Source of the DNA: Panorpa germanica
Taxonomy: Eukaryota > Arthropoda > Insecta > Mecoptera > Panorpidae
Length of the DNA stretch: 64,000 bases
Assembly: GCA_963678705.1 (NCBI GenBank)
Contig: OY783215.1
Span: forward strand, 14,737,740-14,801,739
Reading direction: 5' to 3'
Shown here in pieces: positions 1-64,000 of the stretch. The notes under the pieces are model-generated. The model was not told the origin of the DNA. It did not search any database and worked only from the letters and a program-made list of their open reading frames with translations. Position 1 is the first letter of the stretch; every line of letters begins with the position of its first letter. Made by a program: the position numbers and the translations under genes.

Positions 1-29
1 TAAAAAAACAACTTGCTGTTACTTCGTAA
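1..29 (+). CDS. 3' end of an upstream ZAD zinc-finger paralogue (partial)
   Basis: The first bases of the window reproduce the last codons of the ZAD gene ending at 2537: both end ...Q-L-A-V-T-S-stop, with the stop here at 27-29. The downstream sequence to about 160 stays nearly identical to the 3' flank after 2537, including an AATAAA at 48-53 that matches the one at 2556-2561. This is therefore the tail of another array member whose body lies left of the window, and the closest visible relative of gene 1. Only nine codons are visible, so nothing can be said about its fingers. Confidence 0.75.
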
Positions 30-756
30 TACTACGTAATTTACGGTAATAAATGATAAAAAGATTAAACAAAATTTCTTTATTCAATCTTAATTATTTT
101 TCTCCGCTAAATGCAGTTACATCTACTTATGGTTTATTTAACGTAAAAAAGGTAACTGTTAAAATATCTATATATATATATATATATATATACATATTAA
201 TTATTTTAAGCATATATTTAATTTCAATATAACAAAATTATATTAAATAAATATTCGAGCCATTCGATTTATGATGGTGAATTTCGATAATACAAATTTA
301 GACTTTCCTTAATGCGTTATAGTCCAAATCACGAGAGTTCGGCGGCGACTTATACTTAAAAGAGGTATAAGAGCGGTATAAATCTATAATACGATAATGA
401 ATTTTATCTTATTTGTTTCTATATACATTATAGAAAAATAAGTGAGTCAGTGCTTTTTAGTTATATCGGTAGTTTATGCCCACAACTTGTTTTAAGTATG
501 AGTCGCTGCCGAACTCTCATAATTTGAACTATGTATATATGGTTTATAAATTTTTATCTTCAATTCTGAACGCAATCCAATGGTCAATGCAATGTGAAGA
601 TTGTTATTATTTGCTCTTATGATCTTCAATTCAATTCAACTTCAATTCACTTCAATTTTTCCTTTTATTTTTGGTTATCTGTCATTCTCAAAGAAAGTTT
701 AAAATATTACATTTCTCTATAATTTTGCACTACTATCCGATAGTTATATTTTGACA
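30..756 (+). promoter_or_regulatory. Intergenic region and promoter of ZAD gene 1
   Basis: This gap holds the 3' flank of the upstream paralogue, a (TA)n run at 167-193, a small inverted-repeat element at 322-529 (listed separately) and the promoter of gene 1. Two blocks recur before the array genes: a TTCTGAACGC box at 564-573 and a TCTGTCATT box near 679, about 190 and 80 bp before the ATG at 757. Their repetition at similar spacing suggests core promoter or 5' UTR elements. No transcription start can be fixed from sequence alone. Confidence 0.5.
322..529. mobile_element. Family Z miniature inverted-repeat element, copy 1 (TA target duplication)
   Basis: A 208-bp element whose ends are imperfect inverted repeats: the left end begins GTCCAAATCACGAGAGTTCG and the right end is close to its reverse complement, finishing ...TCATAATTTGAAC. 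TA dinucleotides flank it at 320-321 and 530-531, the target duplication typical of the Tc1/mariner superfamily. It has no coding capacity. Related copies lie at 38356-38542 and 47378-47554. It sits between two ZAD genes and may have inserted after the local duplication, because the other intergenic gaps lack it. Confidence 0.75.
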
Positions 757-2537
757 ATGGATACCGATGTGGAGACAATTAATATTGAAAAGATAATTTC
801 GGACTGGGACAAATTATGTCGAATTTGTTTAGCAGATCAAGAGCTTTTATTTCCTGTTTTTAGCATTATTGAATTAGATGAACAGTACAATATGAGTTTT
901 TGTGAAATGCTAAATACCTGCTCGACCCTTAAAGTATATATTTGGAATATTATTTTATAATGAAATAACACGTTTCATTGCCTATCACGTTTTCTTTAAA
1001 TGCAAGTCTAATTTTTTAGGTGTCGTCTAATGATAATTTTCCACAATTAATTTGCTCATTATGCATTACACATATGCGTCACGCACTAGAATTCAGAATA
1101 AAATGCCAATCTTCCCAAATGATATTAACAGAAATACTACATAAAAAGAATGGTAAGAATCTTGTGTATAGGCTGTATATGAGACATGGAAAATAAGACC
1201 ACTTGAAACTACCTACTACATATGACAATATTATTTTGGGACTTTTGAAATATAGCTTCAAAATCGAAGTATTTTGACTAAGCAACATTTCTATTCAATT
1301 TTTTTTTGTTAAAGATTTAAATACAACCGTAAAATGTGAAGTAATTGAAGTAAAAGAACCCTCTGCAGAAACCAGTGCTGAGTATTTGTACTTAGTTGAA
1401 GCAAAATTGGTTACAGAAGTCGATGAAAAAGAAAGCCCAAAGAAACAGTCACATACTATATTACCTACAAAGAAAGAAAATATAGAATCAAATAGTATTA
1501 TCTTAAAGAAAGTGCATAGCTGTCCAATATGCCAAGAATCCTACAATTATAGAGAACTACAATCACACAAGAAAACACATCCTAATACATGCTGGAGATG
1601 TAACATTAATTTTAAAAGAGTAGTAGAATACAAAGAGCATTTAAACGAACATAAAGAAAAAGTTTGCTCCGAATGTGGAAAGGTTTTAAAAAACAAAGAG
1701 TTATGTTGTCCACAGAAAATAAAACCAGTAAGAAATAAATTAAATTCTGTATTTTCAAGGATTAAAAAAGTGCACACCTGTCCAATATGCCACGTATCTT
1801 GCAAATACAAAGCACTAGGAGCCCATAAGAGAACCCATCTCAATACATGTTGGAAATGTAACACTAGTTTTAAAAGCGCGAAAGAACATGAAGACCATTT
1901 CAAAGAGCATGAGGAAAATGTTTGTTCTGAATGTGGAAAAGTTTTTGCAAACAAAAGATTGTGTAAACAACACAAAATTATTCACGCTAAGGACAAATGT
2001 TTGTGTACAATTTGTGGAAAAATATTTGTTACTCCATCTGCTTTGATCGTTCATCATCGAAAGCATACTCAGGAGCAGAGATACGATTGTAATTATTGCG
2101 GCAAAAAGTTTATGGATTGGTCAAGCCGAATAATTCATATTCGAAATCATCATACTTTGGAAAAACCATTTGCGTGTGATATTTGTAACAGTTGTTTTGC
2201 ACATAAACGTCAGTTAGTACGCCATATGCTAATCCATTCTAATGAAAAGCCTTTCACGTGTACGATGTGTGATTCGAGGTTTAAACGAAAGTCAACATTA
2301 ACTACTCACATGTTTAAGCACACCGGAGAAAAACGAGTGTTTTGCACAGTTTGCAACAAAGGGTTTGTCAAAAATCATAATTTAAAAGTACATATGGTGA
2401 CGCACACTGGAGAAAAGAACTTTGTGTGTTCTGTGTGTAGGAAAGGGTTTTCACAAGCACATGTGCTGCGCACTCACATGAAAATACATGTGGAAAGTGC
2501 ATCAACAAAGAAAAAACAACTTGCTGTTACTTCGTAA
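757..2537 (+). CDS. ZAD C2H2 zinc-finger protein, array gene 1
   Basis: Predicted nuclear DNA-binding protein of 510 aa. Exons 757-933, 1020-1152 and 1315-2537; introns are GT-AG, in phase 0 then phase 1. Exons 1-2 encode an N-terminal ZAD (zinc-coordinating, dimerising) with C21-x2-C24 and C71-x2-C74. A short acidic linker follows. Exon 3 holds twelve C2H2 units (about residues 171-495), the third degenerate: it keeps CSEC but has CC where the histidines belong. Units 1-3 and 4-6 are an internal duplication. TGEK linkers join units 10-11 and 11-12. The ATG at 757 is chosen because all paralogues start there. The C-terminus QLAVTS is shared only with the partial copy at the window edge. The ZAD-ZNF family is known in insects, but the targets of this protein are unknown. 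Confidence 0.9.
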
Positions 2538-3327
2538 TACTACGTAATTTACGGTAATAAAATGATAAAAAGATTTGGAAAAATTTCTTTATTCAATCTT
2601 AATTATTTTTCCCCGTTAAATACTGTAACATCTATTTATGGTTTTTTCTGTTAAAATATGTATATATATTAAATATGTAAGCATTTATTTATTACAATGT
2701 AACAACATTATATTAACCTTCGTTAAGTTGTAAAACGTAACATTAGATAAAAATAATTATGTTATATATAATGTAATGCTGAGACATCTGGCAAAAAGCA
2801 CAAATAAACAAACATAATATACATGTTTTGCGTTTAGCGGGTCTGTCCTTTTCATTAATTATAATTGAAATGTAAACATTTATCGAATATATTGTGATAT
2901 TACGATTTCATTTGCTTCCTCTTTAAATATGTTTTCAGAAATACATTTTAATTTTTTTTAACTTATGCTAAAAGAAATTATTATAACAAATTTTCAAGCG
3001 TACTGTAGTACATTTTTCCAGAAACTGGGATGTGTTTCGGAGGTAAATACCAACAACCTAAATGTTTTTCTTTCGAAAATATTCGAGCCAACGAAAAATT
3101 ACACATACATATGGTTTATAAATTTTTATCTTCAATTCTGAACGTAATCCAATGGTTAATGCAATGTGAAGGTTGTTATTATTTGCTCCTTTGATCTGCC
3201 GTTTGCTTCAATGCTGTTACTTCAATTTTTTTTCTTAATTTTTAGATATCTGTCATTCTCAAAGAAAGTTTAAAAGATTACAATTAATTATAATTTTGCA
3301 CTAGTATCCGATAATTATATTTTGACA
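2538..3327 (+). promoter_or_regulatory. Intergenic region and promoter of ZAD gene 2
   Basis: The first part is the 3' end of gene 1, with AATAAA at 2556-2561 only 18 bases after the stop. The middle (about 2700-3100) is AT-rich with nothing I recognise. The last 200 bp are closely similar to the region before gene 1, with the TTCTGAACG box at 3136 and the TCTGTCATT box at about 3249. Confidence 0.5.
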
Positions 3328-5103
3328 ATGGATACTGATGTGCAGACAGTTAATATTGAAAATATAATTTCGGACTGGGACAAATTATGTCGAATATGTT
3401 TAACAGATCAAGCAATTTTATTTCCTGTTTTTAGCATTATTGAATTAGATGAACAGTACAATATGAGTTTTTGTGAAATGCTAAATACCTGCTCGACGCT
3501 TAAAGTATATATTCGGAATATTATTTTATAATGAAATAACACGTATCACGTTTTCTTTAAACGCAAGTCTAATTTTTTAGGTGTCGACTAATGACAATTT
3601 TCCGCAATTAATTTGTTCATTATGTATTACACATATGCGTCACGCGCTAGAATTCAGAATAAAATGCCAATCTTCCGAAATGATTTTAACAGAATTACTT
3701 CATAAAAAGAATGGTAAGAATCTTATGTGTAGGCTGTATATAAGACATGGAAGGATCAGATCAACTAAACATCAAATTGAAACTACCATATGACTTCCTG
3801 TTTTGGGACTTTTGAAATATAGTTTTAATAGAAGTAGTTTGATTAATCAACATTTATATTCAATTTTTTTGTTAAAGATTTAAATACAACCGTAAAATGT
3901 GAAGTAATTGAAGTAAAAGAACCCTCTGCAGAAACCAATGCTGACTATCTGTACTTAGCTGAAGCAAAATTGGTCACAGGAGTCGATGAAAATGAAAGCC
4001 CAAAGAAAAAATCACATCCTATATTACCTACAAAGAAAGAAAATATAGAATCAAATAGTATTATCTTAAAGAAAGTGCATAGCTGTCCAATATGTGAAGA
4101 ATCCTGCAGTTATAGAGAACTACAATCACACAAAAAAACACATCCTAATACATGCTGGAGATGTAACATTAATTTTAAAAGTATAGAAGAATATAAAGAG
4201 CATTTAAACGAACATAAAGAAAAAGTTTGCTCCGAATGTGGAAAGGTTTTAAAAAACAAAGAGTTATGTTGTTCACAGAAAATAAAACCAGTAAGAAATA
4301 AATTAAATTCTGTATTATCAAGGATTAAAAAAGTGCATATCTGTCCAATATGCCATGTATCTTGCAAATACATAGAACTAGGAGCCCATAAAAGAACCCA
4401 TCTCAATACATGTTGGAACTGTAACATAAGTTTTAAAAACGCGGAAGAACACATAGAACATTTAAAAGAACATGACGAAAATGTGTGCTCTGAATGTGGG
4501 AAAGTTTTTAGAAACAAAGGATTATGTAAACAACACAAAATTATTCACGCCAAGGACAAATGTTTGTGTACAATTTGCGGAAAGAAATTTAGCACTCCTA
4601 CTAATTTGGCTGCTCATCATCGAAAGCATACTGAAGAGCCTAAAAGATATGAGTGTAGTTATTGTGGTAAAAAGTTTGCAGATTGGTCTACGCGCAGATA
4701 TCACATTAGGAATCATCACACGTTAGAAAAACCTTTTGCTTGTGATATTTGCAATAGTCGTTTTGCAAATAGGAGTCATTTGGTGGGCCACATGCCAACC
4801 CATTCCATTGAAAGACCATTTGCTTGTACAATGTGTGAAGCTAAGTTTAAACAACGGTCAGCATTAAATAAACACATGTTTAAGCACACGGGAGAAAAAC
4901 GAGTGTTTTGCACAGTGTGCAATAAAGGCTTCGTTACAAATCATAATTTAAAAGTACACATGGTTACACACACTGGAGAAAAGAACTTTGTTTGTTCTGT
5001 GTGCAACAAAGGGTTTTCCCAAGCACATGTCCTGCGGACTCATATGAACACACATTCAGACAATGCCTGCACTAGGAAGACGAACATTCATGGGACTCCG
5101 TGA
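3328..5103 (+). CDS. ZAD C2H2 zinc-finger protein, array gene 2
   Basis: 511-aa paralogue. Exons 3328-3504, 3581-3713 and 3878-5103, the same sizes and phases as gene 1 for exons 1 and 2. The ZAD cysteines are C21/C24 and C71/C74. Twelve finger units follow, unit 3 again lacking both histidines (CSECGKVLKNKELCC). It is most like gene 1 in exons 1-2 and in the promoter, but its tail (SDNACTRKTN-type) is like that of genes 3-7. The variable middle fingers differ from gene 1: unit 7 helix STPTNLAAHHRKH against VTPSALIVHHRKH, unit 9 ANRSHLVGHMPTH against AHKRQLVRHMLIH. Intron 1 is short (76 bp). Function by family is sequence-specific DNA binding in the nucleus. Confidence 0.9.
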
Positions 5104-5800
5104 TACTCCTATTTATATATGCATTTCCTTATATTTAATTAAATATTTGGCTGAATATTTTTGTATATCTTATTACAATTAAATTACTATATTACAATTA
5201 AAATATAATATAAATTTATTAAATATTTAAAGTTACTATATATATTTATTATCCAATACATTCTTTTAAATTCAATAATTTATTTCGCTCTTTGAATATA
5301 TCTTAACTAATATCTTAGAATTTGTTTTTAAGTTACGTAGAAACAGATAAGTTCAATGAAGTTCTTGCGTAACGCAAATTTATCCGAGAAACCAAATTTA
5401 TGAATCAATACACATGAAAGTATCCCTAGTTAATAATATGCATAACATCGAAGTCATATTGAATTCAAATTAAAAAAATTCATTGATAAAAGTCTTCACC
5501 ACTTCGTACGAAATGTCTGCAGTAGGGGAAATGTCTGCAATTCTGTTCTTATTATTACATTTAAGACCCAAACTAAATTGATAAATAATTTAACTTTTAT
5601 TTATATTATAAATAAAAGCTGAATTTAAGAAATATATATATTAGATAATATTTTGAACGACATTTATGGATTGCAGCACCATGAAGTCTGTTTTGATATT
5701 GTTTTCGTTTTAGATGATTTTTGTTTCCATTTGGTTAGCTGTCATTATGTGTCAAAGGAAGTTCTAAGTTTTGCGCTAGTATACAACAAATAGTTCAAGA
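5104..5800 (+). promoter_or_regulatory. Intergenic region and promoter of ZAD gene 3
   Basis: AT-rich 3' flank of gene 2 followed by a diverged version of the shared promoter: TTTTGAACGACAT at about 5651 and GCTGTCATTA near 5738. No other element was recognised. Confidence 0.4.
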
Positions 5801-7456
5801 ATGGATACTAATATAAAGTCAATAATTATTGATAATATAATTTCTGATTGGGAGAAATTATGCCGAATATGTTTAACGGATCAAACAATTTTATTTCCTG
5901 TTTTCAGTCTTGTTGAATTAGATGAACAGTACAATATGAGTTTTTGTGAAATGCTAAATACATGCTCGACCCTTAAAGTATATATTCTTAAAATTTGAAA
6001 TAACACGTATCATATTTTGCGTATCACTTTTTCTCTAAATGCACGTCTAATTCTTTTAGGTGTCATCTAATGATAATTTCCCGCAATTAATATGCTCTTT
6101 ATGTATTACGCAAATGCGCCATGTGCTAGAATTTAGAATAAAATGTCAATCTTCTGAAATGATACTAACGGAATTACTTTATAAAAAGAATGGTAAGAAT
6201 CTTCTATATGCCGTGATCATCAATTATGTCATCATTGATTACCCTGAAAATCAAAATAATTTGATTAATTGGAAGTAAATTTTGCGTTCAATTTTTTTGT
6301 TACAGATTTAAATACAGTCATAAAATGTGAAGTAATAGAACCCTCTGCAGAAACTGATGAGGAGCATCTATACCTAGCTAAAAAGAAAATTGTTACTGAA
6401 ATACACGAAAATGAATCGAAAAGTATTATCTTAAAGAAACTGCATACTTGTTCAATATGTCAAGAATCCTGCAGTTATAGAGAACTACAATCACACAAAA
6501 CAACACATCCTAATACATGCTGGAAATGTAACATTAATTTTAAAAATATAGAAGAATACAAAGAGCATTTGATAAAACACAGAAAAAATGTGTGTCCTGA
6601 ATGTGGAAAAGTTTTGAAAAAGCAAGAATTGTGTTGTTCTCAAAATAGAAATCCTGCAGAAAAGAAATTAGATTCTTTATTATTAAGGATTAAAAAAGTG
6701 CATAGCTGTCCAATATGTTTCGTATCTTGCAGATACAAAGAACTATTAGCCCATAAGAAAACACATCTCAATACATGCTGGAAATGTAACATTAGTTTTA
6801 AAAGCATGGAAGAACACAAAGAACATTTCAAAGAACATGAGGAAAATGTATGCTCTGAATGTGGAAAAGTTTTTAGAAACAAAAAGTTGTGCAAACAGCA
6901 CAAAAATATTCACGGCAATGGCAAGTATTTGTGTTCGATTTGTGGAAGAAGATTCAGTGATCGTGCTAATTTGGGCGCACATCTTCGAAGGCATACTCGA
7001 GAGCAAAGATATGAGTGTAGTTATTGTGGCAAAAAGTTTATAAATTGGGGTACGCGCAGAGATCACATTAGGAATCAGCACACTTTGGAAAAACCATTTG
7101 CTTGTGATATTTGTGATAAACATTTTGCACACAAGAAAAATTTAGATGGTCACTTGCGTACTCACTCCAATGAAAAGCCATTTGCTTGTACAATGTGCGA
7201 CGCAAAGTTCAAAGAAAAGTCACCGTTAAATAGACACATGTTTAAACATACAGGAGAAAAACGAGTGTTTTGCACAGTTTGCAATAAAGGGTTTGTTACA
7301 AATTATAATTTAAAAGTACACATGGTGACGCACACTGGAGAAAGGAACTTTGTTTGTTCTGTGTGCAACAAAGGGTTTTCACAAGCACATGTTCTGCGGA
7401 CTCATATGAACACACATTCAGACAATGCATGCTCCAGGAAGACGGAGATTGATTAG
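5801..7456 (+). CDS. ZAD C2H2 zinc-finger protein, array gene 3
   Basis: 486-aa paralogue. Exons 5801-5977, 6060-6192 and 6306-7456. It is shorter than genes 1 and 2 because the linker between ZAD and fingers is trimmed: the ILPTKKEN stretch is missing. The ZAD is intact (C21/C24, C71/C74). There are twelve finger units, unit 3 (CPECGKVLKKQELCC) lacking histidines. Units 7 and 10 (SDRANLGAHLRRH and KEKSPLNRHMFKH) match gene 7 rather than its neighbours, although its short intron 1 (82 bp) groups it with genes 1 and 2. The last two fingers are as in the other copies. Confidence 0.9.
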
Positions 7457-8022
7457 ACTCCGTGATACTCTTCTAAATATTTGTATTTCTTTATATTTAA
7501 TTAAAATGTCTAGCAGAATTTCTTTTCCAATCTTGTTTTAGTTTTCCTTTTTGTATATTATAATTGAAATATAATATAAATTTATTGAATATTGAAAGCC
7601 ACTGTGGTAATAATCAAGTACATTTCAATTTGTTTCGCTCTTTCAATTTGTTCTAACAAATAACTTAAAAATTTACATCAAAAATACTTCATATGAAATT
7701 AATAAGAATCTCGAAAGACAGGAGTACGTAATCAAACTGGCCAAGCAATCGGGGTATTAATTCATTTAATTTATATTTTAATAATTTTTTGTGATATTCT
7801 TTATCCAATATTCTGTATTTCTAAAATATTAATTCAGTAAAACTGAATTTACAGAATTCAAATTACATATGATATTTATTATGAACGCCATCCATTTGTT
7901 TGTAGCAGTGTGAAGGTAGTTTTATTCGATCTTGATTCAATGGATATTTGTCTTTTTCTTGGTTATCCTTCATCAATATTTCTTATTGTTTTGTATTAGA
8001 ATACCACAAATATATTTTAACA
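7457..8022 (+). promoter_or_regulatory. Intergenic region and promoter of ZAD gene 4
   Basis: AT-rich 3' flank of gene 3, then ATGAACGCCATCCA at about 7881 followed by the TGTGAAGG block seen before other copies. The TCTGTCATT box is degraded here to a CTTCATC-like sequence near 7966. Confidence 0.4.
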
Positions 8023-9698
8023 ATGGATACTGATATGCAGTCAGTTAATATTGAAAACATAATTTCGGACTGGGAGAAATTATGCCGAATATGTTTAACA
8101 GATCAAGATGTTTTATTTCCTGTGTTTAATATAGTTGAGTTAGATGACCAGTACAATATGAGATATTGTGAAATGCTGAATACCTGCTCCACCCTTAAAG
8201 TATATATTTTTTAAATAATGAAATAACACGATCATTTTTCAAAACTATAAATAATTTATTCAACTATATCTAGTACATAAATTTTTAACCTAATGGTGAT
8301 ACATTTGCTTTCTAAATCATCACCATTATCAAGTCAAATAGTTTTGGGATTTGTTATGTGATTTTCTTAAATTAATGCATATCTTATTTTCTTTAATTGC
8401 AGGTTTAATTTTTAGGTGTCGTCTAATGACAATTTTCCGCAATTAATTTGCTCATTATGTATTACACATATGCGCCATGTACTAGAATTCAGAATAAAAT
8501 GTCAATCTTCTGAAATGATATTAACGCAATTAATTCATAAAAGAAATGGTAAGAATCTTCTGCATAGATCCCCAATTTTGTTGAGTATTAATACATAGAA
8601 TGTAGGATCATCTGAAAGGGGAACAACGTTCAATGTTTAAAACTTCTATCTGGACTTCGATCTGAAATTAAATTTTAGAAATTTGATTAATTGAAAGTCG
8701 AAATTTTATGTGTCTAATTTTTTGTTACAGATTTAAATACAGTCATAAAATGTGAAGTAGTTGAAGTAACAGATCCTCCTGGAGAAACTGACGCGGAGTA
8801 TCTGTACTTAACTGAAACGAAATTTGTTCCTGAAGTCAATGAACAAGAAAGCTTAAAGGACAAATCGAATCCTATAACACCTGCGAAGAAAGAAAATATA
8901 GAGTCAAAATGTGTTACCTTAAAGAAAATGCATACCTGCCCAGTATGTGAAGAATCCTGCAGTTATAGAGAACTGCAATCACACAAGAAAACACATCCTA
9001 ATACATGCTGGAAATGTAACATTAATTTCAAATCGGCGGAAGAACATAACGAACATTTCAAAGAGCATGAGGAAAATGTGTGCTCTGAATGTGGAAAAGT
9101 TTTTAGAAACAAAAGCTTGTGTAACCTTCATAAAATTATTCACGCCAAAGACAAATGTTTGTGTACAATTTGCGGAAAGAAATTTAATACACCTACTAAT
9201 TTGGCTGCTCATTATCAAAAGCATACCGCAGAGCCTAAAAGATACGCGTGCAATTATTGTGGCAAAAAGTTTGCAGGTTGGTCTACGCGTAGATATCACA
9301 TTAGGAATCATCACACGTTAGAAAAACCATTTGCCTGTGATATTTGTGATAAGCGTTTTGCACAAAAAAGACTCTTAATAGTTCACTTGCGTACTCATAC
9401 CAATGAAAAACCATTTACTTGTAAAATGTGCGACTCAAAGTTCTCTCAGTTGTCATCATTAAATAGGCACATGTTTAAACACACGGGAGAAAAACGAGTC
9501 TTTTGCACAGTCTGCAATAAAGGGTTTGTTACGAATTATAATTTAAAACTACATATGGTGACGCACACTGGAGAAAGGAACTTCGTTTGTTCTGTGTGCA
9601 ACAAAGGGTTTTCACAAGCACATGTTCTACGGACTCACATGAACACTCATTCAGAGAATGCTTGTATTAAGAAGATAGAGGTTGATACAAGTCCGTGA
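8023..9698 (+). CDS. ZAD C2H2 zinc-finger protein, array gene 4, with one finger module deleted
   Basis: 425-aa paralogue. Exons 8023-8199, 8416-8548 and 8731-9698. The ZAD is normal. Only nine finger units remain (about residues 171-410) instead of twelve. The first unit and the start of the second match module 1 of the other copies (ESCSYRELQSHKKTH), while the rest of the second unit onward matches module 2 (AEEHNEHFKEHEENVCSECG). The join lies in the stretch encoding CWKCNINFK, which both modules share. This is the product expected from recombination between the duplicated modules, and it removes the histidine-less unit. Intron 1 is of the long type (216 bp). The reading frame is intact throughout. 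Confidence 0.9.
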
Positions 9699-10357
9699 CA
9701 CTCTTCTTAATCTATGCATTTATTTATATTTAATTAAAATGTCTAGAACAATTTCTTTCTCCAATCATGGCCTTTTCTATTTGTATATTATAATTGAAAT
9801 AATATATAAATTTTTAATATATTTAAAGATACTGTATTTGTTATTAAGTACATTTCAATTTGTTTGGTTCTTACAATATGTTATAACAAATATCTTCTTT
9901 TTTTTTGTTAAGCTCCTTACAACCAGAAAAGCGTTAAGAAGTTTTCGCGAAACGCAAGTTTCCTGTGAGAACTAATTTTTAAATCAAAAAACATGAAATT
10001 CAGTTATTCAGCAGGAAATGTCTCTGCAATATGTACTGTATTTCCGTTCTGATATAATCCGAATTGACGTGAATTAATTGGGTATAAAAATGTTTTTGTT
10101 ATTTTATCCAATATTATATAAAGTTAAAGTTTTATATTTTAAGTAAACCTAAATTTTCAAGTTAAATATTAGATTACGTATTAGTTCTGAACACCAACCA
10201 ACAGATTTAAGCAGTATGAAGGTTGTTCACAGATGTTGTTTTTGTTGCAGATGTTTGTTTTCTTTTTACTTATGTGTCATTTTGAGTGAAATAAATTGTG
10301 GATATTGATTATTTTTATTATAGTTTTGTATTTGTATACGGCAAATATAATTTGAGC
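9699..10357 (+). promoter_or_regulatory. Intergenic region and promoter of ZAD gene 5
   Basis: 3' flank of gene 4, then TTCTGAACACCAACCA at about 10184, GCAGTATGAAGGTTGTT just after it, and TGTGTCATTTT near 10273. Otherwise AT-rich and featureless. Confidence 0.4.
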
Positions 10358-12273
10358 ATGAATATTGATATGGAGTCCGTTAATATTAAAAACATAATTT
10401 CGGACTGGGTGAAATTATGCCGAATATGTTTAACGGATCAAGCTGTTTTATTTCCTGTTTTTAATATAGTGGAGTTAGATGAGCAGTACAATATGAGATA
10501 TTGTGAAATGCTAAATACGTGCTCGACCATTAAAGTATATATATTAAAGTATATATTCAATAAAATTATGTGATCATTTTTCAAACCTGTAAATAATTTA
10601 TTCACATGTCTAATATATAGGATCTATATACTATCTAATTCCACACAATTTTACAAGTCAAATAGTCTTTAAGACATGTCATGTGATGTTCTCAGTTGTA
10701 AAACGCTTAAGATTTTATTTCAATGCAAGTTTAATTTTTAGGTGTCTTCTAATGACAATTTCCCGCAATTAATTTGCTCATTATGTATTACACATATGCG
10801 CCATGCCCTAGAGTTCAGAATGAAATGCCAGTCTTCCGAAATGTTATTAAAAGAATTACTTCATAAAAAAAATGGTAAGAATCTTCTGCAAGAGTTTCCG
10901 ATTTTGTTCATGAGTATCATTTCTATTCATGTCTTTAAAACTACTATCTGGGTAGCTGTTTAAGAAATACTGAAATATATCATTGAAATCAAAATAATTT
11001 GGTTAATTGAAATTCTAAATATGGTATTCAATTTACTCTTATAGATTTAAATACAGTCATAAAATGTGAAGTAATTGAAGTAGTTGAAGTAAAAGAAGCT
11101 TCTGCTGAAACAGAGTATCTGCACTTAGTTGAAGCAAAATTTGTTCCTGAAGTCGATGAAGAAGAAAACACAAAGGTCAAATCAAATCCAATATTACCTA
11201 CGAAAAAAGAAAATATAGAATCAAATAGTATTATCTTAAAGAAAGTGCATAGCTGTCCAATATGTGAAGAATCCTGCAGTTATAGAGAACTACAATCACA
11301 CAAGAAAACACATCCTAATACATGCTGGAGATGTAATATTAATTTTAAAAGAGTAGAAGAATATAAAGAGCATTTGAAGGAACATAGAAAAAATAACTGC
11401 TCTGAATGTGGAAAGGTTTTAAAAAACAAAGAATTTTGTTGTTTACAAAAAAGGAAACCAGTACGGACCATATTAAACTCATCATCAAGGATTAAGAAAG
11501 TGCATTCTTGTCCAATATGCCATAAATCCTACAAATACATAGAACTATTAGCCCATAAGAAAACTCATCTCAATACATGTTGGAAATGTAACATTAACTT
11601 CAAAAGCGCTGAAGAACATGAGGAACATTTCAAAGAGCATGAGGAAAATGTGTGCTCTGAATGTGGGAAAGTTTTTAGAAACAAACGCAGGTGTAACCTT
11701 CACAAAATAATTCACGCCAAGGACAAATGTTTGTGTACAATTTGCGGAAAGAAATTTAACAGTCTTACTAATTTGGCTGCTCATCATCGAAAGCATACTG
11801 CAGAGCCTAAAAGATACGCGTGTAGTTATTGTGGTAAAAAGTTTACAGGGTGGTCTGGGCGCAGAAATCACATTAGGAATCATCATACGTTGGAAAAACC
11901 ATTTGCATGTGAGGTTTGTGATAAACGTTTTGCAGAAAAAAGACACTTAGTAGGTCACTTGCGTACTCATACCAATGAAAAGCCGTTTGCTTGTACAATG
12001 TGTGACGCAAAATTCAATCAGATCTCTTCATTAAATAGACACATGTTTAAACATACTGGTGAAAAACGAGTGTTTTGCACAGTCTGCAATAAAGGGTTTG
12101 TTACGAATCATAATTTAAAAGTACATATGGTTACGCACACTGCAGGAAAGAACTTCGTTTGTTCTGTGTGCAACAAAGGGTTTTCACAAGCACATGTCCT
12201 GCGGACTCATATGAACACACATGCAGACAATGCATGCACCAGGAAGACAAACGTTGATGGAACTGCTTCTTAA
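10358..12273 (+). CDS. ZAD C2H2 zinc-finger protein, array gene 5
   Basis: 512-aa paralogue. Exons 10358-10534, 10742-10874 and 11045-12273. The start ATG at 10358 is set by alignment; an upstream in-frame extension exists but has no counterpart in the other genes. ZAD cysteines are conserved. There are twelve finger units, unit 3 (CSECGKVLKNKEFCC) lacking histidines. The linker between the last two fingers is TAGK rather than TGEK, which could weaken the fixed finger-finger geometry seen in the other copies. Long intron 1 (207 bp). Closest to gene 6 in units 4-9, for example NKRRCNLHKIIH in unit 6. Confidence 0.9.
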
Positions 12274-12873
12274 TATTAAAATGTCTAGCACAATTCCTTT
12301 TTACAATCTTAGTTTGGTCTTTTGTATGTGTATATTATAATTGATGAAATATAATATAAATATATTGAATATTTTAACCTACTGTTTATTATCAAGTACA
12401 TTTCAATTTGTATCGCTCTTTTAATATGTTGTAACAAATATCTTTGTATTTGATTTAAACTAAGTGAGTACAACCAGAAAAAAATTAAGATGGTTTCTTA
12501 TAAGGCGATATAATCAGAGACACCAAATTTTTAAATAAAGAAACATGAAAAAATCTCGGGTTAATAATATGCAGAACATTAGAAGTCATCATGAATTCAC
12601 ATCAACGAAATTCGAAACGAGACTTACTTTGCCTCGGGGTATTAAATAATTTTTTGTAATTATAATTAAGTCCCAACTTTGGTTTCTAAACGAAAGGCGA
12701 ATTTTCCTAATTTCATTCTGAACGCTATCCTAGAGCTTGTAACAGTATGAAGTTTACGTTAAACAGTTCTTGGCATAATGTTTTGTTCTGACATCTGTCA
12801 TTATTGTGAGATAATGTGAAATATTTATTAATTGTTTTAGTTATTATAAGAAGATAAGAAATATATTTTAACA
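12274..12873 (+). promoter_or_regulatory. Intergenic region and promoter of ZAD gene 6
   Basis: 3' flank of gene 5, then the TTCTGAACGC box at about 12716, an AACAGTATGAAG block, and ATCTGTCATTA near 12793. The spacing to the ATG at 12874 is close to that of genes 1, 2 and 7. Confidence 0.45.
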
Positions 12874-14808
12874 ATGGATACTGATATGCAGTCAATTAAT
12901 ATTGAAAATATAATTTCGAACTGGGAGAAATTATGCCGAATATGTTTAACGGACCAAGCAATTTTATTTCCTGTTTTTAGTATAGTTGAGTTAGATGAGC
13001 AGTACAATATGAGTTATTGTGAAATGCTAAATACCTGCTCCACTCTTAAAGTATATATTTTTTAAGTAATAAAATCTCTATCAGTTTTCAAAACTATAAA
13101 TAATTCATGTATCTAATAGATAAATCTATTAGCTAATGGTGGTACATTTGCTATCTAATTCTTCACCATTCCACAAGTCAAATAGTTTTGAGAATTGTAA
13201 TTTGATTTTGTCAGACATAAGGCGTATAATACCTTCTTTAAATGCAAATTTAATTTTTAGGCATCGTCTAATGACAATTTCCCGCAATTAATATGCTCAT
13301 TATGTATTACACATATGCGCCATGCCCTAGAGTTCAGAATAAAATGCCAATCTTCCGAAATGATATTAACTGAATTACTTCACAAAAAAAATGGTAAGAT
13401 TGTCCTGTATGTGTCCCCAAATTTATTAGTAAAGAGCCAGAAAATGGAACCAACTTTCTCTGGTGATTAATTTTAGTATCAGTTGAACTGAAGGTACTAT
13501 CTGGCTGTAGTTTGGCAATTTCTAAAATATAGCTTTAGATTATTTAGATTTTAATTATTTGAAATGTTACTTATTTTTACAGATTTAAATACAGTTATAA
13601 AATGTGAAGTAGTTGAAGAACAAGAAACCTCTACAGAAACTGATGTAGAGTATATGTACCTAGTTGAAACGAAATTTGTTACTGACGTAGACGAAAAAGA
13701 AAGCCCAAAAGACAATTCAAATTCTATATTACCTACGAAGCAAGAAAATTTAGAGTCAAATAATATTATCTTAAAAAAAGTGCATAGCTGTCCAATATGC
13801 CAAGAATCCTGCAGTTATAGAGAACTACAATCACACAAGAAAACACATCCTAATACATGCTGGAGATGTAACATTAATTTTAAAAGTATAGAAGAATATA
13901 AAGAGCATTTGAAAGAACATGTGAAAAATGTGTGTCCTGAATGCGGAAAAGTTTTAAAAAACAGGGAAGTGTGTTGTGCTCAAAAAGAAAGTCCTGTTAG
14001 AAGCAAATTAAATTCTGTATTATCAAGGATTGAAAAAGTGCATATCTGCCCAATATGCCATAAATCCTACAAATATAAAGAACTATTGGCCCATAAAAAA
14101 ACACATCTCAATACATGTTGGAAATGTAACATTAACTTTAAAAGCGCTGAAGAACATAAAGAACATTTCAAAGAGCATGAGGAAAATGTGTGCTCTGAAT
14201 GTGGGAAAGTTTTTAGAAACAAACGCAGATGTAACCTTCATAAAATAATTCACGCTAAGGACAAATGTTTGTGTACAATTTGTGGAAAAAAATACAGTGA
14301 TCCTGCTAATTTGGCTGCTCATCATCGATCTCATACTGAAGAACCCAAAAGATACGTTTGTAGTTATTGTGGCAAAAAGTTTACAGGCTCGTCAGGGCGC
14401 AGAAATCACATCAGGAATCATCACACGTTGGAAAAACCATTTGCTTGTGAAGTTTGTGATAAACGTTTTGCAGATAAAAGACACTTTGCAGGCCACTTGC
14501 GTACTCATACCAATGAAAAGCCGTTTGCTTGTACAATGTGTGAAGCAAAATTCAATCAATTGTCGTCATTAAATAGGCACACGTTGAAACACACGGGAGA
14601 AAAACGAGTCTTTTGTGAAGTCTGCAATAAAGGCTTTGTTACAAATTATAATTTAAAAGTACACATGGTGACGCATACTGGAGAAAAGAACTTTGTTTGT
14701 TCTGTGTGCAACAAAGGGTTTTCACAAGCACATGTTCTGCGGACTCATATGAACACACATTCAGAGAATGCATGCACCAGGAAAACGGATGTCGATGGAA
14801 CTCCTTGA
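12874..14808 (+). CDS. ZAD C2H2 zinc-finger protein, array gene 6
   Basis: 511-aa paralogue. Exons 12874-13050, 13261-13393 and 13583-14808. Exon 2 begins GCA (Ala) where all other copies have GTG (Val). The ZAD is intact. There are twelve finger units, unit 3 (CPECGKVLKNREVCC) lacking histidines. The finger 10 helix ends NRHTLKH instead of the usual NRHMFKH, and finger 11 reads CEVC instead of CTVC. Long intron 1 (210 bp). Codon usage and base composition match the other copies. Confidence 0.9.
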
Positions 14809-15290
14809 CAATCTTTTTAACATATGCATATCCTTATATTCAATTATAATGTCTTGCAGAATATCTTGTTCCAATATTGGTTTGTAATATAAATTTATTG
14901 AATATGGAAAGTTACTGAGTATTTTTATCAAGTATGTTAATATATTCTAACAAATATAATAGAGACGAAGCAATCGGTTTTAAATCTATTTGTATTATTA
15001 TATTTATTATCCGAATATTTTAATTTCTTTTTGTAGCATAATAAGTATTATGTTAATCTAAAACTTTTGTACTCTTTTTGATTAAATGTTATTTATCAAA
15101 AATGAAATCAAAGTTATATATTCATTCTGAACGCCATCCAATATATTTTAGTTATTTAAATTAATTTGCTTCATCTGTTGTTTACTTCACATAATGTTTA
15201 TTTTTTGATATCTGTCATTATATGTTGTGAAACGAATATTTTATTACATTGATATATAGTTTAGTAGAGCACGGCAAAAATATTTTGACA
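14809..15290 (+). promoter_or_regulatory. Intergenic region and promoter of ZAD gene 7
   Basis: Short 3' flank of gene 6 followed by TTCTGAACGCCATCCA at about 15124 and ATCTGTCATTA near 15208, the cleanest match to the array promoter pattern. Nothing else recognised. Confidence 0.45.
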
Positions 15291-17191
15291 ATGGATTCTG
15301 ATGTGCATACAATTAATATTGAAAAGATAATTTTGAACTGGGAGAAATTATGCCGAATATGTTTAACGGATCAAGCGGTTTTATTTCCTGTTTTTAATCT
15401 AGATGAATTAGATGAACAATACAATATGAGTTTCTGTGAAATGGTAAATACCTGCTCGACGCTTAAAGTATGTATTTTTTAAATAACAGAATACGTTATC
15501 ATTTTTCTAAACTATATCTAATATATAAATCTATTAGCTATCTAATGGAGATAAATTTACTATATAATTCATTACTATTTTACAAGTTAAATAGCTATTA
15601 TAGCTGTCATATATTTTACTCGCATATTATGCACATAATATTTTCTTTCAATGCAAGTTTAATTTCTAGGTGTCGTCTAATGACCATTTGCCACAGTTAA
15701 TTTGCTCATTATGTATTACACATATGCGACACGCATTAGAATTCAGAATGAAATGCCAGTCTTCCGAAATGATATTAACAGAAATACTTCATAAAAAGAA
15801 TGGTAAGGGTCTTCAAATTTGTTGTCTAACTAGCCATATTAAGATATAGAAAGGGGGTTGACTTTGTTTGGGTACTTATGAAATATTAAATATATAATGA
15901 AAATAATGTAATTTATTGAAATCCCAAATTATATATTCCATTTTTTGTTACAGATTTAAAAACAGTCATAAAATGTGAAATAATTGAAGTAGTTGAAGTA
16001 CAAGAAGCATCTGCAGAACCAGATGCAGAGTATCCGTTCCTAGCTGAATCGAAATGTGTTACTGAAGTCAATCAACAGGAAAACCCGAAGAACAAATCAA
16101 TTCCAATGTTATCTATGAAGAAAGAAAATATAGAATCAAAAAGTGTTATCTTAAAGAAAATGCATACTTGTCCAATATGCCAAGAATCCTGCAGTTATAG
16201 AGAACTGCAATCACACAAGAAAACACATCCTAATACATGCTGGAAATGTAACATTAATTTTAGAAGAGCGGAAGAATATAAAGAGCATTTGAAGGAACAT
16301 GAAGAAAATGTCTGCTCTGAATGTGGTAAAGTTTTAAAAAACAAAGAGATGTGTTGTTCACACAAAAGGAAACCAGTAAGAAAAATAATAAGTTCTACGT
16401 TATCAAGGATTAAAAGAGTTCATACTTGCCCAATATGCCATAAATCATATAAATTCAAAGAACTATTGGCCCATAAGAAAACCCATCTCAATACATGCTG
16501 GATATGTAACATTAGTTTTAAGAACGCTGAAGAACATACAGAGCATTTCAAAGAACACGAGGAAAATGTGTGCTCTGAATGTGGTAAAGTTTTTGCAAAC
16601 AAAAGATTGTGTAAACAACACAAAAAAAATATTCACGCCAAAGACAAATATTTGTGTTCGATTTGTGGAAAGGAATACAGTGATCTTGCTAATTTGAACG
16701 CACATCTTCGAAGGCATAACAGAGAGAAGAGATATGAGTGTAATTATTGTGGTAAAAAGTTTACATATTGGTCTACGCGCAGGTATCACATTAGGAATCA
16801 TCACACTTTGGAAAAGCCATTTGCTTGTGATATTTGTGATAAGCAGTTTGCACAAAAAAAGAATTTAGTAGGTCACTTGCGTTATCACTCCGATGAAAAA
16901 CCGTTTGCTTGTACAGTGTGTGATGCAAAGTTCAAAGAAAAGTCACCGTTAAATAGGCACATGTTTAAACATACAGGAGAAAAACGAGTGTTTTGTAAAG
17001 TCTGCAATAAAGGGTTTGTTACAAATTATAATTTAAAAGTACACATGGTGACTCATACTGGAGAAAAGAACTTTGTTTGTTCTGTGTGCAACAAAGGGTT
17101 TTCACAAGCACATGTTCTGCGCACTCATATGAACACACATTCAGACAATGCATGCACCAGGAAGACGGAGATTGATACGACGACGCTGTGA
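15291..17191 (+). CDS. ZAD C2H2 zinc-finger protein, array gene 7, frameshifted at the start of exon 3
   Basis: Exons 15291-15467, 15670-15802 and 15955-17191 by comparison with the paralogues. At 15957-15964 the other genes read TTAAATACA but this copy reads TTAAAACA, one base short. Continuous translation therefore gives ZAD plus a few residues and a stop (D-L-K-Q-S-stop). From about 15956 a second frame is open to the stop at 17191 and encodes a complete set of twelve fingers, unit 3 again with CC in place of histidines and unit 6 with an extra Lys (KQHKKNIH). Without the shift the protein would be about 509 aa. No alternative acceptor that repairs the frame is visible. It is either a very recent pseudogene, a ZAD-only product, or an assembly error. 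Confidence 0.8.
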
Positions 17192-18205
17192 TACTCTTTT
17201 AGGCCTTTGCATTTTCTCATATTTAATTATAATTTCTTGCAAGATACCTTCTTCCAATCTTAGGTTTGTCTTTTCTATTTGTATATTATAATTCAAATAT
17301 AACATAAATGTATTCAACATTTAAAATTACTGAATTTATTATTAAGTATATTTCAAGTTGTTTCACTCTTTCAATATGTTCTAATAAATTTTTTTAAGTT
17401 GCGTACTATAAGCTTTTATAAAGTTTTCTCGCAACGCAAATTTTTCAGAGATGCCGAATCTTAAATTCACGAAACATTGAATAATATGTATTTCATTTCA
17501 AGTCATAATGAGTTCACATGAACGAAATTCATTGATAAAAGTAAAATATCCCACATCTCGAAACCTAGATCTGGTCGCTTTGATAAATACGAATGGAGGC
17601 AAAGGAATCTGGTAACAAATACATTTTTATTATTATGTTTAATACCCGAATATTTTAGTTTCTTTTTGTAATATACTTTATCCTATTCATATCTCATTTT
17701 CTATAAAGCAGAATTCTCAATATAAAATTATGATTATGATATTCTGAACGCCATCTGAAAGAATGTACCATGATGTACCAGTTGAAGGTGTTGTAAGTAT
17801 TATCTCTGGATTAAACTTTTGCTTTTGTTTTATACCATGCTGGTTACTTTAGATTATCTCTCATTATTACAGGGGACCCCCAGGGGCCATCACTTAAAAT
17901 AAAACACTTAGATACGGAAGAAACCGACTCTGCTTGTGAAGGGATCAAAGATAATATATACTGGAAAACACCGCTTTTAGCGACACCAAGGGATTCTATG
18001 AACTAAAATTGAAACGTTTGAAAGCTAACCTTAAAACTATTATGGCTATTTGCAATCATTTTTGTGTTCGTAAGTGTCCGTAAGTGTTTATAAAGTAAAT
18101 ACGGAAATCTTTATATAAAAGAAAATTAATAATCCAATTAAATATATCAAACAATTAGTTGACTCTTTTAACATATTCGTAAATTTCAAGTATAATAATA
18201 TAGTA
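17192..18205 (+). other. End of the ZAD array with an orphan promoter-like remnant; 5' region of POP7
   Basis: About 17192-17560 is the 3' flank of gene 7 and resembles the flanks of other copies. At 17740-17871 the array promoter pattern recurs (ATTCTGAACGCCATCTGAAA, then GTTGAAGGTGTTG, then ATCTCTCATTATT) but no ZAD exon follows. Homology stops at about 17871, just before GGGGACCCCCAGGGGCC. 17880-18205 has no recognised feature and should contain the POP7 promoter and 5' UTR. Confidence 0.5.
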
Positions 18206-18786
18206 ATGGCGGACACTCAATCAGATGTTGCAGCAAATCGAGAAATTCAGAAGAATAAACAACGTCGAAATACAAATAATTATTCATTAAAAAAAAGAAC
18301 GGTAACAAAATTATCGCGACAGGAGAATGACATTTACTTTACAAATAAAAGCAGCTATCAGGTAAGAATCGTCATTATTTTATAAAGTTCAAATATGTGT
18401 TATTGTATTGTAGCTGTCATTTTTATTATTTAGTTCCAGCGTCAAAAATGCATAAAGATCTTGGAACCTGGTGATAAAGATGTGGTTTTACATGCTCTAG
18501 GAGCTTCAATTACTCGTTGTTTAAACTTAGCTCTTGATATTCGAGAATACTATTCAGGAACCTCTGAATTTGAGGTTAATACATCAACAGTTAATTTAAC
18601 AGGTTAGTACTTATATTATACTTAAGTTTTATTTTGTAATTGAGTCAATTTTTGTGTAAAGAGCTCTCTTTGTTTTTAGATGACCTAGAACCACTTACGG
18701 ATGAATTAGATTTTGCCACGCAGAAGCGTCAGAATAGTGCCGTTCACATTAGAATTTATCGCACAGGATCAATTGTTCAACGATAA
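18206..18786 (+). CDS. POP7: Ribonuclease P/MRP protein subunit p20 (POP7/Rpp20)
   Basis: 143-aa Alba-family subunit of RNase P and RNase MRP, which in animals pairs with Rpp25 to bind the P3 domain of the RNA; nuclear/nucleolar, tRNA 5' and rRNA processing. Exons 18206-18361, 18434-18602 and 18680-18786, GT-AG, total 432 nt. Recognition rests on the family hallmarks: a basic N-terminus with a RQENDIYFTNK-type start, GASITRCLNLALDI (the Alba loop and helix), VNTSTVNL, DDLEPLTDELDF, and the C-terminal RQNSAVHIRIYR. Length is near the human protein's 140 aa. Its stop lies 6 bp before the TMEM203 ATG, with no room for a separate promoter, so both may share one transcript. Confidence 0.88.
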
Positions 18787-18792
18787 AGTGAA

Positions 18793-19197
18793 ATGTTTTT
18801 TACTTTATTAGAGATTGTTCAGTGGTTAGGATTAACAATATTTGAAATTTGGGTTAACCTCTTATCAATTACATTATTTACTATATTATTAGCTCTACAA
18901 ATTTCCACTGATGAGTCTGAGTGGTGGATTACATTTTCTCCTTTATTTGCATGCGATTTATTGAATTGTTATTTCTGTGTTATTGTTTTTATCAGAATGT
19001 ATTTAGAAGGAACACACAGACCAGCACTTCTTAGAGCTTGCTGGAGTTCTGTCCTCTTAGTACTTACTAGTGTGTTTAAATATTTGTTGTGCAAAAAACT
19101 TTCAAGTCAGACTGGTCTAGAGTATAGTGAAGTGTTTGCACCAATGTTCATTCTACTTCAGCTTATAGCTGTGAGGGCTTGCCAGTTGAACCAATAA
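18793..19197 (+). CDS. TMEM203: Transmembrane protein 203 (TMEM203)
   Basis: 134-aa multi-pass membrane protein, single exon. It matches the TMEM203 family from end to end: N-terminal LLEIVQWLGLTIFEIWVNLL, the central loop ESEWWITFSPLFACDLLN, then YLEGTHRPALLRACWS, KYLLCKKLSSQTGLEYSE and the C-terminal PMFILLQLIAVRACQLNQ. Four hydrophobic segments fit the known topology. In vertebrates TMEM203 is an ER protein that affects calcium stores and interacts with STING-pathway components; the role in insects is less clear. The start follows the POP7 stop by 6 bp. An AATAAATAAA-like signal at about 19252-19262 would serve as the poly(A) site for a joint transcript. Confidence 0.9.
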   Translation: MFFTLLEIVQWLGLTIFEIWVNLLSITLFTILLALQISTDESEWWITFSPLFACDLLNCYFCVIVFIRMYLEGTHRPALLRACWSSVLLVLTSVFKYLLCKKLSSQTGLEYSEVFAPMFILLQLIAVRACQLNQ

Positions 19198-19558
19198 ACT
19201 CAACATTTTTATGATAAATGTAAATTGAGATGAGAACTAACCATTTTACTAAATAATAAATAAATATATTATAAAATTATAAGTTTTTATTTAATAACGT
19301 AACTCAAGTATACTTTCAAGTTGTGTTTGAAGGACAAATATAAATTATCTACTGAGTTCTACTAAGATTTTATGTAACATAAATTATTTTAATGTCTTAT
19401 ATAAATTAAAGAATAAAGCTTAAATTATTCATATATCTACAATATATAAAAGATTTCATTTTTATAAAAAAGTTAAGCTATTATGAGTAACTAGTTATTG
19501 CAAGTTAAAAAAAAAAGTAGATTTTTATTTAAGGCGCGTCGGTTGTCCACAATTATAT
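19198..19558. other. Convergent 3' ends of TMEM203 and Dbp80
   Basis: This AT-rich gap holds the 3' UTR of TMEM203, with AATAATAAATAAAT near 19252, and the 3' UTR of the minus-strand Dbp80. No other gene or repeat recognised. Confidence 0.5.
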
Positions 19559-21750
19559 CTAGGAGCCTATCTTTTCTATTTCCTCGGCATCTTCGGTATC
19601 CAAATATTGTATTTTTCGTCCAAAATGGGATTCTATATCTTTACAAATTTGCATTGCTGCTGGACTGTCCACCAAGTTAATAGCAATACCAGATTTACCT
19701 AAAATGAGAAATACAATTGTCTTAAATAAAATTGTTTTTTTTTTTTTAAGTTTCCCTGAATTGGATTCTTACCGAAGCGTCCAGTTCTGCCTATTCTATG
19801 TAAATATGTTTCAAAATCCGCTTTTCTTTCTAAATCAATTGGTAGATCAAAGTTAACAACAATCGTAACTTGTTCAACATCAATACCTGTAAAAAAAAAA
19901 AAAATTGCATATAATGTGCAAATATTTTTGAAAAATATGAGAAGTAAAGGACTATATATATATATTATACCTCTAGATAACACATTTGTAGTAATGAGAA
20001 CCTTTTCCATTCCTGAGCGGAATCTGTCCAAAACATTAATTCGCTGTTCGACAGAAAGTTCACCAGATAGAACTGCTACAGAGTGACCATCTTTAGTCAT
20101 TTTCTGTGCTAGCCACGATGCTGTTTTACGAGTCTAAAATTAAAAAAAAGACAAATTATATACATGTGTTAGTTTCATTTAATGATTTAAAATGTATTGC
20201 ACTAACATGGCAGAATATAATGGCTTGTCCAATAGTTACTACTCCATATATATTTGTTATTGCTGCGTATTTATCATTAACACTTTGACACTTTACGTAA
20301 TATTGCTTAATATTATCAAGTGTTTCTTCCTCACGTAATAATCTTATAATTAGTGGATTTGGAACGATCATTTCCGCAAACTCCATGATAGCGGAATCAT
20401 AAGTAGCCGAAAATAAAAGCATTTGGCAATTCTTGGAAAGTTGTCTAAAAATAAGGTAAATATTATTTACGAATTCCATACATTTTTATTGAATTTCAGT
20501 TTGTTTTACTTGTGTAGTCGAATGCATTGATCTTGATGCCCTTGGGTCGCTATCATGACATCAGCTTCATCTAACACAAACACTGTAATCTTCGACATAT
20601 CAAAGAGCTTAAATTTAAGGCCCCAATCCATCATTTTTCCAGGAGTACCAATAAGAATATGATCAGTCAATTGAGTATTTCGAGAAACTAGAATAAATAT
20701 AAATAAGTTTTTTGTAAATTATGATGAATTACTTTCCATTATTGTATCGCCCATTACTTGCTTCTCCTCGAACAACATATTTAATCTTGATATCAGGACA
20801 GAACTGACTCATTTTGGCTGCAACTTCTCCTGTTTGAATAGCTAGTTCATAAGTAGGGGAAAGACAAATCACCTATTATAAAAGAAAATTTAACATTATA
20901 TACATACATAGAATTATATACACAAATGTATATATAAAAATTACCTGAGGATAGTCTTTACTAATGTCAACACGACTTAACATTGCGATTACAAATGCTG
21001 CTGTCTTTCCAGTTCCACTTTGTGACTGGGCTATCATATTTTGGGGTGGATCAGCTAGCAAAGCAGGCAGAGCAGTTTCCTGTTCAATTACATAAGTACA
21101 ATTTGAAACTGAATTATAAACAAATTAAATAATAAATTTAGAATTAAAAAAAAACCTGAATTTTAGAAGGAACATTGAATCCCATAGCGAAGACCCCGCG
21201 GTAAACATCTTCGCGTCTTAAAAGAGAAATATAGAACATACGTTTTAAAAAGTAACTGCAGTGCTCATATTTGAATTAAATCTTTCATAACCAAAACTTA
21301 CAAATGTAAATTCTTAAAATTTTTGCATGAATACAGTGGCGAGTTTGGATCTTGTCTATGAATTTCTACTTCTGCTGCTTGGTCAGCGACAAGTCCTTTA
21401 CGAATAATTTTTTGGAGAAGAGACAATTCTGCTTTGCTGAAATGGTAATGTTCAACATTAAGTTGAGAATTCGTGGAGAAACAGTTTCATTTTGGTACTT
21501 AATATTGAAAACTAAGATATAAAAGAACCTTTGTGTATCAGGTGCGTCAGAATCTGAGCTTTGTGATTCGTTGGGATCATGATTTTCTGCATCTCTGTGT
21601 TGAAGGTGTACATTATTAACCTAAAATAACATAAGTTCAAGTTTATTCTATTCTTCCCTTTATCAATTGTTTAGTTGTATAATTGTTAACCTTTGTTGTA
21701 ATTTCTATCTCATCGGCAGAGCGCCCCCAATCCGTTTTAGTAGTAGCCAT
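19559..21750 (-). CDS. Dbp80: DEAD-box ATP-dependent RNA helicase Dbp80 (DDX19/Dbp5 orthologue)
   Basis: Acts at the cytoplasmic face of the nuclear pore to remodel mRNPs during mRNA export. Eleven exons on the minus strand: 21691-21750, 21529-21620, 21302-21436, 21156-21216, 20945-21080, 20758-20872, 20510-20687, 20207-20444, 19971-20133, 19773-19886 and 19559-19698. In order: GFNVPSKIQ (Q motif), [11 protein letters not shown] (Walker A), PTYELA, IGTPG, VLDEAD (motif II), LLFSAT (motif III), [15 protein letters not shown] (motif VI). Corrected length about 456 aa, as in DDX19. In exon 5 the run of four A (+ strand) at 21060-21063 is one base longer than the frame allows: ETALPA is followed by a frameshift before LADPPQN. 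Since this gene is single-copy and otherwise perfect, an assembly error is likeliest. Confidence 0.9.
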
Positions 21751-22603
21751 GACGATAAATAGTTTTGCAAAAAACTTGTATTAAGAATACTTTATTAATA
21801 AAAAGACTGTTGCGAACAACTTGCAAAAACAATCTGAAACAAGATAAGTGAAGATAAGTATAAAAGTGTATCATAGAGTGTAAATGAATCAACGGGACAC
21901 TTACGAAATAATCCGAATCGAAACAAACGATATCAGACAATATCAGAGATAATATTTGAATATATTGCGTATGCACGTTAAGGAAAACTGTAAATCGCAG
22001 GTACGTTCATAGGTCAACAAGGGTAACAGATTGCAAAATATTGCAAAATTTGCATGCTGTATGTGTAACAGTGTCAACACTCAGTTAACTGCAGTCAACA
22101 CTGGTAACACATATAAAGCAGAGATAATAAAGGACGTAAACGGAGGATGCTTAACGTAACGGAGAATGTAAAGGATGCTTCACACAACATTATAAAATTT
22201 TATATTAGTACCAGAGACAATAATTTTATCTTTACCCGTTAATAACAGAAGCAAGAACTTCTCACCAAACAAGTCAGATGCAAATAACATGAATATATCA
22301 TAGGACCAAAGCTTAACATGGGAGTTAATTATCTCTGGGGAGTTACCGATCTATAATATATTTATTATCTTTGGTTGCTACTTAACCTCCAAAAATAAAA
22401 TTTACGTCCATTTACGTCTTTGACAGTGTTTTTTGTGTGTTTTGGTGCTTCTTGAGATTTCTGCAGCACTTATTTGCTCTAATCTGTTTTCAGCTGTAAA
22501 TTAAATTTTATTAAGTTATTCTTAGTTATTATTTTTGTTATTCTTAATTATTCTGTGGTCCAGTTAGTTTGTTTTCTTTGACGTTTAAATAGCTCTTACT
22601 AAA
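21751..22603. promoter_or_regulatory. Divergent promoter region between Dbp80 and CWC22
   Basis: An 853-bp gap separates the start codons of Dbp80 (minus) and CWC22 (plus), which diverge. It must hold both promoters and 5' UTRs. A GTCAACACT-like motif recurs near 22073 and 22096. No ORF of note and no transposon recognised. Confidence 0.5.
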
Positions 22604-25600
22604 ATGAGTGTTTCGTTGTCTGTCGGAGAACCCTCTGATCAAGGCGATAAAAAGCGCAAACTTTCTTCAAATGAAGAAGATTCTTTAAATAATGAAGCAA
22701 ACAATTCCGATGGAAACTCAAATAAAATACAGAAAAAACAGAAAGTTGATGAATGTGTAATTGCAATTGAACAAAGTAATGTAAAGGAGCAGGATGTACC
22801 ATCCGCTGAAACTGATGATAATTCAAAGACAAATTCCAATAAAGACGAACAAAAACGAGAAGCCTCACCTAAACGATCTCGTCGCGATCGTTCGAATTCG
22901 CCAAGAGGCACCAGATCTAGACGAAGCAGATCAAGATCTCGTCGACGGAACCGTCGTTCTCGATCACGATCTCGTTCCCAACCATCTAGGTATTGGAGTG
23001 ATACAAAAACAAACAGATCTAAGGGAAATGACGACCGTTATTGGACTAAGTATCCAAATACAGATAAAGGTACAGTGGGAAAAAGATATTATGGTGATTT
23101 TGATAAATACAAATCCCATGAACGTTATAATAAAGATGAAGTTATTGGTAAAAGGTATTATAGAGAAGAAGACTATGATAAAAGTAAAAAAAGCAAAAAA
23201 CTTGATACCGAAAAACCTCCAGAAGTCCCAGTAAAATCTAAAAAAAACACTGATTTGCTAACAACCAGGACTGGTGGTGCATATATACCTCCAGCAAAGT
23301 TGAAAATGATGCAAGCTGAGATAACCGATAAGTCCTCAGTAGCTTATCAGCGTATTGCGTGGGAAGCCCTGAAGAAATCCATCCATGGATTTATAAATAA
23401 AGTGAATAATGCTAATATTGGTATAATCACTAGAGAAATGCTGAAGGAGAATATAGTTCGGGCCCGTGGTTTGCTGTGTAAGTCGCTAATGCAAGCTCAG
23501 GCAGCCTCTCCAACGTTTACTCACGTTTATGCAGCTCTAGTATCCGTTATTAATTCCAAATTTCCAAGTATTGGTGAACTTCTCTTAAAAAGATTAATCA
23601 AGCAATTTAAGAATAGCTTCAGAAGGAATAATAAGCCAAATTGTATATCATCCGTTATTTTTTTGGCTCACTTAGTTAATCAAAGGGTTGCACATGAAAT
23701 TGTAGCATTGGAGATATTGAGTTTACTTATTGAATCGTCCACAAATGACTCAATCGAAGTTTCCATAGAACTGCTGAAACAATCGGGGCAGAAGTTGTCT
23801 GAGGTAAGTGAGGATAGTGAATAACTTATATTTGAACATATTTACTTGAATAATAGACAAACTAAATCTTATTATTTTAGGTTTCCTCAAAAGGCCTAAA
23901 CGCTATTTTCGATTTATTAAGAAACATATTGCACGAAGGGCAATTAGAAAAAAGAGTGCAATACATGATTGAAGTTGTATTTCAAATGCGCAAGGATGGT
24001 TTTAAGGACAACGTTGCTGTTCTAGAGGAATTGGAACTTGTGGATGAAGAAGATCAAGTAACACATCTTATAACACTAGATGATGAGCTTGTTTCAGAAG
24101 ACCTCCTAAGTACTAAAGTTTACATTTTTTTAAAGAATTAACATTAAACGTTAACGTGTACTTCAACTTAGTCTTTTTTTTTTAGATGTATTTAAACACG
24201 ATGAGGAATTTCTTGCAAATGAGCAAAAATATAAAGATCTTATGAAGGAAATCTTAGACAACAGTGGATCAGATGGTAGTGGCGAAAGTGATGAAGAAGG
24301 TTCTTCTGAAGATGATGATGATGAGGATGCACCTCATAAAACGGAAGTTATTGTCGACAGCACTGAAACAAATATGGTAGCGCTGAGAAGGATAATATAC
24401 TTGACAATACATTCCAGTTTAGACTATGAGGAATGTGCTCACAAGTTAATGAAAATGCAATTGAAGAAAAATCAAGAAGTAGAACTTTGCCATATGTTCT
24501 TGGATTGTTGTGCGGAACAACGCACATACGAGAAGTTCTATGGACTGTTAGCGCAAAGGTATTTATTTAAAAATCTTTATTGAAATTAATACTAAAATAT
24601 TAATATTAAAATTACTTTTATTTGTTCTTTGAATTGTTGTAGATTTTGCGTAATGAACAAAATTTATGTTGATTTGTTTGAACAAATCTTCAAGGACACG
24701 TACTCCACTACTCATCGATTGGATACAAACAGACTTAGAAACGTTGGCAAGTTTTTTGCGCATTTATTTTTCACAGATGCAATCTGTTGGGATGCACTGG
24801 AGGTAGTAAAACTTAATGAAGACGATACTACTAGCTCCAGCAGAATTTTTATCAAAATAGTATTTCAAGAACTGGTTGAGTATTTGGGTTTGGCTAAACT
24901 CAATACGAGATTAAAAGATCCGTAAGTATTCATTTTTTTTAAATTTGTTATTTGGATTTGAATTTTAAATATTTGACTAAATATATTCTTTTACAGAACT
25001 CTGGCAGAATCATTTAGTGGAATATTTCCTAGGAATAATCCGCGAGATACTAGATTTGCTATTAATTTTTTTACTTCAATTGGTCTTGGTGGATTAACGG
25101 ACGACTTAAGAGAACATTTAAAAACAGCGCCAAAGGTATTGTACCTATGAAAATGACATATTTTTTAAATATAATAATGTATTATTTAACTAATTATTTT
25201 TTTAGATATCAATTCTTCCACAATCCATTGCTGTTGAATCTGAAAGCAGCAGCAGCAGTAGTTCATCGAGTTCAAGTAGTTCGAGTTCCAGTTCGGATTC
25301 TAGTTCTGATGATAGTAGTGAAAGTAGCTCAAGCTCACGTATGTATTTATTTATATTTCATTACATTTTCCATTTATTATTTGCATGGCTACGGCGTCGG
25401 TAAAGAAACATGCGTCTCCTACTCCGGATCATTTTATTCATCGACTCCGTCTCCAACTCTGATCAAATTAGGATTTGTAATAGAAAAGGAAATATATACC
25501 CGCTAAACACAATTGTGTGTATTTAAGGTTTATCTAACATAACAAAATTTATCTGTTATGTAAACGATATTACATATTATATAACGCTTTGTGTATATTT

Positions 25601-26349
25601 TTCGGAAGTTTTAAAAATAAGTTTACCTTCTCGCCCTTTAACATAACCATAAAACTTCTTCAGAAAACAGTTATAAACTTTTAAGAATAACACTTTAAGG
25701 ATTAATATTAATCAAACCAGAGTCGATACATTTTAGCCGACTCCGACGATCTCTAATCAGAAATTCTTCCCTACTCCAATTCATCCACTTCAACTCCACT
25801 GCCTTGGTTCTTTGATTAAAATTAATTAATTTTGTGTTCTTTATAGAATCCAGTGATTCGGATAGTGGAAATGGCAAACGAGGAAAAAAGAAAAAAAGTA
25901 AGCGAGGTAAAGATAAGAAATCATCCACCGATTCTTCAAGCTCTGAAGAAAATACCAAGAAATCAGATCGTAGGGTTAAAAAGAAAAATAAAAACGATGG
26001 TAAAGGAAAAATGGATAGTTCCGATAGGAGGAAAAACGATAACACAAAAATTAGGGAAAATGACCGAAGTAGAAAGAATAATAGAAAACAAGATAAAAGC
26101 CTTGAATTAGAAGCAGATACAAGAGACCGTAGTGCAAGGTACGACAAAGATAACCACAGAGTTAGAGATATATCTAGAAATGAAAGAAGTATTAATGATA
26201 GTCACTCTAATAATGAAGCTAGGAATTACAAGGAACGCGAAAGAAATCGCAGCGTAAGTAAAGAAAGAAATAGTAGAAAGACGGACAGAGAACGTAAAGG
26301 ACGTTATGAAGATGAGAAATACAGAAAAAATCCTCAGGAAAGGAAGTAG
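22604..26349 (+). CDS. ncm: Pre-mRNA-splicing factor CWC22 (nucampholin)
   Basis: 951-aa spliceosomal protein that binds eIF4A3 and directs exon-junction-complex assembly; nuclear. Exons 22604-23803, 23881-24109, 24186-24558, 24643-24921, 24997-25135, 25206-25338 and 25847-26349, all GT-AG and frame-consistent (2856 nt). Order: acidic Lys/Ser-rich N-terminus; an Arg-Ser stretch at about 103-127; the family signature [14 protein letters not shown] near 222-236; MIF4G domain about 250-435 ([20 protein letters not shown]); an acidic SSEDDDDED tract; MA3 domain about 530-650 ([27 protein letters not shown]); [14 protein letters not shown]; a poly-Ser tract; and a Lys/Arg/Ser-rich tail. Intron 6 (508 bp) splits the serine tract and is much longer than the others. 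Length and order match animal CWC22. Confidence 0.92.
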
Positions 26350-26749
26350 TAGTGATCACAATGTTACACCGAAAAGAGGTTGAGTTTTATATGTTAAAAT
26401 TATTCTTTTACTATGTTAAATAATGAATTTAGAAATAAATATTTTGTAAATAAACTGTATTTACTATTTTAGTAATTAAAATAAACTTAAATCAATAAAC
26501 TATTTTTAATATTTACTAGTCATTTTTTTTGACTTAGTAACGGGACTTTTTGTGATTAACGAAATAAAAATAAAATGGTTTTTAACTTTTTAAAGCATAA
26601 CACCAATAAATTTATTAAAACGTGTACAACTGTAGTATCTAATCGCTAATTCGCATTTAAAATCTTTACATAAATAAATACATAAAAACTCAATATTTGA
26701 CAGGATATATAATTTACAAAAAATACTTTCTATATTAATTTCAAAGAAT
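26350..26749. other. Convergent 3' ends of CWC22 and EFHB
   Basis: AT-rich 3' UTR region. On the + strand AAATAAA-type signals occur near 26432 and 26448. On the minus strand TTTATT motifs around 26608-26618 could end EFHB transcripts. No additional feature. Confidence 0.45.
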
Positions 26750-29700
26750 TTATAAAGTTGCTAAATAATATTCATATGCCAATTTATGCATTTGATTTCT
26801 AAATGTTTCTAAACAGCAGAGGCCCTTGTCGGATCCGTCGAAGCAATCCAATCTAACGGCTTCTTCATAAATTACATCAAATGTGTTATCTGGAAATTCA
26901 ACTCCAGTGCGTTCAAAGATTCCTCGGACGATTTCTTTTGGTCGTGGCTGAGATAAAATAAGTAAAATTTATTATTTCTTTTATTGAAAGTTGATGTAAT
27001 TCCGATACTTATTTTATCAGTGACGACCTAAGTGAGAGTTGTCTAATGGTGTCAATTTTTATGGTTTGCCCAATATTATTTACTATGCCTGCTTGTATGA
27101 GCTTTTCATAATACCTATTAGGATATGCATACAAATTGTTGTATGGATTTAATTTTTTATTAGCAGATAAACTGAATACTATACTCCGGTATAATTATTG
27201 TAAAATGTTTAAAGAAATTCATTACTACAGGTAGGTTCAACTTTACCAGTAATAAATCTCGATGATCTACGCCATATGCTGTCATGATGGATGGGCTAAT
27301 AACAGCTGCAGCGCCAGTTTCTGGCCCCAATGATTCTGCAATAACGAGACACTGTCCATCGGGAATTTTTGGATAAATCACATTTGTTCTCAATGTTGGA
27401 AGTCCTGCTGGTTCCAAATCTATAACACATAATTAAAATATTCTTTAGTTAACGTAGTCTTTATCAAAATATTGCGGAAGATTTTGTGATTAGTAAATAA
27501 TGCTGTGATCGGCGCCTAATTTAAAGCAATAATGCAACCATAATAACACTATGAAATGTGTGGAATAATTCATTGAAGCGTTTAAAACTTATTTTCAATT
27601 TGCACAATTGTACAGACCTGTATGAAGGTCGTCCTTGTAATTCTGGTTAGCTTCCATATATGTTGTAACATAGTGTTGAAATTCTTTCGGTAAATCTGCA
27701 ATATATTTGAAATATTACTTGTTGCCTTTGTGTTTCAAATAAGTCCGCAACGGGGTTAAGTTTTTAATACACCATTAACAGTTTCATTTAATTACTATAA
27801 TACGCACCATCGATTTTGTCTACACCTGGGAAGTTGCTTCTCCAATCTATTAGATTCATAAAATTTTCATAATTAACCATTATTTTTTCTAACTTATATT
27901 TGCATTTGATATCAGGTAGTTCAGCTAAACCCTTAGCTTCCCTTGTTCTCTTTAATTCCGCCGCCATATGGTCTTCATTTTCCGGACATACTTCAAGCAT
28001 ATCGCCGCTCCGAATCAGAAAGTCTAATACACATTCCGGGTTGAAGAAAATTCTGTATTCAGCACAAATATCTGTAGCAGTCACAAATGGAATCCAACCA
28101 TCTTGCGACTATAGAACAGACCACGATTTATTTTATTCCATTTATTACGCCTTTTATATTTAATAATTTTATTAAAAAAATAAATCTAAACATCACATAT
28201 TTTCCAAACAAAACAAGTAGCAATACTCGTCGCTCAGACAAGAATGTAATATGCCTCAAGAGTATAGGCTGATATATAATTGCAGAGAAAATCTGAAAAA
28301 CCTTATTGAGTTTATAAACAAAACAAATTTAATTTCTTTTTTTTAAATATATTTAGAAGTTGTAAATTATTAATTATGAATTACGAATGATGTATTGTAA
28401 ATGTTTGTAAATGTATATATGCTTTTTAAATGCTAAAAACTTTTAAAAGTTGATGCACTGAAAATAAATATAAAAAAAAAGAAGTAGTTGATGAGCTAGT
28501 ATAATATAAAACTATACAGAGCCGCATCAATTTTTGCGGGCATCGATCAAAGGGCAAGAAATCAATTGCAGCAAGTCACTATTGTTTCGCCAAAGTCAAT
28601 GGGCTTGTGTACTCATTTTTTAGTGGTCGATTTTTTAATTGTTGATTGAAATTGATTAATAAATGTGTATTTTTATTAAATATCTAAATGTTGACGGAGA
28701 TATAGTAATTAAAAATTTGAATTGTAGTTTTACCGCTAGAGATGGTCGGCCATTTGTATGACGTGAAATGCATTCAGCATAAGTCAGTTATTTGCTGATT
28801 AGATCAGTGCTGTGGTAATGTTTTGTACATGTTGGAAGTCGAAATAATCAAGAAAAGTCAAAGAACAATAAGTTTTTATTTTATTTAACCCTGCTACGGC
28901 AGACATAATATTGGAATTTTATTGTTCCTTGAAATAGCTGTAAATAATATTTGATATTTTGATCTATAAATACATATAGCAGAGATTTATGAGCTGTAAG
29001 GTTGGTAACCTGTAAACTTGTCAGAGTTCTGTCAAGAATATATCTCTTTTACGCTCTGTTGTATAAAAGAGATAGCAACTACCGGTTGTGAGGTCACATG
29101 CAGTTGGAATGTTGTACACCGTTGAATCCCTTTAATAATTAAAGAGACTATTTTAATTTTTAATATGTCCTAACTATATAAGTAGTTCTAGTAACCCACT
29201 GTATCAATATGTAGTACACTTTTTATAGAAATTAACACATAGGACACAATCCTATTGTATCCAGTAATAATTTCTAGCAACGGTATAGGCCTCCTTACCG
29301 GATTGTTATATTTCATGATTGCTCGCATATCATCGTATGGTACTGGGTCCCGACGGTTCTTTAACAGCTGCCGAACTGAATTAATATGTCCCACACTACG
29401 TTCAAGCCGCATCTTTTCAATACTTGGTGGACAATCGCGCATTAACTCCGACACAGAGTCTCCTGGTACACTCGGTTTCCCATATGTGAAACATTGAGGG
29501 AGCTGGCACTCTATTTTATTTCTACAATTTAAAAAAACAAAATTTGTTCTCTATAATAGTTCATTTAATATAGATTAGAAATGATAGATTATTACGGTCT
29601 TAAAGGTTGTCCAACTTGTGGTTCATAACGGGTCAATCTTTCTCCTAAAATATGGTTGACATGTTGGACAGCCTGAAGACCTTCATCCATTCGCATATTT

Positions 29701-32700
29701 CGTCTTCCCTCTGCTAGTTTTTTAAAATCTATTTTAGTACAGCAAGCCTCGGCTTCATTAGGCTGTCCATATGTACTGTCGATAGACATATCTTGGAAGA
29801 CGTAATCCAAACCAACCCATTGTAGGCAACGTTTTGCACCTAAAAATATACTATCCATTTAACATTAGTATTAACCATGTTCATATTAAGCTCCTTTGGA
29901 CTGCAATAAAGATTATGATGTCATTATCATGACATTGATTAATGATGATGAAGTAATAATTTATTTAGTATATGGATTAAAAACGAAAGTTGTTATACCC
30001 ATTCCTCTATAGTCCGTGCAGGGCTTTGCTCCATAAATAAAATTTGGTTTGTAGGCTGGTTTCAAGTAACTAAAAATATATAAATATTATATTCATGATA
30101 GAAGACTTAGGGTCGGTTGCACAACTCATATGTTCGATGGATCCAGTATCTAGTGCAAGGTAACAATTATCTGTTATATCTCTTTAAATACGCAAGATAA
30201 TAAACTTATGCAAAAATATTGAGCTCAGCCACCGATCCATGTTGCATTTTAACATATTGTATTTTGACATATTTATATATTTTAATATAGTAGATTTTAG
30301 CAAAGAATCAAACCAACACATAAGATAACTTCTTTGTGAAACTTTTCTTGTATTTCGACAGTAATGGGCTTGTGTCCTATGTCTTAATTTCTATAAAAGT
30401 GTACTATATATTGATAAAGTGGGTTACTAGAACCTCAAATGTCAACGAGATATTAACAATTAAAAAAGTCATTTTGTCTCTTTAATTATTAAACGGATTC
30501 AACGTTCTAGCACATTCCAAATGCATGTGACATCACAACCACTAGTTGATATCTCTTTTATACAATACAGCGTAAAAGAGATATTCTTGATAGAACTCTG
30601 ACAAGTTTACAGGTTAGCAACCTTACTGCTATATGTATTTATATATCAAAATATCAAATATTATTTACAGCTATTTCAAGGAACAATAAAATTTCAATAT
30701 TATGTCTGCCGTAACAGGGTTAAATAAAATAAAAAGTTATTATTCTTTGAATTGACTTGATTATTTCGACTACCAACAGCTACAAAACATTACCACTGAC
30801 CTAATCAACTAATAACTGCCCAGTAAACAATTTGGTGAAGTGTCCTATTTGGTGAAGTTCGAGTCACTCGTACAATTCTATTCTAACGCTTTACAAGTTC
30901 TCTACCTGTCACAGATTTTGTGTTAGTTTTTCATAATAATATTCTTTCTTTTTCCAACATCATTCATTAAGTATTTCTGTTTCTTTCCCACATGGGTATA
31001 TTTTTATTATCCGGTCATAAATCATAAACCTACTCCGCTTTTAATTCAGCAGTGAACCGTCGTTGCAATGTCTGTAGCTCATAAAAAGGACCTTTCCTTT
31101 GAACGACTGAATAGAAAACGAACACGTTCCAGACAAAAAATTCATGATACGTAATAGAAATTAAGTAGAATTTACTCCAAAATGTTTACTGGGTGACGTT
31201 AAAATGCATTTCACGTCATACAAATATGGCCGACCATTTCTAGCGCTAAAACTACAATTCAAATTTTTAATTACTATATCTCCGTCAACATTTAGATATT
31301 TAAAAAAATAGACAAGCCAGTACCATTTATTAAGCCATTTATTAACATCAATTTCAATCAACAATTGATAAATCGACCACTAAGAAATGAGGACACAAGC
31401 CATTTGTTTAATGTAAAGTAATAAAACTTCAAAAGGAATGTGCCTTTGTATTCAGAAATACATGTTAATATTCTTTTATATTTATTCATATATGTATAAA
31501 AAATAATGTATGTAAATAATTAATTCAAAATTCTCACTTTCTGTCAATTTGCTCAGATGGGTAAAAAGACTTGTGACTTTTCAGATAAAGATCATGACCC
31601 ACGTGGCTTTCGTGGACAACTTCACATCCTGACTTTTCAGGAAGAATGACGGAATAGAGAGTTGGTCCTGTAAAGATTCAGTGTCTTAAAGGATTTGCAT
31701 AGAAAACCCGTAGCAGTGAAACCAAGTGATGGTTTAAGTTTACCATAAATATTCTTTATTCCAAAAGTGTGTGACGTGTTGTTCATTCCTGGCGGCAAAC
31801 TCGCACAAGGATCTCGCTCTTTGCCAATTGGTTTCTTCCAGTAAGTGTCCAACGCTGTTTCTCCTAACTCCCTAGTTAGTACTTGGTACGCAGTGTCGGG
31901 GGTTCTGCCCATTAGGGGGGCAATCTAGGTTGCAAATACTTTTTAAAAAAGTATTTAATTTTAAATGACTTTGATATATATACATGAGTAGCCCAGTTGT
32001 AAAATCCGACATCTCACAAAAAATAAAAAATCGAGTTATTGCTATCGTTGGATTCCCAGTAAACATTTGATGAAGTGTCCCTTTTTGTAACGTTTCTATC
32101 ACTATTTCACTTCAATTATAGTTCGCATCAACTTTATCTTCATTTGTATTCCGACAGGTGGAGTGGTTCTGTTTTCTGTAGCCGATAAAACAGACATTTC
32201 ATATGAACGATTGTGAGAAACTGAACTATAAATGAACTCTTTAATGACAAAAAAATCATACGCATCTCCAATATGATGTCAAAGTGACTCCAAAATGTTT
32301 ACTGGGTTCAGTCAATTCCTACAAATCTATGAGGTTTACGAGCGAAAAATCAAACATTAAATATAAGAAAAATTAAATTAAAAAATTCAGTCAGTTCCTA
32401 AGGCAGGCATCTCTTACCTTCCCAGTAAACAATTTGGTGAAGTTCGAGTCACTCGTACAATTCTATTGTAACGCTTTACAAGTTCTCTGTCCTGTCACAG
32501 ATTTTGTGTTAGTTATTCTTTCTAGTATTCTTTCTTTTTCCAACATCATTCATTAAGTATTTCTGTTTCTTTCCCACATGGATATATTTTTTTTAAGTTC
32601 ACTTTGATCTCATTTATTCCAAAGTGAGAGAGAAACGAGATGCGTTAGACAAGTAAAATATATTTTTCACCGTTACACTTGTATACTTGTATAATATTTC

Positions 32701-34133
32701 GTTCAGTACAGATGTTTAAAGTATATGCTATCCTTTTTCAACAAATATTTCTTTAATGGTAATAGACAGACGTTATCTCCCTCAATCCCCGAATAGAATG
32801 TATATAAACGAAGATAGTACCTAGCGATGGTAAGACAGAGGTTTTAAACCTAACGCAGACCTGCCGATCGTGGATTTTTGAATCACCAAAACAATGTAAA
32901 AAACTAATATAACGAGTATTGTTGAAGATGAATAATATTCATTAAAAAAATCACGATCCGTACTAAAGATTACATCTATTTATTTCTTCATTTAAATATT
33001 TATATTTTGCAGACTTTAAAACGTAGAATTCCATTAAGTTTTATACCCCTGCTAGTTTCAAGTTTATAACTCCGGTCATAAATCATAAACCTACTCCGCT
33101 TTTAATTCAGCAGTGAACCGTCGTTGCAATGTCTGTAGCTCATAAAAAGGGCCTTTCCTATGAACGACTGAATAGAAAACGAACACGTTCCAGACAAAAA
33201 ATTCATGATATGTTATAGAAATTAAGTAGAATTTACTCCAAAATGTTTACTGGGTTCGGTCGATTACAAAACCAGACATAAAGTGAAACAGATGCAAAAC
33301 CAGGTATAGTTCATTTAAATAGCGTTGACAATATGGCCGTCGCGTATAATACGGTAGCAAAACCTGCTTTTAGGTTAATAACAAAAGTATTTTTTGAAAA
33401 TGAAAAAAAATCCGAAAAGTCCTAACATATATAGTTTAAACCCTACGAGTTTTTCCGATTTTCCCAAATTTCACTTGACATCGAGATGTCGGGTTTTGCA
33501 TCTACTCATATATACGTATATCCTAATTTCTATAAGATTGTAGTATAGAAGTATATTGAAAAAGTTGGTTACGCTACTGCAAATAGCAGAATTTGAACCT
33601 TTCTAGGCTTGGGGAACCTATCTTTATTAGCCTTAAAACTATTTACTTGGGTGTATATTCCGCAATTTCTGTTTGTTTTCAGAGGCGGCAATTTAAACGT
33701 GAATGGCTCTTTTCTGACTCCGGAAGTAAATTTCAGTGCATCCATCTTGTCTTGCAGCGAGTAATATACCATACATTCTGCTACACCTATATCCTCCTTG
33801 CGAGGAACACCAGCCTAAAAAAGGAATTAGCCTCGAATGGTTCATATATTAAAAATAAAAATATCATCCGTAGGGTCTGGATTTATATGCAATAAAAAAT
33901 CTTTAAATATGTGTGAAAATAGTAACAACTTTGCAAAAAAAATCGAGTTGTTACCACCGAAAATAAATCTGTTAAGACAGAATATGCAACATCAATATGT
34001 AAAAACGGTATAATATGTATTTAAACCTAAAATGTACACAATGCATATACACATCCAGCTCTCCATCAGTATAGTTACTCACTGGACATATTAAAGGCGC
34101 CCGATCCGTATACTTCCATTCTTCCTTAGGCAT
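26750..34133 (-). CDS. EFHB: EF-hand domain-containing family member B (EFHB/CFAP21)
   Basis: Axonemal microtubule-lumen protein of cilia and sperm flagella. Minus-strand exons: 34083-34133 (ATG at 34133), 33599-33814, 31744-31924, 31538-31628, 29999-30069, 29596-29839, 29299-29521, 27808-28108, 27618-27695, 27247-27419 and 26750-26947; total 1827 nt, 608 aa, phases consistent. Recognised by its collinear match to the vertebrate protein, e.g. KKPIGKERDP..LPPGMN..HTFGIKN, YLKSHKSFYPSEQ, a K-x-L-x-W-like start of the 29.8-kb exon, RYEPQVGQP, and GVEFPDNTFDVIYEEA near the end. The EF-hand region (SQDGWIPFVTATDI...NYENFMNLIDW) lacks canonical D-x-D-x-D-G loops, so calcium binding is doubtful. Introns carry many transposons. 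The first two exons are less certain than the rest. An open stretch at 27009-27170 does not fit the frame. Confidence 0.8.
28597..29257 (+). mobile_element. Family X inverted-repeat element, copy 1 (in an EFHB intron)
   Basis: A 661-bp non-coding element with about 17-bp terminal inverted repeats: CAATGGGCTTGTGTACT at the left, and AGGACACAATCCTATTG at the right, close to its reverse complement. Inside are blocks shared by all copies, such as TGTTGACGGAGATATAG and CTCTTTTACGCTCTGTTG near 29042-29060. It lies in the intron between the EFHB exons at 28108 and 29299, 41 bp from the latter. Confidence 0.7.
30362..31406 (-). mobile_element. Family X element, copy 2, carrying a nested family Y element
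   Basis: Opposite orientation to copy 1. It begins TAATGGGCTTGTGTCCTATG and ends GAGGACACAAGCCATTTG. At 30819-31193 a complete family Y element interrupts it; the X sequence continues on both sides (GACCTAATCAACTAATAACTG before, then ATGCATTTCACGTCATAC after). Y therefore inserted after X. The whole lies in an EFHB intron. Confidence 0.7.
30819..31193 (+). mobile_element. Family Y miniature element, copy 1 (nested in X)
   Basis: A 375-bp element with terminal inverted repeats CCCAGTAAACAATTTGG and CCAAAATGTTTACTGGG, flanked by TG on both sides. It is an internally deleted relative of the 834-bp copy at 32421-33254: the sequences match from both ends inward, and about 460 bp is missing between CCCACATGG and CCGGTCATAAATC. 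Confidence 0.75.
32055..32306 (+). mobile_element. Family Y miniature element, copy 2
   Basis: A 252-bp element, CCCAGTAAACATTTGATGAA at the left and CCAAAATGTTTACTGGG at the right, flanked by TT on both sides. Its inside (GTATTCCGACAGGTGGAGTG, TTTCATATGAACGATTGTGA) is a different core from copies 1 and 3 and is shared with the copies near 34.8, 35.0, 41.2, 46.9, 50.1 and 52.6 kb. Lies in EFHB intron 2. Confidence 0.75.
32421..33254 (+). mobile_element. Family Y element, copy 3 (long form)
   Basis: 834 bp, CCCAGTAAACAATTTGGTGA at the left and CCAAAATGTTTACTGGG at the right, TT flanks on both sides. This is the longest copy here and the probable parent of the deleted copy at 30819. It has no significant ORF, so it is still non-autonomous. 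Lies in EFHB intron 2. Confidence 0.7.
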
Positions 34134-34757
34134 CTTAAAGAATTTTGAACTTACTACTACGGTTTATATAATATAAATATTTTTTTTTATAAAAATATGA
34201 TTATATAAAAAATAATTAATGTTTGCAGAAGTAATTTAAATTTAGATCATTTGGCTTTTGTTTTAATTTTAATAATACGAGAAAGATGTTGCCTATGTTT
34301 AAGGGGTTATAAATGTTTATAACGTTCTCTGTAATCTGGGTTCAAATCTTTACTACTATTAAAATCATAATATATTTTTCGGGGTCAAAATATCTATATA
34401 CCTTGATTGCAATCAGATTCAACTTCAAAGACGCGACTAGTCCACTTAAAAGCTAACCATGTCAATACAACTTGCATGTACTTTTATTTCGAAATAGAGT
34501 TGTGAACGATGTCTTCGTTTCTATAAAACTGTATCTAACATGTTGATAACGTTGGCTACAACGAGTCAAATGTTATCTTTTAATATCGCAATATTATAAG
34601 AGACATTAACAACTAAAATAGACATTATTGACCCTTTAATCATTAACGGGATCCAACCTTATACAAAATAAGATGACAATTCCAATTTCTACCCTCTTCC
34701 TTCTATAAATTGCCATCTCCTTTTTACAACATAGTGTAAACAATGGAAATTAATTTT
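34134..34757. other. Region upstream of EFHB with a diverged family X relic
   Basis: 34134-34500 should include the EFHB promoter but shows no clear motif. About 34510-34745 is a diverged family X relic: TTTCTATAAAACTGTAT, CTTTAATCATTAACGGGATC and a CTCTTCCTTCTATAAATTG block shared with the relic at 41843-42170. Confidence 0.45.
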
Positions 34758-35002
34758 CCCAGTAAACAATTTGACCTGTTTGTCCTGTTTTGTGAAGTTT
34801 CTGTCAATATTGCACTTCAATTGTAGTTCACATCAACTTTATCGTCGCTTGAATTCTGACAGGTGAAGTGGTTTCGCCTGTTGTAGCCGTTAACAAAGAC
34901 ATTTCATATGAACGACTGTGAGAAACTGAACTGTAAGCTTCACAAAAATTTATGGATTTTAATAATTACGATTATTTCAATGAAGTCCAAATTGTTTACT
35001 GG
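34758..35002 (+). mobile_element. Family Y miniature element, copy 4
   Basis: Left end CCCAGTAAACAATTTGACCT, right end CCAAATTGTTTACTGG. The core has GAATTCTGACAGGTGAAGTG and TTTCATATGAACGACTGTGA, as in copy 2. It ends 11 bp before the oppositely oriented copy 5, making a head-to-head pair. Confidence 0.7.
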
Positions 35003-35013
35003 ACTATTACTTC

Positions 35014-35257
35014 GCAGTAATCATTTTGGAGTCACTTAGCCATCATATTGAAGACACGTATGATTTTATTGTCATGAAAGTGTTCATTTACAGTTTAGTT
35101 TCTCATAGTCGTTCATATGAAAAGTCTATTTTATCGGCTACAAATAGCGAAACCACTCCACCTGTCAGAATACAAATGAAGATAAAGTTGATGCGAATTG
35201 TAATTAAAGTGATAGAAACGTCACAAAATAGTATACTTCACCAAAATGTTTACTGGG
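35014..35257 (-). mobile_element. Family Y miniature element, copy 5 (inverted)
   Basis: Reverse orientation: begins GCAGTAATCATTTTGGAGTC and ends TTCACCAAAATGTTTACTGGG. The core is the reverse complement of copy 2 (CACTCCACCTGTCAGAATAC). An ORF reading through it has no known domain and is not treated as a gene. Confidence 0.7.
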
Positions 35258-38200
35258 TTGTTAGGACCGTAATGTCAACAAACGCCAATATACATATATT
35301 AACTTATATTTCAGTCAATTTAAAAAAACGCCACTTAAAAAATGAGCTCACAAGTTCATTGAAAATTTAATAACTGAATTTTACTTAAAGTAAATAAGGT
35401 ATGTTGAAAAATGTACTTGATGAAATTGAATTTTTTATTAAATGTTACCTTCTACCTAATTCCCCAAATGAATTACCACAAAATGTAAATATTACGAGTG
35501 TGTGCATATTATAAGGGTAAAATTTTAAGTAACGAAACGTAGCATTTAATATTACTGCAGTAAAACATGTACGGGTACAATAAAACTAAATATATTAATT
35601 TAAATTCTTCGAACTTCACTAATGGAAGTGTGAACTTTTACTTTCTTTGTTCTAACAAAATATCTCCTTACAAAGAACAGCAGTTCAACGTAATTTCGTT
35701 TCCATGAATTCTATTTTCATAGTAACAGAATTCGTATTGAAATGGGCAAATGAACTGTATCAGCACAAGTGAGACATTTCAGCTATTCACTAGGACCTTT
35801 TTTGTGTTTTGTGGACATTTTGAACTTATATTAAAATAAAAGAAGTAAGTAAAGTTAAAACTCACAAAATTTATTCAATAGAATAATAATTAATTAAAGA
35901 AATTAACAAACACTATTTTTAAAAGATAAAACCCATAACCTAATATTTGTAACTTTAAATAAACGTTCGTAGTTCTTAAATTAAATGTCAATTTTGTTTT
36001 TAATTTAATTAAAATCAAAATTAAACTTTTGTGTGTATATATATATATATTTTTATATATATACACATATATATAATTATTGTTTATACAACGTCAGTTT
36101 ATTTTACTTGTATATAATATATGTTCATTTTTAGGTTAGGTTTTCATTATTTTTCTACTTGGAGAATGGTTTTTAAATTCTACTATATATTTTTATGAAT
36201 ATATATTTAATTTTGTAAATATGCCCGTAGGCCCAAAAATATTGTAAAGGGCAAGCAATATTTTATATTTTTTTCAAAGATTATTAAATTTTTTTTTATA
36301 ATTTGAATAATCTTTGATCTATTATAATAACATGTTAAAATGCGATAGTTTTCGAAGGTTCTGGAATTTGGAAGGATCGAGATTTATCACTGTCAGAAAA
36401 ATGTCGATTTGCCGGACTCCCAAAAGCTGGCCGGTCAAAACGAGCCTTTGGGAATGCAGATGACTTCCAAATGTCAGTGGGAGGTCGTCTGGAGTTTGTC
36501 GGCCACGGGCGGTGCACCGGAGCGTCGGCCTTCAACTCAGCTGTTGAGAACATACGAATGTTTGGTCATTTCATTCGTACATTGTCAAGGACGAATCATG
36601 AAGTAGGCTTCGAAGAGTAGCGCTCTAGAAAATAAAAAAAGAATTTGTTAAAACACTGAATAATTCACTACTTGTAGTAGGCAACACTTCTTACGTTGCA
36701 ATATCTGAAAGCCTATGCAGAAGGCAACAATCTATACATTAGCATGTAAAGAGTTCGCGCCTGCAAACAAGCAACAACTGTTACTAGAGCTAGTAAACTA
36801 CGATAACATTTGTTTGAACGCAGTGAAGATTCTGTACGAGTGTTGTACATAGGGCGAAGAAATATGGGAAACCGCAGTTAACTAACATTACTCAGGAGAG
36901 GTGTAGTTGAAATTAGATGTTTTAGTCTAGCTCGGTTGTTTAGCCTAAAAGGTTTTAGACAGATATGCGCTCGTTTAGAATTTGTTCTAATTAATTGCAG
37001 CGCGCGTGCTGGTAATGCGTCTGCATTGCTTGTAAATGATTTTGTTCTGAAACAAATATTCAAACATATCGATTTTTACCGTTGAACCAATTTAAATTGC
37101 TGCTCTCTACATTCCAATGTTTGCTTTGGTGGTCTAGAATTTTCAAAACATTGTTTTTTTTTGTTGATATTTCGAAAGTATAGTCTTTTAAGAATATACT
37201 GTTAAATTTTTGTAAGGATATTGACAATATTTTCGTTTCTACAGCCGTTTTAGCATATACTATCTAGCAATATCCATACTTAAAACTTTAATCTCTTTTA
37301 TCTCAAAAAGGCTTTTTTCGGCATGATGTTGTAGAAAAAAAATTACTATTCAATCGAATCGTCTGAAATTTTAATATGTTATTCACAACATCAATAGCTA
37401 TAGTTGGAACTAGAATCATTTTTTTATTTCAATAATTTCGTATTTTTTTCATTAAATAACTGGCAAAAAATTTCCCAGTTTTTAGAATTTCAATTCCAAA
37501 AACGCGCTATTTTGGAATTTTTTATTGTTTTTCTCTAGTTCTGACCATAACTGTACTGATACTAATTAATAATTTTCTTAGGAATTATTTTTCAGATAAA
37601 TAGAAGAGTCAAAATCGGCAACACCGTCTAGGTCCAATTTTTTGACAGGGTCTACTTCAGCACCAATTTTAACATATTTAACAATATTTTTAAAATTAAA
37701 AAAAAAAAAAAAATTTATATAGAATAAATGTAATAATAAGCCTAAAAAGTTAAAATACCGTTTTTCGTTATTTTTATTATAAAAACAATCCTCAAAATAC
37801 CTTAAATTTTCGAACTGTAGACCATCTTGCACTGCCTTAATGCAAGTTACTTTTAAAAAAGGTGTTAAATCATTTGTTATCATCATTACGGACGTTACGT
37901 TGTAAAAATTACGTTTTATGTCAATATCGATAATTCAGTTCATATGTGAGACATGTTCGAAAAATAAAAAATGATTTGAGTACGCAGTTATATGTAAAAT
38001 TATATCTTCTATCTGATTCAATAATCAGATAACTTAGAAATGCAACCAAGTAAAATTATAATGCAGATAAACTTGTTGAATATCGTTGGAATGCTTAAAA
38101 TTCGAGTATTCTTTTCGTCGCTATCTAAAAAGTCAAAGTTCAATATTCAGAGATATTTAAGAAGGGCTTAATGTTAAGATTCTATAATCCCTAGAGCGGT

Positions 38201-38355
38201 ATACTTCAGAAATGTATTAATATTAATGTATTAATAATTAATACATTAAGTTAATGTACAAAAAGATTGGTTGAACTTTTTTTAATCGGTAAAAATTGTT
38301 GGTTATGTTAGATAAACTGTGTTGGTGTTAAAAATATGTTTAAATCGTATATATA
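35258..38355. other. Gene-poor AT-rich region
   Basis: Mostly anonymous AT-rich sequence. A TA-rich simple repeat lies at about 36031-36076. 36340-36600 is locally GC-rich with a short minus-strand ORF (listed separately). 37130-37580 has long T and A runs. No gene, RNA or intact element was recognised. Confidence 0.4.
36335..36553 (-). CDS. Short unrecognised ORF, possible exon
   Basis: A 72-residue minus-strand ORF in a locally GC-rich island. It reads as a plausible hydrophilic, Pro- and Arg-containing protein (KADAPVHRPW, RRPPTDIW, FGSPANRHF). The ATG is at 36553, but a CTCAACAG acceptor-like sequence follows within a few codons, so it could instead be a last exon. I do not recognise a family. 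No neighbour in the same strand and frame supports it, and it may be chance. Confidence 0.25.
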   Translation of the reverse strand: MFSTAELKADAPVHRPWPTNSRRPPTDIWKSSAFPKARFDRPAFGSPANRHFSDSDKSRSFQIPEPSKTIAF

Positions 38356-38542
38356 GTTCAAATTATGTGAGTTCGGTGGTGATGCATGCTTAGAAAAGGT
38401 TATTAGACCCGCATAAATATATGATACGTTCCTAGATACATTAAAGTAAAATAGTGAGATAGCCTATTTTCATTGTATCGAAGATTTATATGGCGCTACT
38501 TGTATTACGCATTAGTCACCGCCGAGCTCTCATAATTTGAAC
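38356..38542. mobile_element. Family Z miniature inverted-repeat element, copy 2
   Basis: A 187-bp element with ends GTTCAAATTATGTGAGTTCGG and GCCGAGCTCTCATAATTTGAAC, flanked by TA at 38354-38355 and 38543-38544. The interior has diverged from copy 1. No coding capacity. Confidence 0.75.
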
Positions 38543-39295
38543 TACATCAAGCTTAAATTTAGTATAATTTTGGAAGAATATCAAAAAACATAGTAGATGT
38601 AAAAACGTAATAAAAGAAGTTATAATGTACCAAGAATTTTATAGATTATGAATGTGCACATATGACCATTAAAAAGAAAACCAATAACAAACAATTTTGT
38701 GACAAGTGCAAGCAAGTGCGCACAAGTATTGCTCATTTCAGTTGCACCTAGATCTATTTCGGGGTCCCCAGTGAACCCAGTAGGCCCTAAAATAGATCTT
38801 AGCTGTGTTTATTAATAATATCCATCTAACTTAACGAAATACTCCTCCGAAGTTACGCAATCGCACAGCCAGCGACTAGAAACACTGATAACATGGATTT
38901 AAAGTTACAAGGCAAATACATTTTGTGTGAAAAGTGATAATATGTAAACTGGCATTTATGATTTGGTTAAAGTTGAGCGTTCAACGAGGTCCAATGTCAT
39001 GTACGAATCATAAATTCCAAGTCGTAAACCTTATTGGCTGACTGACAATCAGCAGTGGTGGTCTGAAGATCGGGAATAAGTCTAGGAGCACACTAGAATT
39101 GAGCCTTTTCATTATTTATAATACTACAACTAAGTGTACTCCACAAACGAGTGCAGACAAGAGCCACATGTCGGCAGAACTTGAAATATAATCAAAGTTT
39201 TCTTATTTGCAATCAAGGTGTCAAAAATAGTAGCCCTATCCCTTTTTTATATGACAGAAACAGAGGAATCCATCAAAAATGCTACATCAAATTGC
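38543..39295. other. Anonymous region
   Basis: No gene recognised. TAGATCTATTTCGGGGTCCC and CCTAAAATAGATCT near 38752-38800 form a loose inverted pair, possibly a small decayed element. Otherwise nothing. Confidence 0.3.
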
Positions 39296-39803
39296 CAATG
39301 GGCTTCTGTACTCCTTCTTTAGGGGTCGATTTTTGAATTGTTGATTGACATTGTTGTTGATAAATGTATATTTGCGTTTTTGTTTTAATGAATATCTAAA
39401 TGTTGACGGAGATATAGCAATTAAAAATTCTAATTACAGTTTTAGCGCTACAGATTTCGGTCATATTTATGACGTAACATGTCTGTACTATTAAGGGTAG
39501 GTCAGTTATTTTTCTATGGATAAGAGTTCTGTGTTGAATATCTCTTTTACGCTTTATTCTATTACGCTAAAGAGATAGCAACTTAGCGGACGTGATGTCA
39601 CATGTCTTGGAATATTCTATAACGTTGAATCCCTTTAATCATTAAAGAGACAAAATTACTTTTTTAATTGTTAATATCTCCTAACATATAAGGAAACTAA
39701 TGATAAAAGAAAATAATTGAACATTTGAGGTTCTAGTAACCAACTTTATCAATGTCATATGGTACACTTTTATAGAAATTAAGACATAGGACACAAGTCT
39801 TTA
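39296..39803 (+). mobile_element. Family X inverted-repeat element, copy 3
   Basis: A 508-bp copy in the same orientation as copy 1: left CCAATGGGCTTCTGTACTCC, right AGGACACAAGTCTTTA. Shared internal blocks include TGTTGACGGAGATATAG at about 39400, TTTACGCTTTATTC near 39548 and CTTTAATCATTAAAGAGAC near 39633. Confidence 0.7.
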
Positions 39804-41157
39804 GGGGTAATTTGCGTTGTGTATCTAGCTAGTAGCTTATATTTTAAATTGGTGTTTTCTTTAACGATAATGATAGTTTCTGTAACAATTGTCTTGTCGC
39901 TAGTGTGTCTCCCGGCTATGTTGTTTCTAATGTAGATTGATAGCCGTTGGTTTTGAGTTGGTTTTGTTTGTAAGCCACTACTGTATTTATATCTCATCTA
40001 CGCGTTATTTATTACGAGATTCTGGAAGAAAGAGGTTGTTCAAAGGAACGTATCGATGGATGGATGCCTCGACCCCGGAAGTAGTGTTAAACTCTTCTTC
40101 TTACGTATTTAAAATGTAGTATAACGGTAGGCGTCCACTGCTCACCACAGAAACCTGTCAACGCATTGAATTTTAGAAAAAAATGAAAGAGAAGGGGAAG
40201 CATATGCTGCAAGAACTGGCGGTATCACCAGCATTTCTACGACATTTAGTTCAAAAAGCAATTAGACCTCAGAGAACCGATTGGAAACTAAACTGTGTTA
40301 CGTACGTCCCTCGCTTTCCTTCTCTTATATCCTTATACGACAAAACGCTTACCTTAACATAACGCTTAGCAATGTTATTATATAACATTTATATTTTTAA
40401 TAATTCATGATTACGTAAGTATATAATCAATTTAACTTGATACCAATCAAACCCAGGAAATACGAGTATAACTCTATTACTGGGATTGAACTCAAAGACA
40501 CAGTAGTTAGCGTCAAGCATCAATGCTCTCTCCTACTTGTCGTCAAGTGCACAATCTTTAATTAACGATTATATTCTATTAAAACAAATTATAGATTAAA
40601 CAAATATTATATTCTTTGCTATATACTTTTGTCGCCATAATTTGTTGTGCCCTGGGTCTTTAAAATGAAAATTAGCATATATATTTAGGCAATGATTAAG
40701 AGTAAGACTGTTTACCTAATTTTCCGTTATCAATTTCATATTATTCTAGTTACTAAATATTTTAACAATTAATTCTTAATGCTCCTCTCTGTGTATACTT
40801 GAGCTAGACCTTCTGTGAGCCCTGCTGCTTGCAGCCCGGTTACCTCGAGGAGACGAAGACAAGGATTGTAGACAGCCAACTTATTTTTAGACGATGTTAG
40901 CGACTACTAATTAAATATTAGTTAAACACAAGCAAGAGATTAGACGAAGCGTTTTAGAACTATAATTGCGTCATTTAAAATATTGTAAAACATTTTTAAC
41001 TGCCCGGAAGGAAGATGGAGTCTGTTGTAAAATCTGTAATTCAAAATAAAACTTCTGTAATTTATTACCAGGATGAGTTATCATAGGCATCCGTAGGAAA
41101 TTTTACAGAGGTGTAAACAAATAATCATATTTCATTCTATCCATTGTAAATTTACCA
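39804..41157. other. Anonymous region
   Basis: No gene, RNA or intact element seen. 40140-40330 is locally less AT-rich but has no long frame on either strand. 40800-40870 contains a GC-rich patch that does not fold as a tRNA. Confidence 0.3.
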
Positions 41158-41588
41158 CCTAGTAAACAATTTGGATTCATTTGAAACTATATTTATTAAA
41201 ACCTATGCCAGAAAAGAGTTCACAGTCGTTCATATGAAATGTTTCTGTTATAGACTATAAATGGCGAAACCCTTTCACCTGTCAGAATTCAAGCGACGAA
41301 AAGGTTGATGCGACCTACAATTAAGTAAATATGAGTATGTGATGAAAACTTCACAGTCACTTGTCATTGTATTGAAGATGCGTCTGATTTTTTGTCATGA
41401 AACAGTTCATTTACAGTTCAGTTTTTCACAGTCGTTCATATGAAATGTCTATTTTATCGACTACAAATAGCGAAACCGCTCCACCTGTTGGATTACAAAT
41501 GAATATAATGTTGATGCGAACTATAATTGAAGTTCAATAGTGATAGAAACGTCACAAAACAGGACACTTCACCAAATTGTTTACTGGG
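41158..41588 (-). mobile_element. Family Y element, copy 6 (composite)
   Basis: 431 bp ending TTCACCAAATTGTTTACTGGG and starting CTAGTAAACAATTTGGATTC. The core block GTCGTTCATATGAAATGT occurs twice (near 41226 and 41430), so this is two partial copies joined or an internal duplication. Confidence 0.6.
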
Positions 41589-41842
41589 TTCACATAGCCA
41601 GCTATTTCACCAATTTGTTTCCTGTGTTACATTCCCAGGAAGTGGTAACGACTCCGTTTGACCTTATCTGCATACGCTCATGTATCTATACATTATCCGT
41701 GCAGTATGACGAATGGAGAAAGTGGTGCAGTTGCCACAGGTTCTACAGTTCAACGCAATTTGATTGAAAAAAAGAATGAAATGGGCTAAGAAATATTATA
41801 ATACAGACTAGATACAATACAGAAATACACTGTTGATGGCAC

Positions 41843-42230
41843 GTCTCTTTATTTCTATAAAAATCTTGTATTTATTGATATAGTTGACAATCAGAACCCC
41901 AAATGTGCATAATTTTTTGATAAATTCCTATATTTTGCCTACTTAATTATTAAAGGAATCCAACGTTATAAAATATAAATCTGCATGTGATGTCACACTG
42001 AATTTCACTCTCTTCCCTTCTAGGAATTGCCATCGCTTTTATACAACAGTTCGGTATCGGTAGGGTGTGCAAACCGCAAAGTTCTATTTTTGTGAACAAC
42101 GGAAAATAATCTCTATTAGTTATTTGTTCCGTGACGTCATACGCAGAGGTAATACAAGCGATACAACATAAATATAACATTATCTTCGTTAACTTTTAGA
42201 TAAAAAAAAAAAATAAAAACCCCGATATAC
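41843..42230 (-). mobile_element. Diverged family X relic
   Basis: Shares with family X the order TTTCTATAAAA, a TTATTGATATAGTTGACAATC stretch, CTTAATTATTAAAGGAATCC, GATGTCACAC and TTTTATACAACAG, but with many changes and no clear ends. An older copy or subfamily. Related to the relic at 34510-34745 through CTCTTCCCTTCTAGGAATTG. Confidence 0.4.
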
Positions 42231-42995
42231 ATATATTAATGTATTTCAATCAAAAATGAAAAACGCTGCATTTAACATGTACCCCCCACAATTTGAGGGT
42301 TCCTAGTGAGCTTAATGTAGCACTGATATTAATTTGAGTGCAATGACTACCTTAGTACGGGTATTTCTAAAAATAAAGGTATATATGTCAAACAATTCAA
42401 TAGAAAATTTGAAATTCCAGAACATAATTTAACCCTGGACGTCAGCCATAGTAAAATCAACAGGTGCAAGTAGCCATATAAACAATCCCAACCTGTTGTG
42501 GTAAATTCAAGTCCGGCCAAACGATCTGATTGGTTGGCCGCGTTTCTGATTGTAATAAACCAAGTATGTGATGACTGGTCTATTTTTGAAACTCCTGCCA
42601 AAATGCTCTCCATTGATAAGTTGAGTGTTTTGAGACCTTCATTCTGTTCTGTTTGTTAGCTGTTAGCCACTCCAGCGTAAGACGTGTTACAGCCAAACGT
42701 GTTGCGAGCCAAACGAATAAGCAGCCAAAAAGGATGTCCTTCCGTGTGTTACGTCTTCCAAAGGCCAGCAGCCAAGTGAACCGCGCACCGATACCGAATA
42801 ACATCGGCCAACGAAGATCAATGCCAACTCAGTAAAAATTAGAAAGTATTTCTCTTTGATGACAACGTAATCGTGCTAGCCAAAATATTTTGTTCCCATT
42901 TGATTTCCCAACTGGAAGTGTATTGAATTTTGTAGAAAGGGTGTCTTGCGTTGGTGTGAATAATGGAGCGGTACCTACAGACGCCTCAGCTACTA
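42231..42995. other. Locally GC-richer unique-looking region
   Basis: 42420-42840 has a higher GC content than its surroundings and short ORFs on both strands, none resembling a known protein. It could be a promoter or a non-coding exon of a gene outside the window. I cannot assign it. Confidence 0.25.
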
Positions 42996-43395
42996 CAATG
43001 GGCTTGTGTCCTATGACTTAATTTCTATAAAACTGTACTATATATTGATTAAGTGGGTTACTAGAACCTCAAATGTCAGTGTTACGAGATGTTAACAACT
43101 AAATAAGTAATTTTGCCCCTTTGATTCATCGTTATAGAACATTCCAAGTATGTGACATCACGTTCGCTAACTTGCTATCTTTTTTACACAACAGAGCGTA
43201 AAAGAGATAGTATATTCACCACAGAACTCTTATCCATAGAAAACATAAGTGACGTACCCTTAATAGTACAGACATGTTACGTCATAAATATGGCCGACAT
43301 CTGAAGCGCTAAAACTACAATTGGAATTTCTAATTGCTATATCTCAGTTAACATTTAGATATTTAATAAAATAAAAACGTCAATATATATTTATT
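42996..43395 (-). mobile_element. Family X element, copy 4, truncated at its right end
   Basis: Begins CAATGGGCTTGTGTCCTATG and runs in the same orientation as copy 2, through ACACAACAGAGCGTAAAAGAG near 43187 and CATTTAGATATTTAATAAAAT near 43350. The second terminus is missing; a different repeat begins at about 43415. Confidence 0.65.
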
Positions 43396-43414
43396 AACAT
43401 CATCTTCTTCTTAA

Positions 43415-43712
43415 TATATATAAATTACGTGTCACGTTGTTCCTCCGCAATGGACTCCTAAACTACTTAACCGATTTTAATCAAATTTGTACACCGTGTG
43501 CAGTTTGATCCGACTTGAAAGATAGGATAGCTTACATCTCAATTTATGATTGCAAATTAATCTTATTGCAAATTCTTTGTCTATTAATTATCTGTTAGAC
43601 ATCTGGCGACATCTGTTGACTAGATTGAGTAAATATTCAATAGATGGCGCTATGTAATGTAATATGACAAAAACGTTAGTCACAGCAACGCGTGGCCGGG
43701 ACAGCTAGTAAT
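43415..43712 (+). mobile_element. Helitron-like non-autonomous remnant
   Basis: Contains ACTTAACCGATTTTAATCAA followed by TTGTACACCGTG, and ends CAACGCGTGGCCGGGACAGCTAGTA. These resemble the body and the GC-rich 3' end with CTAG terminus of insect Helitron-like non-autonomous elements. No Rep/helicase coding is present. Assignment is by remembered pattern, so moderate confidence. Confidence 0.4.
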
Positions 43713-44327
43713 TTATAGATTGTAGTTGCTTTTGTAAAATATTTTTCTACTTATTCTTGGCTATTAATCTTTAGTTTATGAACATTATTATTAATCTTTT
43801 CTAGTACATATTTTATTCATTTTAATTTTCTTTTTGCTTATTTAATTTATCGGGTTATGAATTTTGCGTTCCCAAATTGCTGCTTAGCTGGGTGACGTGT
43901 TTTATGTAGCTATGAACGCCGAGTAAATTTATTAGTGTGTATAATTAAAGTTTAAAAACAAATATAATCTCGTTATTTGAAATACTCATACCCGTGTCTA
44001 TAAGTTGTAAATTATGTTTTGTAAATGTTTAGAAATGAATAAGTATATTGTTTTAAGTGCTAATAAGTGTTGAAAGTTGATGCACCCAAATAAATATTTT
44101 TAAAAAAAAAGTTTAAAAAGATAATTTCGCACGAGGATATAATGTAAAATGAAATAAGACAACTTACCTCTTAAACCAGAGAGTATAAAGAGGACATCCG
44201 ATATGATAAAAGTGAATGAATTGTTACTGGCTAATACTCAACTTAACTTTTATTTTTAATTAGATGAGCTATGTGTTTAGAGGGTGCTGTCAGAAATTCC
44301 TGGTGAATATTTTTATTTCCCGTTTCT

Positions 44328-44385
44328 TTAGGCCCTCCGCACGTGAGGCGACTGATTGCAAACCTTAGCCCCAAATCTGCCCGAA
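44328..44385 (-). repeat. Dispersed repeat, copy 1 of an inverted pair
   Basis: TTAGGCCCTCCGCACGTGAG, then GACTGATTGCAAACCTTAGC, then CCCAAATCTGCCCGAA. This is nearly the reverse complement of 59780-59835, 15 kb away. Similarity appears to continue more weakly beyond it (GAATGAGAA-like). Probably the terminus of a transposon family not otherwise recognised. Confidence 0.6.
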
Positions 44386-45597
44386 CCGAATGAGAATGGA
44401 ACGTGTATACGCGTGAGAGAAAACACACGGCACGAACGAAACTAAACTGGTTTTGAGTACGTTCTCAGCGCTCTGTTTCTCGGTCGCAGAGCATCCTTGG
44501 TTGCTTGCTTTTGATGGTGACATCATGAACAGAGATATGCACAAATACTATTCAAAAGTATTTAAATACATACATACATACAAATACGACACAATAAAGT
44601 CCCCTATTATGCTATTGTTAAAAATGCTATAGAGTCACGAAATACGGCTCGACTAGTTTGCAACCAGTCGACTCGTGTGCGAAGGGCGTTAGCCTCTACA
44701 GTCGTTAATAACGCTTATATGTTCCCAAAGTGTGTACAGAGTAGTATGACTGTTTTACGGGGTTATATACAGTTAATATTTTCAAAAAATTGATTTTTTT
44801 AATTTAATTTTCATAATGTACATATATTTAAGTACACACATACAAATTTGAAGACAATCCGGCGATTATTTTCGAAATTATGTAAGATGAAAAAAAGTTT
44901 TTTAAACTCTATATGTAAAGTACTTTTGAAACTTTAAATGCGTTTTTAAACCAAGATTTCTCGAAAACGACTAAACCGATAAATCTCAAATTTTAACACA
45001 AGCTTCTTAAGTATATTTTTAGTAATTAATCAAAGGTTTTTTCTCACTGATAAATATATTTTTTATATAAACAATTTAAGGCCAAAATTTTGATCAAAAA
45101 TCAATTTTTTTTTTGAAAAGCTACCATTTTGTTAAAAAAAATTATTTCGCTTATTCCTTCGATTAATTACTAGATTATACATTACTTTAACGAAATCCGT
45201 TTGGTTTTTACATTTTAGATGATCCAGTCTAGAGATATCGTGGTCACCGCAAGTTGCCTTTTTTGAGAGGAACTCCTGGAGATCAGCTATAGCAGCTTTC
45301 AAATTATTGTTTTTGCAAATACAAAAATATTAAAATACAGTTAAAAGTTACCATAACATGTGTTCAAATTTTTACATAAATACAAGAAAAAGTCTTCTCA
45401 TGAATCTTTTTTGAACGCTTTTTTTGCGCTTCAGAACTGTATATAACCACTAAAGATAGTTGTGTCTTCAGTATTTAGTTACCCTGATCAGGGTCGGTCT
45501 TAGAGAAGTTATTGTAGATGCAAGATAATGATTCGATGTATTGCTTTCCTCCTTCTTAGAATTAGTATTGCGAAATTAATTAAACAGCAGGTTTTTT

Positions 45598-45984
45598 TTA
45601 TAGTTTCGTGCCCGATGCGAGCGCACCTCTTACATTAACCGTTGGTCTGGCACTGGTGCTAATGCTCACAACGAAATACGAAAACAATAATTTCCCAAGT
45701 CGAAATCCTACCACTGGAGTGTGGATTATTGTATAGCAAGGGGAAGGAACGGATTGGGGTTCTCCGCTGCGTTGATTGGAAATAGGCGCAGAATGGTGAT
45801 CTGGCACTAAAGCAATCACGGTCCAAGACAGCGGCAGACACAAGTCTAGCGAAGTGTAATTTCTAGTCCAAAGGATCTCTCTGTTCAGGTATTCGTAGAC
45901 CAAGTCAATGTTTACATGGCAAGAGCCAGAATTTGTTGCATTCTGTGTAAATTCATCCTCTGTCTCTGCCAAGCGCCAACATTA
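45598..45984 (-). CDS. Unrecognised open frame, possible exon
   Basis: Minus-strand frame open for about 125 codons after a stop near 45982, with no ATG at its head, so it could only be an internal exon. It starts LAETEDEFTQNATNSGSCHV and later has EYLNREILWTRNYTSLDLC and LPLSWTVIALVP; two N-glycosylation sequons (NAT, NYT) are visible. The second half looks less protein-like. I do not recognise a family. A chance frame or a decayed element is equally possible. Confidence 0.25.
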
Positions 45985-46904
45985 ACTGGCACGTGAAAAA
46001 AATATATAAATTTACTTTCACTAAGTTTTTTCATTGCCAATATTTTTTTTATTTTTTGAATAATTTCTTTTGTTTTTTTCTTTTTACGTGGGAATTCTTA
46101 AAACATTGAGGATATTTTTGAAATCGCGTCATCTTAGTTATGTGAACGCGTACAAGGTTATGCTTTAAAAAGATTTATTAGTAGTTAACTTTTAATGTCT
46201 TTAACTTATAGTAGTTAATTGCTGATACTTTGAAGATAGATTTAACTGTAAATAAACATGAGAAATATTGTGTTTTTAAAGATGTTGTTTTTATCGTAGA
46301 TGGATAATCCTTTCTTTAAGATCCAGGGCACGTACGGGTAGAGGCTGTACAATGCACTAATTGATTGATCTATCCCAGAACTACTTGGAACAAAGATTTA
46401 TTTCAAAGGCTTTGCATAAGAATGAAGCTTTTTGTTCCAGACTGTCTGCTTTGGATGATTGGGTTGTGTACCTCAAGTGAGCCAAACCCATTGGGTGTTT
46501 ATTTGGCAAAACGAAATGTCTTTTTGTAGGTTAGGTCAAAATTCTTGCATTTGTTATGCAGACTGTATCACTGCATCTGTTTTCTCTTGCCATTTTTCAG
46601 AAAGTGCAGATTCCTCAACCTTACGTTGTATCATGTATTGTTAAAATAGTATAAAAAGACCGTAAATGTTCAAATCAGTTACAAATATATAGAAGATGTT
46701 TATAGATGTAGATGAAGATGTTGTGTATATATCATATACATTTAAAATATGTAAACCACATAGTTTTTGTAGAACTGCCATTTTGTTTACGTAAAAATGT
46801 TTACTATAATTTTCTTGCGTAAATTTCCTATAAAATTTTCATTACCCCATTTTACGACGACCGTCCAATTTTTCGAAGATATGTAAATAGTCTGATGTAT
46901 AACT

Positions 46905-47145
46905 CTCAGTAAACAATTTGGTGAAGTGTCCCATTTTGTGACATTTCTATCACTATTGCACTTCAATTACAGTTCGCATCAACTTTATCTTCATTTGTAT
47001 TCCGACAGGTGGAGTGGTTTTGCTGATAAAATAGACGTTTCATATGAACATCTGTGAAAACTGAACTCTAAATGACTCTTTCATGAGAAGAAAATCATAC
47101 GCTTTTCTAATATGATGGCAAAGTGACTCTAAAATGTTTACTGTG
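46905..47145 (+). mobile_element. Family Y miniature element, copy 7
   Basis: Starts CTCAGTAAACAATTTGGTGA and ends CTAAAATGTTTACTG, with the same core as copy 2 (TATTCCGACAGGTGGAGTGG at about 47000). Both termini have lost the outermost CCC/GGG. Confidence 0.7.
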
Positions 47146-47377
47146 ACTGAAAGTTATAGGTAGATAGGAAAAAGAACTTATTTGCACAATTATAATTTTT
47201 CTATGAAATTTTTTCATCTAAAAAATATAACAAATGAGAATACAGAATAGACATATTTTCAATGGACGAAATGTAAATTAAGAAATATTTCGTACTGCTT
47301 GTAATATTCTTAGACATCAATTTATAGGACTAAACTTTACTTGAGAATAGTTTTCTTTAAATACTAAGAATGATATA

Positions 47378-47554
47378 GTTCAAATTACGATAGTTCAGCG
47401 TGGAATCATGCTTAACACAAGTTGTGCCATATAAATCTACGATATAATGAAAAAGCACCGCATACCACTGTTTTGTAATATATACAGAAACGAACAAGAT
47501 AAAATTGACTATAGCACCATAGATTTATCTCTGCCGAACTCTCGTAATTTGAAC
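47378..47554. mobile_element. Family Z miniature inverted-repeat element, copy 3
   Basis: A 177-bp element, left GTTCAAATTACGATAGTTCAG, right GCCGAACTCTCGTAATTTGAAC, with TA at 47376-47377 and 47555-47556. The outer repeats are well kept and the interior is diverged. Confidence 0.75.
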
Positions 47555-49799
47555 TATACTTGTTTCTGATTCTATATTATACAGATTTTTGAAAAATCGA
47601 AGCCTGATCTAGATAACGAGTTAACACTGGTGCTTGAAATTTTGGATTCTTTTTGATTTAACTCTAAGACGTTTTAAAAAAATTAAATTCGAATGTCTCA
47701 AGGCTTTTGGAAGCGGCGTTTAGTGAATTAACGAATACTTGCAATATTTAATGCTTTATGTAGATAAAATAATGCTAAATTTTACATAATAATTTTTGTG
47801 GGTATATTACATTTTATTATTCACGTGTGTTTATACATTTTTAAAAATATGATCTTTAAGGTTTTTAATGTTTCGTAATATATAATAAATTTGTTGATAC
47901 TTTGGACAATATCATCGATGTTTCAATGCTTCCGTGATTACGTTTACATTTACAAAGCTGCTCTGATTTAGCAATAAAAGGTCAGTGGATCTAGGAAGTC
48001 ATTCAAACCATAAAATAGAAGAAACATATATTAATTTTTATAAGGCGGAAAACTTTGATGGAAACTTTAATATTTGTTATGTAACATATACATAAATGCA
48101 TTTAGCGTGATAGTACTTCAAAAATGAAATACTTTTTACGATAAGAGATATTTCCAACATTAAAAAGAAAAAGATAAAAGATTTTAAAAATCTATCATAA
48201 AATATTGATATTCAGCTATTTAATAAAATTATTTTCCAAGCATTTTCATTTCATGTGCGAGTATTTATAAAGTGGGTGTCAGTTTCCGTCTCAAAGCACT
48301 TTAACTGTTTGAATTATTTTAATCGTCTTTTTATATTTATTTTATCGTTTAATAAAAACCGTAGCCGCCGCGCCGTTCTGACTCAGCTGTTTTTCTATTT
48401 CCAAAAATAAAATCTATTTGGTATATTCTAGGTGTAACAGTACTGTTGTAGAAGTTTCGCGAATTTAAATTTCAACGTCCTTGCTCGTAGTTTTGTTATA
48501 TAACAGTTTGAACTATTTAAAATAATACCAGTAGGAAAGTAAAATAAAAATTAACTTTTAATGAATATTACTATAAAAATGTTGTTATTGTGGTAGTATA
48601 TACAAGAACTTGCAGACATCAAAGACACTTTTTAAATTTTTTTAGGTTATGGTGATTATTGTTTTGAAACTATCAAATAAATGTGCACGAGATTAAATAG
48701 CGCTTCGTAAAAATAGCTTACAACGTGGCTAATACTAATAATTTTGAAATTTCTATTTCTATTTCTATTGTTATACGAGTATATACACATTCCGCTAAAT
48801 AACATTCGAGAGAAATTAATTGAAATTAAAGTGACTTAAGACTTACCTTTGGTTAAGTTATTAGATTCTTTTCATATTGCAGCGGAAGCAGTTTCGAACA
48901 TTATTTCAATCCAAGACTTCTTTTTTAAATATATATTTAATAAATAAGGTTAAGTTTCTAGAGTTAGTATTGTGGTTACATTTAGGCGTTTTTAAACACT
49001 ATAACTAATTTTATTTTAGCACTTTCGACACACTCGTCGTTAGAATATAATTTTAATAAAGTATTATTAAATGGACTTTTTTAAATTTATTCGTAGTTAT
49101 TTCAAACATTTTTCAACAATAAGGCCATATTTTGGTCATAATTTGGCCTAGATCTAACAAATATTGTTGTGTTTTCTTTATTAAATTTTATTATTATTAT
49201 TTGGAGGGATTTCCCAAGATGTTTTATCATGTAGCTCAAGTAGATTTTTTCTTGTTGTTTTGAAGTAGCCTCACGATGTTGTTGGTTGGGTTGTTTTCAG
49301 TTTGTATTCTTTTTTGGGAGTTTACTTTTTTAGATCTTTGGCTCCCTGGCCTCCTAGCTACTTGGCTTCAGGTTTTTGGGAAGTCGTGTCGGTCGTGTCC
49401 AGCGGGAACCCGCCTGGCACGGCGGGCCCGAGCACACTGCCAGAGCTGCAGTAAACTCTGGCTATATTCCAACTGCCAGCTATTCATGTATCCTTGAACA
49501 TGCGTTATTGTTCATGTTTACTGTAATTCGTAAGGTTTATGTGGTGCTGGTATTTATATCCTTGAACGGCTCACAAGTTGAATGCAGCTTTTTACAAGCT
49601 ATGGAATTTTCCACACGGTGAAAGATATGTACTGAAATAGACGTAGTATCAGAGAAAACTCTAATACACCGATGAAGAAAATGATGGCACTCGTAGCTAA
49701 AACAATTTTGTAATTAACAATGAATAGTTCTATCTTCATCATAGAGAGTTATGCTACATAGCATTTATATTTATTAGCATTATATTTTATTTATTCAAT
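47555..49799. other. Anonymous AT-rich region
   Basis: No gene or RNA recognised. 49370-49450 is a short GC-rich patch (GGCACGGCGGGCCCGAGCAC) without a convincing frame. The rest is AT-rich unique-looking sequence. Confidence 0.3.
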
Positions 49800-50640
49800 A
49801 TTTAATATTTGCTTCTGTAACACCGCAGCAATCTTCTTTCCTTTCGCCTTTGCATCTTATTTTTTAATGTTCTATTCTTCATTTTTAACTCTTTCTTGTT
49901 CCTTCACCTGACCATCTCTTTGATTCTTGCATTAAGTCTCTCCCAACCACCACTTTATATATCATCCTATCTTCAGCAGCTCTTTTACTTATTCTTCTGC
50001 ATGTTCTCATTGTTATAATTCGTGATTATTTCCCACGTGTCTTCCTCTACCTCAGTAATCAATTTGGCGAAGAGTCCTGTTTTCTGACGTTTCTACCACT
50101 ATTACACTTCAATTATAGTTCGAATCAAATTTATCTTCATTTGTATTCCGACAGGTGGAGTGGTTTCGCCATTTGTAGCCGATAAAATAAATATTTTATA
50201 TGCACGGCTGTGAGAAACTGAACTAACTGCAAATGAACTCTTTCACGACAAGAAAATCATACGCATTTCCAATATGATAGCAAAGAGACTCCAAAAGGTT
50301 TACTTACATTTTATATATTTTTTGTGTCTCCTAGCACGTAAAATCTTCCAGTCCCGTTTAAAATTCTGTTATAATTCCTTCTATTGTCTTTCCTTTTTTT
50401 CCTTCTCTGCTCTTATGCAGTTTGACCTGTATCCTGTTGGCATACTTCTTCTCATTTTTCTGCATTCTTTTTGATTTACTCATATTACTAATCATTATTA
50501 CCTCCTTCAGTCATGTGTTAGCCATACTACGTCACTTAGCCAATCATCACCTTCTTTCTATTTCTTATTTTCTTCTCTCCGATACCTCTCATAATTTATC
50601 TTGAGAAGGATCCCTGCAGTATTTGTTTAATTGTTCCTTA
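49800..50640 (-). mobile_element. Decayed non-LTR retrotransposon fragment, interrupted by a family Y element
   Basis: Read on the minus strand this is a purine-rich stretch with the Arg/Lys/Glu-rich codon pattern of the C-terminal part of insect non-LTR ORF2, but with many stops. The family Y copy at 50051-50305 splits it into 49800-50050 and 50306-50640. Assignment is by composition and pattern only. Confidence 0.35.
50051..50305 (+). mobile_element. Family Y miniature element, copy 8
   Basis: Starts CTCAGTAATCAATTTGGCGA and ends CCAAAAGGTTTACT, with core TATTCCGACAGGTGGAGTGG at about 50146. The flanking DNA on both sides is the same pyrimidine-rich retroelement-like sequence, so it inserted there. 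Confidence 0.7.
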
Positions 50641-52387
50641 TTAAAAACAACGTTTTTCCTGTTTTGTGTACCATAATTAAATACCAGTGATAACGGGTAC
50701 AATAAGACAGGAATCTTACTTGAGCGAAATCAATTGTATCTAAACCGTCTTTAGGGCCTATCGGGCCTATGTTCGGGGTACTGTTTCTTGCTTAGATCTA
50801 ATTAGAAAATAATTAAATAGAAATTTATTTATAAATAATTATATTCAGACGACATCTATTTCATCTAGTTATCATTGATTTTAAATATAGTTTTTGGGGG
50901 TCTATTTGCGAGTGGGCCGAAGGCAGATCACTTCTCTACTTTCATTGAAAATTTATTACATGCAGAATTGACTGTAATTTACAGTCTGACTATGTCTTTA
51001 TCAAGTTACTTTGGTCTCTGACTCATCCTGTAACTATAGCTATAGTCTAATTGCCCGCAATGTTTAAGGTGACCTTTCTGTATTACCTCCATAAGGACTA
51101 AACCTAATAATAGCATCACCGACCGATTCATTGTAGTAATGTCACTCGTACTCGTAAATTAAACCGCTTTAAACTGGTGACAAATAGCTGCTCTTTTTTC
51201 GTTGCAATGTAAGTTTACAAATTGCAAATAACAATTATTTATGACACTGAAAATAAGTTTAGTTGTTGCTCTGTGTTTATATATATATGTATATATGGTT
51301 ACAAAGATTCTTTAAAATGTTAGGTTATTTTTAAAAACAATTTGCATGTAAATATATGTAGTATATTTTAATACTAGTACATGATGAAAATATTCAATGT
51401 CACCGTGCTGGATGACGCACCGACAATGATATGCAGTATAACGAAAAACGAGCGCATGAATTCTTAACAGCTAGTATAAACATATAGGAGCTTTTATAGG
51501 ATAGAATGAAACATTGAAGTTGTAAGGAGATTAGGCCGATTAAAAGTGTAACTATCGATGACAGGTATCATTTGTACAATATTTAATATTTGTATCACTT
51601 CATGTAAAACCCTAGAAATTGCAAGTGAGAATCAGGTCCGTATTTATTTGAAACAAACAATATATGTTCTGCCTGTTATGAGCTTTTCCTACCAGGTGAT
51701 TTCCTTGACAAAGATATACAACAATATGAGCTATAGCAGAAATGAATACAGCATATAAAATGGTCCAGACAAGACAAAATAGTCGTCCTCCAGTCTAACA
51801 TTCGGTAATTAGGTATTTCTCATAAACTGCATAACACTTGTACAATGACAACTTTACTTTAAATGCATTTTATAAATTTGATTTGAAATATTTAAATTAG
51901 TTAATAGATTTGAAATATAGATGTCTCTATTAATATAATTTAAATTGAATTTATACAGGATAAAGTATATTGCATTCATTGGCTTTAATGCTCCATGTAG
52001 TTCAATACCAATGCGCTTTGCGGTTTCTTATCGATTTCCGGTTCCTCTTAGACAGATTTATCTTCAGCGTAATATATTCAAAAAGCTTTTCATGAATTAA
52101 ATCGTCTTCAATGTTCGCTAGTAATATTTGAAAATCTGTTTTCACTTATTCGTTATTCGTGTTTGAGTTAACAGGCAGTTAAAATATTAAACGACGGATT
52201 AGTTAATTGCTTGCGAAATTAAGCTTTGTTTATCAATGTGCTAATAAACTACTAGTCCATTTATTTCCGAATTTTTTTTAGACCGAATTGAAATTTTTGA
52301 TCACTTTTCAATAATATAAAAAAATAGAGAAAACAGTTATTTTAAAATTATTTATTGGTAAGAATTCATTCGCAAAGAAAGAAATTT
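50641..52387. other. Anonymous AT-rich region
   Basis: No gene, RNA or intact element recognised on either strand. Confidence 0.3.
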
Positions 52388-52615
52388 TTATTTTTTTAAA
52401 ATAATATCGTTTAGGGGACGTCCATTGCGCTGACAACATTGCTCGAATCGCAGATGTAGGTTTCTGAAAATTTTCTGAAGAAGTGATCTGGAAATCGACG
52501 CAATTTTTTTTGTGATGTTTGTCCTCAACTCCGCTAAAGTTTGTGGTGCTTTATCGTACACATTTGACCTAAGGTAACCACAAAGAAAATTTCGCCTTGA
52601 GTAAAGTCCTGGGAT
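52388..52615 (-). pseudogene. C-terminal fragment of a Tc1/mariner-type DDE transposase
   Basis: The minus-strand frame is open to a TAA at 52388-52390 and reads SRRNFLCGYLRSNVYDKAPQ, then TLAELRTNITKKIASI, then LLQKIFRNLHLRFEQC and GRPLNDI. This is the pattern that follows the last catalytic aspartate in insect Tc1/mariner-superfamily transposases (...FLWGYLK..VY...P.T..EL...I...I..I....L......N...R...C). The catalytic DDE residues lie upstream and are missing; a truncated family Y copy abuts at 52621. A dead transposon piece. Confidence 0.6.
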
Positions 52616-52620
52616 GCATT

Positions 52621-52776
52621 CAATTTTGGAGTTACTTTGCCATCATATTGAAGATGCGTATGACTTTTTTATTATGAAAGAATTCATTTAGAGTGTAGTT
52701 TCTTACAGATGTTCATATGAAATGTATATTTTATGGACTACAAATGGCGAAACTACTTCAGCTGTCGGAATACGTA
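52621..52776 (-). mobile_element. Family Y element, copy 9 (truncated)
   Basis: Begins CAATTTTGGAGTTACTTTGC and continues through GATGTTCATATGAAATGTAT and GAAACTACTTCAGCTGTCGG, the reverse complement of the copy 2 core. The distal end is missing. Confidence 0.6.
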
Positions 52777-53829
52777 TGTGGAGTACTAGCGTTATAGTCA
52801 TATAACTAAATCGACGGACGTAGTCTGTTTCAGTGGTCCAGTGGCCTAAGTATTATAATAAAATTAAATTATATGTTATTGTTAACAGTAAAACATACAT
52901 ATTTACAAAAAAGTGGAACGTGCATGTATGTGCGACATGCATAAAATATTGTCAAATATTAGTTGGTATTGTTACATAAAATTTACTTTTATGTTTATTT
53001 AGTGACAGTGTAGATAGATCCTTTTTGGTCTTGTATATGTTGAAATGTAAATTCTCCAATGAATTCACTGAAAATCACTGAATAGTTAATGTGAAATACA
53101 AGAGTAGGATCTCAACCTATAGAAAGTATTCTTATCTCGGGCACGTTTAACATCAACTTAACTGTTGGTTAAGCGTTTCCCAAACTACTCGCACTATCTT
53201 GCAATGCACATTATTTGTGGTAATAGCTAAACGGCCGCAATCGCAATAGCAGCCGCAGCCGCAGCCGCAGCGTGTTTACATATTTATTTTAAAGCATAAT
53301 ATTTATTTGTTAACATTCCTGATTGCAGCAGCAATAAAATTGAGTTATTTGCAATAAAAGTTTTTTCCAAACGATTTCGGGAGCATGCAGATTGTGTCAT
53401 ATACCATTACAGTATTGTAGATGCTATGTTATAGGTTAAAAGGCCTTCCATTTACATAGAAATAGTCAGATCGATGCAGTGGCGTAGCTGATGTATAGCC
53501 AGAGCTGCAAAGTGCAAGGACTCAATGCGTTTGAGGGTACTCTGACACTTGGTCCCAGCCGGGTAAGCTCAGTCAGTTCCCAACCGATGATTATCCTGAT
53601 CCTGATAGGACAATCACAGTAAAAAATGAATTTTCCTAATTCCGAACGGGTTTATTATTAGAGATGTAGTAAATTTTTTATTTTAATGTTTTTGCCATAT
53701 AGCTCCTACGTTCTTCCGCCTTAAATCATTAAATTACATATCATGGTGCTTTATTTGTGAGCCTTATTCTATCTACCCATACTCACTCATTCCAAAAGAA
53801 AAAAGGAAAATATAAATAAAATATATAAA
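52777..53829. other. Anonymous region with a short GC-rich microsatellite
   Basis: An imperfect (CAGCCG)n run lies at about 53249-53272. 53476-53650 contains CAGTGGCGTAGC-type sequence seen in insect repeats, but no element ends were found. No gene recognised. Confidence 0.3.
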
Positions 53830-54360
53830 TGTGCATATTAACTACTACTGCTTCTCTCTTCCTGCTACCCTTCCTCCTGTTTCTACTCTTCTCTTTCCTC
53901 GCTCTTTCTCATTAATCCAACTTCTCTTAATTCTCCGTAATCCAACGCTTCTCTTCACTGCCACCCTTTAATAATTGCACAATCTTTTGTTCACTTTTTC
54001 CTCTTTTCTCACATGAAAACTTGGTTCTATCTCACTCCAGCACACCTTGCTTATACATTAATTCCTCTCTTCTCTTCGTTTCCCAATCTAAATCTTGTGA
54101 TTCTTCTTATGGTCCTTCTCTCTTTTTCTCGTATGTATTCCAGTATCTCTTCTAATATATTGCATTATATTTGCTCCTATCAATTTCCTTTCCTCTGTCT
54201 CTGCTCCATAGCTCCTGTTCCACACTTGTGGCTTCTTCACTCCTTCTCTCTGCCTTTTCTGTCGCCATCCCGTTCCTTTCAAAGTACTCTTTTCTTCTTT
54301 TCGTTCCTCCTCTTCCACCTTCCTTTCTACTCTTCTCTCTTATGTAGTAATTACTAACAT
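53830..54360 (-). mobile_element. Decayed non-LTR retrotransposon ORF2 fragment
   Basis: Minus strand, around 54125-54065, reads ITRFRLGNEEKRG, the conserved start of the C-terminal ARFRLGNE..RG.YW.EEE region of insect non-LTR ORF2. The rest is purine-rich and broken by stops. Confidence 0.45.
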
Positions 54361-54995
54361 CTCTTCCACAAAAATTATTTCAGTCAGTGATATGCTAGCA
54401 GCGAATGAATAGCAGCCATGTATAAAGCACTTCACGGGGAGGACATATTTGACATATTTTTAAGATCAGAACGACATAAAATGTTTACCACCTCCAACAT
54501 AAACCTCCACCTGAATTCATGAAATTAATTACATTTTAAAAGATATTATCCATTATTCACATAGAGAAGCGAATATGAAGAGTCTTTTTACTGCATCAAC
54601 AGAAAAAAAACAATTATATGTTGTTGGCTGTATTGTAAACAATAATTTGTTAAATAGTATTACAGCGAATTGAATTTTTAATTGTAAGAAATGTAGCCAT
54701 TGAAAAAACATTGAAATAAAGTAATTAACACAGTAAAAAAAAAGTGCCAAAACAAAGTCTTCGACGTACGTCTCCAATTTATCTCCCTTACTTTTAACTA
54801 CTTAAATATTACTAATTAGTTTTAAATATTCTTCAATTCTTATACGTTTTTTTTTAAATAATTTTTAAATTTAAGCAATAACAATTATGACGATTAGTAT
54901 GTTTATACGTTCATTACTTTATTAATTATAACAATTTTCTCAATGAGTTCCCAGAGGGTTCCCATTGAGTCCCAATAAGGCAAAACTGACATTAC
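54361..54995. other. Anonymous AT-rich region
   Basis: Sequence before the retroelement insertion at 54996. No gene or element recognised. Confidence 0.3.
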
Positions 54996-56789
54996 TCTTT
55001 AATTTTTCATTCGATACGTGATAGACGTGTTTTGTTTGTTTCCTTAAAATAATTTAATTGAACTAATATTATTAAATATATATATATAAATTAATTAAAA
55101 AGTAAATATAAATTTAAAGTAAAATTGCATTATCTAAAATATTATTATTTTAATAATCAAATTTTCTGAATTTAAAAAATGAATTTGAATTCTGAGGGGA
55201 AAGTGGGAGTTGATCCAAATATAAATTTATACAATGAAGATAATTTAACTTTATCTTCTTATAAAATTATGATTCAGAAAGAAGATATTCTAAATGAAAA
55301 ATATGGGATCAGTACATTAAAAACAGCAAAAATGTTATATAATTCAGAATATGGAAAAGATATTACAGAAATAAAGAAAATAGGGAAAAATAGAATAATG
55401 GCGGTATGTAAAAATCCTAAATCAGCTAATATGTTAGTGAAATGCAATAACAAGAAAACATCAGGAGTTGATATGTTTATACCAATGTTTTGGATTACAA
55501 GAATTGGAATTATCAAAAATGTAGATATTGAATTTTCGGAGGAAGAATTAAAAGAAAACATTTATAGTGACCCGTATAAAATCCACTCCATAAGGAGATT
55601 AAAAAGGAGAGTGAAAGTTGAAGATGAAATTAAATATGAGGACTCTAGAAATATTATCATTTTCTTTGAAGGTCAAAATTTACCTCAATATATTTATATT
55701 TGGAATGCTAAATTACTCTGTGAACCATTTATTAAAAATACGAGACAATGTTATAAATGTTTAAGATATAACCATACGGCCAATCAATGTAAAGGAAAGA
55801 GTAGATGTAGCAAATGTGGTTCAAATGAACATACGCTAAATTTATGTAAAAATGAAATTATAAAATGTGTAAATTGTGATGAAGAACATGATGCGACTGA
55901 TAAAAACTGCAAAGAAAGAAAAAGGCAACAAGAAATAAAAATTTTAATGGGAAACAGAAATCTTAGTTATCAAGAAGCCGCTATTGAAATACCTCAAATT
56001 TGGAAAGACAAAAATTCGTATGCTGTAACTACAAAAAATAGATTTGATATATTATCTAATTATGAAAAGGACTTTCCTCAAAATTTAATAAGTTGTGAAA
56101 ATAGTATACCATCATATAAGCCAGCACCCATTAGAAAAAGAACATATTTAGATAGAAACTGTAAAAAGGAAAATATTAAAAAACAAAATAATATAAATGA
56201 TAATAAAATTGAAACTAAACAGAATGAGAAAGAACAAAGTTTCATTAATTATATTACAAATTCTACACCTAGAACTTATAATACAAGGAACAATTACAGA
56301 AAAAATGAACAAGATAATGACGAGGAACAAACAGAAAATAATTCTCAGAGGTCCATAAAAGTACCAAAAATTCAATCCAACTCTAAATTATTAGCATCAC
56401 AAAATTTTAGTGAAAATAAAAATGAAGAAAGAAATAAATTCATGACGGATTCAAATAAATTTTCTATATTTGAAAATATAGAAAGAGGAAGAAAAAAATA
56501 GCGAAATTATAAAAATAATATAATATAAGAGCATACATATTAGAGTAACATATAAAATTATAATTATTAAATAGCGTCTATTCGTAAATAAGGTTTCTAG
56601 AAATTGATATTATAGAGTGGAACGGACGGAAATTAATTAGTGAAATATTAAAATATTTATAAATTTGTAAAATTAAATTATAAATTATAAAAGATGTATT
56701 TAAAAAAGATTGTTGGTGGCTATGACGAAAGAAAGTCAAGGCAAATAAGTGAATAAATATAAAAAAAAAAAAAAAAATCTTTAATTTTT
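54996..56789 (+). mobile_element. Full-length ORF1-only non-LTR retroelement with 12-bp target-site duplication
   Basis: The 12-mer TCTTTAATTTTT occurs at 54996-55007 and again at 56778-56789, directly after an 18-base A run (about 56760-56777). The element is therefore 55008-56777 (1770 bp): a 171-bp 5' leader starting CATTCGATACG, one intact 440-codon ORF1 (55179-56501), a short 3' UTR and a poly(A) tail. There is no reverse transcriptase/endonuclease ORF2. The perfect duplication and open ORF indicate a recent insertion that must have been mobilised in trans. Confidence 0.85.
55179..56501 (+). CDS. ORF1 (gag-like) nucleic-acid-binding protein of a non-LTR retroelement
   Basis: 440-aa protein. 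Three zinc knuckles follow one another at about residues 191-244: CYKCLRYNHTANQC and CSKCGSNEHTLNLC (both C-x2-C-x4-H-x4-C) and CVNCDEEHDATDKNC (C-x2-C-x3-H-x6-C). After them comes KILMGNRNLSYQEAAIEI, a motif usual after the knuckles in insect I/Jockey/R1-type ORF1. The N-terminal half is likely the RRM-like part. The C-terminal half is Asn/Lys-rich and probably disordered. Expected role: binding the element RNA into an RNP. Codon use is strongly AT-rich. There is no stop or frameshift. Confidence 0.85.
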   Translation: MNLNSEGKVGVDPNINLYNEDNLTLSSYKIMIQKEDILNEKYGISTLKTAKMLYNSEYGKDITEIKKIGKNRIMAVCKNPKSANMLVKCNNKKTSGVDMFIPMFWITRIGIIKNVDIEFSEEELKENIYSDPYKIHSIRRLKRRVKVEDEIKYEDSRNIIIFFEGQNLPQYIYIWNAKLLCEPFIKNTRQCYKCLRYNHTANQCKGKSRCSKCGSNEHTLNLCKNEIIKCVNCDEEHDATDKNCKERKRQQEIKILMGNRNLSYQEAAIEIPQIWKDKNSYAVTTKNRFDILSNYEKDFPQNLISCENSIPSYKPAPIRKRTYLDRNCKKENIKKQNNINDNKIETKQNEKEQSFINYITNSTPRTYNTRNNYRKNEQDNDEEQTENNSQRSIKVPKIQSNSKLLASQNFSENKNEERNKFMTDSNKFSIFENIERGRKK

Positions 56790-58499
56790 ACGTTGGTTTA
56801 TCCCAATTACTGGCCATGCTACATTGGGACCCAATTGGGTCCAGATATATGATAAGGGCTATCACAGTGAATTTTCTAGTCGGGTTGGTCGTAATTCTAA
56901 CACCAATAATTCTATACTTGGGTCTGGGTTCGATTCTCGGAGATGGAATAAATTTACTCCGTGACTGGCAAATAAATAACTCACCAAATGAAAAACAAAT
57001 TAATAAATAAAATAAATTAAAAAAATAAACCAATATACCAACCATATCAATAAACAAATCTACAAACACGCAATTATTATATTAGAATTATTGCAAGACA
57101 TAACCTAGCTATTGAAATCGCAGTAATATAATTAAAAAAACGTAGACAAAAATGACAAAGTAGGAAAAGTTGAAAAATCAAATTGTTGCGACGGTCAAAG
57201 ACCCAATATTTCTAGATACGCCACTGGATCAATGAGTGGGATTTTGATTCATATTATTGTAACAACCATAAATGCATAAATTGTTGAATTATATTGTTAC
57301 GGTTGCCAAAATTATGGATAATCTGTAACTGCATTGCGTGCGAATAATAACAGTCGGTTCGGATGCTGTGTGGACCGCCACGGGACGTTGGATCTGTGAT
57401 CCGTCAGTCTGCTGTAAACTAGGTTAAATAGATTACTCAATCGCGTACCCAGGAGTGTGACTACGAAGATGGGTGCCATGTGTTACGCGTTTCTTTGCCA
57501 GTTCAGTTTAAGATGTTCATTTTAACCTTCAGCTGATGGTGTTTGAGTGATTGTAAACAGACAGATTCGTAAACGTGATAAAAAGCATCTCAATTATGAG
57601 GAGACGTTTTTGACGAAAAGCTATTTGTTCTTGGTTTTGTTCAACATTTTATAATAAATTTCTTTATATTATTGTCTATCGTGTAGCAAAAGGTTTTAAC
57701 GATTCATTCCTTGTTAATTTTTTTAAAATTATTATAATTTTTTTTCTTTAAATATATTAATTAACAATTTTTTATTTAAATATATTAATATATGTATACT
57801 ACAATTAATAATAATAATGAAAATATATATACTTAAAGGTCACGTCACAAAAATTATTGTTTGTTATGCTAGCTTTAATTCATTCCTACTTGAAGCATTA
57901 CCCTGATTATTCTCCTGTCATGATTTTTGAACTCAGTGCCCTTACTTCCACGGAGTATGACATAGGGCCTACGTCGAGGTCGTAGGTCATCCCACGATCT
58001 CGTGGGTGCCGTCATGCACTGGGATCATAAGGTGAAAAACCCCCTCAGACCCCCAACCCCTAGCCACCCTTCACAATACCGTTTGGCTTGTTTTGCTCGC
58101 TGAATATGTGCTGCGTTATGTGTTTTACATTAGTTATATCACAGCGTGCTGTATTAGGATATCTGGAGCTCTACTCCAGTTAGCTAACTGGAGGCTCTAT
58201 GCAGTTATATCTGACGTTGGAATTATAACAAATGGCCACCGCTAACACAGAACTGTAACACCGTAACACCATAACGGGCACCGTTAACCGTTAGCCGACT
58301 AGCCCCGCCGTCTGGTGGTTTGAAGGGTAGGTTTACGTTAAACGGATTTACATAAGTCCACGTCTAATCTGTACTTCTTGTCAAGTTTTCTGTAGACGTA
58401 TCACGTCTAACTGACCATTAATATTTTATAGATTCCATTATATATAGAAAATTTACTACAAAATTCTATGAGGTTTTGGTCAGTTCTTATACGATTAGT
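56790..58499. other. Anonymous region with possible repeat remnants
   Basis: 56790-57040 contains GGTTCGATTCT (56927-56937), similar to a Pol III B box, and an A-rich end, but no A box was found. 57940-58100 is less AT-rich, with a hairpin CCCACGATCTCGTGGG at 57991-58006. No gene recognised. Confidence 0.3.
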
Positions 58500-59130
58500 T
58501 ATGGGCGAGAAGAAGGTCGCAGTATCTAGAAAAACAGAGAGGTAAAGAAAAGAGAAGGATCGCGAGGTTTAGACTAAGGAATGAAGAAAGAAGAAGTAGA
58601 TACTGGGGTGCAGAGGAAGAGAAATTATGCAGGATATGTGACAAGGAAGTAGAATTGGAGCACGTGAATAGTAAGTGTCGGGAGAAGTTGCAAAGTGGGC
58701 ACAAGTGTGGAAGAGCAGCTAAGGTGCAGAGATAGTGAGATACAGAAACAGGAAAAAATGGAGGAAATACACAACGGGGGACGGAGATAGAAACACTGGA
58801 GCATATTAAGTATTCATGTTACAAATGAGTAAAAAGTGAATAGAAGATTGTGCAGCTATTAAAAGGAGGCAGTGAAGGGAAGCGGTGGATGGCGGAGATA
58901 GAGAGAAGCAGCGAGAAAGAGAAGGAAGGGTAGAGTAGAAACAGTTGAACGTCAGTTTTGAAAATACAGGAAGACAAGAGGTGGAAGGCGAAGATAGAAG
59001 CAAGAAGAAAATAGTAAAGGAAATGGAAATAGTAAAGGAAGAGAGCCAAGAAGGAATAGATAAGGGAGAGAAACAATGAGGAGTAGGGAGCAAGAAAATA
59101 TAGAAACAAGAGTAAAAAAATCAAACATTG
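58500..59130 (+). mobile_element. Decayed non-LTR retrotransposon, C-terminal end of ORF2
   Basis: The + strand at 58563-58682 reads ARFRLRNEERRSRYWGAEEE followed by LCRICDKEVELEHVNSKC, the C-terminal zinc-finger-like region (C-x2-C-x7-H-x4-C) of insect non-LTR reverse transcriptases. Downstream the frame breaks, though the purine-rich 3' sequence continues to about 59130. The catalytic part is not present, so this is a severely 5'-truncated dead copy. Confidence 0.6.
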
Positions 59131-61138
59131 CTGTTGGAATTATTAAAAATGTCAGAATAGTTTTAGGTTTAGGTTATCAATGAGATGTAATTACGTGATT
59201 TAATATTGAAAGAATGTAAAGTCTAACGACACACACATTAAATTAATAAAAAAGTTGGAAAGTTAATGTAGACCAAGGCAGAGAATAAGATATATGAATG
59301 GAGTAAGGACAAGGATAATGGAAATAAAGGACAACAGTGTAGTTTTAATAATATACAATGTGAGAAAAATAAATCTAGTCAGGAAATATAAAGCGGATAT
59401 AACGACTAATGGCTCATATGTTAAATTACTAAATACAATCTATTTCGTTTTCATTGGTCTTAATCACCAAGACTTTAATTGCCTGTAACCCATACAAGTA
59501 TATCTCTTTTATGTATTATGCATGATAACACACGATTTTATCCATTATAACTGTTACCTACAACTTATAGTCATTAGAGATCCTCTAGTTTATTGTATGT
59601 TTGGGTGATATTTCTAATACCACTTTCTTTCTTTGTAAATTTTCAGTATTTGATTACTCCTCCTAACGTTCACACATGGAGATACATAACAATATTCGAT
59701 GAACAAAATGTAAATATTTCTTTAACACAAAGAACTTCGTTCGTTCTCGCACTAACAGCACAGCTTCTTTCTCATTTACTTCGGGCAGATTCGGGGCTAA
59801 GGTTTGCAATCAGGCCCCATGTGCGGAGGGCCTAAATTTGTTTTATGATTTTAAGTTTTAGTAATCCAACTGTGACGTTATTTAATAATTCAAATTGCAA
59901 TAAAATAGGTCACAGAACGTTACAAATATGTAGGTTTTTGAACAGTAGTTAAGGAAACAAACATGTTATGTATTTAGTTAGATGTACCTTATCTTCGATG
60001 TTTATAAACTATTCTATTTTATTATATTTTCAAATGCGTGTAATTGACCTTTGTTTAAAATTTGAAATGTTTAAGTAAACTACGAGATGTGTAATATATG
60101 AAATAATGAAATTGATCAAAAAGAAATTATTTGAATAGAATTGCAGTTCAATATTGTCTTCCACATCTCTGGCAATACTGTTGTTAGTTATCTGTTCAGT
60201 TTAGTTATCAATAAAGTTACGGAACCAAGCTTCTGACATTTTAAAGTACATTAATGTCGCGGTATAAACGTCACGGTCTGTTTGCTGGCCTCGTTTTGTC
60301 CCAACTGGTCAACTGGCTACACGGGCATTACAACAATAAAGAGGACAGTAATGCCGACCTCGCGGTTATTAGGAAATTAGCTGATAAATTTCGTAAGGAT
60401 GTAATGCAACTTGAGTGAAATTAGAAGCATATTCTTTAGAGAGTGTAAAGAATTATTGATAACAATCGCATCATTTTGTACAAATGAGAAAAGTGAGGTT
60501 ATATTCATGGTTTCTGTGTTTAATTTAAAATATATACAACGTAAAAAGGAATGAAGTGATGGTGAAAGCAGCTGATTGCGATGAGGTGGGTTACTGAGAT
60601 TAATAAGAAGGAAATAAGGACACGGCGAAGAGAAAACGAGGAAGCGAAGGGTGAGGAACAGAGAAAGACAAAGGACGAATGCGAGTAGAGAATGAAAGCA
60701 AGAAAATGTTATTTTTTTTGATTTGAATGAGTTGTAATTAAGAAAATGTATAGCTTAACAGCAAGAAACGACCTCCGTGTGTTTCACTACACGGCTACCT
60801 TTGAGCAAATATTAAAGATATTTAAAAGAAAATAATTTAAATGATTATTGAACTTATTATTAGGTTTGGTACCTTGCGAATATAAAAATACATATTTTGA
60901 ACAATTTTTACCTTTATACGGGTGCTTAAAAATATTGCTTTTTAATTAAAAAAATAATAAATTAAATTACAATAGAAATTCAATTATTTGTTATGTTTCA
61001 AACAATTTTTCAGAAAAGTACTTAACGATTTTTTTTAAATTTTTTGCAGGAATGATTTCTAACATAAAATAAGACATTTCTGAAAATTTTACCGTTATTT
61101 TCTAAAGTTGAAAAATTCTGGTACTTGGTAAATGGGTT
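59131..61138. other. Anonymous region with scattered remnants
   Basis: Contains the second copy of a dispersed repeat at 59780-59835 and a purine-rich patch at 60570-60700 similar in composition to the retroelement tail at 58.6-59.1 kb. No gene or RNA recognised. Confidence 0.3.
59780..59835 (+). repeat. Dispersed repeat, copy 2 of an inverted pair
   Basis: TTCGGGCAGATTCGGGGCTA then AGGTTTGCAATCAGGCCCCA then TGTGCGGAGGGCCTAA, nearly the reverse complement of 44328-44385. It stands out as GC-rich in AT-rich surroundings. Confidence 0.6.
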
Positions 61139-61372
61139 AAGGGTCTTTCAACAAGAGAGGTCATTTTAAAGGTGTTGCAACAAGGGTCCTTTTAAATTAA
61201 CAGAAAAGCGCTATATTGTCGTGAAAATTGCTATATTTTAATCTAAAGTACAAACTCAGAGGTTAGAATTGGAACACAATATTTGCCAAATGTCATCACA
61301 ATGACCGTTGTATGTTGACAGTTAAAAATAGGTGTGAAATATAAATCGACAACACATGTTGAAAGACCTTAT
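61137..61372. mobile_element. Family M miniature inverted-repeat element
   Basis: Ends TTAAGGGTCTTTCAACA at 61137-61153 and TGTTGAAAGACCTTA at 61358-61372 form terminal inverted repeats around about 205 bp of non-coding DNA. A single copy in the window. The superfamily is not assigned. Confidence 0.5.
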
Positions 61373-61497
61373 ATATCTAAAGTTAATATATTTTTTAACA
61401 ACATCTTTAAATAAACGTAAAATACGCTTAAAACGTTGTACTAAGTTAGAATTTTATGAATTAGTATTAGTACACTCTCAAAAAAAAACTGTATAAA

Positions 61498-62848
61498 TTT
61501 TAGAAAAGTTCAAAAGCATATTTTAGAACCAGGTAATAAAGAAAAATCAGATTCCCAGGTAGAAAATTTTCTTGCAGTGCAAACTTGATACTTGCTAGTG
61601 CACCACAAGCTAATTCATTTTTCATTCAATCAGTTCATTTTTTAGGTGAAGAGCTAGGTTCACACTTTCTAATTTTCCGCAAGCTATTTCCAAGGTTTCT
61701 TTTCGACCTGAGATGTTAAACTTCGGTAATTAGGAAAACGTTAGGAATAAATATTAATTTAAAAAGTACCCCAAGTAGAAAATTGTCTTGCAGTGCAAAG
61801 TCAATACTTCCTAGCATGCTACAAACTATTTTTCGCTTGGTTAGGTTAATTTTCGCATTAGAAAGTGTTTTGCAAGGGTTAACCCTACTAGCTTACTACA
61901 TGCCAATTCCAAGGTTAATTTTCTACTTCGCATAGAAATTTTTTTGCAGTTTAAATAGTGTTACTTACTTTTTGCTAGTAAGGTTTAACCGTACTAGCTT
62001 ACTATAAGGTAATTTCAAGGTTCATTTTCTACTTGGGGCCCAGAATAAATTTTAGAACAGTTCAAAAGCATATTTTAAAACCAGGTAATAAAAAAAAATC
62101 AGATTCCCAGGGAGAAAATTCTCTTGCAGTGCAAACTTGATACTTGCTAGTGCACCACAAGCTAATTCATTTTTCATTCAATCAGTTCATTTTTTAGGTG
62201 AAGAGCTAGGTTCACACTTTCTAATTTTCCGCAAGCTATTTCCAAGGTTTCTTTTCGACCTGAGATGTTAAACTTCGGTAATTAGGAAAACGTTAGGAAT
62301 AAATATTAATTTAAAAAGTACCCCAAGTAGAAAATTGTCTTGCAGTGCAAAGTCAATACTTCCTAGCATGCTACAAACTATTTTTCGCTTGGTTAGGTTA
62401 ATTTTCGCATTAGAAAGTGTTTTGCAAGGGTTAACCCTACTAGCTTACTACATGCCAATTCCAAGGTTAATTTTCTACTTCGCATAGAAATTTTTTTGCA
62501 GTTTAAATAGTGTTACTTACTTTTTGCTAGTAAGGTTTAACCGTACTAGCTTACTATAAGGTAATTTCAAGGTTCATTTTCTACTTGGGGCCCAGAATAA
62601 ATTTTAGAACAGTTCAAAAGCATATTTTAAAACCAGGTAATAAAAAAAAATCAGATTCCCAGGGAGAAAATTCTCTTGCAGTGCAAACTTGATACTTGCT
62701 AGTGCACCACAAGCTAATTCATTTTTCATTCAATCAGTTCATTTTTTAGGTGAAGAGCTAGGTTCACACTTTCTAATTTTCCGCAATCTAATTCCAAGGT
62801 TTCTTTTCGACCTGGGATGTTAAACTTCGGTAATTAAGAAAACGTTCG
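61498..62848 (+). repeat. 552-bp tandem satellite, about 2.4 copies
   Basis: Anchors TAGAA(A/C)AGTTCAAAAGCATA occur at 61501, 62053 and 62605, exactly 552 bp apart. Units 1 (61501-62052) and 2 (62053-62604) are nearly identical; unit 3 is partial and ends near 62848. Each unit has three diverged subunits marked by TAGAAAATT-TCTTGCAGT at about 61560, 61775 and 61932 in unit 1, so the array is a higher-order repeat built from a roughly 180-bp ancestor. No coding frame. Confidence 0.85.
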
Positions 62849-63494
62849 AATTAATTTTCATAACATGTACAGTGTATTTTCATAGACTTCTTTAAAAAAT
62901 TAAGGCAATAATTCATCTTAAAAAAAATTAATAACCGGATCTTAATTTTAATACGCATTTGTCTATTTGATTTGTATGTAGCATTACATAATCTTCCATA
63001 AAGGAAAAAGTAATTATATTATTATATTAATTTAACCTTAAATACAAGTAACTGTGCTTAGCGGATGATAACTGTCTTGTATTCATTTATTGGAATTTCA
63101 TTTATTATAATATTTAAACAAGAATCCTTTACAATTCGAGTGACTTTACCTAACAAGGATAAGTAGTAAAGTTGCAAACATTGTCTGCTCGAAGGAATTT
63201 GCAATGAAGACAATCCTTTACCCTGCTCACGTCTTCAATAACGAGTTCCACTGAAAAGTGTTAGAAGGAAAATTGTTATGAGAAAAGTTACAGTTGTTTT
63301 AAAGTCTGGAAAATGTGCATATCAAGTTGAAAATGGAAAATGGGCGCATCGCATCCTTCTCGAGAATAGTGATAACGTTTTATTGCGTTGACCTACAACT
63401 GAATTGTTACGAGTATGTAGCACTAGCTCTAGCACTAGCTCTATTTAAAATTCCTTCATTAACATTTAGTAAACTTTATTTGCATTTATTATAT
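62849..63494. other. Anonymous AT-rich region
   Basis: No gene, RNA or repeat recognised between the satellite and the mariner remnant. Short direct repeat AGCACTAGCTCT at 63418-63440. Confidence 0.3.
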
Positions 63495-64000
63495 ACGAAG
63501 ATAGTCTGAAAAGTTTTCAGCCCTAATAAGAAGTGGTTGTTACTCGTCAAGAATATTCTGGTAATTTACTTGCGTGTGCGTTGAAAGATACCGTTGACGA
63601 TATCAGCCACATTAGATGCTGAGTTTTGTGTTAATCGATGTTAGTGTTGTGAAGATGAAAACATCGAATATCAAGTAGTCATTAAATTCTTGCATTTAAA
63701 AGGTAATTCGTCAAATGAATGTTGACAGTGATTCTGCAACATTATTCACCCCCGTGAATTCGCTAAATCTGGATCACAGTGACTTTTTTTCTCTTTCCTA
63801 GGCTTAAAGTTTTGCTCGGAGAACATAGTCTTTCATGGAATGAGGAGTCCTGCACATTAGTAAACGACTGTTTTGCAGAACGAGATGTCAACTACAATTT
63901 GGGCGGATTAAAGAGAAAAGTGTATGAGTATTGCATTACAAGGAAACTGTGATGAGAAATAAAATTGTTGACAAAAAGAGAAATACTTGTTGCTGCGTTC
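63495..64000 (+). mobile_element. Internally deleted mariner-like element (runs off the window)
   Basis: Begins with the terminus-like TAGTCTGAAAAGTTTTCAGCC at about 63503. At 63661-63725 the + strand reads NIEYQVVIKFLHLKGNSSNE, the N-terminal helix-turn-helix start of mariner-type transposases. From about 63773 the frames read SDFF and then, after a shift, RLKVLLGEHSLSWNEESCT and ERDVNYNLGGLKRK, the C-terminal region. The middle, including the catalytic DDE core, is missing. A dead or non-autonomous copy; the 3' end lies beyond the window. Confidence 0.55.

Follow-up and report, generated by a model that had tools for sequence, protein, structure and literature searches.

At the left edge of the window (the whole 64,000-nucleotide stretch of Panorpa germanica DNA analysed here; GCA_963678705.1, contig OY783215.1, positions 14,737,740 to 14,801,739 of the forward strand), we found a row of ZAD zinc-finger genes, U0 to U7, which we read, with good confidence, as eight head-to-tail ZAD-C2H2 genes of a dispersed subfamily that have exchanged sequence, have diversified their fingers, and are likely chromatin-bound regulators. 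As an earlier note on this DNA had proposed, the ATGs at 757, 3328, 5801, 8023, 10358, 12874, and 15291 each open an intact three-exon ZAD-ZNF gene, and the exon sizes that it gave are correct: in all seven (U1–U7), exon 1 is 177 nt and exon 2 133 nt long, and introns 1 and 2 are in phases 0 and 1, respectively. The introns of U1–U7 are GT-AG, exon 3 measures 968–1,238 nt, and the predicted proteins of 425–515 aa have no internal stops. All units lie on the plus strand: U1 at 757–2537 (exons 757–933, 1020–1152, and 1315–2537; 510 aa), U2 at 3328–5103 (3328–3504, 3581–3713, and 3878–5103; 511 aa), U3 at 5801–7456 (5801–5977, 6060–6192, and 6306–7456; 486 aa), U4 at 8023–9698 (8023–8199, 8416–8548, and 8731–9698; 425 aa), U5 at 10358–12273 (10358–10534, 10742–10874, and 11045–12273; 512 aa), U6 at 12874–14808 (12874–13050, 13261–13393, and 13583–14808; 511 aa), and U7 at 15291–17191 (15291–15467, 15670–15802, and 15954–17191; 515 aa).

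Extension of the assembly leftward showed that the tail at window positions 1–29 is the 3′ end of an eighth gene, U0, which is complete and is the leftmost unit (−1525 to 29, plus strand; exons −1525 to −1361 of 165 nt, −1121 to −989 of 133 nt, and −902 to 29; 409 aa), so the predicted count of "at least eight" is right as to eight; a ninth unit was not found in the 38 kb left of U0 by DNA search. A continuation of the array further left was rejected, as the 38 kb past U0 gave no DNA match to the U6 exons at E ≤ 1e-4, a search level at which a strongly diverged unit could escape. The nearest relative found leftward is ~117 kb from U0 (C12:14.617 Mb; C12 is the array's own chromosome). On the right, the proposed array end at 17871 is reasonable. 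The U7 3′ flank and a probable promoter remnant of a lost ninth unit (about 17663–17869) occupy 17192–17871 (plus strand). When compared with the 5′ flanks of U2–U7, 17640–17871 scored 58 against U4 (shuffle maximum 38, 200 shuffles) and 44.5 against U3 (shuffle maximum 37.5), and did not exceed the shuffle maximum against U2, U5, U6, and U7. Because this segment beats shuffles in two of six flank comparisons, a truncated ninth promoter right of U7 is likely. The right-hand neighbour of the array is POP7/Rpp20 (18206–18786, plus strand; PF12328, 50.0 bits with the spliced protein), followed by the gene of a TMEM203-like membrane protein (18793–19197, plus strand; frame 18787–19197; PF10269, 25.7 bits, cut-off 23.1), TMEM203 being the name given in the earlier note. 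The interval that holds the array is bounded by a mitochondrial-carrier gene on the other side from POP7.

Membership of the ZAD family is clear in all eight units, which pass the PF07776 (zf-AD) cut-off of 28 bits with 38.3–48.0 bits (U0 40.8, U1 39.5, U2 46.1, U3 46.5, U4 38.3, U5 47.8, U6 44.4, and U7 48.0). The zinc cysteines, C-x2-C ... C-x2-C, are complete in seven of eight units, and C21, C24, C71, and C74 are invariant in U1–U7; U0 has Tyr in place of the fourth zinc-ligand Cys, and its first finger is lost as well; this gene may be in decay. Among solved ZADs, that of U6 matched CG2712 (E 4.5e-4), LD15650p (E 0.0017), and Grauzone (E 0.012); a solved-structure search with exon 1 alone matched no ZAD. 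Among U1–U7, purifying selection on the ZAD is strong (dN/dS 0.09). At the C-terminus, every unit carries a C2H2 array of eight or nine standard-spacing fingers. As has been reported for ZADs, this domain would mediate dimerisation of the proteins, and by analogy with the ZAD-ZNFs studied in Drosophila the genes are most likely chromatin-bound regulators.

The view that whole units were duplicated stands insofar as the array consists of head-to-tail copies of whole ZAD-ZNF genes; the shared 5′ flank is a short stretch only. The coding sequences of U1–U7 are 81–88% identical in the 21 pairs, far above chance, and 5′ flank identity reaches 48–83% in alignment columns 150–300 (ATG at column 412) and merely 33–53% in columns 0–150 in all 21 pairs. 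U1 is a chimera, U2-like to the left of window position ~2,007 and U0-like to the right. A single breakpoint at 1999–2015, the start of finger 7, fits 444 of 514 informative sites (70 do not fit). Left of it, U1–U2 dS is 0.17 (0.11–0.24) versus 0.98 (0.64–1.73) to the right, and U0–U1 dS is 0.27 (0.17–0.39) on the right versus 0.60 (0.43–0.84) on the left. Block trees built from codons 1–200 and 330–509, with codons 201–329 left out, are each rejected by the other block's data (AU p 0.001 and 1e-64), and the PHI value was reached by none of 1,000 permutations. The flank values, 0.150 for U1–U2 on the 5′ side and 0.167 for U0–U1 on the 3′ side, indicate similar ages, as one event predicts. The intergenes U0–U1 and U1–U2 are the best-matching pair of the eight stretches compared (405 bits; next 278). 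Since U1 is located between its parents U0 and U2, the arrangement is the one that an unequal crossover would leave, and such a crossover between U2 and U0 would have produced U1. Between U0 and U1 lies a ~215-bp palindromic MITE-like element (318–532, a self-inverted match), of which 39 other scored copies are 92–96% identical; first-look candidates number 1,873. Extra DNA is present at about 2717–3105.

Exchange is also recorded in the 86-aa finger module, of which each unit has one or two copies and some relatives three. U4 carries one module, not two. Left of a junction, this module matches first modules at 93% and second modules at 74%; right of it, the match is 82–88% with second modules and 71–73% with first modules. 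The single module of U4 thus joins the left part of a first copy to the right part of a second copy. Because it is a first/second hybrid, the single state in U4 is a secondary loss. Two modules as the ancestral state were rejected, and one is more likely ancestral, because the relatives that the trees place outside the main group carry one. The single module of U0 is ambiguous. The chimeric U1, the shortened module of U4, and, outside the window, the missing zinc ligand of U0 are absent from the earlier note.

These patterns could be read in other ways. Tandem arrays are generally error-prone in assembly, and U1 could in principle reflect collapsed or mis-joined copies; however, U1 differs from its presumed parents by 14–18% in the flanks and intron 2 (intron 1, 2.6%), the MITE-like element is missing from the homologous intergene U1–U2, and neither the window nor the 40 kb left of it contains an N; we regard an artefact as extremely improbable. 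Gene-conversion tracts in place of unequal crossover, homogenising an old array in patches, are a more serious contender, though we consider them a rather improbable explanation of the whole. In their favour, the 3′ parts of U3 and U7 are recently shared, U3 being nearest to U7 there (dS 0.24 versus 0.59 in the left part), and the nearest neighbours among units shift along the unit length. The left part of U1 is also not evenly aged, because intron 1 is far closer to U2 (2.6% different) than intron 2 (17.9%) or the rest. For U1 itself, however, one breakpoint explains most gene sites and both flanking intergenes, and the order U0–U1–U2 is what crossover leaves. Unequal crossover is the reading that we keep for U1; both processes probably act, with conversion for U3–U7.

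The earlier note regarded the array as young and perhaps specific to the species or genus, which we framed as a recent burst from one founder at this locus. Head-to-tail order and common introns agree with such an origin, and the U0/U1/U2 event is indeed younger (dS 0.17–0.27); the array as a whole is not supported as young, with pairwise dS of 0.30–0.64 among U1–U7 and 0.43–0.78 with U0, and overall dN/dS of 0.18–0.31 (21 pairs, U1–U7), per-pair values that are mixtures because copies exchanged sequence. A young-looking array does exist in the same genome (C3:20.82–20.87 Mb) and is 95–99% identical in the stretches compared; membership of its repeats in this subfamily was rejected, as one ZAD exon alone matches, at 32%. 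The subfamily itself is also found elsewhere, at several sites on C12 and on C3, where dispersed relatives are 76–81% identical to U5 over 0.7–1.2 kb, a range that overlaps the 77–87% of array members (stretches of ~0.7 kb and longer); weaker matches lie at C3:25.68 Mb. Scans of viral and general contig collections, which are not insect collections, gave no relative. We translated 16 relatives; a gene at C12:1.0025 Mb, whose fingers lie in two frames, was excluded from the trees and the tests, and relatives at C12:0.201 and 0.206 Mb, for which no ZAD exons were found, entered the finger tree only. A single clade of the eight units was rejected for the ZAD (AU p 1.8e-12, 21 genes) and for the fingers (0.006, 23 genes). 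A finger clade of U2–U7 was not rejected (p 0.118), and the U1–U7 ZADs group together with 48% support only, U0 falling outside. A recent one-founder burst is unlikely; the units are not one clade, nor the private burst of a single lineage.

In fingers 7–10, divergence is greater at base-contacting residues than elsewhere. In the array, the mean pairwise difference is 0.618 at contact sites versus 0.330 at other sites (p 0.00015), and in seven dispersed genes alone 0.640 versus 0.335 (p 0.0003). Per finger, the contact excess among U1–U7 is significant for 8, 9, 11, and 6 (p 0.008–0.04) and not for 7 and 10 (p 0.36 and 0.13). Taken whole, fingers 8 and 10 change little (dN/dS 0.13 and 0.16), and fingers 11 and 12 are likewise constrained (0.10 and 0.07; U1–U7). 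By pairwise counting, contact dN/dS in the array did not exceed 1 on average (mean dN 0.554, dS 0.769); contact dN was above dS in 4 of 28 array pairs and in 34 of 105 pairs of a 15-gene set, which leaves out the 8 more distant of 23 finger heads. Contact-site change as proof of positive selection was rejected on this basis. Since mean contact dN lies below dS, the diversity could instead reflect relaxed constraint after duplication, with most copies redundant and heading for loss, and both the cysteine and finger missing from U0 and the split frames of the C12:1.0025 Mb relative would agree with this. We nevertheless hold that account to be possible but less probable, as all eight units keep open frames, dN/dS is low in all 21 pairs, the zinc ligands of the eight to nine standard fingers are kept in every unit, and the contact residues of the last finger, finger 12, are invariant in 15 of 15 genes.

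In the reading that we prefer, fingers 7–12 would read DNA, with finger 12 as a fixed anchor, and fingers 7–10 (7–11 across the wider family) would give each copy its own target, while the acidic-helix fingers of the 86-aa module would contact protein, not DNA. Exchange would then combine one copy's promoter, ZAD, and module with the reading head of another. As a tentative and fairly unlikely extension, the array may generate new DNA-binding proteins, in which recombination re-pairs a conserved front of promoter, ZAD, and module with other heads, finger 12 is fixed, and the number of acidic modules tunes cofactor binding. If true, such a generator array would be the insect equivalent of KZNF turnover, with non-allelic exchange as its driver; finger 12 would keep all copies on a common part of the site, and fingers 7–10 (7–11 in the wider family) would diversify. 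With finger 12 fixed and fingers 7–10 variable, a testable prediction follows on shared versus private parts of binding sites, and U1, with its readable breakpoint, parents, and order, offers a natural experiment on whether a ZAD front can be transferred to another DNA-reading head and retained.

The array belongs to a known kind, the ZAD-ZNF clusters, and what stands out is its clear record of exchange; a literature search found no paper on this array, which is a weak negative. In PRDM9, misaligned exchange adds or removes copies of a coding repeat, the finger minisatellite. Repeat number in the genes of this array also changes in this way, but the repeat here is a three-finger module with acidic helices and probably not the DNA-reading part. 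Drosophila ZAD-ZNFs such as the Oddjob–Nicknack cluster likewise have an N-terminal ZAD, a variable linker, and C-terminal C2H2 fingers, and likewise show clusters and gene turnover (PMC7655104); relative to that cluster as described there, the present array stands apart by a chimera of ZAD and fingers whose breakpoint is mapped, an 86-aa finger module that varies in copy number, and a terminal finger that is fixed. For the cucoid clade of flies, clusters have been ascribed to DNA-based tandem duplication, with introns in common, and gene conversion is listed among the possible reasons why tree and cluster disagree (PMC9810180); in the present array, exchange between copies is shown directly. 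Tetrapod KRAB-ZNF and cyprinid FiNZ-ZNF genes are likewise lineage-specific finger-gene expansions with changing base-contacting residues, and silence transposons, which Drosophila ZAD-ZNFs seem not to target specifically (PMC10547256); they carry another N-terminal domain than the genes of this array, in which mean contact dN/dS is below 1.

The window lies on contig C12 (OY783215.1), bases 14,737,740-14,801,739, in a 464 Mb assembly of 249 contigs. The earlier note had described a head-to-tail array of ZAD zinc-finger (ZAD-ZNF) genes here, and this observation was correct, as indicated by the gene models, the recovery of an eighth gene and the Pfam ZAD cut-off, which was exceeded in all eight units (U0-U7, left to right). 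Seven complete three-exon genes, U1-U7, are open at the proposed ATGs (757, 3328, 5801, 8023, 10358, 12874, and 15291), and exons 1 and 2 have the described sizes of 177 and 133 nt in each; their introns are GT-AG (7/7), of phase 0 for intron 1 and phase 1 for intron 2 (7/7), and exon 3 runs for 968-1,238 nt up to the stop, giving proteins of 425-515 aa. The proposed minimum of eight units also held: a 40 kb leftward extension completed U0 from the tail that opens the window (-1525 to 29, negative coordinates lying left of the window; 409 aa; exons 1 and 2 of 165 and 133 nt), and a DNA search with the U6 exons as query found no ninth unit in the other 38 kb left of U0. The left neighbour, read by eye, is a mitochondrial carrier (-6160..-5759, minus strand), and those on the right are POP7 (PF12328), a TMEM203-like protein, and a helicase. 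Where the array stops on the right, the stretch 17640-17871 is similar to the U4 and U3 promoters beyond 200 shuffles, but not to those of four other units; thus, a ninth unit was likely, though not certainly, once present there and then lost. Further right, an open frame of 441 aa with zinc-knuckle-like motifs (55176-56501) looks on visual inspection like that for a non-LTR retrotransposon's first protein; it had no Pfam match at E 0.01.

The array had been called young; however, its copies are not near-identical. Pairwise dS is 0.30-0.64 across all 21 U1-U7 pairs (dN/dS 0.18-0.31) and 0.43-0.78 across the seven pairs with U0 (dN/dS 0.25-0.36), so the array is not young in that sense. Its description as young and possibly species-specific is unsupported and in part contradicted.

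U1 is a hybrid of a U2-like front and a U0-like back. Among the 514 sites that separate U0 from U2, 444 agree with a single breakpoint at 1999-2015, the start of finger 7 (284 U2-like and 34 U0-like sites to its left; 36 and 160 to its right). Left of the breakpoint, dS is 0.17 for the pair U1-U2 and 0.60 for U0-U1; right of it, the values are 0.98 and 0.27, respectively. Codons 1-200 and 330-509 of the coding alignment reject each other's trees (AU p 0.001 and 1e-64), and the PHI value was matched by none of 1,000 permutations. A model in which U2 of one chromatid crossed over with U0 of its partner predicts the order U0-hybrid-U2, two sides of equal age, and two intergenes copied from one. 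The observed order is U0-U1-U2, the two flank divergences are 0.150 and 0.167, and the U0-U1 and U1-U2 intergenes are the best-matching intergene pair (405 bits; next pair 278). Counting against even age, intron 1 differs by 2.6% between U1 and U2, and intron 2 by 17.9%; the front may therefore have undergone conversion later. Each intergene also has DNA of its own: a 215 bp palindromic MITE-like element (318-532) in the first, and about 390 bp of other sequence in the second. The element has 39 other scored copies across chromosomes, 92-96% identical, among 1,873 first-look candidates.

A second exchange joins U3 and U7, which agree in the last part only (dS 0.24 over 171 codons, 0.59 before); their fingers pair in trees with 98-100% support. 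Exchange also acted between module copies. The proteins consist of a ZAD (residues 20-95, split by intron 1), an acidic linker, one or two 86-residue modules, and six further fingers (7-12 in the numbering of two-module units). A module comprises a short finger (C-to-H spacing of 11 rather than 12 residues), an acidic-helix finger (e.g., SAEEHKE; of the 14 such helices in U0-U7, 13 carry a net charge of -1 to -4), and a third finger, whose histidines are missing from the first module wherever a unit has two (six units). U0 and U4 have one module. That of U4 is 93% identical to first modules and 74% to second ones in its left part, and 82-88% to second and 71-73% to first ones in its right part; it is therefore the product of exchange between both copies. 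U0 has a Tyr for its fourth ZAD cysteine and lacks an intact first finger. Translations of 16 relatives elsewhere, read directly, contain three modules in three cases (C12:0.8157, 0.8186, and 1.0177 Mb), two at C12:4.836 and 14.617 Mb, and one in the remaining eleven; a strict scripted motif count is lower in 9/16, because module copies differ at the motif.

A genome DNA search with U5 located relatives on C12 near 0.012-0.206, 0.81, 1.00-1.02, 4.84, and 14.62 Mb, and at one site on contig C3 (24.81 Mb); matches at C3:25.68 Mb are weaker. In long stretches (0.7-1.2 kb) of the closer relatives, identity to U5 is 76-81%; in array members it is 77-87%. In the regions examined by tblastn, 14 gene loci lie on C12 and two on C3, 16 in all. 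In the tree of 21 ZADs, U1-U7 and five dispersed genes form a clade that excludes U0 (92% support), while U1-U7 alone have 48%; among 23 finger heads, the tree joins U0 to U1 apart from the remaining units, at weaker support (52-75%). A single clade of all eight units was rejected when forced (p 1.8e-12, ZAD; 0.006, fingers), whereas a U2-U7 finger clade was not (p 0.118). Thus, two or more lineages of a subfamily located mostly on C12 come together in the array, and U1 combines them. The first 1.02 Mb of C12, near the chromosome start, accounts for twelve of these 16 relatives; the finger heads at 0.192, 0.201, and 0.206 Mb are near-identical, and one relative (C12:1001000-1005500, about 1366-1859 of that stretch) has fingers 7-12 split between two frames and may be a pseudogene or contain a sequence error.

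The Pfam ZAD model has at least 148 matches in the genome, a lower bound with 150 of 273 candidates scored. Seven of them within 16 kb (C2:22313527-22329872), each one unbroken frame of 315-380 aa, are a ZAD gene cluster of different exon structure. At C3:20816000-20847900 (matches to 20866856), repeats follow one another head to tail about every 6.2 kb, each with a ZAD-like exon; neighbours within one stretch (L053) are 95.4-95.5% identical, and L053 and a second stretch (L054) 97.4-99.3%. This array contains inverted repeats and is much younger than that of the window.

Constraint differs along the protein. Regional dN/dS in U1-U7 is 0.09 in the ZAD, 0.47 in the linker, and 0.51, 0.13, 0.25, 0.16, 0.10, and 0.07 in fingers 7 to 12. 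Positions -1, 2, 3, and 6 of the C2H2 finger helix contact bases, and these sites have clearly changed more than others: in fingers 7-10 of the eight units, their mean pairwise difference is 0.618, compared to 0.330 at other non-ligand sites (p = 0.00015). Seven dispersed genes analysed alone show this excess as well (0.640 vs. 0.335; p = 0.0003), so it is not accounted for by exchange among array members. Taken singly in U1-U7, fingers 8 and 9 show it (p < 0.01), and fingers 7 and 10 are not significant. Finger 11 contacts differ by 0.73 in dispersed genes and 0.26 in the array, and those of finger 12 are invariant in 15/15 genes. The extra change is clear, but mean contact dN (0.554) is below dS (0.769), and positive selection is thus unsupported by this comparison.

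The ZADs are related in sequence to the solved domains of CG2712, LD15650p, and Grauzone. ZADs can drive dimerisation, according to one study (PMC9810180). By analogy, the array proteins may form dimers, bind DNA through fingers 7-12, and bring in chromatin factors; the acidic module helices would point to protein contact. Their role is, tentatively, more likely to lie in regulating chromatin or genes than in silencing transposons. The array is thus of a known kind, and it holds a clear record of exchange re-pairing the ZAD with the DNA-reading head.
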